In this document: piece after piece, positions 1 through 58,793 of the stretch
How the letters are laid out: each line of letters starts with the position of its first letter
Position numbering within the stretch: the first letter of the stretch is position 1
From: Clostridia bacterium
GTDB lineage: Bacteria; Bacillota; Clostridia; Oscillospirales; CAG-272
Assembly: GCA_017463125.1 (NCBI GenBank)
Contig: JAFTPV010000004.1
Location: 1 to 58,793, forward strand
DNA: 58,793 nucleotides
Direction of reading: 5' to 3'
Made by a program: the position numbers and the translations under genes
Notes under the pieces: generated by a model
Told to the model about the DNA's origin: nothing
Seen by the model: only the letters and a program-made list of their open reading frames with translations
Database searches by the model: none

Positions 1-53
1 AATCCTCCGTTTGTGTTTTTTTAGTTTCGACTGGCAGGTCTATTCTAATTATA
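1..53 (-). promoter_or_regulatory. Promoter and SD of a leftward gene outside the window
   Basis: On the minus strand an extended -10 (TGATATAAT; TATAAT at 48-53) is followed by a leader ending in CACAAACGGAGGATT (15-1), whose GGAGG looks like a strong SD. The coding region would begin just beyond the left edge. No good -35 is visible. Inferred from sequence only. Confidence 0.45.
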
Positions 54-69
54 TCACAAACGGAGGATT
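1..69. repeat. 15-bp perfect inverted repeat
   Basis: AATCCTCCGTTTGTG at 1-15 is exactly complementary to CACAAACGGAGGATT at 55-69, with 39 nt between. One arm carries the SD of the leftward gene and the other lies in the spacer region of its promoter. It could be a DNA operator; as RNA it would form only in transcription crossing the whole region. Confidence 0.6.
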
Positions 70-95
70 TTTTCCTCATCGGTTAACCTCTTTTG

Positions 96-118
96 AACCA
101 CGCGACTATCGCGTGGTT
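96..118 (+). terminator. Hairpin AACCACGCG/CGCGTGGTT, terminator-like
   Basis: A 9-bp perfect stem (96-104 with 110-118) and 5-nt loop run into TTTTCTT on the plus strand. No plus-strand gene is visible upstream, so which transcript it ends is unknown. Confidence 0.45.
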
Positions 119-159
119 TTCTTGAGTCTCCTTTTGTAAAGTCGACTCTATACAAGAAG

Positions 160-186
160 AGGAACAGACCACAAAGATCTGTTCCT
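160..186. terminator. Hairpin after the flavin reductase-like gene
   Basis: AGGAACAGA (160-168) pairs with TCTGTTCCT (178-186). The run of T is on the plus side (TTTATTTTTATTTT). On the minus side it directly follows the stop codon at 194-196 and is the only candidate terminator for that operon. Confidence 0.55.
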
Positions 187-193
187 TTTATTT

Positions 194-754
194 TTATTTT
201 AATTTTAGTCCGTCGAAAAATGCTTTTCCTACCGACTCGCCAAGAACGAGATACTCGTTATTAGAGGGGTCAAAGGTTATCGGCTTTAGCTTTTCAGGGT
301 CGATTTTACCATTTTCCGAGAGAACTGACTCATCGACAGAAACATTAATTATCTCACCGACAAGACGGCATGTATCCTCGTCATAGCTCTTCAGCTTACA
401 TTCAAGAGCCATTGCAAGCTCGTCAATAAGCGGTGCGTCTACAAGCTCCGACTTCGTATCGTGGAAGCCTGCCTTGTAAAACTTGTCAGCAACGTCATTC
501 CCCGAAACGACACCAACGTAATCACAGGCTGCGACGTGAGAGGCATCTGCCATGCTTACGGTAAAGGCGCCATTTGCCACTATGTTTTTAGTCGTTTTAT
601 GGTCTGCGCTTATGCATATAGTTATTTCATTTTCCTCGCTGAGACCTCCCCACGCGGCATTCATCGCATTGGGGTTACCCTTCTCGTCGTATGTACCGAT
701 TATAAATACAGGCTGAGGATAAAGTATCGGCTTTGCTCCAAAATTCTTTCTCAT
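194..754 (-). CDS. Flavin reductase-like FMN-binding protein
   Basis: The 186-aa product matches the flavin reductase-like FMN-binding split-barrel family. It opens with a short basic leader, then a ligand-loop region with GTYDEKGNPNAMNAAWGG (residues about 20-37), and carries the SADHKTTKNI stretch seen in family members that bind FMN. The usual role is cytoplasmic flavin reduction or FMN-dependent electron transfer; the substrate is not predictable. AAGG lies 6 nt before the ATG. It is the last gene of a three-gene minus-strand operon, 16 nt after the HD-domain gene. Confidence 0.85.
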   Translation of the reverse strand: MRKNFGAKPILYPQPVFIIGTYDEKGNPNAMNAAWGGLSEENEITICISADHKTTKNIVANGAFTVSMADASHVAACDYVGVVSGNDVADKFYKAGFHDTKSELVDAPLIDELAMALECKLKSYDEDTCRLVGEIINVSVDESVLSENGKIDPEKLKPITFDPSNNEYLVLGESVGKAFFDGLKLK

Positions 755-770
755 TTTCTGCCTTAACTCC

Positions 771-1361
771 TTATTTAGTTGTATTTGTTTCTATAAAATA
801 TGTAGCCTCGCTGTCAGCAGTAGATAACGCAAAGGCCAAGGGATACATTTCAAATGCGGCCGAAACGTTTCGCGGATCTTCAGTTGAGGAATATCCCATA
901 TGGTACCTTATAGCAAACGCCTCTTCCCTTGTAAGCTTCATATAACCTGAGATTATATAAACACTCTTCTCACCGTGACCATAAGGCATTCTGTCATCAT
1001 ATTCAAACGTATCAACTCTCTGCCAGGTTCCACGCTCGTCCTTAACGTTCCTAAATCCCTTTTTATAAACGTTTATCTTACACAAATCGTGCAAGAGCGA
1101 AACGATTGCTATACTCTCCTTTGAATATTCCAGACCGAAAATATCCTGCATTCTCGGAGATTCAAGATATGAGCTCAAGCACTCAAAAACATTTATAGAA
1201 TGGTCAACAAGACCACCCTCGTATGAAGAATGAAATCTTGCCGAAGCGGGTGCCGTAAAGAAATCGGAGGACGTTGAAAGAAGATATTCAAGCAGCTTAT
1301 CTGCCCCGTCACGCGTTATATATTTTTTATAAATCTCGATAAATTTTTCCTTACTAGTCAT
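771..1361 (-). CDS. HD-domain phosphohydrolase-like protein
   Basis: This 196-aa protein has the metal-binding signature of the HD superfamily: a first His in GGLVDHSINVFE (about residue 53), the HD doublet in SLLHDLCKIN (about 91-92), and later His residues in YGHGEKS and RYHMG. HD proteins hydrolyse phosphoester or nucleotide substrates; the substrate here cannot be named. Its ATG starts one base after the stop codon of the upstream isomerase-like gene, with the SD (GGGAG) inside that gene, so the two are translationally coupled. Confidence 0.8.
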   Translation of the reverse strand: MTSKEKFIEIYKKYITRDGADKLLEYLLSTSSDFFTAPASARFHSSYEGGLVDHSINVFECLSSYLESPRMQDIFGLEYSKESIAIVSLLHDLCKINVYKKGFRNVKDERGTWQRVDTFEYDDRMPYGHGEKSVYIISGYMKLTREEAFAIRYHMGYSSTEDPRNVSAAFEMYPLAFALSTADSEATYFIETNTTK

Positions 1362-1362
1362 C

Positions 1363-2157
1363 TTATTTCTCCCATAAATTATTATTTTTCAAATATTCTA
1401 CGCTGCTCTTAAGACCCGCAATAGTCTTAACCTCAATAAGACAGGTATCTCCATTACGCAGCATAGATAGCTTTTCTTTTATCCTTACGTCCCCTTCACC
1501 GAAAGGAAGGTGCGCGCTCTTGCCCTTTGCGTCGTGCAGATGCATATGAATCAGCTTTTCCGGATAGCGCTCAAACACGAAGCTGTCCTTAAAATCAAGA
1601 CAAAGCTCGTGTCCCGTATCCAAGGTAAGAGCAAACACCGGGCTGTCAAGAAATATAGGAAGAGCATCAAGCTGACTTTCCGTAAACGGATTTGAATCAA
1701 CGTTCTCAATAGCGATCTTAAGAGGGGCGCCACCAATTTCCTTTTCACACATTTTTACAAACTGCCTAACTTTTTCTATATACTTTTCGCGATAAACATC
1801 ATTAAGCAGTATCACCTTGCCGGGCAGCGTTACATAAACGCCCTTAAGAAGATGCATATTAATGACGGGAATAGCGGCTTCCTTTGCAAATCTTATAGTA
1901 TCGCGCATGACGTCAAAATAACATTCCGACACCTTTGGATTAAAGTCAAATGGATTTAGCATTTCATCGGCGTGTATTGTATAAAAAATTCCGTCCTTGC
2001 GGCTTATTTCACATAGTACTGCGGCATCAAGGGAGGACGGCTGATACTGCGGAAAGCTCATATTGATTTCAATAAAATCAAGTCCAGACTCTACCGCAAC
2101 CCTTCTGCATTCGTATATATCAAGACACTCCACGAGCGTCGGCATACCATATTTCAT
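1363..2157 (-). CDS. Sugar phosphate isomerase/epimerase-like TIM barrel
   Basis: The 264-aa protein is a xylose isomerase-like (AP endonuclease family 2) TIM barrel. Typical strand-end motifs are visible: EINMSFP near the N terminus, VINMHLL (about residue 98), IAIENVDSNPF (about 148), LTLDTGHE (about 177), HMHLHDAKGK (about 204) and the terminal LIEV. These Glu/His/Asp residues are the usual divalent-metal ligands. It is the first gene of the operon. The product could be a hydroxypyruvate isomerase, an epimerase or an endonuclease IV relative. Confidence 0.8.
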   Translation of the reverse strand: MKYGMPTLVECLDIYECRRVAVESGLDFIEINMSFPQYQPSSLDAAVLCEISRKDGIFYTIHADEMLNPFDFNPKVSECYFDVMRDTIRFAKEAAIPVINMHLLKGVYVTLPGKVILLNDVYREKYIEKVRQFVKMCEKEIGGAPLKIAIENVDSNPFTESQLDALPIFLDSPVFALTLDTGHELCLDFKDSFVFERYPEKLIHMHLHDAKGKSAHLPFGEGDVRIKEKLSMLRNGDTCLIEVKTIAGLKSSVEYLKNNNLWEK

Positions 2158-2191
2158 ATTATTTTACTTACCTTTCAAAATCTTTTATATA

Positions 2192-2220
2192 ATTTTAGCA
2201 CAAAAATATCATCGCGTCAA
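2192..2220 (-). promoter_or_regulatory. Promoter of the isomerase/HD/flavin reductase operon
   Basis: Minus strand TTGACG (2215-2220), 17-bp spacer, TAAAAT (2192-2197) preceded by TGC (extended -10). GAAAGG follows as SD before the ATG at 2157. Confidence 0.75.
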
Positions 2221-2229
2221 GTGAAATAT

Positions 2230-2257
2230 AAAAGGCGCCTTAAAAAAGACGCCTTTT
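2230..2257 (-). terminator. Terminator of the DUF11 gene
   Basis: AAAAGGCG (2230-2237) pairs with CGCCTTTT (2250-2257), just after the stop of the minus-strand gene; an ATATTTC stretch follows on the minus strand. Confidence 0.65.
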
Positions 2258-2263
2258 GTCAAG

Positions 2264-3115
2264 CTATACCGTTCCGGTTACGGTAAGCACGGCCACACCG
2301 GGTGTAGTTGTAATGAGTCCGGTTACGCTGTCACGCGTAAACGTTGCTGCGGGAACCGTTATAGCACCCGGTAAGGTTGCGAACTCGCCGGTTGCTTCAT
2401 CGTAGCTGTATCCTACCCCCGCTTCCAAAGCCTCTCCGTTTAAGGATACGCTTATATTTGTAAGAATAGGGTTGAAAGCATCATTAATTATTAAGTCGTC
2501 AGTCGCTACGACCTCGGTATTACCCGTATTCTGCACAACGATTGTATAGGTAACCTCGCCGGCACAAGTAACAACGGCGGGAGAAACCGACTTTGATATA
2601 GTTAGATTAGGCTCATTACGCGTAGGAACCGTAGCACTATCAGAAAGCTCGCAAGCACCGCCGCCGACGGTGACGGTATTATTTATGCTTGCAGAAGCAC
2701 CTTGAGGTGCATAAGCGTTTGCACGGGCCTCGTAGATAACGGTTGCGTTACTCCCTGCGGGAATATTTATCCCCTCGATAACAAGGCTATCACCTGCAGT
2801 AACAGTAGGTGCGACCTGTAATATTCCACCAAGATAGTAAAGCACCGAGCCCTCTACGTAGGTTAATGGAACGACCGAAAGCATTGGGTTAAGCTCGACT
2901 CTGCCGAGGTCATCGGTGAGAGTAATGCCCGTATAATCGGTATTGCCTGAATTTACGATGTTTACAACGTAAGTTATACTGTCACCCGGACCGTAGTCAC
3001 TGGTGGCAGACGCCTTTGTCATTTGGAGCTCTGCAACGATCTCCCCGGTGGTAGTATTGGAATTGGTAACACTGCCTCCAAAGGAAAGCGATGCCTGATT
3101 ATAAAATGTTGCCAT
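2264..3115 (-). CDS. DUF11 conserved-repeat domain protein
   Basis: I place the start at the ATG at 3115 (MATFYNQASLSFGG), preceded by ACGGAGAG; the open frame extends further but the extra codons look like leader. The 283-aa product holds two DUF11/conserved-repeat (TIGR01451-like) beta-sandwich units: GDSITYVVNIVNSGNTDY (about residues 42-59) and GEVTYTIVVQNTGNTE in the second half. Such repeats usually belong to surface proteins, but no signal peptide, LPXTG motif or membrane segment is visible. The N-terminal MATFYNQASLS type recurs in clostridial DUF11 proteins. Function unknown. Confidence 0.75.
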   Translation of the reverse strand: MATFYNQASLSFGGSVTNSNTTTGEIVAELQMTKASATSDYGPGDSITYVVNIVNSGNTDYTGITLTDDLGRVELNPMLSVVPLTYVEGSVLYYLGGILQVAPTVTAGDSLVIEGINIPAGSNATVIYEARANAYAPQGASASINNTVTVGGGACELSDSATVPTRNEPNLTISKSVSPAVVTCAGEVTYTIVVQNTGNTEVVATDDLIINDAFNPILTNISVSLNGEALEAGVGYSYDEATGEFATLPGAITVPAATFTRDSVTGLITTTPGVAVLTVTGTV

Positions 3116-3153
3116 TTTTCTCTCCGTTTTTTCGTCTTTGTTTTTTCTTTTCA

Positions 3154-3213
3154 CAGAGCGACATTGCGCTCTGATAACATTATATGATCCAAACAGCAAA
3201 ATGCGCTATCGCA
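3154..3213 (-). promoter_or_regulatory. Leader hairpin and palindrome upstream of the DUF11 gene
   Basis: CAGAGCG/CGCTCTG (3154-3160, 3167-3173) forms a 7-bp hairpin in the leader, and TGCGCTATCGCA (about 3202-3213) is a second short palindrome. A TATAAT-like -10 lies between them on the minus strand with a poor -35. Role unknown. Confidence 0.35.
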
Positions 3214-3236
3214 CTTACAATTTTTATAACAATATC

Positions 3237-3265
3237 TTGTATTCTGCAAGAAATTCTGTTATACT
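3237..3265 (+). promoter_or_regulatory. Promoter of the pseudo-receiver regulator
   Basis: TTGTAT (3237-3242), 17 bp, TATACT (3260-3265). The -35 is weak and the -10 matches 5 of 6. Confidence 0.5.
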
Positions 3266-3296
3266 TTATTTATAGACAAATTCAAAACGAGAGCGA

Positions 3297-3962
3297 GTGA
3301 TACAGATAATTCTTGTTATTCACGATAAAAATTACAAGGCGGTGAGGCTTGCCGAGTCGATAAGATCTTTGGGCTTTCTCACCATCGGTTCCGCCGCAAA
3401 GAACGCCGTAAAAGAACTGGGACCAAGATACAGAGCCATAATTTTAATCGAGCCTAAAAATTTTGAAATTATGCCGAATTTAGTAAAGGCGCTGAACAAT
3501 TCTGTATTTGAAGCTCCTATATTCACACTTGGCGAAGCTTCTGCAAGAATAAAGTCAGAGCTATATCTTCCGCTGGAAATACCTAAAAAGCTACTTATGA
3601 GCAAAATTGTAACGTATCTCGACTTTTACGGATACCCCTTGGTTGGCAACTATCGTTGCGGCGGATTTGACGCATCAGTTTATAGCCGCTACGTAAGCTT
3701 TCTTGATACAAAAATACCGCTGACAAAAACCGAGTGTATGATTTTGCGTTATCTTGCAAAGGCTTACCCTGCTCCAACTCCTATAAAGGAAATAATTAAA
3801 AACGTTTTTCCTCACACAAGGCTTCCGCAGCCAAGTAACATCAGGGCGCATATCTCAAATATGAACGCCAAATTCACCGATTACATAAATCGTCCGAAAA
3901 TCAAATTTATAAAAAACAAGGGATATGTTATAATTACCCCGCAAAACACTAAAATAACATAA
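3297..3962 (+). CDS. Response-regulator-like protein with winged-helix output and degenerate receiver
   Basis: The start is a GTG at 3297, since MIQIILVIHD forms the first receiver strand and no ATG lies upstream. The N-terminal half (about 1-115) has a CheY-like layout, but the phosphoacceptor Asp position reads AIILIEPKN (Glu) and only one acidic residue (Asp10) remains of the metal pocket. The C-terminal half (about 130-215) is an OmpR/PhoB-type winged helix: LTKTECMILRYLA, then a recognition-helix region ending in the IKFIKNKGYVI wing. It should bind DNA without classical phosphorylation. No histidine kinase is adjacent; sigK follows 81 bp downstream. Confidence 0.7.
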   Translation: MIQIILVIHDKNYKAVRLAESIRSLGFLTIGSAAKNAVKELGPRYRAIILIEPKNFEIMPNLVKALNNSVFEAPIFTLGEASARIKSELYLPLEIPKKLLMSKIVTYLDFYGYPLVGNYRCGGFDASVYSRYVSFLDTKIPLTKTECMILRYLAKAYPAPTPIKEIIKNVFPHTRLPQPSNIRAHISNMNAKFTDYINRPKIKFIKNKGYVIITPQNTKIT

Positions 3963-3969
3963 AAACAGT

Positions 3970-3998
3970 AAAGAGTACAAGCGGGATATGCATATACT
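3970..3998 (+). promoter_or_regulatory. Possible sigma-E-type promoter for sigK
   Basis: CATATACT (3991-3998) matches 7 of 8 positions of the B. subtilis sigma-E -10 consensus CATACA(H)T; the -35 region 14 bp upstream is weak (AAAGAGT). In B. subtilis sigK is transcribed by sigma-E with SpoIIID. Inference only. Confidence 0.3.
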
Positions 3999-4039
3999 CC
4001 AATTAACACGGCCTTATATATTGGCGGAACGGAGTATAT
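3992..4039 (+). repeat. 9-bp inverted repeat whose second arm covers the sigK SD
   Basis: ATATACTCC (3992-4000) is perfectly complementary to GGAGTATAT (4031-4039). The GGAG of the second arm is the SD for the ATG at 4044. If both arms are transcribed, the hairpin would hide the ribosome binding site. Confidence 0.5.
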
Positions 4040-4043
4040 TAAT

Positions 4044-4745
4044 ATGTTTGATATAACGAAGCTGCTCTTGCGTTTCATATCTCTTATTTTGGGAATCGAG
4101 GAATCCGCTAGCTTTCCTCCCCCACTTTCAAAAGACGAGGAGATTGCATTATTTATTCGCAAGGAGGCGGCGGACGATGCGGCGCGCGATAAACTAATCG
4201 AGCACAATTTACGACTTGTATCTCATATAATCAAAAAATATTACTCATCTTATGAAAATCCCGATGAGCTTTTATCTATCGGCAGTTTGGGTCTTATAAA
4301 GGCTGTCGATTCATTTAAGCCAAGCTTCGGAACAAGATTTGCAACCTATGCATCAAAATGTATTCAAAACGAAATTTTAATGTTTTTCAGAAGTAAAAAG
4401 CGCTCCTCTCTCGAGGTTTCGATAAATGATACCATTGACGTGGATAAGGACGGAAATCCTCTTACATATCTTGATATAATAAGCGTCGAGGAATCGATAG
4501 AGGCTGACCTTGACCTGAAGGGCCATATAGAAAAAATCAGAGCGCTCGTTGACGAACTGCTCCCACCAAGAGAACGGGAAATAATAGTATTAAGATACGG
4601 TCTGAAGGGTTACAAGCCGAGAACGCAAAGAGAGGTGGCGGCGTATCTTGGAATTTCACGCTCATACGTATCAAGAATTGAAAAACGGGCTTTAGAAAAA
4701 TTGAAAAATGCGTTTGGAGATACAAAGCCTTTTTTTGAAGACTAA
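4044..4745 (+). CDS. sigK: RNA polymerase sporulation sigma factor SigK
   Basis: This 233-aa sigma-70 family protein aligns throughout with B. subtilis SigK. It has a hydrophobic pro-sequence (residues about 1-25, LLLRFISLILGI), then PLSKDEE, region 2 (DKLIEHNLRLVSHIIKKY, DELLSIGSLGLIKAVDSF, ATYASKCIQNEILM) and region 4 ending in QREVAAYLGISRSYVSRIEK. In spore formers pro-SigK is cleaved in the mother cell by SpoIVFB and directs late coat and cortex genes. The gene is continuous, with no skin-type insertion. Its presence implies sporulation or recent ancestry of it. Confidence 0.92.
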   Translation: MFDITKLLLRFISLILGIEESASFPPPLSKDEEIALFIRKEAADDAARDKLIEHNLRLVSHIIKKYYSSYENPDELLSIGSLGLIKAVDSFKPSFGTRFATYASKCIQNEILMFFRSKKRSSLEVSINDTIDVDKDGNPLTYLDIISVEESIEADLDLKGHIEKIRALVDELLPPREREIIVLRYGLKGYKPRTQREVAAYLGISRSYVSRIEKRALEKLKNAFGDTKPFFED

Positions 4746-4833
4746 ATCAATTTGATGTATAAAACGTCATATATAAGGTCAAACTAACGGTGGATCAATA
4801 CATTGATTCAAGCATCTAAATTTTTGTAAAGGT

Positions 4834-5082
4834 ATGGTCATATATATGATGATTGTAAACAAGATTGCACTCGCTTTGGTAATACTCGGTGCAATTAACT
4901 GGGGACTCGTAGGGCTGTTCTCCTTCGATCTTGTTGCATGGATCGCGGGCGGACCTACCGCAATACTCGCAAGAATTATATACATTGTTATTGCTCTTGC
5001 GGGCATCTGGTGCATCTCTATGCTCTTTATGGATGACGAAGAGGAGCACCACTCAACGACAACATCGCAAACACACGCATAA
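4834..5082 (+). CDS. DUF378 small membrane protein
   Basis: This protein of up to 82 aa shows the DUF378 signature LGAINWGLVGLFSFDLVA (about residues 18-35) between two membrane helices, with an acidic-polar tail (DDEEEHHSTTTSQ). The start is uncertain: the ATG at 4834 is too close to AAAGG, while the in-frame ATGs at 4846 and 4849 sit 13-16 nt away. Family function is unknown. A strong terminator follows. Confidence 0.8.
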   Translation: MVIYMMIVNKIALALVILGAINWGLVGLFSFDLVAWIAGGPTAILARIIYIVIALAGIWCISMLFMDDEEEHHSTTTSQTHA

Positions 5083-5098
5083 TTGCACAAAAGAAAAG

Positions 5099-5125
5099 AC
5101 GGAGAGTCCGATTCGGGCTCTCCGT
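5099..5125. terminator. Bidirectional terminator between DUF378 gene and permease
   Basis: ACGGAGAGTCCG (5099-5110) pairs with CGGGCTCTCCGT (5114-5125) with one wobble and an ATT loop; TTTATTTTTCT follows on plus and a CTTTTCTTTT stretch on minus. It serves both convergent genes. Confidence 0.85.
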
Positions 5126-5142
5126 TTTATTTTTCTAACAAA

Positions 5143-6567
5143 TTACATCGTTACAAGGAAGAATCTGAGAGTGAAGAGTATAGCGATTATAGTAACCACA
5201 ATATCCTTCTTTGTATACTTACCTGTGAAGAGTGTAATAAGCGTGTAAGCAATAGCACCTACTGCTATACCGTTAGAAATCGAATATGTAAGAGGCATCA
5301 TAATAAGCGCAAGGAATGCGGGAACAGCCTGCGCGATGTCACTCATATCAACCTTAGCAAAATTCTTGAGCATAAGCACACCCACATAAATAAGAGCAGG
5401 AGCTGTCGCGCAAGAAGGAACGATAGCAGCAACAGGAGTGAGGAACAAACAGAGGAAGAAGCACGCTGCTGTTACCAAGGATGTAAGACCTGTTCTACCG
5501 CCTGCAGCAACACCTGCCGCCGACTCAACGAAGGTCGTACAGGTAGATGTACCAAGAACAGCACCCCCTACAGTTGCAATAGAGTCACAAGCCATAGCCT
5601 TCTCAACGTCTACAGGATCTCCGTTCTCGTCAAGCATATCAGCCTGAGAAGCAGTTCCATAAAGCGTTCCGATCGTATCGAACATATCAACAAGCGCAAA
5701 TGTAATAGTAAGAACGATAGCATTGATTATAGCGGTAACTCCACCCGCAAACAGCGTTCCAAAGCCCTGGAATGCACCAAAAATACCAATCTCACCGAAG
5801 TCCTTAAAGGATTCGCCTATTTGTCCAAGATCGAAGGAAGGAAGTTGCCATGTAGTAAGATAATAAAGCACCGTAACGGCCACAATCGTAATGATGACAG
5901 ATCCCTTAACATTCTTTTTATCAAGAACAGCGATAGCAAACAGACCAAGAAGCGAAAGAACTACAGGAGCGATAGCGCACCATGCATCAAAGAATTCCTT
6001 CCCCTCAACAGCTCCGTGAAAATCGAAGAGCTGAACGAAGGTGTACATATTCGCTTGAATAATACCAACATTCTTGAAACCGATAAACGCAATAAACAAT
6101 CCGATGCCTGCCGGTATAGCCTTCTTAAGACAATCAGGAAGCGCTTTTGCGATATAAACTCTCGCACCTGTAAGCGAAAGAACAAGGAAAACAATACCCG
6201 AAAGGAGTATTATAGCCAGACCTTCGCGGTACCCTTCTATAACGTCGCCGCCAGAAAGAAGAGCGGGAAGAATGAAGGATACGAAGAAGAATGAGTTAAG
6301 ACCCATTCCGCATGCCTGAGCGAACGGCAGCTTTGCGTAAAACGCATAAAGAAGCGTTCCAAGCACTGCTACGAGAATAGACGCAACGTAGACGGCATTC
6401 CAAATATCACCAAGCGAACCGATTGTACTGAAGCTGGTAATCTGATTGGGATTCGTCACTACGATATACGCCATAGCGAAGAACGTTGTGAGTCCGGCAA
6501 CGATTTCCGTTTTAACGGTTGAGCCGCGCTCACTGATTTTGAAAAATTTGTCTAATTTTTCTTTCAT
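5143..6567 (-). CDS. AzgA/PbuG-type purine permease (NCS2-like)
   Basis: The 474-aa multi-pass membrane protein belongs to the AzgA subfamily of nucleobase permeases (guanine/hypoxanthine or adenine uptake). Family signatures are GLTTFFAMAYIVVTNPN (about residues 25-41), ACGMGLNSFFF (about 85-95), AIPAGIGLFIAFIGFKN and the substrate-loop region GTSTCTTFVESAAGVAAGGRTGLT (about 340-363). About 12 membrane segments are visible. The exact purine cannot be fixed. It is monocistronic with its own promoter and a short leader, so no room for the purine riboswitch often found on such genes. Confidence 0.88.
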   Translation of the reverse strand: MKEKLDKFFKISERGSTVKTEIVAGLTTFFAMAYIVVTNPNQITSFSTIGSLGDIWNAVYVASILVAVLGTLLYAFYAKLPFAQACGMGLNSFFFVSFILPALLSGGDVIEGYREGLAIILLSGIVFLVLSLTGARVYIAKALPDCLKKAIPAGIGLFIAFIGFKNVGIIQANMYTFVQLFDFHGAVEGKEFFDAWCAIAPVVLSLLGLFAIAVLDKKNVKGSVIITIVAVTVLYYLTTWQLPSFDLGQIGESFKDFGEIGIFGAFQGFGTLFAGGVTAIINAIVLTITFALVDMFDTIGTLYGTASQADMLDENGDPVDVEKAMACDSIATVGGAVLGTSTCTTFVESAAGVAAGGRTGLTSLVTAACFFLCLFLTPVAAIVPSCATAPALIYVGVLMLKNFAKVDMSDIAQAVPAFLALIMMPLTYSISNGIAVGAIAYTLITLFTGKYTKKDIVVTIIAILFTLRFFLVTM

Positions 6568-6602
6568 GTCATTTCTCCTTTTTATTTTTTTAGGATGTAA
6601 TA

Positions 6603-6631
6603 ATTATATAACAATTTGTTCACAAAGTCAA
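6603..6631 (-). promoter_or_regulatory. Promoter of the purine permease
   Basis: Minus strand TTGACT (6626-6631), 17 bp, TATAAT (6603-6608). The spacer contains TTGTGAACAA, a small palindrome that could be an operator. The transcript would have only about 30 nt of leader. Confidence 0.8.
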
Positions 6632-6814
6632 CATGTTTTCGCCCTTTTTGACAAAATATTTTTCATTTACTGCAAAGTTACAAAAAAACAGCAACAGTAG
6701 AGCAAAAGCACCTTTGGCATAAAATAAATAGTAAGAAAAAATTCCCACATACGATGATTAAATTGATGCAAAAAAAGGCAGAATAACATTGGAAACAAAA
6801 AAGGAGAAAAAAAG

Positions 6815-6836
6815 CAATTCTCAAAAATGAGAATTG
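6815..6836 (+). promoter_or_regulatory. Palindrome just upstream of mazF
   Basis: CAATTCTC (6815-6822) and GAGAATTG (6829-6836) form an 8-bp perfect inverted repeat 12 nt before the mazF ATG. It may be an autoregulatory operator or an RNA hairpin next to the GGGG SD. Confidence 0.45.
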
Positions 6837-6848
6837 GGGTTATAAAAA

Positions 6849-7220
6849 ATGAACATAAAACGAGGAGATATTTATTACGCAGACCTTAGCCCCGTAGTAG
6901 GGAGCGAGCAAGGAGGACTAAGACCTGTTCTTATAGTTCAAAACGACGTAGGAAACAAATACAGCCCTACGGTGATTGCAGCCGCAATTACATCAAAAAT
7001 CAGCAAAACGAAGCTGCCAACGCATATTGACGTACCCGGAGAGGACGCAGGACTTGCAAAGGACAGCATTATTCTTCTTGAGCAGATACGCACGATAGAC
7101 AAAAAGCGTCTGAAAGAAAAAATGGGACATCTTGACGACGTAACGATGAGTAGCGTCAATTCCGCTATAGAGGTCAGCTTTGGGCTTGGAGGCGGAAGAA
7201 GCTCAGAAGAATATTATTAA
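6849..7220 (+). CDS. mazF: MazF/PemK-family endoribonuclease toxin
   Basis: The 123-aa protein closely resembles B. subtilis EndoA/MazF, a ribosome-independent mRNA endonuclease. It keeps [19 protein letters not shown], then Arg25-Pro26 and Thr48 (AAITSK), the catalytic residues of the Bacillus enzyme, and [16 protein letters not shown]. The tail is longer and Gly-rich ([12 protein letters not shown]). Normally a mazE antitoxin lies immediately upstream; here the 281 bp before it have no open frame with an SD and start, so the toxin stands alone. The S1-domain gene follows after 83 bp. Confidence 0.9.
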
Positions 7221-7303
7221 TAAAAAGCATAGATAAAAATACTCGGGCATATAATTTATCAATCGGCTATCCGCTTTAATACGAAAAAGGAAAGGTAAGG
7301 ACT

Positions 7304-8239
7304 ATGAATAGCTATATGCCCGAGGGAATGCTTATTTCCGAGGAAGATAATTACGAATATATTTCCTCACTTGAGGGACTGCAAAAGGCTCAAAGAGAAG
7401 GTATAATATTAGAATCGGTGGCGGTGCTTTGCGACCATAATTTCAATTTACACGTTGAGCTTCCCGGAAAAATAAAGGCTATAATCCCAAGGGCCGAGGT
7501 TGTAAAAGCCCAAGGTAATGAAGAAATAAAGGATATTGCAATTTTAACGCGAGTTGGCAAAACTGTAGCCTTCAAGGTTATTGGTTTTGAAAAGGGGGAA
7601 AACGGAAAACCGATTGTAATTCTTTCAAGAAGAGCCGCACAAAAGGAATGTATACATAATTATATATCCGCTCTCGAGCCCGGCGATATTATTCCGGCAA
7701 AGGTTACTCACCTCGAAAATTTCGGTGCCTTCGTTGATATAGGCTGCGGAATCGTTTCCCTGCTCTCTATTGATTCTATTTCTGTTTCAAGAATTTCTCA
7801 CCCATCGGCAAGAGTTTGCGTAGGTGACGTTATTTATACCGTTGTGAAAAGCATTGACGACCGAGGCAGAATATACGTATCGTCAAAGGAGCTTCTCGGA
7901 AGCTGGGAGGAGAACGCCGCTCATTTTTCAGAGGGACAGACGGTGCGCGGAATTATACGCAGTGTTGAAAGCTACGGCGTATTCGTAGAGCTGAAGCCGA
8001 ATCTTGCCGGTCTTGCTGAATACAGGGCCGATGCCGAGGTTGGTATGACTGCCGCCGTATACATAAAAAGCATTATACCCGAAAAGATGAAAATTAAGCT
8101 TATCATCATCGACTCGGAGGATATTCAAGGTTATCTTGAACCGCTTGAATATTACATAGACACGAAAACGGTAACTCATATTGACAGCTGGCGCTATTCG
8201 CCAAAAATTTCAAAAAGAGTTATTGAAAGTGTATTTTGA
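7304..8239 (+). CDS. Triple S1-domain RNA-binding protein
   Basis: The 311-aa protein contains three S1-like OB folds: a divergent first one (about residues 35-120, GKIKAIIPRAEVV ending VILSRRAAQK), a second (about 125-200, PAKVTHLENFGAFVDIGCGIVSLLS) and a third (about 205-265, GIIRSVESYGVFVELKPNLAGLAE). This resembles ribosomal protein S1-like proteins of Firmicutes, which bind mRNA, but the short size and poor first domain argue against canonical RpsA. SD GGAAAGGTAAGG precedes the ATG. A TATAAT at about 7251 may be its -10. It ends at a strong shared terminator. Confidence 0.8.
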   Translation: MNSYMPEGMLISEEDNYEYISSLEGLQKAQREGIILESVAVLCDHNFNLHVELPGKIKAIIPRAEVVKAQGNEEIKDIAILTRVGKTVAFKVIGFEKGENGKPIVILSRRAAQKECIHNYISALEPGDIIPAKVTHLENFGAFVDIGCGIVSLLSIDSISVSRISHPSARVCVGDVIYTVVKSIDDRGRIYVSSKELLGSWEENAAHFSEGQTVRGIIRSVESYGVFVELKPNLAGLAEYRADAEVGMTAAVYIKSIIPEKMKIKLIIIDSEDIQGYLEPLEYYIDTKTVTHIDSWRYSPKISKRVIESVF

Positions 8240-8249
8240 AATAAAAAAG

Positions 8250-8285
8250 GCATATCCGCAGATAGAGAATTTTCTGCGGATATGC
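8250..8285. terminator. Bidirectional terminator (S1 gene / pyridoxamine kinase)
   Basis: GCATATCCGCAGA (8250-8262) pairs perfectly with TCTGCGGATATGC (8273-8285), flanked by A-run and T-run, between convergent genes. Confidence 0.9.
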
Positions 8286-8293
8286 TTTTTTAA

Positions 8294-9127
8294 TTATTCG
8301 TTAATCATAGAAATAAGCTTTGGGAGCACAGGCTCGAATTTAGCACCGTACCAATGATTTTCCTCCTCAGCGGTTGCCTTTATGCACTCAACCGTGTAAT
8401 CTGCGGCAATTCTCGCAGCATCATAAGAGCTCTTTCCTCTGATCAGCGCACCAACGAAGGCCGAAGCGTATATATCTCCAGTTCCGTGACAGCTATTAGA
8501 AAGCATCTCGTGCTCGTAATATGCGTAATTGCCGTTTTCGTATACCACAACGCCGTTCTTTCCCTTTTTGTATGAGATTCCGGTGAAGATAACGTTCCTT
8601 GCGCCAAGAGAAACGAGCGCCTCAATTATTTTTTTAACGTAAGCCTCATCGTACTCGGTCTTGTATTCAATTCCGGTAAGAAGGCAAGCCTCAGTCATAT
8701 TCGGAACAACGTAATCAGCATCGGCACAAAGGGTACGCATTGCCGCAACGAAATCGTCGTCAAACCCGGGATAAAGCTTTCCATTATCTGCCATAGCAGG
8801 ATCGATTATAACTACGCCGCCCTGCTTCTTTGAGGATTTAATTATATCAATAACATATTGCACCTGTCTTGTGCTGCCGAGATATCCGGTATAAACGGCG
8901 TCAAATTTGATTCCCTCTTTTTTCCAGTGCTCGTTGACCGGAGGCATATCATCGGTCAAATCACGGAATGTATAACCCGAGAAGCCGGCAGTATGCGTAG
9001 AAAGAACCGCCGACGGCAAAACGCAGGTTTCTACTCCGCAGGCTGAAATTATCGGAAGCGCAACGGTCAGAGAGCACTGACCTACACAGGAAATATCCTG
9101 TATCGTAAGAATTTTTGGATATGACAT
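8294..9127 (-). CDS. pdxY: Pyridoxamine/pyridoxal kinase
   Basis: I start at the ATG at 9127 (MSYPKILTIQDISCVGQCSL), preceded by AAAGGGG; earlier in-frame codons overlap the promoter. The 277-aa ribokinase-fold enzyme phosphorylates B6 vitamers with ATP in the salvage route to PLP. Motifs: IQDISCVGQCSL, FDAVYTGYLGS, PNMTEACLLTG, and the anion-hole region SCHGTGDIYAS with the catalytic Asp (about residue 220). It is divergently paired with a PdxR/MocR regulator, which fits B6 metabolism. The PdxY/PdxK distinction is uncertain. Confidence 0.88.
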   Translation of the reverse strand: MSYPKILTIQDISCVGQCSLTVALPIISACGVETCVLPSAVLSTHTAGFSGYTFRDLTDDMPPVNEHWKKEGIKFDAVYTGYLGSTRQVQYVIDIIKSSKKQGGVVIIDPAMADNGKLYPGFDDDFVAAMRTLCADADYVVPNMTEACLLTGIEYKTEYDEAYVKKIIEALVSLGARNVIFTGISYKKGKNGVVVYENGNYAYYEHEMLSNSCHGTGDIYASAFVGALIRGKSSYDAARIAADYTVECIKATAEEENHWYGAKFEPVLPKLISMINE

Positions 9128-9160
9128 TTTCAAAACCCCTTTACTTTTTCTGCTGTTTAT

Positions 9161-9189
9161 ATTATAATGAATATGTGAGTATGTGTAAA
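9161..9189 (-). promoter_or_regulatory. Promoter of the pyridoxamine kinase
   Basis: Minus strand TTTACA (9184-9189), 17 bp, TATAAT (9161-9166). Confidence 0.8.
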
Positions 9190-9201
9190 TACTCAAATTT
9201 G
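9177..9201. promoter_or_regulatory. Candidate MocR/PdxR operator overlapping the kinase -35
   Basis: GAGTAT (9177-9182) and ATACTC (9189-9194) form an inverted repeat across the kinase -35 box, abutting a second palindrome CAAATTTG (9194-9201). The site lies in the shared promoter region of regulator and kinase. Confidence 0.5.
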
Positions 9202-9234
9202 AATATTTTTTTATAACCAGATGGATAAATTAAA

Positions 9235-10287
9235 ATGGATAAAAAGTATGTAAAGCTATATAAAGAAATTAAAGAAAAAATTTTAAGCGGAGAATATCCT
9301 GGAGGAAAAAAGCTGCCGTCAAAAAGAGTTATGGCAGATCTGCACGGTGTAAGCGTTATAACCGTTGAGGCGGCGTACGATGTATTGATTGATGAAGGAT
9401 ATATTACGCCGCGAGAGCGCAGCGGGTATTTTGTATCTGCCATAAATCATTACATTCAAGAAAAAAATACGGCAAAGGATACTATAAGCTATCTTGACGA
9501 CCCTACAGGTGTGCCTGACACTGACTTTGAATACTCCGTTTGGTTCAAGACGGTAAGAAGGGTTATTTCGGAAAAAGGAAGCCTACTATTCATAAAGTCG
9601 CCGGTCCGGGGATGTGCTGTTTTACGTAACGCAATCGCGGATTATCTTTACCGTTATCGCGGTATGCACGCAGAACCAAAAAATATAATCATCGGCTCCG
9701 GATCAGAGCAGCTTTACGAAATAGCAATAAAAATTTTAGGCAGAAATAAAATTTACGGCATTGAATCTCCCTGCTACGAACAAATACCTACAATATATCA
9801 TGATATGGGTGCCGCAGTATGCAGTCTTGATATGGGGAATGACGGAATAGTCAGCGATGCACTCAAAAAAGGGGAATTCGACGTTTTGCACGTCACCCCA
9901 TTTCACAGCTATCCCTCGGGCATTACCGCATCTATATCCAAGAGATATGAATATTTGGACTGGGCAAACCAAAACGGAAATTATATAATTGAAGACGACT
10001 TTGACAGTGAATTTTTTATCCCCGGTAACCCTATCGAATCATTATATAAGCTAAATTCCGGAAAATCTGTTATATACATTAACACCTTCTCAAAGAGCTT
10101 AAGCCCTGCTATGCGTTTAGGTTATATGATACTTCCCGATGAGCTGCTGCCTTTATACGACGCACATCTCGGAAGCCACTCCTGTTCCGTTCCCGTTATG
10201 GATCAGTACATCTTAGCTGAATTTATATCAAGCGGCAGCTTTGAGCGACATCTTAACAGAATGAGGCGAAAGTTAAACAAATCATAA
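9235..10287 (+). CDS. MocR/PdxR-type GntR regulator, C-terminally truncated
   Basis: The N-terminal winged helix (about residues 5-68: KEKILSGEYPGGKKLPSKR, VSVITVEAAYDVLIDEGY) is followed by a fold-type I aminotransferase-like domain with the PLP lysine in NTFSKSLSPAMRLGY. In this family such proteins sense PLP and control B6 genes. The family is usually about 450-490 aa; this one stops at 350 aa at RMRRKLNKS, losing the C-terminal subdomain of about 100 residues. The next 100 bp hold only the promoter of the next gene, so the missing part is deleted rather than frameshifted. It may be inactive or act with an incomplete effector domain. Confidence 0.8.
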   Translation: MDKKYVKLYKEIKEKILSGEYPGGKKLPSKRVMADLHGVSVITVEAAYDVLIDEGYITPRERSGYFVSAINHYIQEKNTAKDTISYLDDPTGVPDTDFEYSVWFKTVRRVISEKGSLLFIKSPVRGCAVLRNAIADYLYRYRGMHAEPKNIIIGSGSEQLYEIAIKILGRNKIYGIESPCYEQIPTIYHDMGAAVCSLDMGNDGIVSDALKKGEFDVLHVTPFHSYPSGITASISKRYEYLDWANQNGNYIIEDDFDSEFFIPGNPIESLYKLNSGKSVIYINTFSKSLSPAMRLGYMILPDELLPLYDAHLGSHSCSVPVMDQYILAEFISSGSFERHLNRMRRKLNKS

Positions 10288-10325
10288 AAACGTTTTCAAA
10301 CTTTATTTTTATATAAAATAGGGAC

Positions 10326-10354
10326 TTGCAATATTTTACTGTTTATGATATAAT
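10326..10354 (+). promoter_or_regulatory. Promoter of the DUF951-ruvAB operon
   Basis: TTGCAA (10326-10331), 17 bp, TATAAT (10349-10354) with an upstream TGA (extended -10). Confidence 0.75.
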
Positions 10355-10387
10355 ATTTTTGATTATTTTATAGGAACGGATACTAAA

Positions 10388-10846
10388 ATGAAAAGATTTG
10401 AAAACATTCTACTCAAGGGCTGCGGATTTGCCGTTTTGATTTTGACCCTATTCTACATATTTGCACTCACAAGCAACTATAATAATGCGACCATTGAGTT
10501 TTCTACCTTTGCTCTAATTTTAGCCTTCGGTATGTTAATTTCATTTACTACAATGCTCCTCGGTCTTAAAAAGCTTGCACTACCCTTAAGAATAGCTATC
10601 CATTACACTTCTCTTATGGTGGCGTTCTGCATTATTTTTATGGCATCGGGCAACATCAGTGCTGACAGTCCCGCAAAAATCTTTTCTGCTGTTGTAATAT
10701 TTACGTTTCTTTACGCCATGCTCTTCGGTGCGGTTTATTTTATCAAAAAATTAGTAAACGCCGTTGATAATAAAGTAGACAAAAGATCTAAAAAGAATAC
10801 GGAAAAGAAATCAGAATACAAATCTCTGTATTCCTCAAAGCAGTAA
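10388..10846 (+). CDS. Four-TM membrane protein (DUF3021-like)
   Basis: The 152-aa protein has four predicted membrane helices (about residues 10-30, 38-60, 68-88, 97-120) and a basic Lys/Ser-rich cytoplasmic tail (DKRSKKNTEKKSE). The layout resembles DUF3021 proteins, but I see no diagnostic motif. It begins an operon with DUF951, ruvA and ruvB; the next ATG is 1 nt beyond its stop. Function unknown. Confidence 0.65.
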   Translation: MKRFENILLKGCGFAVLILTLFYIFALTSNYNNATIEFSTFALILAFGMLISFTTMLLGLKKLALPLRIAIHYTSLMVAFCIIFMASGNISADSPAKIFSAVVIFTFLYAMLFGAVYFIKKLVNAVDNKVDKRSKKNTEKKSEYKSLYSSKQ

Positions 10847-10847
10847 T

Positions 10848-11030
10848 ATGAAAATTATCAGAATAAATGAAGAGGACAAGCTCGTTTTGAAAAAGAAGCA
10901 TCCCTGCGGCACAGATATTTTTACCGTGAAGCGACTCGGAAGCGATATACGCATTATCTGCGACGGCTGCGGACGCGATCTGACCTTGAAACGAGAGCAG
11001 CTTGAAAAAGCGGTGAAAAAGATTCTCTGA
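10848..11030 (+). CDS. DUF951 family small zinc-ribbon-like protein
   Basis: The 60-aa product has the DUF951 pattern: KKKHPCGTDIFTVKRLGSDI followed by CDGCGRDLTLKR and a basic C terminus. The Cys residues (C20, C38, C41) look metal-binding. It is widespread in Firmicutes, with unknown function and likely nucleic-acid contact. Translationally coupled to the upstream gene. Confidence 0.85.
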   Translation: MKIIRINEEDKLVLKKKHPCGTDIFTVKRLGSDIRIICDGCGRDLTLKREQLEKAVKKIL

Positions 11031-11056
11031 AATATAAAAAAACGATTGGAGAAATT

Positions 11057-11674
11057 ATGTTTTACTATTTAAGCGGTGAGCTTGCATACCGCGATATTAA
11101 TACCTGCGTTATTGACTGCGGAGGAGTTGGCTACAAGCTGACGGTGAGCCTCACGACATCGGACGCACTCGTATCCAAGCTAGGCAAAACTGTGAAATTA
11201 TTCACTCACCTTGCCGTAAGAGAGGACGGAGTTGAGCTCTTCGGCTTCGGCTCCTTGGAAGAGCGCGAGTGCTTTAATAATCTGACAAGCGTCAGCGGAG
11301 TCGGCCCCAAGGTCGCTATGAGCATTCTCTCCACCCTAACCCCCGAGAAGCTGGCTCTTGCTATCTGCACGGATGATATTAAAGCCATCGCAAAGGCACC
11401 AGGCATCGGTGCGAAGAGCGCCGCCAGAATCGTGCTTGAGCTAAAGGACAAGATGTCAAAAAATATGCTTTCCTACGAAACGGCAGTCAGCGGTGGCAGC
11501 GCACCTGTTACGAAAATCGCAAATAATTCTACCCTTGCGGAAGCAACCGAGGCACTTCTCGTGCTTGGCTACGATAAAAACACGATTCTTACGGTGCTTA
11601 AGGACGCAGACCTTAACGCCGATATCGGCGACATCGTTAAAAACGCTCTAAAAAAGCTTGCCGGCGGCAGATAA
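11057..11674 (+). CDS. ruvA: Holliday junction branch migration protein RuvA
   Basis: The 205-aa protein has the three RuvA domains: N-terminal OB fold (residues 1-65, with VREDGVELFGFGS), tandem helix-hairpin-helix motifs (LTSVSGVGPKVAMSILS and IAKAPGIGAKSAARIVLELK, about 73-125) and a C-terminal domain (about 150-205) that binds RuvB. It clamps four-way junctions and positions the RuvB motor. SD TTGGAGAAATT precedes the ATG; ruvB follows after 18 bp. Confidence 0.95.
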   Translation: MFYYLSGELAYRDINTCVIDCGGVGYKLTVSLTTSDALVSKLGKTVKLFTHLAVREDGVELFGFGSLEERECFNNLTSVSGVGPKVAMSILSTLTPEKLALAICTDDIKAIAKAPGIGAKSAARIVLELKDKMSKNMLSYETAVSGGSAPVTKIANNSTLAEATEALLVLGYDKNTILTVLKDADLNADIGDIVKNALKKLAGGR

Positions 11675-11692
11675 CCCGAAAGGACTGTATTT

Positions 11693-12742
11693 ATGATAGA
11701 AGAATCAAATGAATTTGATTTTGAGAACCGAATAGTTTCAACCGAGTACGACTCTATGGAGGACGGTGAGGTTGAAATCTGCTTAAGACCAAAGACGCTT
11801 GAGGAATACGTCGGTCAGACAAAAGCAAAATCAAATCTTAAGGTTTATATCGAGAGTGCTAAGCTGCGCTCCGAGGCGCTTGACCACGTCCTGCTTTACG
11901 GCCCTCCCGGTCTTGGAAAAACCACCCTTTCCTCAATAATCGCAAACGAGATGGGCGTTAATATCCGCACCACATCAGGACCCGCTATCGAAAAGCCCGG
12001 TGACCTTGCCGCTATTTTAACAAATCTCGCTCCGGGTGACGTACTGTTTATCGACGAGATACACCGTCTTTCAAGAGTTGCAGAGGAAATACTCTATCCC
12101 GCTATGGAGGACTACGCGCTTGATATTATAATCGGCAAGGGTCCCAGCGCAAGAACAATACATATGCCGATACCGAAGTTTACTCTCATAGGCGCAACGA
12201 CCCGAGCAGGACAGCTTACCACACCCCTTCGTGACAGGTTCGGCGTTCTTCTTAAGCTCGAGCTTTACACAACCGATGAGCTTGCCACAATAGTAAAGCG
12301 CTCTGCAAGTATCCTTGATATAAAAATTACTGACGACGGCGCTATTGGAATAGCCTCAAGGTCCAGAGGAACACCCCGTATTGCCAACCGTCTTTTGAAG
12401 CGTGTGCGTGATTTTGCACTCGTAAAGGGCAACGGAACGATAACCTCAGAGATTGCGACTTACGCGCTTGAGGCGCTTGAGATTGACGAGCTCGGACTCG
12501 ACAACATTGACCGCAGAATGCTTGAGGCTATAATCAAATTTTACGGTGGCGGCCCCGTCGGTCTTGACACCCTTGCGGCAACTATCGGTGAGGAGGCTAT
12601 CACTATCGAGGACGTCTACGAGCCTTATCTTATGCAAATAGGATTCCTGTCAAGAACGCCGCGCGGCAGGTGCGTTACTAAGCTTGCCTACGACCATCTC
12701 GGCATACCATTTGGTATGAACGATATCGATTTATTTTCTTAA
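11693..12742 (+). CDS. ruvB: Holliday junction branch migration helicase RuvB
   Basis: The 349-aa AAA+ ATPase has [15 protein letters not shown], Walker [13 protein letters not shown] (about residues 69-80), Walker [10 protein letters not shown], sensor 1 [19 protein letters not shown] with the arginine finger region, and a C-terminal winged helix ([13 protein letters not shown]). Length is normal. It drives branch migration with RuvA during recombination repair. No ruvC is nearby, as usual in Firmicutes. Terminator follows. Confidence 0.96.
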
Positions 12743-12755
12743 AAAGCTTATTTAT

Positions 12756-12785
12756 AAGAGGAAGAGTAACTTAGCTCTTCCTCTT
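12756..12785. terminator. Terminator after ruvB
   Basis: AAGAGGAAGAG (12756-12766) pairs with CTCTTCCTCTT (12775-12785), followed by TGTTT. Confidence 0.8.
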
Positions 12786-12853
12786 TGTTTATATTATACA
12801 AATATTATAATTTTTTTCAGTAATAATTACATATAGCGAAACTTTTTTTCTTA

Positions 12854-12862
12854 TGCTATAAT
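12854..12862 (+). promoter_or_regulatory. Extended -10 promoter of the deacetylase gene
   Basis: TGCTATAAT (12854-12862); no clear -35. The transcript would start near 12869, which rules out the upstream TTG at 12862 as initiation codon. Confidence 0.6.
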
Positions 12863-12894
12863 TGTTTAATGAAAGGATAAGGAGAATGAGTGCT

Positions 12895-15537
12895 ATGACA
12901 AAATCAAAAATTCTTAAGACGTCTCTTGCCGTTGGAATTATTTTGCTACTATTAACCTGCTTGGTTACAACGGTAATTATAGCGACAACGAGCGATCCCG
13001 TAGTTGCCTGCGCTTCAATTGAAGAAAAGAACGTAGAATACAGAGATCTGCTCCACCTTGCGTTTACCGTAAGTCTTACGGAGGATGCGCCTGTTGGTAA
13101 TGCAGGAATTATAATGTGGGAGGATGATGTAACGGCATACAAGGTCTCAAATGCCTGCTACTCCTGCTTTAACGAATCTGTTGACCCTAACGGTAAAATA
13201 TATTACGCCGGCCCCGGAATACCGGCAAAGGAAATGGGTAAGGTCTATAAGGTTTCTGCCGCTGTAAAGACGGATACCGGAATAGTTATCGCAAGTGAGC
13301 CTGAGGATTTCAGCGTTGAGCTATACGCAAACGAGCGTCTTTCCGATCTCTTGAATATCTATGAAAGCGTCGGTTATCTTACGGCAGAAGAGATTAATCA
13401 AAAAAATCTATACGAAAAGCTTCTTGCCTACGGCGGTATAGCCAGCGATTATTTTGAAAAGAACCCGTCCTCTTCCCCGTCAATTGCAAAGGTATTACCG
13501 GTTAAGGGCGGCGCTAACGGTATCGTCGTTCTTATGCTTGACGACGGACGTATTGATTCGGCAAAAATCACCGATGAGGTTCTTCAAAAATACGGTATTG
13601 TTGCCGATGCTGCTATTCACGCAGCTAAATTATACACCGGAGAGAATATTAACGCCACGCTTAACGAAGAGCTGGTTTCACAGTGGCAAGAACTCTTTGA
13701 TACAGGCCGTTGGAAGCTTACGTCTCACTCACTGACACACGATATGACAGAGTATAATAACAGTGCTTCAATGGAAAACGAGGTTGTAAAATCCCAAGAT
13801 ATTTTACGTTCGATATTCGATGGTCAGAAAGTTCTCACCTTTGCATATCCCGGTAAAGACTCCTTGGTACAAGAGCTCGGCGTGAATAACGTCTACGGAA
13901 TAATGAAGGAGCTTGTTTCAAAAACTTACATAGCGGGGCGGTATTGCAGAGGTACCGAATACGATCCGGATAAAGGCACGTGGACTGTTACCGTCGGAAG
14001 TGGTGAGCTTAAGGTGGACGAGGAAAATGACTGGTACTTCCACCCCGCAACTACAAGCAGCATAAATAAACCGGACACCATGCTTAACAAAGTAGCCTTA
14101 GCATCAAATGGGTATGTACAGGTGCTATTCCAGCACGGCGTAGTAGAGGATGCTGATTATGATAATAATACATATTACGTTACCAGAACCTATATGGAAA
14201 ACCTCTGTGCCGAAATTAAAAAGTACGTTGACAACGGTACGATATGGAACACAAGCTACGAGGACGCTATTCTCTACCTCAGGGAAGCTGAAACCGCAAC
14301 CATTACAGGCTATGCACAGAACGACTCAATAACGCTGAATCTTACCGACGAAATGGATGACACTATCTATAACCACGCTCTCACCGTCCGTGTGAATATA
14401 CCCGCTGAATGGCAGACCGTCAAAGTTACTCAAAACGGTGTAGAATCCTACGCTACGGCAAAGACGGTAGAGGGTAAGCATATCGTCGATGTTGACATCG
14501 TGCCCGACGCAGGAAAAGCAACTGTAGTCCCTGTTATCTACACCGACGACACTACTCTTGAAAGCGAATACGGAACGGTTATAGGCGAAAACAAGGTTGA
14601 CACAAACTACTACCCAGGCTTTGTAAGAAAGGCCGTTACCTTCACTATAGACGACGGAAATATAACCAATGACACGAAATTCCTCAATATAGTTAAGCCT
14701 GCCGGCATTCTCGGAACCTTTAATCTAATAAATACCGATAGTCTGACGGATCAAGGGTATACAGATTTATACAAAGGTTACGAGGTGGCAAACCACCACA
14801 GACTCCATTGTCTGCCGATGCTTGACGACTTCAACTTCGATAGCATTGAGAAAAAGGACGAAATATTCAATTCGGAAACGGCGGATACCGATTACGTATA
14901 TAAGACAAATATTGAAGGGCTATATTACGTTGATTACCATTACATAAATCCGGCATACACGGCTCCGTATTGGCACCCGATTGCTACAAATGATACGTAC
15001 ACAGCTTACATCAATATAACGGAGGATGACCTTGAGTCCATTTTCGGTGAAGGCACGGTCGTTGGCTTTGCATATCCTCACGGTAAATTAAGCACGTATG
15101 TTAAGCAGTATCTTAAGGATAACGGTTATCTATATGCAAGAAAAACCGGATGTATAAAGGATTCTACGGGCTTTGCTCTTCCCTCCGACAGATACGAGTG
15201 GTCGTACAACGCAGACGTATCCTGCCTTAACGACGTTATGGCAGCGTTTGACGCTCTTGCCGATGACGGAAATCTCAAATTTTTCTCTTTCGGAGTACAT
15301 TCCGGTGACTTTAACGGGCAGTGGGAGGTTCTTGAGACCTTTGCAGACACCTACGGTAATCGCCCCAAGGACTTCTACTATGCGTCAAACCGCGACATTT
15401 TCGAGTACGAGGACGCAGTAAAGGCACTCGTAATAACTGACGAAGGAATAGTTAATAATTCCGATATTGCAGTCTACGTCACTATAAACAACGTAAAGAC
15501 TGTTATCTCGGCAAATTCCGAATATAAGTTTAATTAA
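12895..15537 (+). CDS. Membrane-anchored protein with two polysaccharide deacetylase domains
   Basis: The start is the ATG at 12895 (MTKSKILKT), 10 nt after GGAG; the ATG at 12886 is possible. The product is about 880 aa. An N-terminal membrane anchor/signal (about residues 4-31) precedes a beta-rich region and two NodB-type (CE4) domains. The first has VLMLDDG (about 216) and SHSLTHD (about 277), both metal/catalytic motifs, plus TFAYPG. The second has FTIDDG (about 583), but motif 2 is NHHRLHC rather than HSxTH, then GFAYPHG (about 726) and FGVHSGDF. CE4 enzymes deacetylate peptidoglycan or chitin-like glycans outside the membrane. Monocistronic. Confidence 0.78.
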   Translation: MTKSKILKTSLAVGIILLLLTCLVTTVIIATTSDPVVACASIEEKNVEYRDLLHLAFTVSLTEDAPVGNAGIIMWEDDVTAYKVSNACYSCFNESVDPNGKIYYAGPGIPAKEMGKVYKVSAAVKTDTGIVIASEPEDFSVELYANERLSDLLNIYESVGYLTAEEINQKNLYEKLLAYGGIASDYFEKNPSSSPSIAKVLPVKGGANGIVVLMLDDGRIDSAKITDEVLQKYGIVADAAIHAAKLYTGENINATLNEELVSQWQELFDTGRWKLTSHSLTHDMTEYNNSASMENEVVKSQDILRSIFDGQKVLTFAYPGKDSLVQELGVNNVYGIMKELVSKTYIAGRYCRGTEYDPDKGTWTVTVGSGELKVDEENDWYFHPATTSSINKPDTMLNKVALASNGYVQVLFQHGVVEDADYDNNTYYVTRTYMENLCAEIKKYVDNGTIWNTSYEDAILYLREAETATITGYAQNDSITLNLTDEMDDTIYNHALTVRVNIPAEWQTVKVTQNGVESYATAKTVEGKHIVDVDIVPDAGKATVVPVIYTDDTTLESEYGTVIGENKVDTNYYPGFVRKAVTFTIDDGNITNDTKFLNIVKPAGILGTFNLINTDSLTDQGYTDLYKGYEVANHHRLHCLPMLDDFNFDSIEKKDEIFNSETADTDYVYKTNIEGLYYVDYHYINPAYTAPYWHPIATNDTYTAYINITEDDLESIFGEGTVVGFAYPHGKLSTYVKQYLKDNGYLYARKTGCIKDSTGFALPSDRYEWSYNADVSCLNDVMAAFDALADDGNLKFFSFGVHSGDFNGQWEVLETFADTYGNRPKDFYYASNRDIFEYEDAVKALVITDEGIVNNSDIAVYVTINNVKTVISANSEYKFN

Positions 15538-15546
15538 AAACGCAAA

Positions 15547-15570
15547 AAATCCGTCCAAAAGGACGGATTT
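15547..15570. terminator. Bidirectional terminator (deacetylase / rpe)
   Basis: AAATCCGTCC (15547-15556), AAAA loop, GGACGGATTT (15561-15570), with A- and T-runs on either side of a convergent gene pair. Confidence 0.9.
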
Positions 15571-15586
15571 TTTTGTGTTTTTTATA

Positions 15587-16228
15587 TTATCGCAGAGCGT
15601 CTACTGCTGCGCGTCTGTCTGATGCGTTGAATACCGAGCTGCCTGCCACAAGCACGTTTGCGCCCGCTGCTACTGCAAGCTTTGCGGTTTCGGGATTTAT
15701 GCCGCCGTCAACCTGAATATCAAGGTCTTGTCCGAGTCTATTAGCTTCTGCCCTAATTTTTGACACTTTTTCGAGCATATCGGGCATAAACTTCTGACCG
15801 CCGTAACCGGGCTCAACCGTCATTACAAGCACCATATCACACCTCGGGATAAGGTGGAATATCTCCTCCGCCTTCGTGGCGGGCTTTATGGAGATTGCCG
15901 CCTTTGCGCCTGCTGCGTGAATTTCATCAAGAAGCTTTGCCGGATTCTCGGAGGCCTCGTAGTGAAATGTGACAAGATCCGCTCCCGCGTCAATAAAGCG
16001 CTTCGCGTAATTTTCGGGCTTTACAATCATAAGATGAACGTCAAAGAACATCCCACTCTTCTTCCTTAAGCACTCGATAACGGGCATACCAAAGGACATA
16101 TTGGGAACGAAAACGCCGTCCATAACGTCAAGATGAACCATTTCTGCCCCTGCCTTTTCAATTTCAGCAACCTCCGAGGCGAGATTTGAGAGATCGGATG
16201 CAAGAACCGAAGGAGAAATTTTTACCAT
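15587..16228 (-). CDS. rpe: Ribulose-phosphate 3-epimerase
   Basis: The 213-aa TIM barrel interconverts ribulose-5-P and xylulose-5-P in the pentose phosphate pathway. Motifs are standard: SPSVLASDLSNL, HLDVMDGVFVPNMSFG (metal-binding His/Asp), DVHLMI, VTFHYEA, VLVMTVEPGYGGQKF and the catalytic QVDGGIN near residue 175. SD GAAAGGTAATAAAA precedes the ATG. ispDF lies 188 bp upstream on the same strand, with a hairpin between them. Confidence 0.95.
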   Translation of the reverse strand: MVKISPSVLASDLSNLASEVAEIEKAGAEMVHLDVMDGVFVPNMSFGMPVIECLRKKSGMFFDVHLMIVKPENYAKRFIDAGADLVTFHYEASENPAKLLDEIHAAGAKAAISIKPATKAEEIFHLIPRCDMVLVMTVEPGYGGQKFMPDMLEKVSKIRAEANRLGQDLDIQVDGGINPETAKLAVAAGANVLVAGSSVFNASDRRAAVDALR

Positions 16229-16396
16229 TTTTATTACCTTTCTATTATATATATATTATTTGTGACATAAGTTTGCATTTGCCATAAAATAATACAGAGC
16301 TGCATTTTGCGGCAAATAGCGATAAGAGCCAAGCGAAAGACTTTCAACAGAGAAGACGTATATTTGATAAATCGCAAAAGCTTTTATCTTTTGATT

Positions 16397-16416
16397 GGGT
16401 GGCATAATTGCCACCC
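16397..16416. terminator. Hairpin after ispDF
   Basis: GGGTGGCA (16397-16404), TAAT, TGCCACCC (16409-16416), touching the ispDF stop codon. The T-rich side (TTATTTCTTTT) is on the plus strand; on the minus strand the tail is poor, so termination after ispDF may be partial. Confidence 0.5.
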
Positions 16417-17583
16417 TTATTTCTTTTCAATTAACGAAACCGCATGAGCAGCAGCGCCATCGCCGCTTCCGGTAAATCCCAGATGCTCCTCTGTCGTGGC
16501 CTTTATATTGACTCTGCCGAGAGAAATCCCTGCTTTTTCAGAAATATTCGCACGCATCTCATCAATATACGGCGCAATCTTGGGCCTTTGTAAAACAAGA
16601 GTTGCGTCTATGTTTTTTATGGTGTATCCTGAGTCATTCAGCAGCTTTACTACCTTTTCTAATAATATAAGACTACTTATACCGCAAAATTCGTCGCTCG
16701 TATCAGGAAAATGACGGCCAATGTCGCCAAGTGATGCTGCGCCGAGGAGGGAGTCCATTATCGCGTGTGTAAGAACGTCGGCATCGGAGTGTCCGAGAAG
16801 CCCGCGCTCATACGGTATCCTGACACCTCCGAGTATCAGATCCCGCCCTTCCGAAAATCTATGCACGTCATAGCCGTGCCCCACTCTTATATCAGTCATA
16901 TCCCGCTCTCTCTTTTTAATTAAAAATTCCGCGTATTCTTTGTCTTGGGGGGTCGTAATTTTTATATTTTCTTTACCTACGTCTACTGCCGAGGGGGATA
17001 TCCCTATTTGCTCGATAAGCATATTATCATCGGTAATCAAGGATAAATCAAAATTCTCCGACAACGCTTTTGAGTAGATGGAGCTCTTAAACACCTGCGG
17101 CGTCGTGGCAAAGAAGAGTGTGCTTCTGTCGACGGTTTTAGTAATTTTACTATTGGATACTATCTTTACCGTATCGGTCACGGGATATCCGGCCGTTGCC
17201 GCCCCCGTATCGTACGCCCGCATAATTACCTTATCTATCATATCGACTGTAATCAGGCACCTTGCGGCATCGTGTATCGCTACGAATTCTGCCTCGCGAG
17301 AAATCGTGGAAAATGCATTTTTTGCCGATTCTGCGCGTGTATTTCCGCCAACGACTATTTTTTCAATCTTCGGGAAATCGACTAGCAGCTCTTCTGCCGC
17401 AAAATCCATCTCATCCTCTCGGCACACGACAATGATTCCGTCAACGAGCGAGGAGTCGCTAAAGGCTCTTACGCTTCTATGTAAAACGCTCTCACCGCCT
17501 ATAAGCATTCTCTGCTTTGTAGTTTCGGAATTCATTCGAGCGCCGTTTCCTGCTGCCAGAATAATAGCGGTCGTTTTTATCAT
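16417..17583 (-). CDS. ispDF: Bifunctional IspD-IspF enzyme of the MEP isoprenoid pathway
   Basis: One 388-aa polypeptide joins two enzymes. Residues about 1-228 are IspD (2-C-methyl-D-erythritol 4-phosphate cytidylyltransferase): [36 protein letters not shown]. Residues about 231-388 are IspF (MEcPP synthase): [13 protein letters not shown] with the zinc-binding Asp/His, [47 protein letters not shown]. The two steps are not consecutive; IspE, which links them, is encoded at the other end of this window (56.4 kb). The fusion is known in some bacteria. Confidence 0.95.
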
Positions 17584-17624
17584 ATTGCTCTCCGTTCTGC
17601 CTTGTTATAAGACAGAGAATTTTT

Positions 17625-17963
17625 TTATTTTCTGTAATATACGAAATGAACGGTTATGGTTCTATATTTCCCGTCCTCGAGAAGATTCGGTCCTCTTACG
17701 ATAACGCCGTCACCGCTCATCAGTGTAGAAACCTCGAGCTCGGATATATTGCATACAAAGAGTCTGTCACCCGAGGAGTCTACGATGAACGTATCGTCCT
17801 TGACGGTGAGTGCGCCTCCCCTGCCGATAACGTCCTCGTTATCGTTTCTTCTCTCGGTGACGTACTTTACCACCTGACCGTGAAGTGCCTTGGCTCTCTC
17901 CAGCCTGACAGAATAAGGATCACCGTTTTTCTTTCCGCCGAACAGCTTTGAAAATATTGACAT
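17625..17963 (-). CDS. Small hypothetical protein
   Basis: The 112-aa protein starts with MSIFSKLFGGKKNGDPYS, a form typical of small soluble or membrane-associated proteins, and continues as a likely beta-rich domain (GALTVKDDTFIVDSSGDRLFV). I recognise no family. The SD is GGGAGATACTT and an extended -10 (TGCTAAAAT) lies just upstream on the minus strand. It precedes ispDF by 41 bp and may be cotranscribed with it. Confidence 0.65.
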   Translation of the reverse strand: MSIFSKLFGGKKNGDPYSVRLERAKALHGQVVKYVTERRNDNEDVIGRGGALTVKDDTFIVDSSGDRLFVCNISELEVSTLMSGDGVIVRGPNLLEDGKYRTITVHFVYYRK

Positions 17964-18100
17964 AAGTATCTCCCGAAAATTTCTACTAACATTTTAGCAT
18001 AAATAAGGCGAAAATGGAAGGGCTTTTTTCAGTTTTTGGGTGTTTTTTTATTAAAAACTAAAAAAAGTCATATTTTTTTTGATTTTTTTTGAAAAACCTA

Positions 18101-18129
18101 TTGCAATTTTAGAATTTATGTATTATAAT
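18101..18129 (+). promoter_or_regulatory. Promoter of the dcw cluster (mraZ)
   Basis: TTGCAA (18101-18106), 17 bp, TATAAT (18124-18129), immediately before the MraZ boxes. Confidence 0.8.
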
Positions 18130-18137
18130 ATACACAA

Positions 18138-18163
18138 GTGGGGCAAAGTGGACAAATGTGTAT
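18138..18163 (+). promoter_or_regulatory. MraZ-binding direct repeats
   Basis: GTGGGG (18138), GTGGAC (18148) and GTGTAT (18158) repeat with an exact 10-bp period. MraZ is known to bind GTGGG-type repeats with about 10-bp spacing in its own leader. Here they lie at the start of the transcript, so MraZ should repress the whole cluster. Confidence 0.75.
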
Positions 18164-18242
18164 CATTTTCCCCTAAAAAGACACTAAAATTCCCGGTTCA
18201 GACCTTAAAATCATAAAAAAATCAGCAAAGGAGGTATCTTTT

Positions 18243-18665
18243 ATGTCATTCGTTGGCTCATATTCGCATTCTCTTGATGCAAAAAAGCGCGTCTTTATCC
18301 CTGCGAAATATCGTGAAGAGCTCGGCGAAGTGTTCTACATAACTCGAAAATTTGATACCTACCTTTCTATTTACACCGAAGACGATTGGAATATCTATCT
18401 TGAAAAAATCGAAAAGCTGCCCGAGTCTATCGGTGCCGAGATACAGGATTTCATTCTCGGCGGAGCGCAGAAATGCTCGCTTGACAGCAACGGAAGAATT
18501 ATAATCGAGGACAGACTACTAAAGCACGCAATGATAAACAAGAACGTAGTCTTCGTAGGCGCCGGAAAGCAAATTCGTGTATGGGCGGAGGAGCTTTGGT
18601 GCGAGCGTGAGGAAAAGCGCGACTTTGAAAAGATGCGTCAAACTCTTGCAGAATACGGTCTTTAA
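18243..18665 (+). CDS. mraZ: Transcriptional regulator MraZ
   Basis: The 140-aa protein holds two AbrB-like (SpoVT-AbrB fold) half-domains: GSYSHSLDAKKRVFIPAKYREEL (residues about 5-27) and GAQKCSLDSNGRIIIEDRLL (about 75-94). In the family it forms a ring-shaped oligomer that binds repeats ahead of its own gene to control division and wall genes. SD AAAGGAGGT. The first gene of the cluster; rsmH follows after 23 bp. Confidence 0.95.
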   Translation: MSFVGSYSHSLDAKKRVFIPAKYREELGEVFYITRKFDTYLSIYTEDDWNIYLEKIEKLPESIGAEIQDFILGGAQKCSLDSNGRIIIEDRLLKHAMINKNVVFVGAGKQIRVWAEELWCEREEKRDFEKMRQTLAEYGL

Positions 18666-18688
18666 TTCCCTATCGAAAGGTAACTGTT

Positions 18689-19633
18689 ATGACAAACACA
18701 AGCTTCTCACATACGTCGGTGTTACTCTGGGAATGTATAGAAGCACTTGACATAAGGGATGGTTATACTTATATAGACTGCACTGCCGGCGGCGGCGGTC
18801 ACTCGATAGAGATTGCAAAGAGAATGGGAAAAAATTCACGCCTTATCTGTTTTGACAGAGATAAGAACGCGATAGCTGCCGCGAGCGAAAGACTTAAGGA
18901 TTATCTCGACAGAGTTACTTTTGTAAACGATAATTTCAGCGGTCTTGATAGAGTAATAAAAGAATACGGCATCACAAATCTCGGTGGAGTTCTTGCCGAC
19001 CTCGGTTGCAGCTCACATCAGTTTGACACACCGGAGCGCGGCTTCAGCTATATGCACGACGCGCCTCTTGATATGAGAATGGACACCGATTCCCCTCTCT
19101 CGGCATACGAGGTTGTGAACGGATATTCAGAAAACGATCTTAAAAGAATAATATACGACTACGGAGAAGAGCGCTTCGCGCCAAGGATAGCATCGGCAAT
19201 ATGTAAAAGAAGAGAGCTCTCCCCTATCAAAACAACCTTTGAACTTACCGAAATAATCAAGGGGGCCATTCCTGCAGCGGCGAGAGCCGATGGCCCCCAC
19301 CCCTCAAAGAGAACCTTTCAAGCAATTAGGATTGAGGTAAACGCGGAGCTTGATGCAATAAAGCCTCTTATCGAGGCGGCAAGCGCAAATATGGTAAGCG
19401 GAGGAAGGATAGCTATAATTTCCTTCCACTCCCTTGAGGACAGGATAGTAAAGCAGGCGTACAAGGCGCTTGCCTCCGGCTGCACCTGCCCGAAGGACTT
19501 CCCCGTTTGCATTTGTGGAAACAAGCCCAAAATCAAAGAAATTTCAAAGAAACCGATACTGCCGAGCAAAGAAGAGCTTGAGAGCAATCCGCGTTCAAGA
19601 AGCGCAAAGCTCAGAGTGGCAGAAAAAATATAA
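18689..19633 (+). CDS. rsmH: 16S rRNA (cytosine1402-N4)-methyltransferase RsmH
   Basis: The 314-aa protein is RsmH/MraW, which methylates N4 of C1402 in the ribosomal P site. Visible: HTSVLLWECIEAL, SAM-binding YIDCTAGGGGHS (about residues 28-39), VLADLGCSSHQFD, RGFSYMHDAPLDMRMD, and the C-terminal RIAIISFHSLEDRIVK and NPRSRSAKLRVAEK. Full length and in its standard position after mraZ. Confidence 0.95.
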   Translation: MTNTSFSHTSVLLWECIEALDIRDGYTYIDCTAGGGGHSIEIAKRMGKNSRLICFDRDKNAIAAASERLKDYLDRVTFVNDNFSGLDRVIKEYGITNLGGVLADLGCSSHQFDTPERGFSYMHDAPLDMRMDTDSPLSAYEVVNGYSENDLKRIIYDYGEERFAPRIASAICKRRELSPIKTTFELTEIIKGAIPAAARADGPHPSKRTFQAIRIEVNAELDAIKPLIEAASANMVSGGRIAIISFHSLEDRIVKQAYKALASGCTCPKDFPVCICGNKPKIKEISKKPILPSKEELESNPRSRSAKLRVAEKI

Positions 19634-19649
19634 GAAGGAGAAAAAGAAA

Positions 19650-20087
19650 ATGGCACGCAATACTATGAATAACTATGATAGACTTTACAATAGCATGAAG
19701 GAGAGCTTCACGGTAGAAAGCGGCGACTGTTCTCTTGGCGAATATATGCTCATGAAGGCAGCACAGAAGAAGAGCGAAGCGGCACTTCCCGTAGCGTTAC
19801 GTCCTTCTGCAACGCGCAGTGAGCGCACCGTTGCTATGATCTGCACCTACGTTGAGGAAAAGCTCACGGTTAAGGAAACTCCAGAGAAGGATACTATAAT
19901 CCGCTCTTTTCCTCTCCGCACCTCTGCCTCTGCCCTGCTCTCCGCAGTGGTAGCATGCACATTTATGCTTTCCTTTGCCTTCATCGGTTCAAAGCTCCTC
20001 ACTCCCGAGTCCAATATCGAAACCGTTGAAATAACGGAAACCGAGGAGATGCAGGATAACGCAGAAACTGCTTATGCGGCAGAATAA
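19650..20087 (+). CDS. Single-TM protein in the ftsL position
   Basis: The start is the ATG at 19650, with AGAAGGAG upstream; the longer open frame is an out-of-frame extension over rsmH. The 145-aa protein has a soluble N-terminal part (residues 1-92), one membrane helix (about 95-117, SALLSAVVACTFMLSFAFIG) and a short acidic exterior tail (VEITETEEMQDNAE). Gene order suggests FtsL, but FtsL has a short cytoplasmic tail and a long external coiled coil, the reverse of this layout. Either a divergent partner of the divisome or a replacement. A terminator-like hairpin follows. Confidence 0.7.
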   Translation: MARNTMNNYDRLYNSMKESFTVESGDCSLGEYMLMKAAQKKSEAALPVALRPSATRSERTVAMICTYVEEKLTVKETPEKDTIIRSFPLRTSASALLSAVVACTFMLSFAFIGSKLLTPESNIETVEITETEEMQDNAETAYAAE

Positions 20088-20127
20088 TCGAATTTTCTTT
20101 CATAAAATCAAGTTTTCATAAATAAGA

Positions 20128-20155
20128 TATAGCGATGGTTTTTACCGTCGCTATA
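20128..20155 (+). terminator. Terminator-like hairpin inside the dcw cluster
   Basis: TATAGCGATGG (20128-20138) pairs with CCGTCGCTATA (20145-20155), then TTTTTTATTTT. It ends 25 nt before the start codon of the PBP gene, leaving no room for a new promoter, so it must be read through or act as an attenuator. Confidence 0.75.
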
Positions 20156-20180
20156 TTTTTTATTTTACAAGGATATAAAA

Positions 20181-22418
20181 TTGAAAGCCCGCACTAAAAG
20201 TTCAACGAAAAAGCGCATTAGCGCTATACTGCTGCTATTTTTGTTTTTTACCTCGTACCTCTTATATAACATTTTTTATCTTGGGTACGTAAAGCACGAT
20301 TACTATAAAGAAAAAACATACGATCAGATAACGACAACCTCCCCTCTGCCAGCAAAGCGCGGTAATATTTACGACTCTAATATGAAAATCCTCGCCACAA
20401 GTAACACCGAATGGCGAATCTCGGTATCCACAAGAGATATACGCGCAGCAGAAAAAAAGGACGGCAAAGATTATACCAAAATAATATCCATAGGTATAGG
20501 CAAAATTTTGTCTATGAACACGGATAAATTATATAATAAGATAAAAAACGCAAACGTCCTTGACGTAACTATAAAAAAACGAGTTGAAGAAAAGGAATAC
20601 AGGCAAATTCTATCTTTTCTTGAGGAAAATGATATAGAGGAGCTGGTATTCTGCGAGGCGGGCAGCTCCCGCTCGTATCCCGAGGGTACGTTTTTAGCCC
20701 ATGCGCTAGGCTTTACAGGAAGCGATAATCAAGGACTTTACGGACTTGAATACTATTATGACGATACACTATCCGGAACTGACGGCTATTACGTTTACGC
20801 AAAGGACGCAAACGGAAATGCTCTCGATACCGAATACTCGGACTATTTCCCTGCAAAAGACGGCTGCAGCCTCGTTACAACAATTGATTCCTATCTTCAG
20901 ACGGAGCTTGAATCGATAATCGAAGAGGCGAGAGTAAATCACGCGGCACAAAACCGCGTTTGCGGTGTAGTTATGGATACGAATACGGGTGCAATTCTCG
21001 CTATGGCAACGACCTCCCCCTTTGACCCTAACGACCCGTTTACACTCGATGAAATCTCGGCACAAAAGCTTGTCGAATCGGGTCTTGTCAACGGTACAGA
21101 GGAATATAACGCTTACAAAACCTCGCTTATGCAAACGATGTGGTCAAACAAAGTGCTGAGCGAAACCTACGAGCCGGGCTCTACCTTTAAGATAATAACC
21201 GTAGCATCAGCGCTCGATTTCGGAGCCGTTACAGCGCGCGATACCTTCTCGTGCAGTGGCTCATGCTCTGTAGGGGGCTGGAATATCAGGTGTCACAAAA
21301 GAACAGGACACGGCTCGGGCTTCAGTCTTGCATACGGTCTGCAGATGTCCTGTAACCCCTGTATGATAGCCGTTTCCGAAAGGCTCGGAGCCGATAATTT
21401 CTACTCATACGTGAAAAATTTCGGCTATCTTGAAAAAACGGGGATAGACCTGCCGGGTGAGGCCGGAGCTATATTTCATAACGAGGGGAGCATCGGCACG
21501 ACGGAGCTTGCAACCGCCTCATTTGGTCAACGCTTTAAGGTATCTATAATCAATCATCTTACTGCGATATCTGCCGTAGCAAACGGCGGAAAGCTCGTAA
21601 CTCCGTATATCGTAGATAAAATCATTGACAGCGATGGAAATATAATTTCACAGCACGAAACCGAAATTAAGCGTCAGGTCATTAGCGAAAGCGCCGCAAA
21701 CACCGTATCGAAAATGCTGATAGAGGGTGTAAGCGGTGACGGCGGAGCGAAGAATGCAGGCGTTGTTGGTTATGATATAGCAGCAAAGACCGGAACCTCG
21801 GAAAAATTTGACATTCTTGACGAAAACGGAAACTCCTATCTGCGAATAGGCTCAACCGTTGCCTACGCTACCGACTCCGACACGGGAATAGCCGTTATAA
21901 TTGTGGTTGACGAGCCGACCTCCGAGGTGAAATACGGAAGCGTCGTAGCAGCACCATACGTTTCGCTGTTTTTAGAAAAGGCTCTTCCCTATCTCGAATA
22001 CAAGTCAACTAGTGACTCACAGAACGTAACGGTGGAAAACTACGTGGGAATGAGCGTCGACGCGGCAAAGAAGAAGCTTTCAGAAGCGAAGATTGCTTAC
22101 GAAATCGTCGGAAAAGGAAGTGTCGTTCTATCACAAACCCCAAGTGCAAACACCGAATTTTCCGCACCGGTATCAAGAGTTATCCTCTATACAGAGAAAA
22201 ATAACGACTCGCAAATTAAGGTACCGAATCTCGTAGGCTTAAGCGTGTCGGAAGGAATGAGGCTTGCGGTAAACTCAGGGCTGAATATAAAATTTTCCGG
22301 CGGCACTACGGCTGTCGCAACAGACAATATATATTCGCAGTCTATTGCACCGGGAGAGATGGTAAAGCGCGGTACCGTAATTTGTATCAGAATATTAACT
22401 ACGGATTTTGAAGATTAG
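20181..22418 (+). CDS. Class B penicillin-binding protein with PASTA domains (FtsI/SpoVD type)
   Basis: The start is a TTG at 20181 behind AAGGATATAAAA. The 745-aa transpeptidase has an N-terminal membrane anchor (about 13-34), a PBP dimerisation domain (LPAKRGNIYDSN onward), a transpeptidase domain with catalytic Ser334 (EPGSTFK), SCN at 390-392 and KTGT at 536-539, and two C-terminal PASTA repeats (about 607-745: VENYVGMSVDAAKKKL and KVPNLVGLSVSEGM). It cross-links septal peptidoglycan together with the SEDS protein FtsW encoded downstream. PASTA domains and position fit PBP2B/SpoVD. Confidence 0.93.
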   Translation: MKARTKSSTKKRISAILLLFLFFTSYLLYNIFYLGYVKHDYYKEKTYDQITTTSPLPAKRGNIYDSNMKILATSNTEWRISVSTRDIRAAEKKDGKDYTKIISIGIGKILSMNTDKLYNKIKNANVLDVTIKKRVEEKEYRQILSFLEENDIEELVFCEAGSSRSYPEGTFLAHALGFTGSDNQGLYGLEYYYDDTLSGTDGYYVYAKDANGNALDTEYSDYFPAKDGCSLVTTIDSYLQTELESIIEEARVNHAAQNRVCGVVMDTNTGAILAMATTSPFDPNDPFTLDEISAQKLVESGLVNGTEEYNAYKTSLMQTMWSNKVLSETYEPGSTFKIITVASALDFGAVTARDTFSCSGSCSVGGWNIRCHKRTGHGSGFSLAYGLQMSCNPCMIAVSERLGADNFYSYVKNFGYLEKTGIDLPGEAGAIFHNEGSIGTTELATASFGQRFKVSIINHLTAISAVANGGKLVTPYIVDKIIDSDGNIISQHETEIKRQVISESAANTVSKMLIEGVSGDGGAKNAGVVGYDIAAKTGTSEKFDILDENGNSYLRIGSTVAYATDSDTGIAVIIVVDEPTSEVKYGSVVAAPYVSLFLEKALPYLEYKSTSDSQNVTVENYVGMSVDAAKKKLSEAKIAYEIVGKGSVVLSQTPSANTEFSAPVSRVILYTEKNNDSQIKVPNLVGLSVSEGMRLAVNSGLNIKFSGGTTAVATDNIYSQSIAPGEMVKRGTVICIRILTTDFED

Positions 22419-22431
22419 AGAGGAAAAAGGA

Positions 22432-23883
22432 ATGAGGCTTAGCGAATTAATAAGCAGCAGCGATTGCGTATCAAACGAATCCTGTGATTTTGAAATAGAC
22501 GGCATTGCAACAAATGCGGCTACGGTAGAGGGAACGTCGCTTTTCATCGTAGAAAATTCCGAAAAGGCTCCCGACTTTACCGCACTCGAGAATAGACCCG
22601 TTGCGGTACTATGTGACAGAGCTATTGACACGGACGGTATCCCGAAAATCATAGTAGAAAACGCGCGCAGGTCAAGTGCTGAAATCCACTCAAGATTCTA
22701 CAGAATCGATTATTCGAGGTTAAAAATAATCGGAATAACAGGCACAAATGGTAAAACTACAACAGCGACTATCATTTACGAAGTATTAAGAAAAGCCGGC
22801 GTTAAAGCAGGCTTTATCGGCACGGGCAGAATAGAAACGGACGGCAAGGCAGAAAATGACGATTATTATTCTATGACGACCCCCGACCCTGCCGTTTTAT
22901 ATAAAACCTTAAAGAAAATGCAACAGGCGGGATGCACTCATATCGTTATGGAGGTATCAAGTCATGCACTGGTTCTGGATAAGGTTGCTCCTATCACCTT
23001 TAATTACGGGATATTTACGAATTTCAGTCCCGAGCATCTTGATTTTCATAATAATATAGATAGCTATCTTGAAGCAAAAAAGAAGCTATTGGATAAATCA
23101 AGAACTTGCGTTTTCAATATTGACGACAGCACCTTAAGAGCTGTAAGTCGAGAGCATACAGGACGGAAAATTACCGCAGGAGTGCTGTATAGAGGCGACG
23201 CCTACGCCACACACGTAGAAAACCTCGGGCTGGCGGGAACAACGTACATATACCAAGGTAAAAACTTTTCCTTCAAGATGAGAAGCTCACTTGTTGGAAT
23301 GTATAACGTATACAACACTCTTATAGCTGCGGCGGCGCTTATAGATATGGGAATAGCTCCCTGCTTCGTGAAGAGCGCAATAGCAAAAATTCAAAGCCCA
23401 CGCGGGCGATTTGAAATAATAAAAGATGAATTAACGGTAATAATAGATTATGCGCATACAGAGAAGGCGTACGAAAGCTTTCTCCGCGAGGCTAGTAAAA
23501 TCAAGGGAAAAGGCAGGCTTATCACCGTTTTCGGTTGCGGAGGCAACAGAGATAGAGAAAAAAGGCCAAAAATCGCGAAGGTGGTAGAAAAATATTCGGA
23601 CGTAATAATCGTTACCGCCGACAATTCAAGAGATGAAAGCACTGAGCGGATATTTGATGAAATCATCTGCGGCTTCGAGTCTAACAATTATTCAACCTAT
23701 CCTTCAAGAAAGGACGCCATAAAAGCCGCCGTAGAGCTGGCAACAAAAAATGACGTTATCGCGATTGTTGGAAAGGGTGCGGAAAAATACAATATAGACA
23801 ATAACGGCTATCATTATTATTCCGAGTCCGAGACGGTCAAGGAGGCTCTCAAGGAGCGAAGGCAACATGCGAATAAGGCTTGA
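22432..23883 (+). CDS. murE: UDP-N-acetylmuramoyl-tripeptide synthetase MurE
   Basis: The start is the ATG at 22432 after GAGAGGAAAAAGGA. The 483-aa Mur ligase adds the third stem-peptide residue. Motifs: ATP-binding ITGTNGKTTTATII (about 102-115), MEVSSHALVLDKV, TNFSPEHLDFH, and VIIDYAHTEKA. The amino-acid specificity loop reads DNSR (397-400) where DAP-adding enzymes usually have DNPR. The Arg is kept, so meso-diaminopimelate is the likely substrate. The 3' end overlaps murF by 17 bp. Confidence 0.93.
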   Translation: MRLSELISSSDCVSNESCDFEIDGIATNAATVEGTSLFIVENSEKAPDFTALENRPVAVLCDRAIDTDGIPKIIVENARRSSAEIHSRFYRIDYSRLKIIGITGTNGKTTTATIIYEVLRKAGVKAGFIGTGRIETDGKAENDDYYSMTTPDPAVLYKTLKKMQQAGCTHIVMEVSSHALVLDKVAPITFNYGIFTNFSPEHLDFHNNIDSYLEAKKKLLDKSRTCVFNIDDSTLRAVSREHTGRKITAGVLYRGDAYATHVENLGLAGTTYIYQGKNFSFKMRSSLVGMYNVYNTLIAAAALIDMGIAPCFVKSAIAKIQSPRGRFEIIKDELTVIIDYAHTEKAYESFLREASKIKGKGRLITVFGCGGNRDREKRPKIAKVVEKYSDVIIVTADNSRDESTERIFDEIICGFESNNYSTYPSRKDAIKAAVELATKNDVIAIVGKGAEKYNIDNNGYHYYSESETVKEALKERRQHANKA

Positions 23884-25252
23884 TATACCGCTAAAATTAT
23901 CCGAAATAAAAGACGCTATATGCGCCGAGGGCAATATAACGGAAGATACCGTATCGCATATTGTAACAGACTCACGCGAGTGCTTTAGCGGAGATCTTTT
24001 CATCGCGTTATGTGGCAGAGATGATAACGGAGAACACTACGTCCGTGATGCCGCACTAAAGGGCGCCTATATCATAACTACGCAAAGCATTGATGACGCG
24101 CTTACCGTAAGCGATACACTCCTTGCCCTTCTCGAGCTCGCAAAATATTATAAATCAAAATTAAAAAAGCTAAAATATACGGTAGCGATAACGGGCAGCG
24201 TCGGGAAAACCACGACCAAGGAATTTCTAAAAATCATTTGCGACGGAAAATATAAGACCCATGCTACAAGGGGTAATGAAAACAATCTTTTAGGCGTTCC
24301 TTTGACTATTTTATGTGCCGATGCAGATACGGAAATTTTGATTTTGGAAATGGGAATGAATCACATCGGTGAGATTTCTTTATTATCAAGGTGTGCTGCG
24401 CCCGACATATCGGTAATAACCAATATCGGAACAGCACATATAGGCATTTTGAAAAGCAGAGATAATATCGCCAAGGCAAAGCTTGAAATAAAGGACGGAA
24501 TGAAGGGCGGCAGGTTGATTTTACCTTACGGCGAGGAGCTTTTATACGAACAAGAGAGGGCGCATTACTTTTCATCTAAAAGCAAAGATGCTGATATATA
24601 TATAATATATAAGGAAGGAAACGTAACTGTTTTTGATAAGGACGGATATTATACCGCTCCCTTTAAGCCTACCGGAGAGCACAACCTTGAATGTCTTTGT
24701 GCGGCGGTACTCGCAGCAGAAGATGCAGATATTTCAAAAGACATTATCGCAAGACAAATTTCTTTAATTTCTTGCGAAAATACAAGGCAGACTATTATTC
24801 CCTTAAACAAATTCTATATTTTAGCAGATTACTATAACGCATCTTACGAATCCGTCAGAGCCGCCTTAGATCAGCTCTTAAGCCTTGAAGGATATACGGT
24901 CAAGAGCGCACTTTTGGGTACGGTGCTCGAGCTTGGGGATATGAGTGAGGAAATACACATAAAAATAGGAAGATATGCCGCAAAAAAAAATCTAAACAAT
25001 CTTTATCTATACGGTGAATATGCAAAAAGTATAAGAGAGGGCGCCATCGATGCAGGTTACCCCGAAAACAAAATCTTCATTAACGAAAATCGAGATGACC
25101 CGCGAAGGACGGCTCTGCAAATATCCCGAAACGGCACCGAGGGCGAAATAATTCTTTTCAAGGCGTCAAACGCTGTAAGACTCGGTAAAGTGTTAGAAGA
25201 ATTAAAAAGCATTATACATAAAAACGTCAAAGGAGAAAGGCAAGATGGTTGA
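23867..25252 (+). CDS. murF: UDP-N-acetylmuramoyl-tripeptide--D-alanyl-D-alanine ligase MurF
   Basis: The 461-aa ligase completes the muramyl pentapeptide by adding D-Ala-D-Ala. It has VTDSRECFSGDLFIAL (uridine-binding domain), AITGSVGKTTTKEF (P-loop, about 108-121), NENNLLGVPLTIL, LEMGMNHIGEI, VITNIGTAHIG and ILADYYNASYESVRAAL. It overlaps murE at the start and mraY by 8 bp at the end, so the three are translationally coupled. Confidence 0.94.
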   Translation: MRIRLDIPLKLSEIKDAICAEGNITEDTVSHIVTDSRECFSGDLFIALCGRDDNGEHYVRDAALKGAYIITTQSIDDALTVSDTLLALLELAKYYKSKLKKLKYTVAITGSVGKTTTKEFLKIICDGKYKTHATRGNENNLLGVPLTILCADADTEILILEMGMNHIGEISLLSRCAAPDISVITNIGTAHIGILKSRDNIAKAKLEIKDGMKGGRLILPYGEELLYEQERAHYFSSKSKDADIYIIYKEGNVTVFDKDGYYTAPFKPTGEHNLECLCAAVLAAEDADISKDIIARQISLISCENTRQTIIPLNKFYILADYYNASYESVRAALDQLLSLEGYTVKSALLGTVLELGDMSEEIHIKIGRYAAKKNLNNLYLYGEYAKSIREGAIDAGYPENKIFINENRDDPRRTALQISRNGTEGEIILFKASNAVRLGKVLEELKSIIHKNVKGERQDG

Positions 25253-26231
25253 TAAATATTTCCCGTTATATTTGCTTGTGTTTTTCGGTGCCTTTCTGCT
25301 CACCGTAGCAATAGAAAGAGTTGCCATACCGAAGCTGAAGCTTCACGCAAGACAACCAATATACACGGATGGGCCCGCCTGGCACATAAAGAAAAGCGGA
25401 ACTCCAACAATGGGAGGTCTTGCCTTTCTCTGCTCCATATCGTTATCACTTATACTCTCTGCTCTGTTCTTGTATTTTCAAGGAATGGCGGAGGAATCGC
25501 TTGCTCTGATAATATCCGCTCTTTACGCCATAGGCAATTCTCTGGTTGGCATAATTGACGATCTCAAAAAGCTGAAAAACAAGCAAAACGGCGGTCTTAC
25601 ACCAAAGCAAAAGCTTCTTTTGCAGTTTTTCTTTGCCGTTTGTTTTTTAGCTTTCAGGTCACAGCTTATGTCTGATTCTACCGTTATTTATTTTTCTTCC
25701 GGTAAGGTTGACCTTGGCATTTTATATTATCCTATTTCGCTTTTAGCCCTTCTCGGAACGGTAAACTGTGCCAATCTTACCGACGGAGTTGACGGGCTTG
25801 CGTCAAGCGTTGCTTTTTCAATAGGAATATCTCTTTTTTATATTTCAGCAGCGCTCTTTCATGACGTTGCAATAATCGCAGCAGCGATAATCGGAGCAAC
25901 CGTAGGATTTTTGATATTCAATATAAATCCCGCAAAAATCTTTATGGGTGATACGGGCTCGCTATTTCTAGGCGCCTTGATTGTCAGCACGACATTCTCG
26001 CTTGGCAATCCTCTCCTTATAATTCTCATCGGCGGCGTTTACGTAATCGAGGGTTTTTCGGTTATAATGCAGGTAGTATATTACAAGCTGACCAAAAAGC
26101 GTCTTTTCAAAATGGCACCCCTTCACCATCACCTTGAGAGATGCGGTATCAGCGAAAATAAAATATGCATTATTTCAATTATCGTGACGCTTATTCTCTC
26201 ATCTTTTGCATTCGTCGTTTTTCTTCCTTAA
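25245..26231 (+). CDS. mraY: Phospho-MurNAc-pentapeptide transferase MraY
   Basis: The 328-aa polytopic protein makes lipid I on the inner face of the membrane. Diagnostic loops: KKSGTPTMGGLAFL, GIIDDLKKLKNKQNGGLTPKQKLLLQ (Asp-Asp motif), NCANLTDGVDGLAS, FNINPAKIFMGDTGSLFLG and the APLHHHLERCG histidine loop near the C terminus. About 10 membrane helices. ftsW follows after 3 bp; the usual murD between them is absent. Confidence 0.95.
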   Translation: MVDKYFPLYLLVFFGAFLLTVAIERVAIPKLKLHARQPIYTDGPAWHIKKSGTPTMGGLAFLCSISLSLILSALFLYFQGMAEESLALIISALYAIGNSLVGIIDDLKKLKNKQNGGLTPKQKLLLQFFFAVCFLAFRSQLMSDSTVIYFSSGKVDLGILYYPISLLALLGTVNCANLTDGVDGLASSVAFSIGISLFYISAALFHDVAIIAAAIIGATVGFLIFNINPAKIFMGDTGSLFLGALIVSTTFSLGNPLLIILIGGVYVIEGFSVIMQVVYYKLTKKRLFKMAPLHHHLERCGISENKICIISIIVTLILSSFAFVVFLP

Positions 26232-26234
26232 GGA

Positions 26235-27407
26235 ATGGATTTTTCAGGTAATAACGAATCAAGACGTAAAATAAAAAAATGGAAAATTTCAGTAAACAAC
26301 ACGGGGCTTGATCTAGTATTTTTGATAAGCGTTATTTTAATCGCCGCATACGGCACGGTTATGGTCTTCAGCGCGGGTGCGCCTTACGCCACCGCCAGAT
26401 ACCACGACAGCTATTATTTTGTAAAAAAGCAGACCGTTTGGCTTCTTTTAGGACTTGCTACGATGATAGTCGCATCAAATATTCCTACAAGGCTTTTGAA
26501 GAAATATGCGCTTCATTCATATATAGTCACCATAGCCCTTCTCCTTTTAGTGCTTTTGGTTGGCTTTGTGGGTAACGGAGCAAAAAGGTGGATATCCATA
26601 GGTCCTCTGACAATCCAGCCCTCCGAAATTGCAAAGCTCACCTTAATACTTATGCTGGCAAAATATTTCGCCGACTTCGACGAGCGCGCAACAGATCAGA
26701 GAAAGAAGAAAAACATCTTTGTATATGGCACTCTTATTCCCGGATTAATTCTTGCCCTTCCGATACTTCTCGTAATGCTGCAAAAGCACCTGTCCTGTAT
26801 AATAATACTCGGAACGATAGGAATACTTCTGATGTTCACGGCAGGTATAAATCCGAGATATCTTTCGATGTTTTGTGCAGGAGGGGTCGGCGGTGTTGCC
26901 TTTATTGCCCTATTTACCGATTACACGAAGGAGCGGATAGTTGTTTGGCAAAACCCGGAGCTATACAAGCTGACGGGAGGGTGGCAAACGCTACAAGGGC
27001 TTATGGCGATAGGCACGGGAGGGATTTTTGGCGTAGGGCTTGGGGAGAGCGTGCTTAAGCACTGCTACGTATCCGAGCCTGCAAACGATATGATTTTTGC
27101 TATTCTGTGCGAGGAGCTGGGGCTTGTGGGTGCGGCAACAGCTATAATTTTATTCGGCGTGCTGATAGTACGGATAAGTCATATAGCAATGCATGCCGAG
27201 GATACCTTTTCACGTCTCTTATGCCTTGGGATATGTATAAAAATGGCAGTACAGGTGCTTCTCAACATCGCCGTCGTTACAAACACCATTCCCAATACCG
27301 GAATATCCCTTCCATTTTTCAGCTACGGAGGCTCTTCGCTCGTTATGCTGTTTTTTGAGATGGGAATAGTACTGTCCGTATCGAAAAAATCCAATATAGC
27401 AAAATAA
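26235..27407 (+). CDS. ftsW: SEDS-family glycosyltransferase FtsW
   Basis: The 390-aa membrane protein polymerises lipid II into glycan strands at the septum with a cognate class B PBP. Motifs: MVFSAGAPYA, KKQTVWLLLGL, GNGAKRWISIGPLTIQPSEIAKL (with the catalytic-pocket region), QKHLSCIIILG, GGIFGVGLGES, AILCEELGLVG and PNTGISLPFFSYGGSS. A RodA assignment is possible from sequence alone, but the dcw context favours FtsW. Confidence 0.92.
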   Translation: MDFSGNNESRRKIKKWKISVNNTGLDLVFLISVILIAAYGTVMVFSAGAPYATARYHDSYYFVKKQTVWLLLGLATMIVASNIPTRLLKKYALHSYIVTIALLLLVLLVGFVGNGAKRWISIGPLTIQPSEIAKLTLILMLAKYFADFDERATDQRKKKNIFVYGTLIPGLILALPILLVMLQKHLSCIIILGTIGILLMFTAGINPRYLSMFCAGGVGGVAFIALFTDYTKERIVVWQNPELYKLTGGWQTLQGLMAIGTGGIFGVGLGESVLKHCYVSEPANDMIFAILCEELGLVGAATAIILFGVLIVRISHIAMHAEDTFSRLLCLGICIKMAVQVLLNIAVVTNTIPNTGISLPFFSYGGSSLVMLFFEMGIVLSVSKKSNIAK

Positions 27408-27422
27408 ACGAAAGGAATGCTT

Positions 27423-28517
27423 ATGAGAATAATTCTTTGCGGCGGAGGAAGTGCGGGACATATAAACCCCGCTCTCGCTATTGCCGAGGAAGTAAAGCTG
27501 CGTGAGCCAAAAAGCGAAATACTTTTTATATGCCGTGAGGGCGGATTTGAAAACGGAATGGTAAAGAAGGCGGGTATACCGATAAAACATATCAAGATAA
27601 GCGGAATTCAAAGGCGCCTCACCTTAAAAAATATAAAAAACATACTCGGCGCGATGGAAGCGATAAAAAGGGCGAAAGAGATTATAGGTGGTTTTAGCCC
27701 CGACGCCGTAGTGGGCACCGGCGGCTACGTCAGTTGGCCGGTAATACGTGCGGCACAGATGATGAAGATCCCAACAGTTATCCACGAGTCAAACTGCTCG
27801 CCGGGACTCACCACAAAGCTACTCGCAAAAAAATGCACGAGAGTCCTTATAAATCATAAGGAAACCGCAAACCTATTAAACAGAAAAAACAATATTCAGG
27901 TAGTCGGAAATCCAATGCGTAAGGATTTCACAAGACTATCAAGAATAGAGGCACGACAGAAGCTGAATATCAGAAAGGATGAAATATATATACTGTCCTT
28001 CGGAGGCAGTCTTGGGGCAGAAAGACTTAACGATACGGTGATAAGCTTTATGAAGGAGGAGAGCGAAAGTAATAAGAAGCTACGTCACCTTCATGCAACG
28101 GGAAAGCGGTATTATGAAAAAAATGAGGGCACGAAATTCGCAAACGGAAAGAAAAAAATAGTTCCCTATATAGAAAATATGCCTCTGCACTTGAGTGCTG
28201 CCGATATAGTGATATGCAGAAGCGGTGCAGTAACGCTCTCGGAGATAGCGCTCGTAGGGGTCACAGCAATACTGATACCGTCGCCAAACGTCACAGACAA
28301 CCACCAATACAAAAACGCCAAGGTAATAGCAGACTCCGATGCGTGCGTGTTGATTGAAGAAAAGGATCTGACGAAGGAGGTCTTGAGAGAGAAAATCTAC
28401 GTCCTGATAAATGATAAGAATAGGCGTGATGATATCGCAAAAAGGGTAAAGAAATTCGCTTTTCCAAATTCGTCAGAGTTAGCCGTTGACAATATAATTT
28501 CTGCTATACAGAAATAA
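27423..28517 (+). CDS. murG: UDP-GlcNAc--lipid I N-acetylglucosaminyltransferase MurG
   Basis: I take the ATG at 27423 (MRIILCGGGSAGHINPALAIA), 6 nt from AAAGGA; the ATG at 27417 abuts the SD. The GT-B enzyme makes lipid II. It has GGSAGHINPA-type N-terminal loop, GTGGYVSWP, HESNCSPGLT, LSFGGSLGAERLND and the C-terminal UDP-GlcNAc site ICRSGAVTLSEIALVG plus NVTDNHQYKNA. Last gene of the contiguous wall cluster; 250 bp of AT-rich sequence separate it from ftsZ. Confidence 0.94.
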   Translation: MRIILCGGGSAGHINPALAIAEEVKLREPKSEILFICREGGFENGMVKKAGIPIKHIKISGIQRRLTLKNIKNILGAMEAIKRAKEIIGGFSPDAVVGTGGYVSWPVIRAAQMMKIPTVIHESNCSPGLTTKLLAKKCTRVLINHKETANLLNRKNNIQVVGNPMRKDFTRLSRIEARQKLNIRKDEIYILSFGGSLGAERLNDTVISFMKEESESNKKLRHLHATGKRYYEKNEGTKFANGKKKIVPYIENMPLHLSAADIVICRSGAVTLSEIALVGVTAILIPSPNVTDNHQYKNAKVIADSDACVLIEEKDLTKEVLREKIYVLINDKNRRDDIAKRVKKFAFPNSSELAVDNIISAIQK

Positions 28518-28663
28518 TCAATTCTGCCTCATTTTTTCCCGCGATATAACTAAAAAGTGTCGAATTGTATCGAAAGGTCTGCTTCGGACATCCTCTTCTG
28601 CCACGTATTATGTTTCTAAAATAAAATATTTTGTAAATTTTATATAATATATTTATTTTTGTA

Positions 28664-28692
28664 TTGAAAATAATAAATATTTATGATAAAAT
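28664..28692 (+). promoter_or_regulatory. Promoter of ftsZ
   Basis: TTGAAA (28664-28669), 17 bp, TAAAAT (28687-28692) with TGA before it. A short leader hairpin (AAGAGCT/GGCTCTT, 28720-28726 with 28736-28742) precedes the SD CGGAGGT. The rest of the murG-ftsZ gap is AT-rich with nothing else recognisable. Confidence 0.75.
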
Positions 28693-28767
28693 ATATGCAA
28701 AATAAATTATTTAGAGTTTAAGAGCTCAACGTTTCGGCTCTTTGACATAAAACGGAGGTAAAAATTA

Positions 28768-29952
28768 ATGGAATTCGATTTTGAACAGGTATTTGATAGC
28801 GGTGTCAGCATTAAGGTCATAGGCGTAGGCGGCGGCGGAAACAACGCCGTAAATCGTATGATTTCCACAAACATTCGCGGGGTTGAGTTTATCGCTGTAA
28901 ATACGGATAGCATGGCTCTTGATACCTCCTGCGCGGCAAAGAAGCTCGTTATCGGCGATAAGATTACTCGCGGCAAGGGTGCCGGCGCTAACCCCGAGGT
29001 TGGTAAGAGAAGCGCCGAGGAATCTATCGAAACCGTCAAGGAAGCACTTGCCGAAACTGACATGGTATTCATCACCGCAGGTATGGGCGGCGGTACCGGT
29101 ACGGGTGCGGCTCCCGTTATCGCAAAGGCGGCAAAGGAAATGGGTATTCTTACAGTTGGTATAGTAACAAAGCCATTCTCCTTCGAGGGACATAGAAGAT
29201 ATGCACAGGCAGAGGCGGGTATTGCCGAGCTTGCTAAATTCGTAGACTCTCTTATCGTTATCCCTAACGAAAGACTTAAGCAGGTTGAGGACACACACAT
29301 CACGCTTGCAAACGCGTTTGAGATTGCTGACGACGTTCTTCGTCGCGGCGTTCAATCTGTATCCGAGCTTATTAACGTTCCCGGATTTATCAACCTCGAC
29401 TTTGCAGACGTCACCTCTATTATGAAGAACGCAGGCTATGCTCACATGGGCGTTGGTTCTGCAAAGGGTGCGGATAAGGCACAGGTTGCTGCTATGGAGG
29501 CTATCTCCTCTCCCCTTCTTGAAACTAGCATCACCGGTGCTACCGGCGTTCTTGTAAGCATTACTGCTTCCGAGGATATTCAGCTTGACGAAATCGATGC
29601 TGCATCCCGTATGATATACGAGGAGGCTCATCCTGATGCTAATATCATTTGGGGTGCTACCTTCGATCCCACTCTCCAGGACGAGATGCGCGTTACTATC
29701 ATCGCTACAGGATTTGAGAAAACCGACGGTAAAAAGGTTTCTGTTGCAGGTGAGGCAAGCAAAGCGGAAAACAAGGTTACCGAAGAGCCCGTATCGGAAG
29801 AGAACGCAGCCTTTGCATTTGAAACAGCAGAGCTCGTTACCCCCGTTGCCAAGGTTGCAGCAGAGCCCCAGCAGAGCGCTCCTGCAAACGTAAATGACTC
29901 TTACGAGAACAGCTACGGCGCTGTTTTTAAGTGCATCACAAAGAAGAGATAA
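28768..29952 (+). CDS. ftsZ: Cell division GTPase FtsZ
   Basis: The 394-aa tubulin homologue forms the Z ring. GTP-binding motifs: [23 protein letters not shown], the tubulin signature [13 protein letters not shown] starting near Gly107, and the T7 loop [15 protein letters not shown]. Residues about 320-375 are an acidic disordered linker. The extreme C terminus ([11 protein letters not shown]) lacks the usual conserved peptide with D-I/V-P-x-F-L/I, which binds FtsA, SepF or EzrA. No ftsA lies beside it. Monocistronic. Confidence 0.96.
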
Positions 29953-29969
29953 TTTAATATTACTTATCA

Positions 29970-29997
29970 GCATCACGGCTCAAAAGAGGCGTGATGC
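29970..29997 (+). terminator. Terminator of ftsZ
   Basis: GCATCACG (29970-29977) pairs with CGTGATGC (29990-29997), followed by TTTTTTG. Confidence 0.9.
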
Positions 29998-30003
29998 TTT
30001 TTT

Positions 30004-30386
30004 GTTTCCGGGGCTAATTATTATATTACAAATCATAACTTCCCCTGCTTTATATTCTTCACGATATACACCATAGCTGTCGCCTTAGTTTTCCACAATT
30101 ATAAAATTCCGTTGTGCGTTTTTCAGAGCTTTTATAATTTGTGAATTTTTCCGTTCCGTCATTTTGACACGTTTTCATTCATTTGATAAAAAGCGACTTA
30201 CAAAACCTCTCATTTTTGACTGCAAATTCATTCAAATAACGGAATAGTATACTTTTTTCACCATCTTTTTCCCACAGAATTTTCCAAAAAATTTTCATTA
30301 ATTCCACACCCTTCCACATCTTTTAAGGGTTAAACGGAAAAGTGTATTTTTTCAAAATCAACGAAAAACCAAGCATATTTACAGAA
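30004..30386. other. AT-rich noncoding stretch after ftsZ
   Basis: About 380 bp with no plausible gene. It contains several TTCCACA-like words (for example TTTTCCACA near 30090) and an imperfect inverted repeat ACAATTATAAAA / TTTTATAATTTGT around 30096-30145. It may be decayed flank of the mobile-element remnant next to it. Confidence 0.4.
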
Positions 30387-32702
30387 TCAAGTATAGTTCC
30401 CTTCCCCGCTATTTAATTTGCAAATACGAAACCTCTCTCCCGCAACCTTGTGAGCGCCCTTGTATCCCCAACGGCCTACAAGCCTCTTAACACCCTTGTC
30501 GTCAAGCGCATGGCGTAGCTCTATAATATCTCCGTCGGTAAATGAAATCTTTCCTATGCCTGTCCTGAGGTAATTTAACGTCTCCGCTGCGGCAAGTGCA
30601 TCGGGGTTTTCAGTCTTTGAATCAACTAGGATCTTCGCAACGATAAACTCCGCAATATCCTGCGCCATGTCGGCTCTGTACTCAATATCTGGAGCCTCGT
30701 TTAAGAATTGCCATATCGTATCGGCAATCTCCTCCCTAGCCTTAACCGTAAGCCCCGAAGAGCCGGAGAATTTGTTTACAACACGCAAAGCGTCCTTTTT
30801 CGAGTATACCTTCTCGTGTGTCGAGTTAGCAATAACCTTGCGTAGCTCTCCAACGGTAAGATTACTCTTGCCTCGTCTGTACGGCAAGCCCCTCGCTACC
30901 GTCGCCTCCAGGTCTATCTTTCCGTCACTCTCAGGCTTGCTTTTCAGCCAACTCATAACCTCCGCTCCGGAAATTTTCTCCTCACCGTCCTCATCAAGCG
31001 GCAGCGCAAACTGCCTGTTCGAATATTCTTTATCATATCCGTATTTTTTAGCCTCTTTGTTTAGAGCACGCTGTTTAGCTATTTTTTGTTCATCTGTAAG
31101 TAAACGATTTGGTATATACTTAAAGAAATTTTCGTCTTTCGGGTTGATTTTTTTGATCAATTGTGGTATACTATATTTAGAGACAGGTAACAGACGTGTC
31201 GATGATTGATTATTTTCAATTATGGTATCGTCCACGACGCCTGTCTCTATTTTTGTTAAAGCAACAGCCAGATAAAGCCTATTTGCATCGTCAACATATT
31301 GTTTTATCTCAAACTGAACAGGAGAAATTTTGTTGTTCTCGCTAAAAGCACTGAGCAACACATACGTTTGCATTAGCTGGCGATTTTCCTTCGGCGTTCC
31401 TTTTGCCTTATCTTTGTGTATTTCCAACAGAACAGAGTTATCTAACAGTTTTTGCATATGCGTTACAACTTTAGCAAGATCGCCTAAAGTACCACCATAA
31501 TCGTATACCTGTGAATTCATACTTTTTCTTAATCCAGATGCGGTAAAGTCAAACTCTATGTCTATTGCTTCTGTTTTATAAGTTTTCAAGTATCCAAGTT
31601 CACGAAGTTTTTTTATCAACGGTTTTGCAACTATGCTTTTTCTGTTTTCTTCAAGTGCTTTCCAATCAATGCTATTATCAAGATTGGATATCTGAATCGC
31701 AACAGGAGATATTTCTTGTTTTTCTATTATATCAGCTCGTTTCTCTTCCGACATTTCAGCTGTAATTCGTGTTTTATTTTCCGTTCCAACCGCATACTGC
31801 CTATCGCTAACCGACATATTTCCCTGATTTATGTTCGTTAGCGTTGTTTTTTGCGAATTTTCTGCAGATAACGTACTTAAATGTGCGTTTTCCATAGCGT
31901 TATTCTCCGCATTACGTGCGCTAAACTCATCAAACAGCTTCTTATAGGTCCTGTAATACCTCTTTGCAGCTCCCGAGAGCTTCGGCACGTCGGCATAATC
32001 TGTCACAGCACCCTTGAAGAAGTTAAGAATCTTCTCTTTAAGACTCGGCTCCGCCTCGATAAGCTTCTCAAGCACGTGCTTGTTAGAAAAAGCAATTTCA
32101 GCATAATATGCGTTAGCCTCATCGGCGTTCACGTCAGGATCATCACCGTATTTTTCCTTGATACTCTTCTTAATATCCTCGCTAACACCGTCAACGGCAT
32201 ACTTGTATGTTCTGGTAACGTTCCGCCCATTCTTGCCAAGAGCAGTCCTTATCGCATGGTCCAGCTCATGAATAAGCAACCTCTCATGTGTCCTCGACGC
32301 CTCGGGATTTACAAATATAGTATTCCTGCTAGCGCTGTAAAATCCGTCAGAATACGTATCCTCGCCCTGCTCGTTCACACCGCGATAATTCATACCCTTG
32401 TCGAACACAATATCAAGTCCCGAATGTGCCGCGACCTTCGCATACATAAGAACGTCGCTATCCTCCAAACCTTTCGCACGTCCGTCCTCGATAATCCGCC
32501 TTATCTGGCTCTGCGCCGGGGATGATAGCTTCTTATAGTCCTTGATATTCGCCCTGGCATACGTATCTATCTCGGCTGCCTGCCTCTGCATCTGCTCGAT
32601 AGCCGCCTTTTGCGCCCTTGCCGCCTCAAATACTTTGAGCTTTTCGCCGTTATAAGAGTGTAAAATACCGTTTACGTCACTCTTTGACATCTCATTCGTC
32701 AA
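30387..32702 (-). CDS. Fragment of a phage/ICE large polyvalent protein (zincin plus LPD3-like domain)
   Basis: The annotated frame begins at a TTG (32702) with no SD, and the frame stays open upstream to 32804 with protein-like sequence (GNIDIGISKEGDSYRIYDYH) but no usable start. The product, 771 aa from the TTG, is therefore a 5'-truncated piece. It has a zinc-metallopeptidase motif HELDH (145-149), an LPD3-like segment (FDFTASGLRKSMNSQ, GTLGDLAKVVTHM, VLLEIHKD; roughly 370-480), and a C-terminal helical region. Such multi-domain proteins are delivered by conjugative elements and phages. No other mobile genes remain; probably a pseudogene. Confidence 0.65.
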   Translation of the reverse strand: MTNEMSKSDVNGILHSYNGEKLKVFEAARAQKAAIEQMQRQAAEIDTYARANIKDYKKLSSPAQSQIRRIIEDGRAKGLEDSDVLMYAKVAAHSGLDIVFDKGMNYRGVNEQGEDTYSDGFYSASRNTIFVNPEASRTHERLLIHELDHAIRTALGKNGRNVTRTYKYAVDGVSEDIKKSIKEKYGDDPDVNADEANAYYAEIAFSNKHVLEKLIEAEPSLKEKILNFFKGAVTDYADVPKLSGAAKRYYRTYKKLFDEFSARNAENNAMENAHLSTLSAENSQKTTLTNINQGNMSVSDRQYAVGTENKTRITAEMSEEKRADIIEKQEISPVAIQISNLDNSIDWKALEENRKSIVAKPLIKKLRELGYLKTYKTEAIDIEFDFTASGLRKSMNSQVYDYGGTLGDLAKVVTHMQKLLDNSVLLEIHKDKAKGTPKENRQLMQTYVLLSAFSENNKISPVQFEIKQYVDDANRLYLAVALTKIETGVVDDTIIENNQSSTRLLPVSKYSIPQLIKKINPKDENFFKYIPNRLLTDEQKIAKQRALNKEAKKYGYDKEYSNRQFALPLDEDGEEKISGAEVMSWLKSKPESDGKIDLEATVARGLPYRRGKSNLTVGELRKVIANSTHEKVYSKKDALRVVNKFSGSSGLTVKAREEIADTIWQFLNEAPDIEYRADMAQDIAEFIVAKILVDSKTENPDALAAAETLNYLRTGIGKISFTDGDIIELRHALDDKGVKRLVGRWGYKGAHKVAGERFRICKLNSGEGNYT

Positions 32703-32814
32703 AGAATCCGTATGATAATCGTATATCCTGTAAGAATCTCCCTCTTTCGATATACCAATATCAATATTACCGTCGGTATAACGTCTTACTACGTCAGCGT
32801 CGCGTTAGGAAATA

Positions 32815-32848
32815 AAAAATCTGCGTCCTTTTCGGAACGCAGATTTTT
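32815..32848 (-). terminator. Terminator of the small membrane protein gene
   Basis: AAAAATCTGCGT (32815-32826) pairs with ACGCAGATTTTT (32837-32848); the minus-strand T-run follows. It separates the mreB-like transcript from the mobile-element fragment. Confidence 0.9.
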
Positions 32849-32865
32849 TCAAATTATGTAAAGAC

Positions 32866-33003
32866 TTAAGCCTGTACAAGCATAATTATAACAGTCGCAA
32901 CCACGCTGAAGAGCATCAAGAAAGCAAGGAAGCCTGCCATAACTCTCGCAAACATCGAGTACTTCTTTCCTGTAGTCTTATTATTTTCCGTTGTCTTTTT
33001 CAT
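32866..33003 (-). CDS. 45-aa single-TM protein (DUF4044/Prli42-like)
   Basis: The start is the ATG at 33003, preceded by GAGGGAATTATA; the longer frame runs back into the mreB-like gene. A basic, polar N terminus (KKTTENNKTTGKKYS) precedes one membrane helix (about 22-44). The shape resembles DUF4044 and the stressosome anchor Prli42 of Firmicutes, but the match is by eye only. It follows the mreB-like gene by 22 bp and shares its terminator. Confidence 0.6.
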   Translation of the reverse strand: MKKTTENNKTTGKKYSMFARVMAGFLAFLMLFSVVATVIIMLVQA

Positions 33004-33025
33004 TATAATTCCCTCGCTATTTATT

Positions 33026-34048
33026 TTAACTTTTATTATTCTCGTAATACTTAGCAATCTGTGACGTGATATTCTTATTAGCCACATGAGCCTTAACAGG
33101 AATGAAGTTATTTATCCTCGAGAGTCCCTTTGCAACACTGTCAATAGCATCGCGCGGTTGAGTAACAGGAACGCCGAGAATCTTATTCATCATCATATCA
33201 AGACCGTACAGCATAGCGCCGCCGCCCGTAAGGACTATACCGTTCTCAAACGTTTTTTCAACATGGTCGAGCGGTATCTTCTTTATCACCTCGGCAACCG
33301 CCATAAGAAGCATGTGCAGCGGCTTTTCAAAGACGCCGACTATATCCTCGGTTGAAACAAACATACGAACCTTGTTTCCCGTCAGGGAAAGGGTTCCCTC
33401 AATCTCAACACTTTCTGCTTCCCTGCCCGTCCAAACCGAGCCAAGCCTTTCCTTTATCGCCTTGGCAACAGAGAGAGAAACGTTTACGTCCCCCTGCTCG
33501 AGAATATACTGCTTAACAACCTTGTCAAAATCCTCGCCACCAACGGCAACGCTGGCAGACTGAATTACCGACCCGTTATTAAATACAGCAATCTCCGTTC
33601 TGGAAGCACCTACGTTTACGGAAATAACGCTCATCATCGGAGAATATCCAGCGCCTATCAGAGCGGCAACCGCACGGCTGACGGCATAGCAATCAGAAAC
33701 ACCCGCCGCGTTCAGCATAGAGAACAGCTCCTTTTCCTGCTTCGGAACGAAGTCGGAAGGAACACCGACCATACATCTGATACGGTCACCGGTATTGATT
33801 GCTCTCATCGCGTTTGAAATTACGCTCTGCGTAATCTTATGATCGAAAAGCAGACCGTTTTTAAAAGGACGTACAAGAACCGTTCTTTCGCCGCCGTCAA
33901 AGGCCTTTACCGCCTCGTCGCCAACGGAGATGATGCGACGGTTTTCTTTATCTATAAGAGCGATAGACGGTTCGCGATATATAGCTGCTGCACTGTCACT
34001 TAACGTGATATTGGCATAGCCGAGATCAAGACCGATTTTTGTCAGCAT
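33026..34048 (-). CDS. Divergent MreB-like actin homologue
   Basis: The 340-aa protein has the MreB fold: KIGLDLGYANITL (phosphate 1), VRPFKNGLLFDHKIT, CMVGVPSDFVPKQE, LIGAGYSP, GGEDFDKVV and IVLTGGGAMLYGLDMMM. Key ATPase positions differ: the phosphate-2 loop DIGGGTTE of MreB reads NVGASRTE, and the EP preceding the AAxIGAG helix reads SRAVAALIGAG, so the catalytic Glu is gone. It probably organises shape or wall synthesis at the membrane with little or no ATP hydrolysis. No mreC or mreD nearby. Confidence 0.8.
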   Translation of the reverse strand: MLTKIGLDLGYANITLSDSAAAIYREPSIALIDKENRRIISVGDEAVKAFDGGERTVLVRPFKNGLLFDHKITQSVISNAMRAINTGDRIRCMVGVPSDFVPKQEKELFSMLNAAGVSDCYAVSRAVAALIGAGYSPMMSVISVNVGASRTEIAVFNNGSVIQSASVAVGGEDFDKVVKQYILEQGDVNVSLSVAKAIKERLGSVWTGREAESVEIEGTLSLTGNKVRMFVSTEDIVGVFEKPLHMLLMAVAEVIKKIPLDHVEKTFENGIVLTGGGAMLYGLDMMMNKILGVPVTQPRDAIDSVAKGLSRINNFIPVKAHVANKNITSQIAKYYENNKS

Positions 34049-34107
34049 GCTCCATTCGTCCTTTCTTGATTTTCAAATCGGAAAAAAGAAATTCCAATTC
34101 AAATTAC

Positions 34108-34136
34108 ATTATACTATATTTCAACAAAAATTTCAA
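34108..34136 (-). promoter_or_regulatory. Promoter of the mreB-like gene
   Basis: Minus strand TTGAAA (34131-34136), 17 bp, TATAAT (34108-34113). Confidence 0.8.
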
Positions 34137-34155
34137 GGGTATTTTGAAATTAAAA

Positions 34156-36366
34156 TTAATAATAGGCAAAAATTTTCTGCTTCAAAGCAGTGTAACGCAT
34201 AACCTCGCTGTTGTTTGCCACCATTTTTCGCGGTATTTCGCTCTTTCCGACAAGAATTACCATTTTTTTTGCTCTGGTAACCGCTGTATAAAAAAGATTT
34301 CTGGTCATGAGCATAGGCGGACAGTAATACATCGGGATTATAACAACAGGATATTCACTTCCCTGACTTTTGTGCACTGTTATTGCATAAGCAAGCTCCA
34401 GCTCAGAAAGAAGGTCAAAGGAATATTCGGCAACCCTGTCGTCAAACCAAATAGTCATTGCTTCCTCGGACTCGTTTATACTCTGTATAACTCCGATATC
34501 TCCGTTAAAAAGCCCTGTGCCGACAGCACCGTTTTTCTCCCACTCTATATCGTAATTGTTGGCAATCTGCATAACTCTGTCACCTTCTCTAAAAATGACG
34601 CCGTGCGCTTGTTTTTCCTTTTTGAATTTAGCTCTAGGATTGATACTTTCTTGAAGAACCGTATTCAAGTTTTCGACACCGCCGACGCCCTTTTTGGAAG
34701 GGGTTATGACCTGTATAACGTCGCGGATCTCCCTGCCATAAGTTCTCGGGAGTCTTTCGGTTATAAGCGTGGCAATAGCTTCTGGAATGTCCGTATCCGC
34801 CTCTCGTCTGACGAAGAAAAAGTCGTTATCCGTAACGGCAAGATTCGGGGACTCGCCGTTATTTATTTTATGAGCGTTGGTAACTATGAGGCTTTCCTTA
34901 GATTGCCTGAAAATTTCGGTAAGCCTTACGGTCTTTATCCTCTCCGTCGCTATTATATCCGACAGCACATTGCCCGCGCCTACGCTTGGAAGCTGATCGG
35001 AATCACCTATAAGTATAAGCCGGGAGCCGCGCTTTATTGCACGAAGAAGAGCCGCCGTCAAGGATAAATCGAGCATCGACGCCTCGTCAACTATTATAAC
35101 GCTCTCGGAAATCGGGGAGCGCTCGTTGCGGTAAAATTTAGTTTCACCAACAAAGTTATGCTCCATCTCAAGCATACGGTGGACGGTCTTTGCTTCCTCG
35201 CCTGTCGCCTCGCTCATACGCTTTGCAGCTCTTCCTGTCGGAGCAGCGAGCGCCACCTTCATACCAAGGCTTCGGAAGATAGAGAGCATAGCCTTGATAA
35301 CGGTCGTCTTACCCGTTCCGGGACCTCCTGTCAGGACCATAACGCCGGAGCGCAATGACGAGTAGAGTGCCTCGCGCTGAAGAGGCGCAAAGCTTATACC
35401 AAGCTCTATCTCCACCTTTTCTACAAGAGCGCCGATCTCTGCTGTACCGAAGCTGTCTGCATTTTCAGAAAGCATAAAAAGCTTTTTTGCTATATAGTCC
35501 TCGTCCTCGGCAACCTCGCACGTCATAACGAACAAGGTATCGTCAATCTTCATCGAGGCAAGCTCCCCCTCGTCAAGCAGCTCATCGAGATTTGTGCGCG
35601 CCGTGTCAGCGTCTATCTCAAGCAGCTCCGACGCTGCCAAAACGAGCTTATTATCGGGCAGACAGGTATGTCCGTTTACCGAAGCGTTGTAGGAGAGGAC
35701 GTATTTTATTCCGGATAGTATCCGTTCTCTTGAATCGTGCGGAACGTTCAGCGCCCGCGCTATCGAGTCTGCCTTGTCAAACGGGATACCGAACTCGCCG
35801 TCACAGAGTATATAAGGATTTGCCTGCAAAATTCCGACGGCACCTACTCCGAGCTTTTTATAAACCCTCGAGGCATCGCCGGCAGACATAACCCCGCTGC
35901 ATAGCATCATAACGCCGCGCATACCGGTCTGTTCTCTGAAGGATTCCGAGATAGCGGCAGCTTTCTTCATCGTTATACCGGGAATATCCGAGAGCCACTC
36001 CGGGTGATTTTCTATAACGTCAAAGGTCTCCGTGCCGAATTTGTTTACTATCTTCAGCGCGGTAACAGGTCCTACGCCCTTCACCGTTCTTGACGATAGG
36101 TACTGAAGAATACCGTCAACCTCCTCGGGCAGAGTTTTCTCAAAGGCGTCAAAGGCAAACTGCCTGCCAAACTCCTTATGATATGTATACGAGCCTCGAA
36201 GAACAACTCTCTCCCCCTCAAACGCCATAGGAATAATGCCGACAGCGGTTATAAGATTGCTCTCGGCATCTGATATTTCAAAAACAGTGTAATCGTTACT
36301 CTCGTTACGGTAAACGACGTTTTCTATCGTACCGCATATTTCTTCTGATTTATCGAGTTTCCCCAT
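34156..36366 (-). CDS. recD2: RecD-like ATP-dependent 5'-3' DNA helicase RecD2
   Basis: The 736-aa SF1B helicase has the RecD2-specific N-terminal OB and helix-hairpin-helix region (residues about 1-200, with VKGVGPVTALKIVNKFG and SDIPGITMKKAAAI) not found in RecBCD RecD. Helicase motifs follow: LTGGPGTGKTTVIKA (Walker A, about 340), DEASMLD, GDSDQLPSVGAGNVL, LTEIFRQ and the C-terminal YAITVHKSQGSEYPVV and FYTAVTRAKK. It acts in DNA repair and replication-fork maintenance in bacteria lacking RecBC. Own promoter and SD GAGGGATTAA. Confidence 0.95.
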   Translation of the reverse strand: MGKLDKSEEICGTIENVVYRNESNDYTVFEISDAESNLITAVGIIPMAFEGERVVLRGSYTYHKEFGRQFAFDAFEKTLPEEVDGILQYLSSRTVKGVGPVTALKIVNKFGTETFDVIENHPEWLSDIPGITMKKAAAISESFREQTGMRGVMMLCSGVMSAGDASRVYKKLGVGAVGILQANPYILCDGEFGIPFDKADSIARALNVPHDSRERILSGIKYVLSYNASVNGHTCLPDNKLVLAASELLEIDADTARTNLDELLDEGELASMKIDDTLFVMTCEVAEDEDYIAKKLFMLSENADSFGTAEIGALVEKVEIELGISFAPLQREALYSSLRSGVMVLTGGPGTGKTTVIKAMLSIFRSLGMKVALAAPTGRAAKRMSEATGEEAKTVHRMLEMEHNFVGETKFYRNERSPISESVIIVDEASMLDLSLTAALLRAIKRGSRLILIGDSDQLPSVGAGNVLSDIIATERIKTVRLTEIFRQSKESLIVTNAHKINNGESPNLAVTDNDFFFVRREADTDIPEAIATLITERLPRTYGREIRDVIQVITPSKKGVGGVENLNTVLQESINPRAKFKKEKQAHGVIFREGDRVMQIANNYDIEWEKNGAVGTGLFNGDIGVIQSINESEEAMTIWFDDRVAEYSFDLLSELELAYAITVHKSQGSEYPVVIIPMYYCPPMLMTRNLFYTAVTRAKKMVILVGKSEIPRKMVANNSEVMRYTALKQKIFAYY

Positions 36367-36397
36367 TTAATCCCTCGTTTTGCGTTTCTACACTAGT

Positions 36398-36426
36398 ATT
36401 ATATCATTTTGCAAGCTCTTTTTCAA
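36398..36426 (-). promoter_or_regulatory. Promoter of recD2
   Basis: Minus strand TTGAAA (36421-36426), 17 bp, TATAAT (36398-36403). Confidence 0.8.
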
Positions 36427-36435
36427 GACCTTTGG

Positions 36436-36464
36436 TTGACATTACCCCCACTTTGTGATAGAAT
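36436..36464 (+). promoter_or_regulatory. Promoter of the AlkD-like gene
   Basis: TTGACA (36436-36441), 17 bp, TAGAAT (36459-36464) with TGA before it. It is back-to-back with the recD2 promoter. Confidence 0.8.
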
Positions 36465-36499
36465 TTTAGAAAAGCATCTGCAAAATGGAGAATTTAGCA

Positions 36500-37174
36500 A
36501 TGACGGATATACAGTCTGCGCTTTTTGAAAAATCCGACACAGAATATAAAAAATTCCAAGCCCCTCTTATCCCTACGGTTCACGAGGAGCTGATAATAGG
36601 AGTTCGCACGCCCGTATTGCGCGCTTTTGCCAAAAGTATTTACGGAACCAAAGCGGCCGAGGATTTTATAGGAGCACTGCCCCACAGGTATTACGACGAG
36701 GATAACCTGCACGCGTTTCTTATAGAGCAGATACAGGATTACGACTCGTGCATAAAGGAGCTTGACAGATTTTTGCCCTATGTTGATAACTGGGCGACCT
36801 GCGATTCCATGTCGCCGAGGGTATTAAAAAAGCAGCCCGAGAGGCTGATAAAGGATATCGTGCGCTGGTTAAGTTCAAGCCACACATACACGGTGCGCTA
36901 CGGAATAGTTATGCTGATGAAGCATTTTCTTGACGATAATTTCACACCCGAAGCATTAGATTACGTAGCAAATATTTCGAGCGATGAATATTATATCAAT
37001 ATGGCAAGAGCATGGTTTTTCGCAACGGCGCTGACAAAGCAATACGACAGTGCGCTCCCTTACGTATCCGAGCATAGACTGGACGGGTGGACGCGTAAAA
37101 AGGCGATACAAAAGGCACGCGAGAGCTATCGGATAAGCAAGGAAACCAAAGAAAAGCTAAAGGCATTAATATAA
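36500..37174 (+). CDS. AlkD-like DNA alkylation repair protein
   Basis: The start is the ATG at 36500 (MTDIQSALFEKSD), 9 nt after GGAG; the ATG at 36485 has no SD. The 224-aa HEAT-like repeat protein resembles AlkD glycosylases: GVRTPVLRAFAK, DNWATCDSMSPRVL (the Trp-Asp/Cys-Asp region around residue 100 that carries the catalytic Asp), RYGIVMLMKHFL, and WTRKKAIQKARESYRIS at the end. AlkD excises bulky or cationic alkylated purines. Divergent from recD2. Confidence 0.82.
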   Translation: MTDIQSALFEKSDTEYKKFQAPLIPTVHEELIIGVRTPVLRAFAKSIYGTKAAEDFIGALPHRYYDEDNLHAFLIEQIQDYDSCIKELDRFLPYVDNWATCDSMSPRVLKKQPERLIKDIVRWLSSSHTYTVRYGIVMLMKHFLDDNFTPEALDYVANISSDEYYINMARAWFFATALTKQYDSALPYVSEHRLDGWTRKKAIQKARESYRISKETKEKLKALI

Positions 37175-37177
37175 ACG

Positions 37178-37207
37178 AAGAGGCCGGGTTACTGTACCCG
37201 ACCTCTT
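37178..37207. terminator. Hairpin between AlkD-like gene and metK
   Basis: AAGAGGCCGGGT (37178-37189) pairs with ACCCGACCTCTT (37196-37207) with one mismatch. The U-tract is weak on both strands; it lies between convergent stops. Confidence 0.6.
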
Positions 37208-37211
37208 AAAT

Positions 37212-38393
37212 TTAGATGCAAAGCTCGCGGAGCTTGTCCGCGATGTCGCACTCTTCCCATTTAACACCAAGCTCTTCTCTACCCATGTGACCATAGGCTG
37301 CAAGCTGCTTGTAAATAGGCTTTTTCAAATCGAATTTCTTGATAATAGCAGCGGGACGAAGATCCACGAGCTTGTTTACCGCCTCGGAAATTTTTTCCTC
37401 ATCTACCGTTGCGGTGCCGAAGGTGTCAACCATTACCGAAACAGGCTTGGCAACGCCTATCGCGTATGCTATCTGAACCTCGCATTTTTTAGCAAGTCCT
37501 GCTTTAACAACGTTTTTTGCAATATATCTTGCGGCATAAGACGCGCTTCTGTCAACCTTCGTAGGATCCTTACCCGAGAAGGCGCCGCCACCGTGACGGG
37601 AATATCCCCCGTATGTATCAACGATTATCTTTCTGCCCGTAAGACCCGTGTCACCCTGAGGACCTCCGATAACGAATCTACCGGTGGGGTTTACGTATAT
37701 ATTGAGCTTACCGTCCATAAGCTCCTTTGGTACGGTGGGAAGAATGACCTTATCAATAATATCCTTGCGCATAGTTGCCATATCTATCTCGGGGCTGTGC
37801 TGCGAGGATATAACGATAGTGTCTATTCTCTTCGGCATACCGTCAACATACTCAACGGTAACCTGAGTTTTTCCGTCAGGGCGAAGATAAGAAAGCACAC
37901 CATTCTTACGAACCTCTGTAAGCTTCTTTGCAAGCTTGTGGGCAAGAGATATGGGCAGAGGCATAAGCTCGGGTGTCTCGTCACAAGCGTAGCCGAACAT
38001 AAGTCCCTGGTCGCCCGCACCGGTATTAAGCTCGTCAGAGCTCTCGCCCTCCTTTGCCTCAAGGCACTTGTCAACTCCGAGTGCAATATCTGCAGACTGC
38101 TCGTGTATCGAGCTGATAACCGCGCAGGTAGTAGCGTCAAAGCCGTACTTTGCCCTATCGTAGCCGATCTCGGATACCGTTTCTCTTACTATTTTCTGAA
38201 TATCAACCTTGGATTTAGTAGTTATCTCACCCATAACGGTGATTATACCCGTCGTTGCAAAGGTTTCGCAAGCAACGCGGCTATCCGGATCCTCCGCGAG
38301 CATAGCGTCAAGAATAGAGTCCGAAATTTTGTCACAAATTTTGTCGGGATGGCCCTCCGTTACCGACTCTGAGGTAAAAAGAATTTTTTTCAT
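37212..38393 (-). CDS. metK: S-adenosylmethionine synthetase MetK
   Basis: The start is the ATG at 38393 ([21 protein letters not shown]), behind AAAGGAC; the longer frame runs into the riboswitch terminator. The 393-aa enzyme joins methionine and ATP. Motifs: [74 protein letters not shown] and [12 protein letters not shown]. Regulation is by the SAM-I riboswitch directly upstream. Confidence 0.97.
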
Positions 38394-38408
38394 TTTCAAG
38401 TCCTTTCC

Positions 38409-38543
38409 AAAAAAATAGCGCTCGGGAATCCGTCCGAAAGCCCCGAGCAAAAAGCCAAAGCTCATCTCTCAGGAATTGGCACCTTATAAAACACAGGTTG
38501 CCGGGCTTCACAGGGCCAGTCCCTCCGCCTCTCTTGATAAGCA
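38409..38543 (-). promoter_or_regulatory. SAM-I (S-box) riboswitch with terminator
   Basis: On the minus strand the aptamer runs from 38543 (CTTATCAAGAGAGGCGGAGG) through ACTGGCCC, GAAGCCCGGCAACC, AAGGTGCCAATTCC and TGAGAGATGAG to 38461, the conserved S-box order. The expression platform is GCTCGGG/CCCGAGC (38448-38442 with 38426-38420) followed by a T-run at 38415-38409. High SAM should favour the terminator and switch metK off. Confidence 0.95.
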
Positions 38544-38561
38544 TATTGAATTACGATAGTT

Positions 38562-38590
38562 AGTATAGCACAAACAGAAGAAAAAATCAA
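38562..38590 (-). promoter_or_regulatory. Promoter of the metK leader
   Basis: Minus strand TTGATT (38585-38590), 17 bp, TATACT (38562-38567), just upstream of the aptamer. Confidence 0.75.
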
Positions 38591-38700
38591 CCCTTTTTTC
38601 CAAAATCCTTTAATACTTTACAAATTTATCAAAAAACAGTCAGAAAATAAAAAGAATTCTAAAATATTTATAAATTGTTAAAATAAAGTATTAAAAAATG

Positions 38701-38729
38701 TTGACAAATGTCGCCTTATCGTCTATAAT
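38701..38729 (+). promoter_or_regulatory. Consensus promoter of the YwaF-ABC/lipoprotein operon
   Basis: TTGACA (38701-38706), exactly 17 bp, TATAAT (38724-38729): a perfect vegetative promoter about 40 nt ahead of the GTG start. It implies strong constitutive expression unless repressed. Confidence 0.88.
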
Positions 38730-38772
38730 TATAATGTATGTTTATATATAAAATACAGTAGAGGTAAAAAAG

Positions 38773-41064
38773 GTGCTCATTTATACACTTACGATCATCA
38801 TCGCCACAGCTCTTCTTGTTGTGGGTGCATATATAGCTAATAAAAAAGGAATCGATCTCTCACTCGTCAGAAGGATTGCGGTCCTGGTTATGAGTGCCAT
38901 CGCATTCTATCGTTATATGATAGACCGAGAAGCAATATCTTGGGTAAGAGGACTAAATATGACTCTCGTTCCGGGATACGAGATCCCCTTCGGAAATGAT
39001 ATTCTGCTGACGGTCATCTCGGCATTCCTTATATGGTTCACTTGGGCAGCGCTTCTATCAATCGCACTGAATGAATTTTTCAAGATTCCGACACTGAAGA
39101 ATATGGTCAAGTTCTTCTCTGCCCCCGTCCTTGTCTTTGATCTTTTGCTCTTTGAAATTTACGCTCGCGGTATAATCGGAGCCGACGTATTAACGGTATT
39201 TGACTCAAGGCTTCCCGCACTTGCTATAGAGCTCGTACTCGCTCTCGCGCTTTCCGTATCCTTCTTGATAAACGAGATACGGTCATTGCCCTCTATACGC
39301 GAGCTTATTACTCTGCTCGTCACTCTCCCCTTCGCAATATTGACGGTAATGCCCACGTATATTCCCCAGCTTCTTATCGGTTATCTTGATTCTAACGTTA
39401 AGCTCGGCGATTTCACCGAGGAGCACAGAATGGCACTCTACGTTGCCGTCATTATTCCCATCGCGCTCTTCTTCGTATTCAAGGACAGAAGCGAAGACGT
39501 AAAAAGAGCGGCTATGCTGTATATAACACTGGGTGTGTTCTGGTCTTACGTTTCACGCTGGTATCTTACGGATTGGCTCCACCCCTGGAATTTACCGCTT
39601 TACCTCTGCAATATAGCAATGTACATTATCCCGCTTTGCCTTATCTTCAAGTGGGAAAAGCCCTATTATTTCTGTCTTTTTATCAACGTTACGGGAGCAC
39701 TTATCTCAATGCTTGTCCCGTACGGTGCCGGTGAGGTAAACGCTCTGGCGTCAAGCTCCGTCAGCTTTTGGCTCAATCATTACGTAGTATTCTTTATGCC
39801 CCTTCTCCTCTTGTCGCTTAAGCTTTACAAGCGTCCGACGCTAGCCGACTGGGGCGGATCTCTCATAATATTTACCGTCTATTTCTTCTCCGTTCTGTTT
39901 TTGAACGCACTGTTTGAAAACTTTGGACACACAACGGACTTCTTCTATCTGAATAGCGACTTCATTGCCGACAAGATTGGTGACTGGGCTCTGGCAACGA
40001 GAGATTTCGTATGGACCTTCAACATAGGGGAGCTTACTCTCACCTTCTACCCGCTATACCAATCCCTGTTCTTCATTATTTACACGTCCCTTACGATAGG
40101 CACCTGGTTTATATATGAGTTCCTATTTAAGAGATGGGACATTGCGGAAAGCAGAAGACTTAAAGAAAGAGATTACAAGCAGATGAAAAAAGATTTACTG
40201 AAATTTCTCGGCGGCAAGGCTCCGACCGAGCCTGTCAGCGGTGACAGCTCTCCGAAAATCGTGCTGAGAGGCTTCTCTAAAAAATACGGCTCTAACAAGC
40301 ATTACTCGGTTGATCACGTTTCCTTTGAGGTAAAGGGCGGCGAGGTGTTTGGCTTCCTCGGTCCTAACGGCGCAGGAAAGTCCACGATCATCAAGAGTAT
40401 AGTTGGTATACAGACTATAACCTCGGGCAGCATTGAGATCTGCGGATACGACGTTGATAAGCAGCCCATTATGGCTAAAATGAATACAGGCTTTGTTCCC
40501 GATCATTACGCTCTTTATGAAAACCTCACCGGTCGTGAATATATCAACTACATAGCAGATCTCTATCAGGTAAGTCAAGAGTACCGTGACGAAACTATTG
40601 AGAAATACGTTTCGAGGTTCCAGCTTTCCGGTGCGTTTGACAATCAGATGAAAACATACTCTCACGGTATGAAGCAAAAAATTGCCATCATGGCAGCCTT
40701 AGTTCACAATCCTAAGGTTTGGATTCTCGACGAGCCTCTCACCGGTCTTGACCCCACGAGTATTTTTGAGGTCAAGGAGTGTATGAAAGAGCATGCCGCA
40801 AAGGGCAACATAGTATTCTTCTCCTCTCATATTATCGATATTGTTGAAAAGATATGCGACAAGATCGCCATTATTAAAGGCGGAAAGCTACGTGCGGTTG
40901 CAACTGTAGCCGACCTTGATGCACAGGGGATTGATCTTGAAGAGCTTTATATAAGCATCATAAACGCCGACGAGAACGCCGAGCTTATCAACATCAACGG
41001 CGATGATATTCTGGGTGTTGACAGCGCTGCCCACTCTGCTGTTACGGGTGCTGTGCAGGCATGA
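38773..41064 (+). CDS. YwaF/TMEM164-like membrane domain fused to an ABC ATPase
   Basis: The start is a GTG 8 nt after GAGG. Residues about 1-475 are a membrane domain with roughly 12 helices; LHPWNLPLYLCNIAMYIIPL (about 269-288) and LNHYVVFFMPLLLL (about 334) resemble the conserved core of the YwaF/TMEM164 family. Residues about 495-725 are an ABC ATPase: GPNGAGKST (530-538), signature YSHGMKQK (629-636), WILDEP with D653/E654 and the HIIDIVEKICD switch region. It forms an exporter with the permease encoded 4 bp overlapped downstream. I know of no standard family with this fusion. Confidence 0.8.
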   Translation: MLIYTLTIIIATALLVVGAYIANKKGIDLSLVRRIAVLVMSAIAFYRYMIDREAISWVRGLNMTLVPGYEIPFGNDILLTVISAFLIWFTWAALLSIALNEFFKIPTLKNMVKFFSAPVLVFDLLLFEIYARGIIGADVLTVFDSRLPALAIELVLALALSVSFLINEIRSLPSIRELITLLVTLPFAILTVMPTYIPQLLIGYLDSNVKLGDFTEEHRMALYVAVIIPIALFFVFKDRSEDVKRAAMLYITLGVFWSYVSRWYLTDWLHPWNLPLYLCNIAMYIIPLCLIFKWEKPYYFCLFINVTGALISMLVPYGAGEVNALASSSVSFWLNHYVVFFMPLLLLSLKLYKRPTLADWGGSLIIFTVYFFSVLFLNALFENFGHTTDFFYLNSDFIADKIGDWALATRDFVWTFNIGELTLTFYPLYQSLFFIIYTSLTIGTWFIYEFLFKRWDIAESRRLKERDYKQMKKDLLKFLGGKAPTEPVSGDSSPKIVLRGFSKKYGSNKHYSVDHVSFEVKGGEVFGFLGPNGAGKSTIIKSIVGIQTITSGSIEICGYDVDKQPIMAKMNTGFVPDHYALYENLTGREYINYIADLYQVSQEYRDETIEKYVSRFQLSGAFDNQMKTYSHGMKQKIAIMAALVHNPKVWILDEPLTGLDPTSIFEVKECMKEHAAKGNIVFFSSHIIDIVEKICDKIAIIKGGKLRAVATVADLDAQGIDLEELYISIINADENAELININGDDILGVDSAAHSAVTGAVQA

Positions 41065-42728
41065 ATACTTTAATAACTTTAGTTAAAATGCAGCTCAAGG
41101 AAAAGCTGAATTTCAAAGGCCTTTCCATCGATGCCAAGAAGGCTTTGCGAGTAGTGTTAAGCCTTCTTATCTGGGTGCTAAAATTCTCCCTCTCAACACT
41201 AGCCTGCTCCGTTATACTGTTTTTGGTCGGAAAGCTGCCAATTTTTGACGAGCTTGGCAGGGTGCCGGACACCTTTATGTCGGTTATGCTGACCGTGATG
41301 CTTTTCCTTTCGGTATGCTCGTGCACGGCAGGACTTACGAAGGCGATGTATTTTTCAAGAGATAATGCAGTTCTCTTGACTCTGCCCTGTAAGCCCATAG
41401 AGGTATATCTTTCAAAGCTTATTATTTTCTTCTTCTTCGAGCTTAAAAAGAATTTTTCCTTCATTATACCTCTGTTTTGGGCATATTTTATCACTCACGG
41501 ACACGACTTTATATTCTATCCTTGGTTACTCGTATGCTTCCTGTTGTTATCTATTCTTACGGTAGCCATAGGCGCGCTTCTCTCTATTCCGGCTATGTGG
41601 TTATCAAACATCTTCAGGCTCCACAAGTCACTGCAAACGGCGTCCATAATTTTGGTCGTAACGGCAACTATTGCATCTCTGTTCTTTGCAGTATCACTTA
41701 TCCCGGAGGATCTTAATCTGCGTACCAACTGGGATTATATCTTCATAAAGATTCAGGAGTTTCTTACAGCTTTCGCCGAGAATCTTTCACCCCTCTACGA
41801 CCTTACGCGTATGATAGTCGGTGAAACGGTAGTTGTAGGTCCTGTCGTTACGGTAATCTTCCCTCTCGCCGCAACGCTGCTGCGCTTCCTTGTGCTGTTA
41901 GCCGTTATAGCGCTATTGACGGGTCTTGGTCTACTTATTGTACAGCCTCTCTTCTATTCTATGGCGAGCAAGCCCTTTGAATACCTGAAAAACCGCGTTA
42001 AGCCTAAAAAGAACCGTGCGCTTCCCTCGTGGTTTACCTGCATCTATAATGAGATGCTTAAGGTATTTAAGGATTCATCAAAAATGTTCTCGAACATTGT
42101 AATAATGATCGCTATCCCCGTGCTTATATTCTTACTCAACAGTCTGTTCTTGGCTATGAACACGGATAACTTCGGCGATAAGATGATCATATCTTTTAAT
42201 ATACTTATAGTCCTCTTGATTTCATTAAACGCAAATGCCTATGCGGCAAGCATCTATTCAAGGGACGGCAGAAGCGCATATCTCATTAAGGTTCAGCCGA
42301 AAGCTCCGATAGCGCTACTCATTGCAAAGCTGCTACCGACAACGTTATTTTGTCTTGTTTCCTTCATATTGACCTTTGGTATTCTTTTAGCCTCAACAAC
42401 GCTCCCCTTCCTCGATGCGCTGTGTCTTATGTTGGCTATACTTTTGATATATCTTGCCCACCTGCTATATTCAGCGGAGCTGGATATAATGAATCCTCAT
42501 ACGGAAATATACGCAGCCATAGGCGAGTATGAAAGCGACCCAAACGAATTGAAGTCAACGGCTATTGCATTTCTCGTTTCCTTTGCCGTAACGGGCATAA
42601 CCTTGCTTTTACTTATTGAGGACGCAAGTCCCGTATATCCCAAGCTCTTGACCGCAGGACTTTTGGCATTCGCTTACAGAGCCCGTTTGTTCTTCTCCAA
42701 GGTCAAGGTCTACTACAAGGAGAAATAA
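41061..42728 (+). CDS. ABC-2-type transporter permease
   Basis: The 555-aa membrane protein has about 12 helices in two halves (residues about 25-300 and 340-550) separated by a basic loop (LKNRVKPKKNRALPSWF). RDNAVLLTLPCKPIEVYLSKL and YAASIYSRDGRSAYLIKVQPKAP are typical of the large ABC exporter permeases of Firmicutes. Its ATG overlaps the stop of the ATPase gene (ATGA), so the two are coupled and act as one exporter. Substrate unknown. Confidence 0.82.
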   Translation: MNTLITLVKMQLKEKLNFKGLSIDAKKALRVVLSLLIWVLKFSLSTLACSVILFLVGKLPIFDELGRVPDTFMSVMLTVMLFLSVCSCTAGLTKAMYFSRDNAVLLTLPCKPIEVYLSKLIIFFFFELKKNFSFIIPLFWAYFITHGHDFIFYPWLLVCFLLLSILTVAIGALLSIPAMWLSNIFRLHKSLQTASIILVVTATIASLFFAVSLIPEDLNLRTNWDYIFIKIQEFLTAFAENLSPLYDLTRMIVGETVVVGPVVTVIFPLAATLLRFLVLLAVIALLTGLGLLIVQPLFYSMASKPFEYLKNRVKPKKNRALPSWFTCIYNEMLKVFKDSSKMFSNIVIMIAIPVLIFLLNSLFLAMNTDNFGDKMIISFNILIVLLISLNANAYAASIYSRDGRSAYLIKVQPKAPIALLIAKLLPTTLFCLVSFILTFGILLASTTLPFLDALCLMLAILLIYLAHLLYSAELDIMNPHTEIYAAIGEYESDPNELKSTAIAFLVSFAVTGITLLLLIEDASPVYPKLLTAGLLAFAYRARLFFSKVKVYYKEK

Positions 42729-43133
42729 ATGAAAAAATCCGTTATCGTTTTAATAGGCGTTATATACGCCGCATCAATTGTGCTGGTCACCTTCTTCGGT
42801 CTGCAGTATTCAACCTATCAGCCCGAGGAAATTCCTGTCAGCGAAATAAAAATCACAAATAACGGACTTAAAATCGATGAGTCTGACGGGTCAAAATATA
42901 TTGTATTTTTCACCCCTGATGAGAACGGCAACAGAACGTTTCAAGTTGAATATACGGTTACTCCCGACGATGCTTCAAACCCTGCGGTTGACTTCGTTAT
43001 GGACAGCCCGTACGCAACCGTTGACGAGAACGGGCTTGTGACCTTTACCAAAGTAGGCAGTGCCATACTGTATATTTATTCTACCGACGGTACCAGAAAA
43101 AGCGATTCTATCGAAATAACGTTTTTAAGCTAA
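42729..43133 (+). CDS. Small membrane-anchored protein with a Big_2-like Ig domain
   Basis: The 134-aa protein has an N-terminal signal anchor (about residues 4-25) and an extracellular Ig-like domain (about 37-134) ending in the Big_2 pattern: SPYATVDENGLVTFTKVGSAILYIYS. It starts immediately after the permease stop. It may be an exterior accessory of the transporter or contact the lipoproteins that follow. Confidence 0.7.
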   Translation: MKKSVIVLIGVIYAASIVLVTFFGLQYSTYQPEEIPVSEIKITNNGLKIDESDGSKYIVFFTPDENGNRTFQVEYTVTPDDASNPAVDFVMDSPYATVDENGLVTFTKVGSAILYIYSTDGTRKSDSIEITFLS

Positions 43134-43160
43134 CAAAATTATATTAATAAGGAGTATCCC

Positions 43161-45329
43161 ATGAACAAAAAGCTGACCATATCAATCTTACTCGCCCTGC
43201 TCCTGACACTTCTCTTTACTGCCTGCCAAGGACAAAAGGCGGTAAGCGGAATTGAGATAACAGGAGGACTGATAAGCGAGTACAGCCTTAACGACACTCC
43301 GGATTTTTCCAAAGTACAAGCTAAAGTTACATACAACGACGGAACTGCAAAAAACGTTGGCTTCTCGGATTTAACCTTTGGAGCTATAGACACTACAACC
43401 GTCGGAACAAAGCAATTGACTATCACGTACGAGGGCTTTATACTTAATGTAGCAATAACCGTGAAGGGTAATTCTCTTGACTCCGGTGCAGATGATACTG
43501 TCGACCCATCAGCTCTTTTTGTAACAGGAACCTCGCTTCCGGAATCGCTGGCTCTTTGGAGTACGAATAGAGGCGAATTCAAAAATCAGACAAACGGCTA
43601 CGTTGTCGGTGACGATAATAGCTTCTATTTCACGTTAAAATTAAGTGTTTATTCAGGAGCTGGTGAAAAAGTGAACGTCACCTCCTACACAAGTGTTTCA
43701 ACTGTTCGTCTTCTCGGTTCCGATACCGTTCTGACAGGCGAAGAGCTTGATAAGTACGTCACTATCGACGAGTCTAAAAACGCCTTTGATTTTACCGATG
43801 CTGCTGTTGGCAAATCGTTTATTATCTCTTCCCGCCCCCGCGACTACGTTGAGGGGAAGGAGGAAGAAATGACGAAGAGCTTTACTGTAACCGTCGTTGA
43901 CGGATATAACGTATACGAGGCTTACGAGCTAAATTATATTACGAATTCCGACACTTTCGATTTCAGCGAAACTAATGAAAACGAAACCAGAACACAGGTT
44001 GAGATCGTAGACGATTTCTTAAGGAACGAGAAAAATGCAACAAGACCCGAGAGCCTTAACGCAATAATTATTCATAACAATCTCGTTATAGAGAAAACGG
44101 ATATTCCCCGAGAGTATTTCCTTGATGGAAATCGCGATAACGAGCTATACGACTTTATGTCGATATTTATACACGCCCTAAACGATACGCAAAAGACCTT
44201 TACAATACACGGAAACTATTTTGCTATCTACTCCTATAACCTTCCCTGCGTTGTTGAAGAAGGCGTTGCCAACCAGGATAATATGGTATCAAACGCACAG
44301 CTCTTCAGATTTTTGGTTGACGTAGATATGGACAAGAACTTCGACCATACGAAATATACCACTAACGTAAAAAATCTTATGCTCGTAGACAATGACCCTA
44401 AAAGCAACGTCGAAGCAAATGCAAAAAAAGCAATGCTCGGTATCGCCGCGATGAAAACCTACTGCCACGTAATAAACCTTGATAACGTAAAGGTTCAAGC
44501 ATTCTATATAAGCATCATTGCTGAACGTGACTATCATACTGTAAACATCAAGGACTCCATATTCTATAATTCTTATCAGAATCACATTCACCTCGCCGCA
44601 AACAACCACTGCCAAGAGGACGACGAGGAGCCGCTTGCAAACGGTTATCCAAGACTTACTCTGAACGTTAAGAGTTCCTCTATCACACAAAGCGGCGGTC
44701 CTGCGATAATTTCGCAGACAATCGATCCGGCTCTTAATAAAAACAAGTATTCCGGTGCTTTAGTGAATATTTCTGACGATACAACTATAGAAAGCTGGGT
44801 TTCGGGCGACGAGGCTTGGTTCAAGGCTTTGAGTATCAATGTTCTTTCCACTAATATAAAGCTCCTCAACCCGTCTTTCTTGAAGCAAAACTCTTCCTTT
44901 GTCAAGGAGGAGATAAAGATCGTAGGCGGTAAACAGGAGAAATTAACTCTTATGAACATCGTTATGGTCAACCTTCTCGTACCCGATATGAGCGGCGGAA
45001 TCGACGGTGCTATAAATCAGGTATTAGGCTCCGGAAACGTTGACGGTAAGCTTATCATAGGCGGTACTACCGTTATGGATATGGACGATAGCGTGTATAA
45101 CGGCAAGCCCATCAAATACGGAAGCCCTACAGTTTCTGATCTAAAAGAGTCAAGCCCTGAACTACGCGTCTTTACAACTACAAACGGTGGAGTTGCCTAT
45201 ACCACAACAATGGGCACACTCAACATTGAAGAAGGAGACATCAGCGCCAAGAGCGAAAATGATTTCCTAACACTCTACTTCTATTCGATGGCTATTGTTT
45301 TCGGAAATTATCACCCCGTTGGAAACTGA
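43161..45329 (+). CDS. Large lipoprotein with Ig-like and beta-helix-like regions (copy 1)
   Basis: A 722-aa lipoprotein: lipobox LFTAC with Cys22. Residues about 28-100 are a Big_3-type Ig domain (EYSLNDTPDFSKVQAKVTYNDGTAK). From about 300 to 600 short beta-strand turns recur (TIHGNYFAIYSY, NLMLVDNDPKS, LDNVKVQAFYIS, VNIKDSIFYNS, LNVKSSSITQSGGPAII), suggesting a right-handed parallel beta-helix. SD AAGGAG. It is paralogous to the next gene. No catalytic motif is recognised; probable surface binding or modifying protein. Confidence 0.72.
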   Translation: MNKKLTISILLALLLTLLFTACQGQKAVSGIEITGGLISEYSLNDTPDFSKVQAKVTYNDGTAKNVGFSDLTFGAIDTTTVGTKQLTITYEGFILNVAITVKGNSLDSGADDTVDPSALFVTGTSLPESLALWSTNRGEFKNQTNGYVVGDDNSFYFTLKLSVYSGAGEKVNVTSYTSVSTVRLLGSDTVLTGEELDKYVTIDESKNAFDFTDAAVGKSFIISSRPRDYVEGKEEEMTKSFTVTVVDGYNVYEAYELNYITNSDTFDFSETNENETRTQVEIVDDFLRNEKNATRPESLNAIIIHNNLVIEKTDIPREYFLDGNRDNELYDFMSIFIHALNDTQKTFTIHGNYFAIYSYNLPCVVEEGVANQDNMVSNAQLFRFLVDVDMDKNFDHTKYTTNVKNLMLVDNDPKSNVEANAKKAMLGIAAMKTYCHVINLDNVKVQAFYISIIAERDYHTVNIKDSIFYNSYQNHIHLAANNHCQEDDEEPLANGYPRLTLNVKSSSITQSGGPAIISQTIDPALNKNKYSGALVNISDDTTIESWVSGDEAWFKALSINVLSTNIKLLNPSFLKQNSSFVKEEIKIVGGKQEKLTLMNIVMVNLLVPDMSGGIDGAINQVLGSGNVDGKLIIGGTTVMDMDDSVYNGKPIKYGSPTVSDLKESSPELRVFTTTNGGVAYTTTMGTLNIEEGDISAKSENDFLTLYFYSMAIVFGNYHPVGN

Positions 45330-45368
45330 CAGCTAAAGCAGACACCATTTTAAAACAAAGTAACAAAA

Positions 45369-47516
45369 ATGAAAAAAAGATTTATACTTATCACTTTATT
45401 TACGGTACTTTTGGCGCTTATTCTCACCGCTTGTCAGGGTGAAAAGGCGGTAACGGGTATAACCGTAATAGGTGGCCTCAAATATGAGTACGAGTTAGGC
45501 GAGGTACCCGACTTCTCATCAGTCAAGGCTTGTATATCATTCAATGATGGCACATCTGTCGAGGTAGACTCATCCGCTCTTCAGTTTGACGGCATTAACA
45601 CCGCCATCGCGGGAGCGCAGCAGCTTACGATAAAGCACGGCGGATACACTCACACCGTACAGATAACGGTTAAAGGTGGGGCTATGTCAGGTTCGCCCGA
45701 GGACATTATAACAGGCGTGTCCCTTCCCGAATCGTTGGCTCTTTGGAGTACTAAGAAAAACGATTTTATTAATAAAAATCACGGCTATGTAGTAGGTGAC
45801 GACAATCCCTTCTATTTCACCCTAAAGCTCAGTGTTTATACCACCGACGGTGAGAAGAAAAACGTTACCTCTTATACCAGCGTATCTAATGTTTATCTCA
45901 AGGGTGAAGAGGTGCCTTTGACCGACGGTGAGTTAAGCAAATACGTTTCTATCGATGAAGAGAAAAATGCCTTTGACTTTACAGAGGAGGCAATAGGCAA
46001 AAGCTTTGTTATCAAGACACGTCCTCGTGATTGCTCAGAAAATCAGATTGACGACTTTACAAGGAGCCTTGATGTCACCGTAGTTGACGGCTACAATATT
46101 TACGAGGCTTACGAGCTTAACTATCTCACAAATTCAGAAAATTTCGACAGTGAGATCAAAATTCCCGATGACTCAAGAGGTCAGACGGCAATCGTTGATG
46201 ACTTCTTGAAAAACGAAAAGAACGCGACACGCCCAGAGAATATTAGCGGTATAGTCATTCATAATGACTTAGTTATTAAGACAACCGATATCCCCAGGGA
46301 ATATTTCCTTGACGGAAACCGTAAAAACGAGCTTTACGATTATATCTCTGTATATAACCATTGCCTTACAGAAGATAATAAGACCCTTACCATAAACGGA
46401 AATTATTTTGCTATTTACTCATACGATCTGCCTCCGGTAGTTGCCGATGGACTTGGAAATCAGGACGACTCTCTATCTGAGGGGCAGTTATTCAAATTTA
46501 CTGTAAACGCTGGTAAGAATGCTAACTATAATTACAGGCTATATTCTACAAATATTACGAATCTTATGCTTGTAGACAACAATCCGCAAAGCAATAACAT
46601 AGATAATAGTTCAAAGGCTATGCGCGGTCTTATCGCGATAAAAACGCGTGAGCAAGCAGTAACTCTCGACAATATTAATATACAATCATATTACATTAGT
46701 TATTATGCAGAAGGGGATTATCAGACCGTTAGAATTAAAGACTCTATATTCTATAATTCTTGGCAAAACCATCTATTCTTCCGTCCGGAAAATACTATTC
46801 AAGGAGCTGATGAAGAGCCTGTAAGTGAAAATTATCCACGTCTTACAGTCAATATAGAAAGCTCGAAAATAACCTCGTGCGGAGGGCCTGCTATAATCTC
46901 GTTTGTGGCAGATCCCGCCTTTACAAAAAATAAGTATTCAGGCACTCTAATTAACATTTCCGAAGACACCGTTCTGGAAAGCTGGGTCAGCGGTGAGGAG
47001 GCGTGGTTCACCTCAATGAATATCTCCTTTGCTGCCCTTCAGCTTAAAAATCTAAATCTGCTAGTGCAAAAGGAAGACTCAAGCTTCATCAAGGAGGAAA
47101 TCAAGGTTGTCAACGGTAAGGAAACCACATTCAAGATGATGAATATGGTTATGGTAACCCTGATGGTGCCTGATCTAAGCGGAGGCTGGCAGGGTATCCT
47201 TGATCAGATGCAAGGTAGCACCGATATTGACGGCAAGCTTATTATCGGCAACAAAACGATTATGGATATGGATGACTGCACGGTAGACGGTAAGCATTAC
47301 AACTTCACCGATACAAAGATAGCTGAGCACAAGGCAAAAAATCCCGAGAGCCACGTTTTGACTAACGTGTCAGGCGGCTCGGCATACACTTCTGTCGGTA
47401 GCAATCTTACAGAGCTTTCCGGTGATATAAGCGCTACCAGCGATGATGATTATCTCACCGTATATTTCTATACTCTCGGAATCGTGTTTGGCAACTATCA
47501 CAGCCTAATTAACTAA
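45369..47516 (+). CDS. Large lipoprotein with Ig-like and beta-helix-like regions (copy 2)
   Basis: The 715-aa paralogue of the preceding gene, collinear along its whole length: lipobox LILTAC with Cys22, Big_3-like domain (about 28-100), the shared SLPESLALWSTK and GYVVGDDN segments, the IPREYFLDGNR motif and the same beta-helix-like repeats. It differs in loop insertions and in AIKTREQAVTLDN-type turns. Tandem duplication with divergence; the pair may form a heteromer or show specialised binding. The SD is weak (AAAGTAAC). Last gene of the operon. Confidence 0.72.
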   Translation: MKKRFILITLFTVLLALILTACQGEKAVTGITVIGGLKYEYELGEVPDFSSVKACISFNDGTSVEVDSSALQFDGINTAIAGAQQLTIKHGGYTHTVQITVKGGAMSGSPEDIITGVSLPESLALWSTKKNDFINKNHGYVVGDDNPFYFTLKLSVYTTDGEKKNVTSYTSVSNVYLKGEEVPLTDGELSKYVSIDEEKNAFDFTEEAIGKSFVIKTRPRDCSENQIDDFTRSLDVTVVDGYNIYEAYELNYLTNSENFDSEIKIPDDSRGQTAIVDDFLKNEKNATRPENISGIVIHNDLVIKTTDIPREYFLDGNRKNELYDYISVYNHCLTEDNKTLTINGNYFAIYSYDLPPVVADGLGNQDDSLSEGQLFKFTVNAGKNANYNYRLYSTNITNLMLVDNNPQSNNIDNSSKAMRGLIAIKTREQAVTLDNINIQSYYISYYAEGDYQTVRIKDSIFYNSWQNHLFFRPENTIQGADEEPVSENYPRLTVNIESSKITSCGGPAIISFVADPAFTKNKYSGTLINISEDTVLESWVSGEEAWFTSMNISFAALQLKNLNLLVQKEDSSFIKEEIKVVNGKETTFKMMNMVMVTLMVPDLSGGWQGILDQMQGSTDIDGKLIIGNKTIMDMDDCTVDGKHYNFTDTKIAEHKAKNPESHVLTNVSGGSAYTSVGSNLTELSGDISATSDDDYLTVYFYTLGIVFGNYHSLIN

Positions 47517-47518
47517 CA

Positions 47519-47550
47519 AAAAAACGCACTGCTACGGCAGTGCGTTTTTT
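47519..47550. terminator. Strong bidirectional terminator
   Basis: AAAAAACGCACTGC (47519-47532), TACG tetraloop, GCAGTGCGTTTTTT (47537-47550): 14-bp perfect stem between the lipoprotein operon and convergent pfp. Confidence 0.93.
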
Positions 47551-47577
47551 GTATCTATTATAATATTAAGGAAGAAA

Positions 47578-48816
47578 TCAAAGCACTATATGCTCGGGCA
47601 TGCCGTTCTCGTAAACAACGGGGCATTCGCCCATAATGAGAGGCTTAAGATAATTTATTCCCGCCTCGGTGATACCGTCAGAGGTTTCGTTTATATACTC
47701 GTCAGGAACGGTTTTTACCGCATTTGCTATCTCGGCAATATTATAAGCGCCGTAGCTTACGGAATACTCTTCACCGTCTGCCCTGTCTATTGTCGCCATA
47801 ACGCCGGTTTTGCCCTCTGTTGCATACTTAACAGCAGCAAAGCCTACGCCGACAGACTCGGTGATATCGGTAAGTGAGGCTATGTGAGCCGCGCATCTTT
47901 GCGGAAGATTAAGCTCTATGGAGCGAACCTTACAACCAACGCGCTCCTTAACGAGATCCTCAAGCACCTTTCCTGCGCCCGAGAGTGCAACGTGACCGAA
48001 GGCGTCAACCTTCCTGCCGCCGAGTCCCTCGCCAACGTATCTGCCGTCAGCAAACCTTATTCCCTCGGATACCGCAACGAGAAGCGCGGGGTGATCCTTC
48101 TGAAGCTCATTTATGGACTCTATGAATTTCTCGGGGTCAAAGCTGCGCTCGGGGAGATAGATAAGGTCGGGAGCCTTACCGCCCGATATAACGGGAAGAG
48201 CCGCCGATGCCGTAAGCCAGCCTGCATCTCTGCCCATTACCTCAACTATCGTAACAGCCTTCATAGAATATACGGAGATATCTCTGATAAGCTCCTTCAT
48301 CGTTGTAGCAACGAATTTTGCGGCAGAGCCGAAGCCGGGGGTATGGTCTGTTGCAGCAAGGTCATTATCAATAGTTTTAGGAACACCTACGACACGCATT
48401 TCGTAATCGTGCTCGGATGCAAACTGCGAGAGCTTTGAAACCGTGTCCATAGAATCGTTTCCGCCTATGTAGAAGAAATATCTGATATTATATTTTTTGA
48501 ATATCTCTATAAGCTTTTCGTAGGTTTCAGGATCAGCCTCGGGAGATTTCATCTTCTTACGGCAGGAGCCTAGTGCCGCAGAGGGGGTCTGCTTAAGAAT
48601 TTCAAGCTTCCTTTCATCAGAAAAAATATCGGTAAGGTTGATTAGATTTTCCTGAAGGAAGCCCTCGATACCGTTCCTCATACCGAAAAGTGTGTCTATT
48701 ATTCCCTCGCCTTTTGCCGCAAGGGCGCCTTTAATTACACCTGCCAGAGTTGCATTTATAGCAGCGGTAGGACCGCCTGACTGTCCTACTACCGCATTGC
48801 CTTTTAACATCGTCAT
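47578..48816 (-). CDS. pfp: Pyrophosphate-dependent 6-phosphofructokinase
   Basis: The 412-aa enzyme phosphorylates fructose-6-P, probably with pyrophosphate: the phosphoryl-donor motif is GGNDSMDT (ATP enzymes have GGDGS) and the catalytic loop is PKTIDNDLAATDHTPGFGSA. VGQSGGPTAAINATLAG and MGRDAGWLTA are family motifs. It gives reversible glycolytic flux and saves ATP, common in anaerobic Clostridia. SD AAAGGAAAAAAT and its own perfect promoter. Confidence 0.93.
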   Translation of the reverse strand: MTMLKGNAVVGQSGGPTAAINATLAGVIKGALAAKGEGIIDTLFGMRNGIEGFLQENLINLTDIFSDERKLEILKQTPSAALGSCRKKMKSPEADPETYEKLIEIFKKYNIRYFFYIGGNDSMDTVSKLSQFASEHDYEMRVVGVPKTIDNDLAATDHTPGFGSAAKFVATTMKELIRDISVYSMKAVTIVEVMGRDAGWLTASAALPVISGGKAPDLIYLPERSFDPEKFIESINELQKDHPALLVAVSEGIRFADGRYVGEGLGGRKVDAFGHVALSGAGKVLEDLVKERVGCKVRSIELNLPQRCAAHIASLTDITESVGVGFAAVKYATEGKTGVMATIDRADGEEYSVSYGAYNIAEIANAVKTVPDEYINETSDGITEAGINYLKPLIMGECPVVYENGMPEHIVL

Positions 48817-48857
48817 ATTTTTTCCTTTCAGCTTTACGCTTTTCGTTTTTCACATAT

Positions 48858-48886
48858 ATTATACTATTTACCAAAGTTTATGTCAA
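48858..48886 (-). promoter_or_regulatory. Promoter of pfp
   Basis: Minus strand TTGACA (48881-48886), 17 bp, TATAAT (48858-48863), placed just after the stop of the upstream SOD-like gene. Confidence 0.88.
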
Positions 48887-48896
48887 GCCCTTTTTA

Positions 48897-49433
48897 CTAT
48901 TCCGAAAGAAGTTTTGCTATATCAAGGCGTGCTACAGCGGCCTTAAGATACTCTTCCTTTCTGTATCCGTAATCGGCAAAATAAGCGTGCTCGCATACGT
49001 CAAGAGCCAAGAGAGGCATGGTCGTAAGGTACATACCGTTATTTTCACCGCTTGATGCAAATTTTATATTACCGCGCCTATCCTTATATACGTAAAGGAA
49101 ACCGTATTCTATCCCCTTCGCATACTCGAGCGCCCTGTAACAAAAATCATCCTCGGAGGAAAAATACCGCTTTATCGCGGGGTGTCGTACGTCGTTTTTT
49201 GCAAATGAGTCAAAAAAGGTCAGGTGTGAGTGATAATTTATAAGAAGCGGCAGTATTTCACACTTTACGCTACGCTTCAAGCTCATACGGTATATCTCTA
49301 AGGGTGTCTTGCCTGCAATCTCTGGTATGCTCTTTTCCATAACCGAGTGCTTACATCGTAAAGTTTCCGTATATTCTCTGTGCTTTGATATATTATCCTT
49401 GCTCAAAAAGAGCTCCATCGCCGAACTATCCAT
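48897..49433 (-). CDS. Fe/Mn superoxide dismutase-like protein (clostridial subgroup)
   Basis: The 178-aa protein aligns with Fe/Mn SOD: NYHSHLTFFDSF matches the second His ligand region, and LALDVCEHAYFADYGYRKEEYL contains the Asp and His ligands (DxxEH). At the N terminus the segment SKDNISKHREYTETL aligns with the HHxxHHxxY helix of SOD but the first ligand His becomes Asp and His30 becomes Lys, with Tyr34 kept. Enzyme activity is therefore doubtful. It lies 59 bp downstream of hslO on the same strand, a second oxidative-stress gene. Confidence 0.75.
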   Translation of the reverse strand: MDSSAMELFLSKDNISKHREYTETLRCKHSVMEKSIPEIAGKTPLEIYRMSLKRSVKCEILPLLINYHSHLTFFDSFAKNDVRHPAIKRYFSSEDDFCYRALEYAKGIEYGFLYVYKDRRGNIKFASSGENNGMYLTTMPLLALDVCEHAYFADYGYRKEEYLKAAVARLDIAKLLSE

Positions 49434-49492
49434 AAAGCAACCTCAAAAAAAGAACTTCGTGAGTATTTTATGCCCACGAAGCTTTTTTGGTA

Positions 49493-50398
49493 TCAGAGCT
49501 GTTTGAGAAGCTCGCTTTCGCTGTAAGTATATTCGGTGTTGCAGAAGCGGCAAACGGCAGTAAGCTCGCGCGCCTTCCCCTCCGCCTGTTGCTCATCAAG
49601 CATATTAAGGATCTCGCTCTTGCCAAGGCTCTGTATTTTCTTTTTCATTCTGTCGCGGCCGCAGTCGCACTTATATTCCACCTCAAGAGTGTCGAATATA
49701 TCGTAGGGTATATCACGCATTGCAATATCCGCGATAGCCTTATTGTCAAGCCCTTTGTCAAAATATCGGGAAATGTTCGAGAGGTCGGCGGCGTTTCTCT
49801 CAATGAGGTCAACCGTCGCGTCGTCGGGGAACGGCATCAGCTGAACAAGAACTCCGCCTGCGGCAAGGCAGGTATAGTCCTTGTCAATCAGAACACCGAG
49901 GGAAAGCACCGTCGGCACCTGCTCGCTTTTTGCAAAATAGGTGGCAATATCCTCGGCAATCTCTCCGCTCACAAGCTCGATAGTACCGATCTGGGGTTCG
50001 TTTGCGCCAACGGACTTAACGAATGAGATAGTGCCGTTACCGACAGCGGCTCCAACGTCGAGCTTACCGTTTGGCTTCTTCGGCGGGCTTACAAGCGGGT
50101 TCTGAATATAGCCCTTAACGTTTCCAAAATAATCACCGACGGCAATAATCTTACCTGCCTCGCCGTCACCCGAAATTGATATAGTAACGGTATCTTTTGA
50201 CTCGGGGAGCATAGTTCCTATCATAGAAGCTGCGGTAACAGTTCTGCCGAGCGCTGCGGAGGCGGTAGGGCTTGTGTGATGGTATTTTATCATATCGTCA
50301 ACGATTTTTCTCGAATTAATAACTAAAATTCGGGCAGAACCATCTCTCGTCATGCCTCTGAGTATCGTTGAGGTTGGTAACCTTTTACTATTTTCCAT
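49493..50398 (-). CDS. hslO: Redox-regulated chaperone Hsp33
   Basis: The 301-aa protein is Hsp33, activated by oxidation to hold unfolding proteins. It has the N-terminal core (TRDGSARILVINS, HHTSPTASAALGRTVTAASMIGTML), GGVLVQLMPFP and the zinc switch: CDC at 244-246 and CRFC at 283-286. Its start overlaps the methyltransferase gene by 11 bp, so it belongs to the same transcript. Confidence 0.95.
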   Translation of the reverse strand: MENSKRLPTSTILRGMTRDGSARILVINSRKIVDDMIKYHHTSPTASAALGRTVTAASMIGTMLPESKDTVTISISGDGEAGKIIAVGDYFGNVKGYIQNPLVSPPKKPNGKLDVGAAVGNGTISFVKSVGANEPQIGTIELVSGEIAEDIATYFAKSEQVPTVLSLGVLIDKDYTCLAAGGVLVQLMPFPDDATVDLIERNAADLSNISRYFDKGLDNKAIADIAMRDIPYDIFDTLEVEYKCDCGRDRMKKKIQSLGKSEILNMLDEQQAEGKARELTAVCRFCNTEYTYSESELLKQL

Positions 50399-51164
50399 TA
50401 TTTACTCCATTTTCCTTTTTACATCTTGCGACGATATATATCCGCTCATTTTCGTCCGTCGCAGACGAAAAATCAAAATCCGAATAAGCGCCTATAAATT
50501 CAAAGCCTGTATCCTTTAGCATACCCTTGATGCTTCTGAGAGTATACATTTTTTCCCTTTGAGCCTCGTCGTATCTCTCATACCTTCCGTCATCCCCCTC
50601 AGCAAAGAGAGTTATGTAGAAATCGCAGATACCGCTTTTTTCATTATAATAGTTCTGCCAGATACAAACGCCGCCCTGCTCCTCCATTACGTAGGACCTA
50701 TCAGAATAGATATTTTCAAACTTATATTTTCCGTTAATATCGAAGATAAAAAGTCCGTCGGGAATGAGATAATTGTGAACCAGGGATAAGCATTTTTTTA
50801 CATCGGCAGGGCTTGTCAGGTGGTTTATACTGTCAAGACAGCAAACTGTAACGTCAACAGTTCCGTAAAGCTCAAACTCACGCATATCCTGACAGAGCCA
50901 CAGAACGTCATGCCCGTCAGACTCTGCAATTTCTCTTGCAATATCCAACATTTCGGGAGAATAGTCAACTCCCGTCATATCGTAGCCGCGACATGCAAGC
51001 TCGAGAGTCATTCGACCCGTTCCGCAGGCAAGATCGAGCAAAAGCTCGGGGCGGGTGTCCCCGTATTCCCTCCTAATAATTTCCTCGATAAAGTCTGCCC
51101 AAGCGCCGTAATCAATATCCGAATTTATCGAATCGTAGAAGGGGGCAAGTAAGTCGTATATCAT
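50388..51164 (-). CDS. Class I SAM-dependent methyltransferase
   Basis: The 258-aa protein has a Rossmann methyltransferase fold: motif I LLLDLACGTGRMTLELA (about residues 41-57), TGVDYSPEMLDIA, DVTVCCLDSINHL and GLFIFDINGKYKF. The substrate is not evident; no target-recognition domain for DNA is visible. The start overlaps the helicase stop by 4 bp (ATGA) and the end overlaps hslO, so it is translationally linked to the TerB/ATPase/helicase genes upstream. Confidence 0.82.
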   Translation of the reverse strand: MIYDLLAPFYDSINSDIDYGAWADFIEEIIRREYGDTRPELLLDLACGTGRMTLELACRGYDMTGVDYSPEMLDIAREIAESDGHDVLWLCQDMREFELYGTVDVTVCCLDSINHLTSPADVKKCLSLVHNYLIPDGLFIFDINGKYKFENIYSDRSYVMEEQGGVCIWQNYYNEKSGICDFYITLFAEGDDGRYERYDEAQREKMYTLRSIKGMLKDTGFEFIGAYSDFDFSSATDENERIYIVARCKKENGVNNGK

Positions 51165-53407
51165 AATTTTTCACCTAGCAGCCTTTCCACAACCTCCTCT
51201 TTGCACAGTCTGTCAACGCTATAGGCGTCACAAAGCAGCTCGGAGGGTATATATTCATCGTATTTATCAAATATCGGGCACTCACCGTCAAAGACAAGCT
51301 CCGAGGTATCTAGTCCGTCGCGCTCTACTATCTCGGCAAGGCGGGCGTCAAGGTCTATTGCGCCTCTGTCCTTTGCCTTAAATGTGATATAAACACAGCC
51401 CTCGCTCCTTATATCGCTTATGCCAAGCTCGCCAGAATATTTCTGCATAAGTCGGCGAAGAGTGCGAAAGGCACGTGTGCCGAGCCAAGGGAATATAACG
51501 TAGCTCTGACCGCCGAGGAAGATAACGTAGCGCTCGTCCATACGGGCGTTTTTCGCAACCTTTCTTGCGTTCTCGAGCCTTGCCTTTGCATTATCACCAA
51601 GGAAGGCGTAGTCCTTGCCGTTAAAGAGCACGTTCCTCATAGCGACGAGAAGCCTTGTGTGTATCTCACCGCTATCTCCGGGCCATGAAACCTCCATCTT
51701 ACCCTCGACGCTCTTAACGTACACGAGCTTTCTCGGTACATCAACCTCCTTTACCTCCCATACCCTGCCCGCAAGAGCAAATCTGTCACCGGGAGGGGGC
51801 GGTGTTGTTATAGTGCCTATCTCCTCGCTGTCACACCGTACGGTAAAGTCCTCGCTGTCCTTAAAGACCGCATAAAACTTAAATGAGTTTATTATTCTCT
51901 CGCCTGCAAGTCCTACTATCAACCCGCCCTCGTCGGTGAGCTGGACATAATCGTTATTTATCATAGAAACAAGCAACGCCCGATAGCTCTCCTTACCGAG
52001 AACGGTGAGCGGCGGCAGAGTAAGAACCCTCTCCGCAAGCGCCCTAGGGGTCAGCTCACCTACCGACGCAAGGATAGAGAGCGTTTGATGAAATGCAAGT
52101 GAAAGCGGCATTTTCTTTATCCTCGGGGGCTCGATAAAGCGCTCATCGGAATAAAGATCAATTATAGCTATACCTCGCAACAGCTCCCAGGGGATTATCT
52201 GCGGAAGAGGGGCGTTTGGAAGCGGGGTATCCTCTCTGTAAACCATTATCATCTCCGGGGGAGAGCCTCGCCTGCCCGAGCGTCCGAGCCGCTGTAAAAA
52301 TCCCGAAACCGTAGTTGGCGAGCCCATCTGCGCGACTCTGTCAAGTCTTCCGATATCTATACCCAGCTCCAGCGTCACTGTGGCACAGGTAACGGCACGC
52401 AAGACCTCCTCGTCCTTCATCTTACTCTCCGCGTCCTCTCTTATGGAGGCGGAAAGATTTCCGTGATGGATAAGAAAAATATCGTCGTCACCTCTTGCGC
52501 GCGAGATCTGCCGTAGAGTTGCGGTGACGTATTCGGTTTCTTCTCTCGAATTGGAAAAAACTATTGCTTTTCTGTTATAAACCGAATCATAGAGAAATTC
52601 ATACCCCGGATCAAGCCCTGCACTACCGCCTCGATCAATGGGCGAAGCTGTCGCGAGTGTCGGGGCGGGAGTCTGAAGCTCGCTAGGATTTTGAGTATAG
52701 AAATGCTCAAGACAAAGCCGCCATTTAAGCGGTGTTTTTTTAGGCCTCGGTGCAACGGTATCACGCCCGCTTCCCATACCGAGCCATTCGGCAGTCAGGT
52801 CAATATCGCCAACAGTCGCGCTGAGTCCGATACGCCTCGGGTGATGACCGATAAGACGGCCTATCCTCGCAAGCTGGCACAGCACCTGATTTCCCCTATC
52901 GGAGCCGATCATCGCGTGCACCTCATCAATCACGACGTAACGCAGCGAGCCGAAGAGGCGCGGTATATCGTTTGCGCGCTTCATCAGCATAGCCTCAAGC
53001 GACTCGGGCGTTATCTGCAAAATCCCCTCGGGATTTTTTAGCAGCTTTGATTTATGGCTCACACCAACGTCGCCGTGCCAATGGGTTACGGGAACTCCGC
53101 TCATATCGAGAAGCTCGTCAAGGCGGTAAAACTGGTCGTTTATAAGCGACTTAAGCGGCGCTATATAGAGAACCGAAACCGAGCGCTTTGCCTCCGGGTC
53201 GTCGTAAATATCCGAAAGGATCGGAAAGAAAGCAGCCTCCGTCTTTCCCGAAGCCGTTGAGGAGGAGATAAGGAGATTGGAATCAGTTTCAAAAATGATT
53301 CTCGCGGCATCAAGCTGTACGTCACGAAGCTCGCTCCAGCCGTGACCGTATATATATTCCTTAATAAAATCGGGAAATCTCGCAAAGACTCTGTCCGCCT
53401 CTGTCAT
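51161..53407 (-). CDS. Lhr-like DEAD/DEAH-box helicase (SngC-like)
   Basis: I prefer the ATG at 53407, 10 nt after AAAGGAG; a TTG at 53413 is possible. About 748 aa. Helicase core: LRDVQLDAARIIF (Q-motif area), SSSTASGKTEAAFF (Walker A, Lys about 55), VVIDEVHAMIG (DEVH), GLSATVGD, then domain 2 with VSGFLQRLGRSGRRGSPPE. The C-terminal half (about 400-750) holds an Lhr-type winged helix and core extension. Such helicases translocate on single-stranded nucleic acid. It follows the ATPase gene after 27 bp. Confidence 0.85.
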   Translation of the reverse strand: MTEADRVFARFPDFIKEYIYGHGWSELRDVQLDAARIIFETDSNLLISSSTASGKTEAAFFPILSDIYDDPEAKRSVSVLYIAPLKSLINDQFYRLDELLDMSGVPVTHWHGDVGVSHKSKLLKNPEGILQITPESLEAMLMKRANDIPRLFGSLRYVVIDEVHAMIGSDRGNQVLCQLARIGRLIGHHPRRIGLSATVGDIDLTAEWLGMGSGRDTVAPRPKKTPLKWRLCLEHFYTQNPSELQTPAPTLATASPIDRGGSAGLDPGYEFLYDSVYNRKAIVFSNSREETEYVTATLRQISRARGDDDIFLIHHGNLSASIREDAESKMKDEEVLRAVTCATVTLELGIDIGRLDRVAQMGSPTTVSGFLQRLGRSGRRGSPPEMIMVYREDTPLPNAPLPQIIPWELLRGIAIIDLYSDERFIEPPRIKKMPLSLAFHQTLSILASVGELTPRALAERVLTLPPLTVLGKESYRALLVSMINNDYVQLTDEGGLIVGLAGERIINSFKFYAVFKDSEDFTVRCDSEEIGTITTPPPPGDRFALAGRVWEVKEVDVPRKLVYVKSVEGKMEVSWPGDSGEIHTRLLVAMRNVLFNGKDYAFLGDNAKARLENARKVAKNARMDERYVIFLGGQSYVIFPWLGTRAFRTLRRLMQKYSGELGISDIRSEGCVYITFKAKDRGAIDLDARLAEIVERDGLDTSELVFDGECPIFDKYDEYIPSELLCDAYSVDRLCKEEVVERLLGEKL

Positions 53408-53434
53408 ATCCAAAAAGCTCCTTTCTGCCTGAAA

Positions 53435-54805
53435 TTATATATCAATATCGAACAAATTAATTTTTTTGACGTTTGTCGCCTGCGGTGTACTGTCAGTCTG
53501 TTGCAGGGCAGTCTTGGCCGTATCCTGAGCCGTTCCCTTTGCAAGAAGGGTGTCAAAGCTTACACCCGGGTTATCCTTCAGAATATTCAGAAGTGTGAGG
53601 TAATCCCTTATTATCTCACGGGGAGTTATCATCTGCTCTGCTCCCGCTCTTGAAAGCGCCTTGCTCATAAAGCGCTCGATCTGCTGATCCGAAAGAGGCA
53701 GGGTGTCGCTTCCCTCTCTTTGTGCATAGAGCTTCGTCAGCCGCTTTACAAGCGCTAAAAGCTCGTTATCCGAGAGGGTTCGGAGCCTTATTACAGGTGA
53801 AGAAAGATTTCTGTAGCCAAGCTCGGAATATCTTGAATCCGCAAGCCTGCTCTTCAGCGCGTCGTAGCTGAAAAGACCGCGCCTCGTATCCTCAAGGAAC
53901 TGCGGAGTTCCTCCAAAAATTACGCCGAGATTTTTCGCCTTTCCCTGCAAGGTATCTTTAAATATGGCGAGTAGCTTCTCGTAATTTGCTTCTCTCGATA
54001 TTCTATTAGGTATTTTATAAAGATTTACACATTCGTCAATAAAGAGTATCAGTCCCGAATAGCCGAGCCTTACCGTAAGGGAGGCAAAGAGCTTGATAAA
54101 GGAGTACCAATTATCATCGTTTATAACCGTGCTGACGCGGAAGCCGAGAGCGGACGTTGCCTCTGTCTTTGTCGAGAACTCGCCTCTTATATATCTTAAG
54201 CACGCCGTAGCCTTGGCACTCTCACCGACGATGGAGGCGGAATAATATTCGCCAAGCACCTTTGCAAAATCAAAGCCGCCCGTATCTCCCTCAAGCTCGG
54301 AAAGCGTAAGGTATACCTTCTTTTTTAACTCGGTATCAAAGCCTTCCGATTCCGGAAGACGACCCTCGGATATAAGCTCGGTTTTCAGAGCCGTAAGATG
54401 TCTTGAAAGTATCGTTTGCAGAGCGTTACCGTCGGGAGACGCCTTGGTTGCGATATTCGTCATAAGCTCCTTATAGGTGGCAAGGCCAGCACCGCTCCCT
54501 CCCGTAAGTCTGCGCTCGGGAGTAAGGTCTGCGTCAGCCGTTACGAAGCCGCGCTCTATTGCATATCCGCGTATCAGCTGTATAAGAAAGCTCTTACCGC
54601 TACCGTATCTTCCGATAAGGAAACGGCAAAACGCGCCCCCCTCACCTACGGTCGCAAGATTATCAAGCAAGGAATTTATCTCGTCCTGTCTGCCTATCGC
54701 GATATAAGGCGCTCCGCTTCTCGGTACTACGCCTGCGGTAAGGGACGCAAGGAGGGTATTTAATATTCTTTTCGGTACCCTTGCCTCATTCATTTCGATA
54801 GCCAT
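53435..54805 (-). CDS. DUF2791/BrxD-family P-loop ATPase (SngB-like)
   Basis: The 456-aa protein starts VPKRILNTLLASLTAGVVPRSGAPYIAIGR, characteristic of DUF2791 ATPases related to BREX BrxD. Walker A is GRYGSGKS (65-72), Walker B GLILFIDE (251-258), followed by IFGGTPQFLED and a helical region with an arginine-rich motif. The C-terminal about 60 residues are polar and disordered. In BREX and Shango loci such ATPases accompany Lhr-like helicases. Its ATG overlaps the TerB gene by 16 bp; SD GGAGG. Confidence 0.85.
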   Translation of the reverse strand: MAIEMNEARVPKRILNTLLASLTAGVVPRSGAPYIAIGRQDEINSLLDNLATVGEGGAFCRFLIGRYGSGKSFLIQLIRGYAIERGFVTADADLTPERRLTGGSGAGLATYKELMTNIATKASPDGNALQTILSRHLTALKTELISEGRLPESEGFDTELKKKVYLTLSELEGDTGGFDFAKVLGEYYSASIVGESAKATACLRYIRGEFSTKTEATSALGFRVSTVINDDNWYSFIKLFASLTVRLGYSGLILFIDECVNLYKIPNRISREANYEKLLAIFKDTLQGKAKNLGVIFGGTPQFLEDTRRGLFSYDALKSRLADSRYSELGYRNLSSPVIRLRTLSDNELLALVKRLTKLYAQREGSDTLPLSDQQIERFMSKALSRAGAEQMITPREIIRDYLTLLNILKDNPGVSFDTLLAKGTAQDTAKTALQQTDSTPQATNVKKINLFDIDI

Positions 54806-56316
54806 GCGGATACCTCCTCTCTGTAATCATCAATAACGGTATATTTTTCACCGTCAAATTCGAGTAAAACGTCGCCAAAGCCGTCTGATGCCGCCTCGTT
54901 TATTCTCTCGGCAGCCGCGTCATCAGAGAAGCCGGACTCAAGAGCCACAGAAAGCAGACGAATATCGGCTAAAGAAAGTCCGAAAATACCCTCGTCCGCT
55001 TGGGTAACAGGCTCTATTACGTCAGCCGTTACGGGCTCCTCCCGCATTTCCTCTTCCTCAACGAGTCTTGCCGTCGTCTGCCAAGAGGTCTGCTCAAGCC
55101 TTTCCGCATCCTCGAAGGAGAGCGACTGGCTCGGAGCGTCGTAGAGTCTCTCGTACTCGGGAAGATTTTCCCTTGCGATACGCGCGCGTTCCCTTTCAAA
55201 AAGACCGTCAAAATATCTGTCTATTATACGCTTATATTCGTCGGGAAGCTCTTTTATTCCAAGACGGCTCTTAACGCCGAGAAGGGCACGCAGCTTGTTT
55301 TCCGTATATCTTACCGACTCGGTAACTATTTTACGCAAAGCATCGTCACCAGAGAGCGAAACGTATTCAATCTCAAGAGTGCATTTAACCGCGTGCGTGC
55401 AAAGAGAGTGAGGGAATGCGGCTCTTTTTATTTTAGTCACTTTGGAATCAGCTATACTGTATCCGTCACTAAAAAGACGGTCAAAAACGAAGGACATCGC
55501 AAGGAGCGTATGCCGTTTATACGCATCCTTTTTATCCGACGCGGCATACCTCCCCCTCCTAAAATCATAGTCGGAGAGGTAATAGAGCATCGTTTCCGTT
55601 CCGCGAATGCCGGACTTCAATATATCCGAAAGATAAAATTCCTTAAAATCAGACGAGGCTACCACCTCGTAAAGAAAATTACCTATCTTGTCGGTGTCAA
55701 GCTTAAGATTATATACCAGGCAAAAATCCTGCACCCAAACCGCAAAATACGGGTCGATTTTAGGTAAAGACTCTCTGTATTCACGCCAGAGGGTCAAGAG
55801 TATCTCAAGCGCCTCCATAGGCAAAAACTTATCCGGAAGATTCAGTATCTCGTAAACGTAAAGATAAAGGTAGGAGTAGTCACTCTTTACAAATCTTCCG
55901 TGCCTTACCTCATCACGCCAAAAGAAATAGTAATTTTTCTGTGCGGAGGTAAGCTGAGAATACTGCGGCATATAGGAATAATATGGTGCGAAATCTGCTC
56001 TTGGGGTCTTAAAATCGTAATAGACGAGAGCTGCCTTACGAAAGGTTGAGTAAAAATCGTATTTATCGATATTTTTCTTTACGGTAACTCGCTTTATCAG
56101 AGAGGAATCGCTCTCGTAAGTCAGCACCACGTCACCGTCGCGCTTATCAACGTCTGAAAAGGTGAGCTTGTTTTCTTCGTTTTTCGTATCAGCTTCTCCC
56201 GAAACGACGTGAAGAGCAGTTCCTTTATTCGTAGCAAAGGGAGTGAGCGTTTGTTTCTTTTTGGGAACGAGCTTTTCTATATCCCAAAAATCGTCCATAT
56301 CCTTATCAAAAGACAT
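54790..56316 (-). CDS. TerB N/C-domain protein (SngA-like)
   Basis: The 508-aa protein has the TerB_N signature around residues 85-160: KAALVYYDFKTPRADF, PYYSYMPQYSQLTSAQKNYYFFWRDEVRHG, YSYLYLYVYEILNL. A middle helical region and a Glu-rich linker (EEEEMREEPV) lead to a C-terminal domain (about 440-508) of TerB_C type. It is cytoplasmic with no catalytic motif; TerB-like domains are thought to sense or bind metals or partners. First gene of the operon, with SD GGGGGGAGG and its own promoter. Confidence 0.82.
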   Translation of the reverse strand: MSFDKDMDDFWDIEKLVPKKKQTLTPFATNKGTALHVVSGEADTKNEENKLTFSDVDKRDGDVVLTYESDSSLIKRVTVKKNIDKYDFYSTFRKAALVYYDFKTPRADFAPYYSYMPQYSQLTSAQKNYYFFWRDEVRHGRFVKSDYSYLYLYVYEILNLPDKFLPMEALEILLTLWREYRESLPKIDPYFAVWVQDFCLVYNLKLDTDKIGNFLYEVVASSDFKEFYLSDILKSGIRGTETMLYYLSDYDFRRGRYAASDKKDAYKRHTLLAMSFVFDRLFSDGYSIADSKVTKIKRAAFPHSLCTHAVKCTLEIEYVSLSGDDALRKIVTESVRYTENKLRALLGVKSRLGIKELPDEYKRIIDRYFDGLFERERARIARENLPEYERLYDAPSQSLSFEDAERLEQTSWQTTARLVEEEEMREEPVTADVIEPVTQADEGIFGLSLADIRLLSVALESGFSDDAAAERINEAASDGFGDVLLEFDGEKYTVIDDYREEVSAWLSK

Positions 56317-56356
56317 AAAGGCAAACCTCCCCCCAAAGCAAAATATCTATTAGTTT

Positions 56357-56385
56357 ATTTTAGCACAAAAGGCGTAGCTTGTCAA
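56357..56385 (-). promoter_or_regulatory. Promoter of the TerB/ATPase/helicase operon
   Basis: Minus strand TTGACA (56380-56385), 17 bp, TAAAAT (56357-56362) with TGC before it (extended -10). Confidence 0.85.
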
Positions 56386-56410
56386 TAAATAAAACGATAA
56401 AATATTAAAA

Positions 56411-56442
56411 GGTCTTTACGAAAAAAATCAACCGTAAAGACC
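56411..56442 (-). terminator. Terminator of ispE
   Basis: GGTCTTTACG (56411-56420) pairs with CGTAAAGACC (56433-56442); TTTTAATATTTT follows on the minus strand. It insulates the downstream operon from ispE. Confidence 0.85.
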
Positions 56443-56449
56443 CCTAGAG

Positions 56450-57346
56450 TTATATTACACTTTCCGCATAAAACGCGGCATATCCTATGTCAGATAATGC
56501 TGCTACTGCTGCCCTCGCCTCAGAAGAGGTTCTGAATATTCCAAACACAGACGGTCCGCTGCCGCTCATAAGAGATAGCGTTGCGCCGTATGAGCTCATT
56601 TGTTTTTTCAGCTCTGCCACCGATTTTATACGGTCTTTTGAGGATTCTTCAAAAATATTGAACGTGTGCTCGGGTGAAATAACGGAGTGTAAATAATCCC
56701 TTTCAAACAACGGATAGAGAGCTTCGCCTCCTGTCTTTACGCTACCGTCAAAGTTAGAATACTGCCCGTCAAGAGTGCGGTATGCCTCCGGTGTAGAGAC
56801 CCGCTCGCTTCCCTTGGCTATTGCGAAGTACATTTTTTCACAGTCGGGCATTTTTGTAATCAGCTCTCCCCGCCCCTCGCACAGCGCCGTTTTTCCAACA
56901 AGGCAAAACGGGACGTCGGAGCCGATTTCCAGACCCAGACGGCAAAGCCCCTCCTCGTCAAAGCGTAAGAAAATTGCGTTCAGCGCTCTTAATGTAGCGG
57001 CAGCATCGGAGGAGCCTCCCGCAAGTCCTGCGGCAATCGGGATATTTTTTATAAGCTGAATTGATACAGTAGCAGAAAGTCCTGCCTTATCAAGATAAGC
57101 ACGACAGGCGCGCATAACAAGATTATTATCATCAGCAGGTAGGTCAGCTCCCAAAATATCAAGTGTAATAAAGTTTTTTTCAGACAGCTCTGCCGAAACC
57201 GTGAGATCGTCAGCAAGGGATACAGAGTGCATAACCGTTTTAACGTTATGAAAGCCGTCATCTCTACGCGAAACAACGTCCAAAAATAAATTTACCTTTG
57301 CATAAGCCTTTTCATTTACGGTTTTAATAACGCACACCCCCTCCAT
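56450..57346 (-). CDS. ispE: 4-(cytidine 5'-diphospho)-2-C-methyl-D-erythritol kinase IspE
   Basis: The GHMP kinase (up to 298 aa) phosphorylates CDP-ME in the MEP pathway, linking the two halves of the IspDF fusion encoded at 16.4 kb. Motifs: AYAKVNLFLDV, KNIPIAAGLAGGSSDAAATLRAL (GHMP loop), GSDVPFCLVG and the C-terminal LSLMSGSGPSVFGIF. The start is uncertain: the ATG at 57346 has no SD, and GGAGGGGG covers codons 1-3, suggesting initiation slightly downstream, perhaps at an ATT near 57328. Confidence 0.93.
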   Translation of the reverse strand: MEGVCVIKTVNEKAYAKVNLFLDVVSRRDDGFHNVKTVMHSVSLADDLTVSAELSEKNFITLDILGADLPADDNNLVMRACRAYLDKAGLSATVSIQLIKNIPIAAGLAGGSSDAAATLRALNAIFLRFDEEGLCRLGLEIGSDVPFCLVGKTALCEGRGELITKMPDCEKMYFAIAKGSERVSTPEAYRTLDGQYSNFDGSVKTGGEALYPLFERDYLHSVISPEHTFNIFEESSKDRIKSVAELKKQMSSYGATLSLMSGSGPSVFGIFRTSSEARAAVAALSDIGYAAFYAESVI

Positions 57347-57375
57347 TAGAAAAAATCAATTTTCTCATTTAATAT

Positions 57376-57404
57376 ATTTTATTACATAACGCTATAAATG
57401 TCAA
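57376..57404 (-). promoter_or_regulatory. Promoter of ispE
   Basis: Minus strand TTGACA (57399-57404), 17 bp, TAAAAT (57376-57381). Confidence 0.85.
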
Positions 57405-57441
57405 GGTAATAATTTTACAAAATTAATTTTTCTCAAATCAC

Positions 57442-57470
57442 TTGACAAGTTATCTTTTTTGTGATATAAT
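57442..57470 (+). promoter_or_regulatory. Promoter of rpsF-ssb-rpsR
   Basis: TTGACA (57442-57447), 17 bp, TATAAT (57465-57470), with TGA before the -10. Perfect consensus, back-to-back with the ispE promoter. Confidence 0.92.
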
Positions 57471-57475
57471 GCTTT

Positions 57476-57531
57476 GGTAGTTTGGACAAATGTGTCCGGG
57501 CCCCTTGTCGTCTTATGACGGCCAAATGACC
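57476..57531 (+). promoter_or_regulatory. Structured rpsF leader, candidate S6:S18-binding RNA
   Basis: GGTAGTTTGG (57476-57485) pairs with CCAAATGACC (57522-57531) apart from one A-G mismatch, enclosing a hairpin GTCGTC/GACGGC (57507-57522) and a GTCCGGGCC stretch with a CCG. Known S6:S18 leaders have a stem with a bulged CCG copying the 16S rRNA site and repress rpsF operons. An alternative hairpin GGACA/TGTCC (57484-57497) is also possible. Confidence 0.5.
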
Positions 57532-57550
57532 AAAAGGAGGTAAATTTCAG

Positions 57551-57922
57551 ATGGAAAAGAAGATTTGTTCTTACGAAACTCTCTTTGCCGTTAACGCTAC
57601 TCTTGCAGAAGATGAAGTTAAGGCACTTGTTGAGAAGTTCGTAGCACTTATTAACGAGAACGCAAGCGACGTTAACGTTAACGAGTGGGGCAAGCGCAGA
57701 TTCGCGTATCCTATCAACTACGTTACAGAGGGATACTACGTGCTTGTTGACTATAAGAGCGAACCCAGCTTCCCCATCGAGCTTGACCGTGTGTTCGGTA
57801 TCACCGAGGGTGTAATGCGTTACATGACCACGACCAAGTGCGAGAAGGCAGCAAAGTCTGAGGCAGCAGCACCCGCTGTAGCTGAGGAGACCGTCGAAGT
57901 TGCAGAAGCAACCGAGGCATAA
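57551..57922 (+). CDS. rpsF: 30S ribosomal protein S6
   Basis: The 123-aa protein has the S6 ferredoxin-like fold: YETLFAVNATLAEDEVKAL at the start, VNEWGKRRFAYPINYVTEGYYVLVDY (about residues 41-66, with the conserved WGKRxxAYxI) and ELDRVFGITEGVMRYM. An Ala/Glu-rich tail (about 95-123) extends beyond the usual length. It binds 16S rRNA as a pair with S18. SD AAAGGAGGT. Confidence 0.95.
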   Translation: MEKKICSYETLFAVNATLAEDEVKALVEKFVALINENASDVNVNEWGKRRFAYPINYVTEGYYVLVDYKSEPSFPIELDRVFGITEGVMRYMTTTKCEKAAKSEAAAPAVAEETVEVAEATEA

Positions 57923-57944
57923 TTTTTGATTTGGAGGCGGAAAT

Positions 57945-58409
57945 ATGGCAGACTTAAATAAAGTCATCCTTATGGGACATATGACAGCTGATCCCGAGCT
58001 TAAGCAGACGACGAGCGGAATCTCCGTTTGCAGCTTCTCTATCGGTGTTAATCGCCGCTATTCTAAAGCGGATCAGGGTCAACAGTCGGTTGATTTCATC
58101 AATATTGTTTCTTGGAGACAGCAGGCTGAGTTTGTTTCCCGCTATTTTAAGAAAGGCAGCAGTATCATCGTTTGCGGAAGCCTGCAGACGAGAAACTGGA
58201 CCGATAATCAGGGACAGAAGAGATACGTCACGGAGGTTGTGGCTGATGAGGTAAGCTTCGGCGCACCCGCAGCATCATCACAGAACAGCTCTGAGGCAAA
58301 GCCCCAAGGACAGAGCTACACGCCCCAGGCGTACGGCACTCCATCCTTCGGCACTGCTGAAAATTCTAATTTTGAAGAAATTCCGGGCGACGAGAGCCTT
58401 CCCTTCTAA
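57945..58409 (+). CDS. ssb: Single-stranded DNA-binding protein
   Basis: The 154-aa SSB has an N-terminal OB fold (residues 1-105: LNKVILMGHMTADPELKQT, FINIVSWRQQAEFVSRYFKKGSSIIVCGSLQTR) and a Gln/Ser/Gly-rich disordered linker ending in the acidic tip EEIPGDESLPF, which recruits repair and replication partners. SD GGAGG. It lies between rpsF and rpsR as in most Firmicutes. Confidence 0.96.
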   Translation: MADLNKVILMGHMTADPELKQTTSGISVCSFSIGVNRRYSKADQGQQSVDFINIVSWRQQAEFVSRYFKKGSSIIVCGSLQTRNWTDNQGQKRYVTEVVADEVSFGAPAASSQNSSEAKPQGQSYTPQAYGTPSFGTAENSNFEEIPGDESLPF

Positions 58410-58500
58410 TTTGGGAGAAGCTCGTCCTCTCTCCGCTAGGCTCACTGCGGAAAGAGCAATACAGAAATTGTGAGTCGGAAAGGTTTACGGATTATCTATA

Positions 58501-58752
58501 ATGGATAGAAACGATACACAGCGTCCCGCCTTTCGTCCTAATCACAGAAGAAAGAAGGTTTGCATCTTCTGTCAGGACAAGGTAAACGAGATCGATTACA
58601 AGGATATTGCAAAGCTCAGAAAGTTTGTTTCCGAGAGAGCAAAGATCCTCCCCAGACGTGTTAGCGGCAACTGCGCTCTTCACCAGAGACAGCTCACCGT
58701 AGCTATCAAGAGAGCTCGCCAGATGGCACTTCTCCCCTACATTTCCAACTAA
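58501..58752 (+). CDS. rpsR: 30S ribosomal protein S18
   Basis: The 83-aa protein carries [20 protein letters not shown] (a CxxC half-site of the zinc-ligand form), [41 protein letters not shown]. Full length. The SD is weak or distant (GGAAAGG about 19 nt before the ATG). A 91-bp gap with a hairpin (CTCTCCGC/GCGGAAAGAG, about 58428-58458) separates it from ssb, possibly an RNA control element. Confidence 0.95.
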
Positions 58753-58793
58753 TAATGGGTAGTAAAAAACGCACTCCAAGGGACACCTACCAT

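Follow-up and report, generated by a model that had tools for sequence, protein, structure and literature searches.

Linkage is the usual way of finding defence systems, which are generally regarded as mobile. The 58,793-nucleotide stretch of DNA analysed here (the window) carries three minus-strand genes that raise the question of whether this picture always applies. The initial annotation described them as overlapping or adjacent genes with a TerB_N domain, a Walker A GRYGSGKS and a DEVH box, considered them a chromosomal relative of the Shango anti-phage system, and attributed to them a stable, perhaps housekeeping, role rather than a mobile one. Is the trio Shango, and, if so, is it a mobile island, a resident defence or a machine that the cell keeps for itself?

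Regarding identity, the open reading frames, the motifs (the translations contain YYFFWRDEVRHG, GRYGSGKS and DEVH) and Pfam all confirm the three genes as first described (Table 1). The genes are arranged head to tail, with an overlap of 16 bp between SngA and SngB and a gap of 21 bp between SngB and SngC, and the stop of SngC overlaps the start of the following methyltransferase gene by 4 bp. Among the PADLOC profiles, SngA is the sole match of the first protein (154.2 bits), the second matches SngB with 522.9 bits versus 138.4 for BrxD, and the third matches SngC with 778.8 bits versus 397.0 for BrxHI. Pfam lists TerB_N (50.4 bits) and TerB_C (34.0 bits) in SngA, PF10923 BrxC_BrxD (474.8 bits), which we take to be the former DUF2791, in SngB, and DEAD (91.2 bits) and Helicase_C (52.0 bits) in SngC, together with a ResIII match that spans the helicase core; it lists no nuclease domain in any of the three proteins. 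The NCBIfam matches shown for the trio proteins are each under their cut-off. Within the genus of the window, runs of columns conserved in at least 95% of the sequences contain GRYGSGKSF in SngB (44 sequences) and both SSTASGKT and QRLGRSG in SngC (40 sequences). Judged by family identity, the trio is the SngA, SngB and SngC of Shango, and the comparison with these profiles and with BrxD that had been proposed as a check shows that Shango fits and BREX fits worse. In any case, the function may have drifted, as the SngA match is the weaker one (154 bits) and the SngB score is below most: 16 of the 20 other genomes of the class with at least 290 bits score above the 522 bits observed here, up to 645.

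Table 1. Coordinates of the trio, its expression signals and its neighbours in the window.
Feature	Position	Strand	Basis
hslO (Hsp33), downstream anchor	49493..50398	(-)	Pfam HSP33 262.4 bits, synteny
Class I SAM-dependent methyltransferase, downstream anchor, not a Shango gene	50388..51164	(-)	Pfam Methyltransf_25
SngC-type SF2 DEVH helicase, 750 aa, TTG start	51161..53413	(-)	PADLOC
SngB-type AAA+ ATPase, 456 aa, Walker A GRYGSGKS	53435..54805	(-)	PADLOC, Pfam
SngA-type protein, 508 aa, TerB_N + TerB_C	54790..56316	(-)	PADLOC SngA, Pfam
Near-consensus extended -10 promoter, TTGACA-17-TAAAAT, TG before the -10	56385..56357	(-)	Sequence scan
Terminator-like hairpin and T-rich tail separating ispE from SngA	56442-56401	(-)	Read in sequence
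ispE-type GHMP kinase, upstream anchor in some genomes of the genus	56450..57346	(-)	Pfam GHMP_kinases_N and _C

The dedicated extended -10 promoter and the upstream terminator that had been noticed before the trio are both borne out in the sequence, the hairpin of the latter being absent from the scanner list because its loop of 12 exceeds the scanner limit of 8. Of the 45 genus loci, 38 have a near-consensus promoter of the same kind either before or at the SngA start that was chosen, and three of the seven negative loci have fewer than 50 bases of upstream sequence. The background amounts to 80 sites in 1.43 Mb counted on both strands, or 0.023 per 420 bases, a figure that takes in most of the SngA sites themselves. 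The SngA promoter is, then, conserved across the genus of the window beyond chance. With a looser pattern, promoters were found at 3 of 16 loci of stand-alone SngC genes and at 8 of 17 SngA genes of split-type and other relatives, so the conservation is genus-wide and does not hold in all relatives.

As for the gene surroundings, the setting among ispE, hslO and pfp is supported by Pfam, which assigns pfp to the phosphofructokinase family and additionally identifies ribosomal protein S6 and SSB among the neighbours, and no integrase or transposase domain was found among the 30 window proteins scanned with Pfam (20 at 12.8-47.5 kb, five at 48.9-56.3 kb and five neighbours). The name ispE is a label for the GHMP kinase that is taken from the earlier reading of the sequence. 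Elsewhere in the window, a RecD2-type helicase, a DNA alkylation repair protein and an S-adenosylmethionine synthetase are encoded at 34156-38465, at most 17 kb from the trio. Two adjoining large proteins with weak Big_3 matches (43161-45329 and 45369-47516) are alike by eye, and a protein similar to this pair is also present in genome G050 (L145 863-3019).

Counting the genome of the window, SngB was found in 45 of the 60 genomes of the genus; of the 38 genomes of other families in the same draw, 7 have it. By way of control, HsdR of type I restriction was detected in five of 30 hand-chosen genomes of the genus, four of them above the cut-off; as 28 of these 30 hold SngB, the control makes no fair contrast of prevalence and carries no weight in what follows. 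The methyltransferase comes next after SngC in 39 of the 40 readable genus genomes, including the window (the exception is G008), as the contig stops before this gene in the other five SngB-positive genomes; hslO follows the methyltransferase wherever the contigs extend that far, and ispE is located upstream of the trio in only part of the genus. In other families of the order, the methyltransferase and hslO are adjacent in 21 of 24 hslO loci (L203, L205-L214, L216-L225), from which it follows that this pair predates the trio and that the trio was inserted upstream of it. The pairing of a small SAM methyltransferase with hslO, a redox chaperone gene, is itself old and unexplained.

SngC is absent from all 15 SngB-negative genomes of the genus, and in the seven of these where the hslO locus was recovered, the flanking genes are kept without the trio; the remaining eight, which gave no hslO match and are 52-71% complete, are uninformative on absence. 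In five genomes (G050, G012, G038, G051 and G022), ispE leads directly into the methyltransferase with a gap of -128 to +11 bp, the negative values hinging on the start codon chosen, and the other two have a gap of 282 bp (G005) or two EamA-type genes between ispE and the methyltransferase (G011). The first of them, G050, is the nearest relative of the window, with 86% identity over the host markers. In this genome, an ORF with an HTH_38 domain, presumably an IS30-type transposase, adjoins ispE at the end that does not face the methyltransferase (L145 12458-13528 (-)). On the 45-genome host tree, which was built with hslO, the methyltransferase, pfp and recA, the absences require four changes, a count that by itself cannot separate gain from loss. 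As seven members of the genus, including G050, lack the trio and 18 of 58 family genomes lack SngB, the trio is dispensable, and these clean absences leave the housekeeping role that had been suggested unsupported. The trio is stable yet dispensable in the genus.

The idea that the interval from ispE to SngA is a defence hotspot was also considered and is unsupported, since no recognised defence gene was found, mostly by eye, among the extra ORFs of seven loci, of which Pfam covered three plus one EamA gene. The extra ORFs of these loci and of L152 comprise one EamA gene recognised by Pfam and others similar to it by eye, and one BspA-type leucine-rich repeat protein; two large ORFs (L034 and L042) have no Pfam family match.

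The descent of the genes follows that of their hosts. Over 37 taxa, 21 of 34 splits are common to the combined SngB and SngC tree and the host tree, whereas shuffles give 0.2 on average and 2 at most. As three of the four host markers are in the neighbourhood of the trio and recA is unlinked, the comparison was also made with recA alone; 17 of 31 splits are then common to the trees of 34 taxa, versus a mean of 0.15 and a maximum of 2 in shuffles. Additionally, a branch with an SH-aLRT of 100 separates the 39 genus rows from six rows of other families in the SngB and SngC tree. This congruence with both host and recA speaks for a single early gain and four losses. Against recA, the Mantel correlation is 0.81 for SngA and 0.73 for both SngB and SngC, with none of 500 shuffles as high, and for comparison 0.84 for hslO and 0.71 for pfp; ispE correlates weakly (0.20) and is consequently a poor host marker. 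In the genus, the trio has a fixed place and a host-congruent descent and is not a mobile island, in agreement with the stability first attributed to it.

The mean pairwise identity over 24 genomes is 0.39 for SngA, 0.66 for SngB and 0.69 for SngC, and 0.55, 0.62, 0.64 and 0.75 for the methyltransferase, hslO, pfp and recA, respectively. Estimates of dN/dS, which are rough because dS is high in most pairs, are 0.04-0.10 for SngB and 0.04-0.08 for SngC in eight close pairs and 0.11-0.17 for SngA in the six computable pairs. Such values point to purifying selection on the trio, with SngB and SngC about as constrained as hslO and pfp and SngA as the fastest-changing member.

Beyond the genus, an order-wide draw of 395 genomes at no less than 90% completeness revealed SngB in 40 of the 58 genomes of the window's family versus 50 of the 337 of the other families of the order, one of the latter (G433) being a weak match. 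Three of the 40 (G399, G495 and G641) carry a distinctly different Shango, with 44-48% SngB identity. In a class-wide draw, the SngB profile matches 36 of 291 genomes; the score is at least 290 bits in 21 of these, among them the genome of the window. The search for SngC covered 52 genomes of the family: 36 that have SngB, including the three of the other type, and 16 that lack it. SngC is present in 35 of the 36, the remaining one (G709) having a weak partial match only, and among the 16 it is full-length in one (G607), with weak partial matches in G506 and G542. The conserved co-occurrence of the three genes on which the Shango proposal depended is thus found in both genus and family relatives.

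Of the 36 SngB-positive family genomes, 14 lack the A-B-C adjacency of Shango that is present in the window, with SngC on a contig other than that of SngB. The separation is deduced from draft assemblies, with minimum distances worked out by hand from the coordinates: SngB and SngC are at least about 9-15 kb apart in four of these genomes (G559, G729, G714 and G669) and more than 30 kb apart in the other 10. In G684, another ORF is found between SngA and SngB. The SngC proteins of four split genomes and of G607 have SngC as their best PADLOC profile in all five cases (751-818 bits), and the best profile is also the expected one for SngA (3 of 3) and SngB (1 of 1) among the proteins scanned from split-type genomes.

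The SngB and SngC trees of 50 genomes, 16 of them split and two of those from another family, have 21 of 47 splits in common (shuffles: mean 0.21, maximum 3). Much of this agreement stems from genomes in which the genes are linked; in pruned trees of the 14 split family genomes alone, 5 of 11 splits are common (shuffles: mean 0.20, maximum 3). On the recA tree (65 rows, without G530, G542 and G660, reduced to 62 for the counts by omitting the three genomes of the other type), the presence of SngB changes 12 times, that of SngC 11 times and the split or joined state three times. Of six independent pairs, an average of 5.4 show SngC changing in the same direction as SngB and none shows the opposite; the sign test is borderline (median p 0.06 for the six pairs, on a recA tree with many open forks). 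Moreover, G607, which has SngC only, and G709, which has SngA-SngB only, group with the split lineages, and this fits the decay predicted for separated genes. On these draft sequences, the genes of several sister genera are unlinked, with SngC apart from SngA-SngB, yet kept or lost together. Co-retention and repeated joint loss in spite of separation represent linkage-independent evidence that the genes act as one unit.

The fastest-changing protein also carries a lineage mark. The N-terminus of SngA has the DDFWDIEKLVPKK motif, and of the 37 sequences from the window's family and family f6, 33 have a DxFWDI-like motif in this region; those without it are G660, G028 (FWEL) and both f6 genomes, G064 and G087. 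In other families of the order and class, it was found in one of 23 SngA sequences (L078), a set that recounts both f6 sequences; the two search patterns differed slightly and some SngA starts are uncertain. Some rows of the SngA alignment (A2) are likewise based on approximate starts, and it was used for conserved columns only. At the C-terminus of SngB, a short acidic-hydrophobic tail is observed by eye in most of the sequences listed.

From these observations, we consider it rather probable that the Shango trio is a long-term vertical chromosomal resident of one uncultured gut Clostridia family, most likely an innate anti-phage defence that no longer hops between strains. By analogy, anti-phage use would be the most likely one, because the homologous system has such an activity and the trio is dispensable, and a maintenance role is also possible. 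In the latter case, a domesticated trio would mainly serve the genome, by restarting or rescuing stalled replication or by dealing with R-loops or single-strand gaps, and would no longer act against phages. We regard this alternative as unlikely: vertical descent, a fixed place, a near-consensus, constitutive-looking promoter, the co-retention of separated genes, the similarity, at sub-cut-off scores, between SngC and Lhr-like repair helicases and the mostly by-eye finding of no recognised defence gene among the ispE-SngA ORFs of seven loci all agree with it, but SngB is missing in the nearest relative and in almost a third of the family, changes state repeatedly on the recA tree and is sporadic elsewhere in the class, as defence genes are. 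A gene set kept for so long with such a promoter could serve the cell itself. A related idea, which we put forward tentatively and hold to be doubtful, is that the Shango of this family has left the mobile defence pool and become a vertically inherited, trans-acting machine for DNA surveillance or genome maintenance, for which adjacency is unneeded and the cell's own replication is perhaps the first job.

That the trio is an ordinary mobile Shango re-inserting repeatedly at one hotspot is, in our view, quite improbable. The sporadic SngB of the rest of the order and class and the distinctly different Shango of three family genomes would suit such behaviour, but the tree congruence, which extends to recA alone, and the single, fully supported genus clade contradict it for the window's genus, and the extra ispE-SngA ORFs resemble transporters or surface proteins, not other defence systems. 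We give almost no credence to a truncated remnant of type 2 BREX with BrxD and BrxHI. These are indeed the second-best profiles of SngB and SngC, but those of Shango score about 385 and 382 bits higher, respectively; BrxD as the identity of SngB was rejected with NCBIfam NF033438, which reaches 139.6 bits versus a cut-off of 350; SngA is present; and no gene of the PglW, PglX, PglY or PglZ type was found among the 30 window proteins scanned with Pfam.

If the trio is a resident defence system, SngB would form an AAA+ assembly akin to ORC/Cdc6 and would place the SngC helicase on particular structures of invading or distressed DNA or activate it there. The SngC motor would block or remodel replication at the loaded site, and SngA, as a fast-changing TerB-type subunit, would sense or license the event, for which it may dock via its conserved N-terminal DxFWDI motif. 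In short, by analogy, SngB probably loads SngC under SngA control. As Pfam lists no nuclease domain in the trio, interference is more likely to be mechanical or regulatory than to depend on cutting.

The co-retention of separated genes makes the choice between defence and housekeeping a testable question, for which the conserved SngA motif and the conserved promoter are concrete experimental handles. Judging from the split genomes, annotation that relies on adjacency may also count too few Shango systems in gut Clostridia and, if the trans-acting reading is true, defence finders that require adjacency are expected to miss it in such genomes.

Some relatives depart from the three-gene arrangement in other ways. 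For instance, in a genome of another family a DpdF-type helicase gene (631.7 bits) comes after SngC with an overlap of 4 bp (L079 5129-6970 (-)), which is possibly an extended Shango. In L078, the 1679-aa protein encoded directly after SngC (14017-19056 (+)) matches PDC-S37, a candidate defence family, with 198.6 bits. Two SngC-like stretches in succession after SngB, a possible helicase duplication, were observed in L139 and L140.

Compared with known systems, the trio has the same three families and gene order as Shango of P. aeruginosa PA14, also known from E. coli; passages of PMC10250203 describe the order TerB-like protein, ATPase and helicase, the inhibition of phage by the Pseudomonas system and its location in a variable defence hotspot. 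In contrast to that hotspot Shango, the trio is vertically inherited at a fixed housekeeping neighbourhood, and the location in a defence island or hotspot, which is typical of Shango but not strictly defining, was not observed here. The N-terminal motif of SngA, specific to this lineage, and the unlinked SngC of several sister genera are further differences. BrxD and BrxHI of type 2 BREX are a homologous ATPase-helicase pair, BrxD being an ORC-Cdc6 AAA+ ATPase proposed to load BrxHI in the portion of PMC12839542 that deals with it, whereas the pair analysed here has a TerB-type partner and no Pgl genes among the 30 scanned proteins. SngC shares its SF2 core with Lhr-like and ligase-associated DEXH helicases, its scores with NCBIfam TIGR04121 (206.7 bits) and PRK13767 (190.9 bits) lying under cut-offs of 850 and 849, and PMC12278908 assigns it, together with BrxHI, DruE and DpdJ, to an SF2 clade that is potentially distinct. 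Shango was reported by DefenseFinder in rumen MAGs, according to a section of PMC13356809. In the open PMC literature, we found neither a report of a vertically fixed or split Shango nor a mechanism for the system. Shango itself was already known, and what is new here is its mode of inheritance and the separation of its genes.
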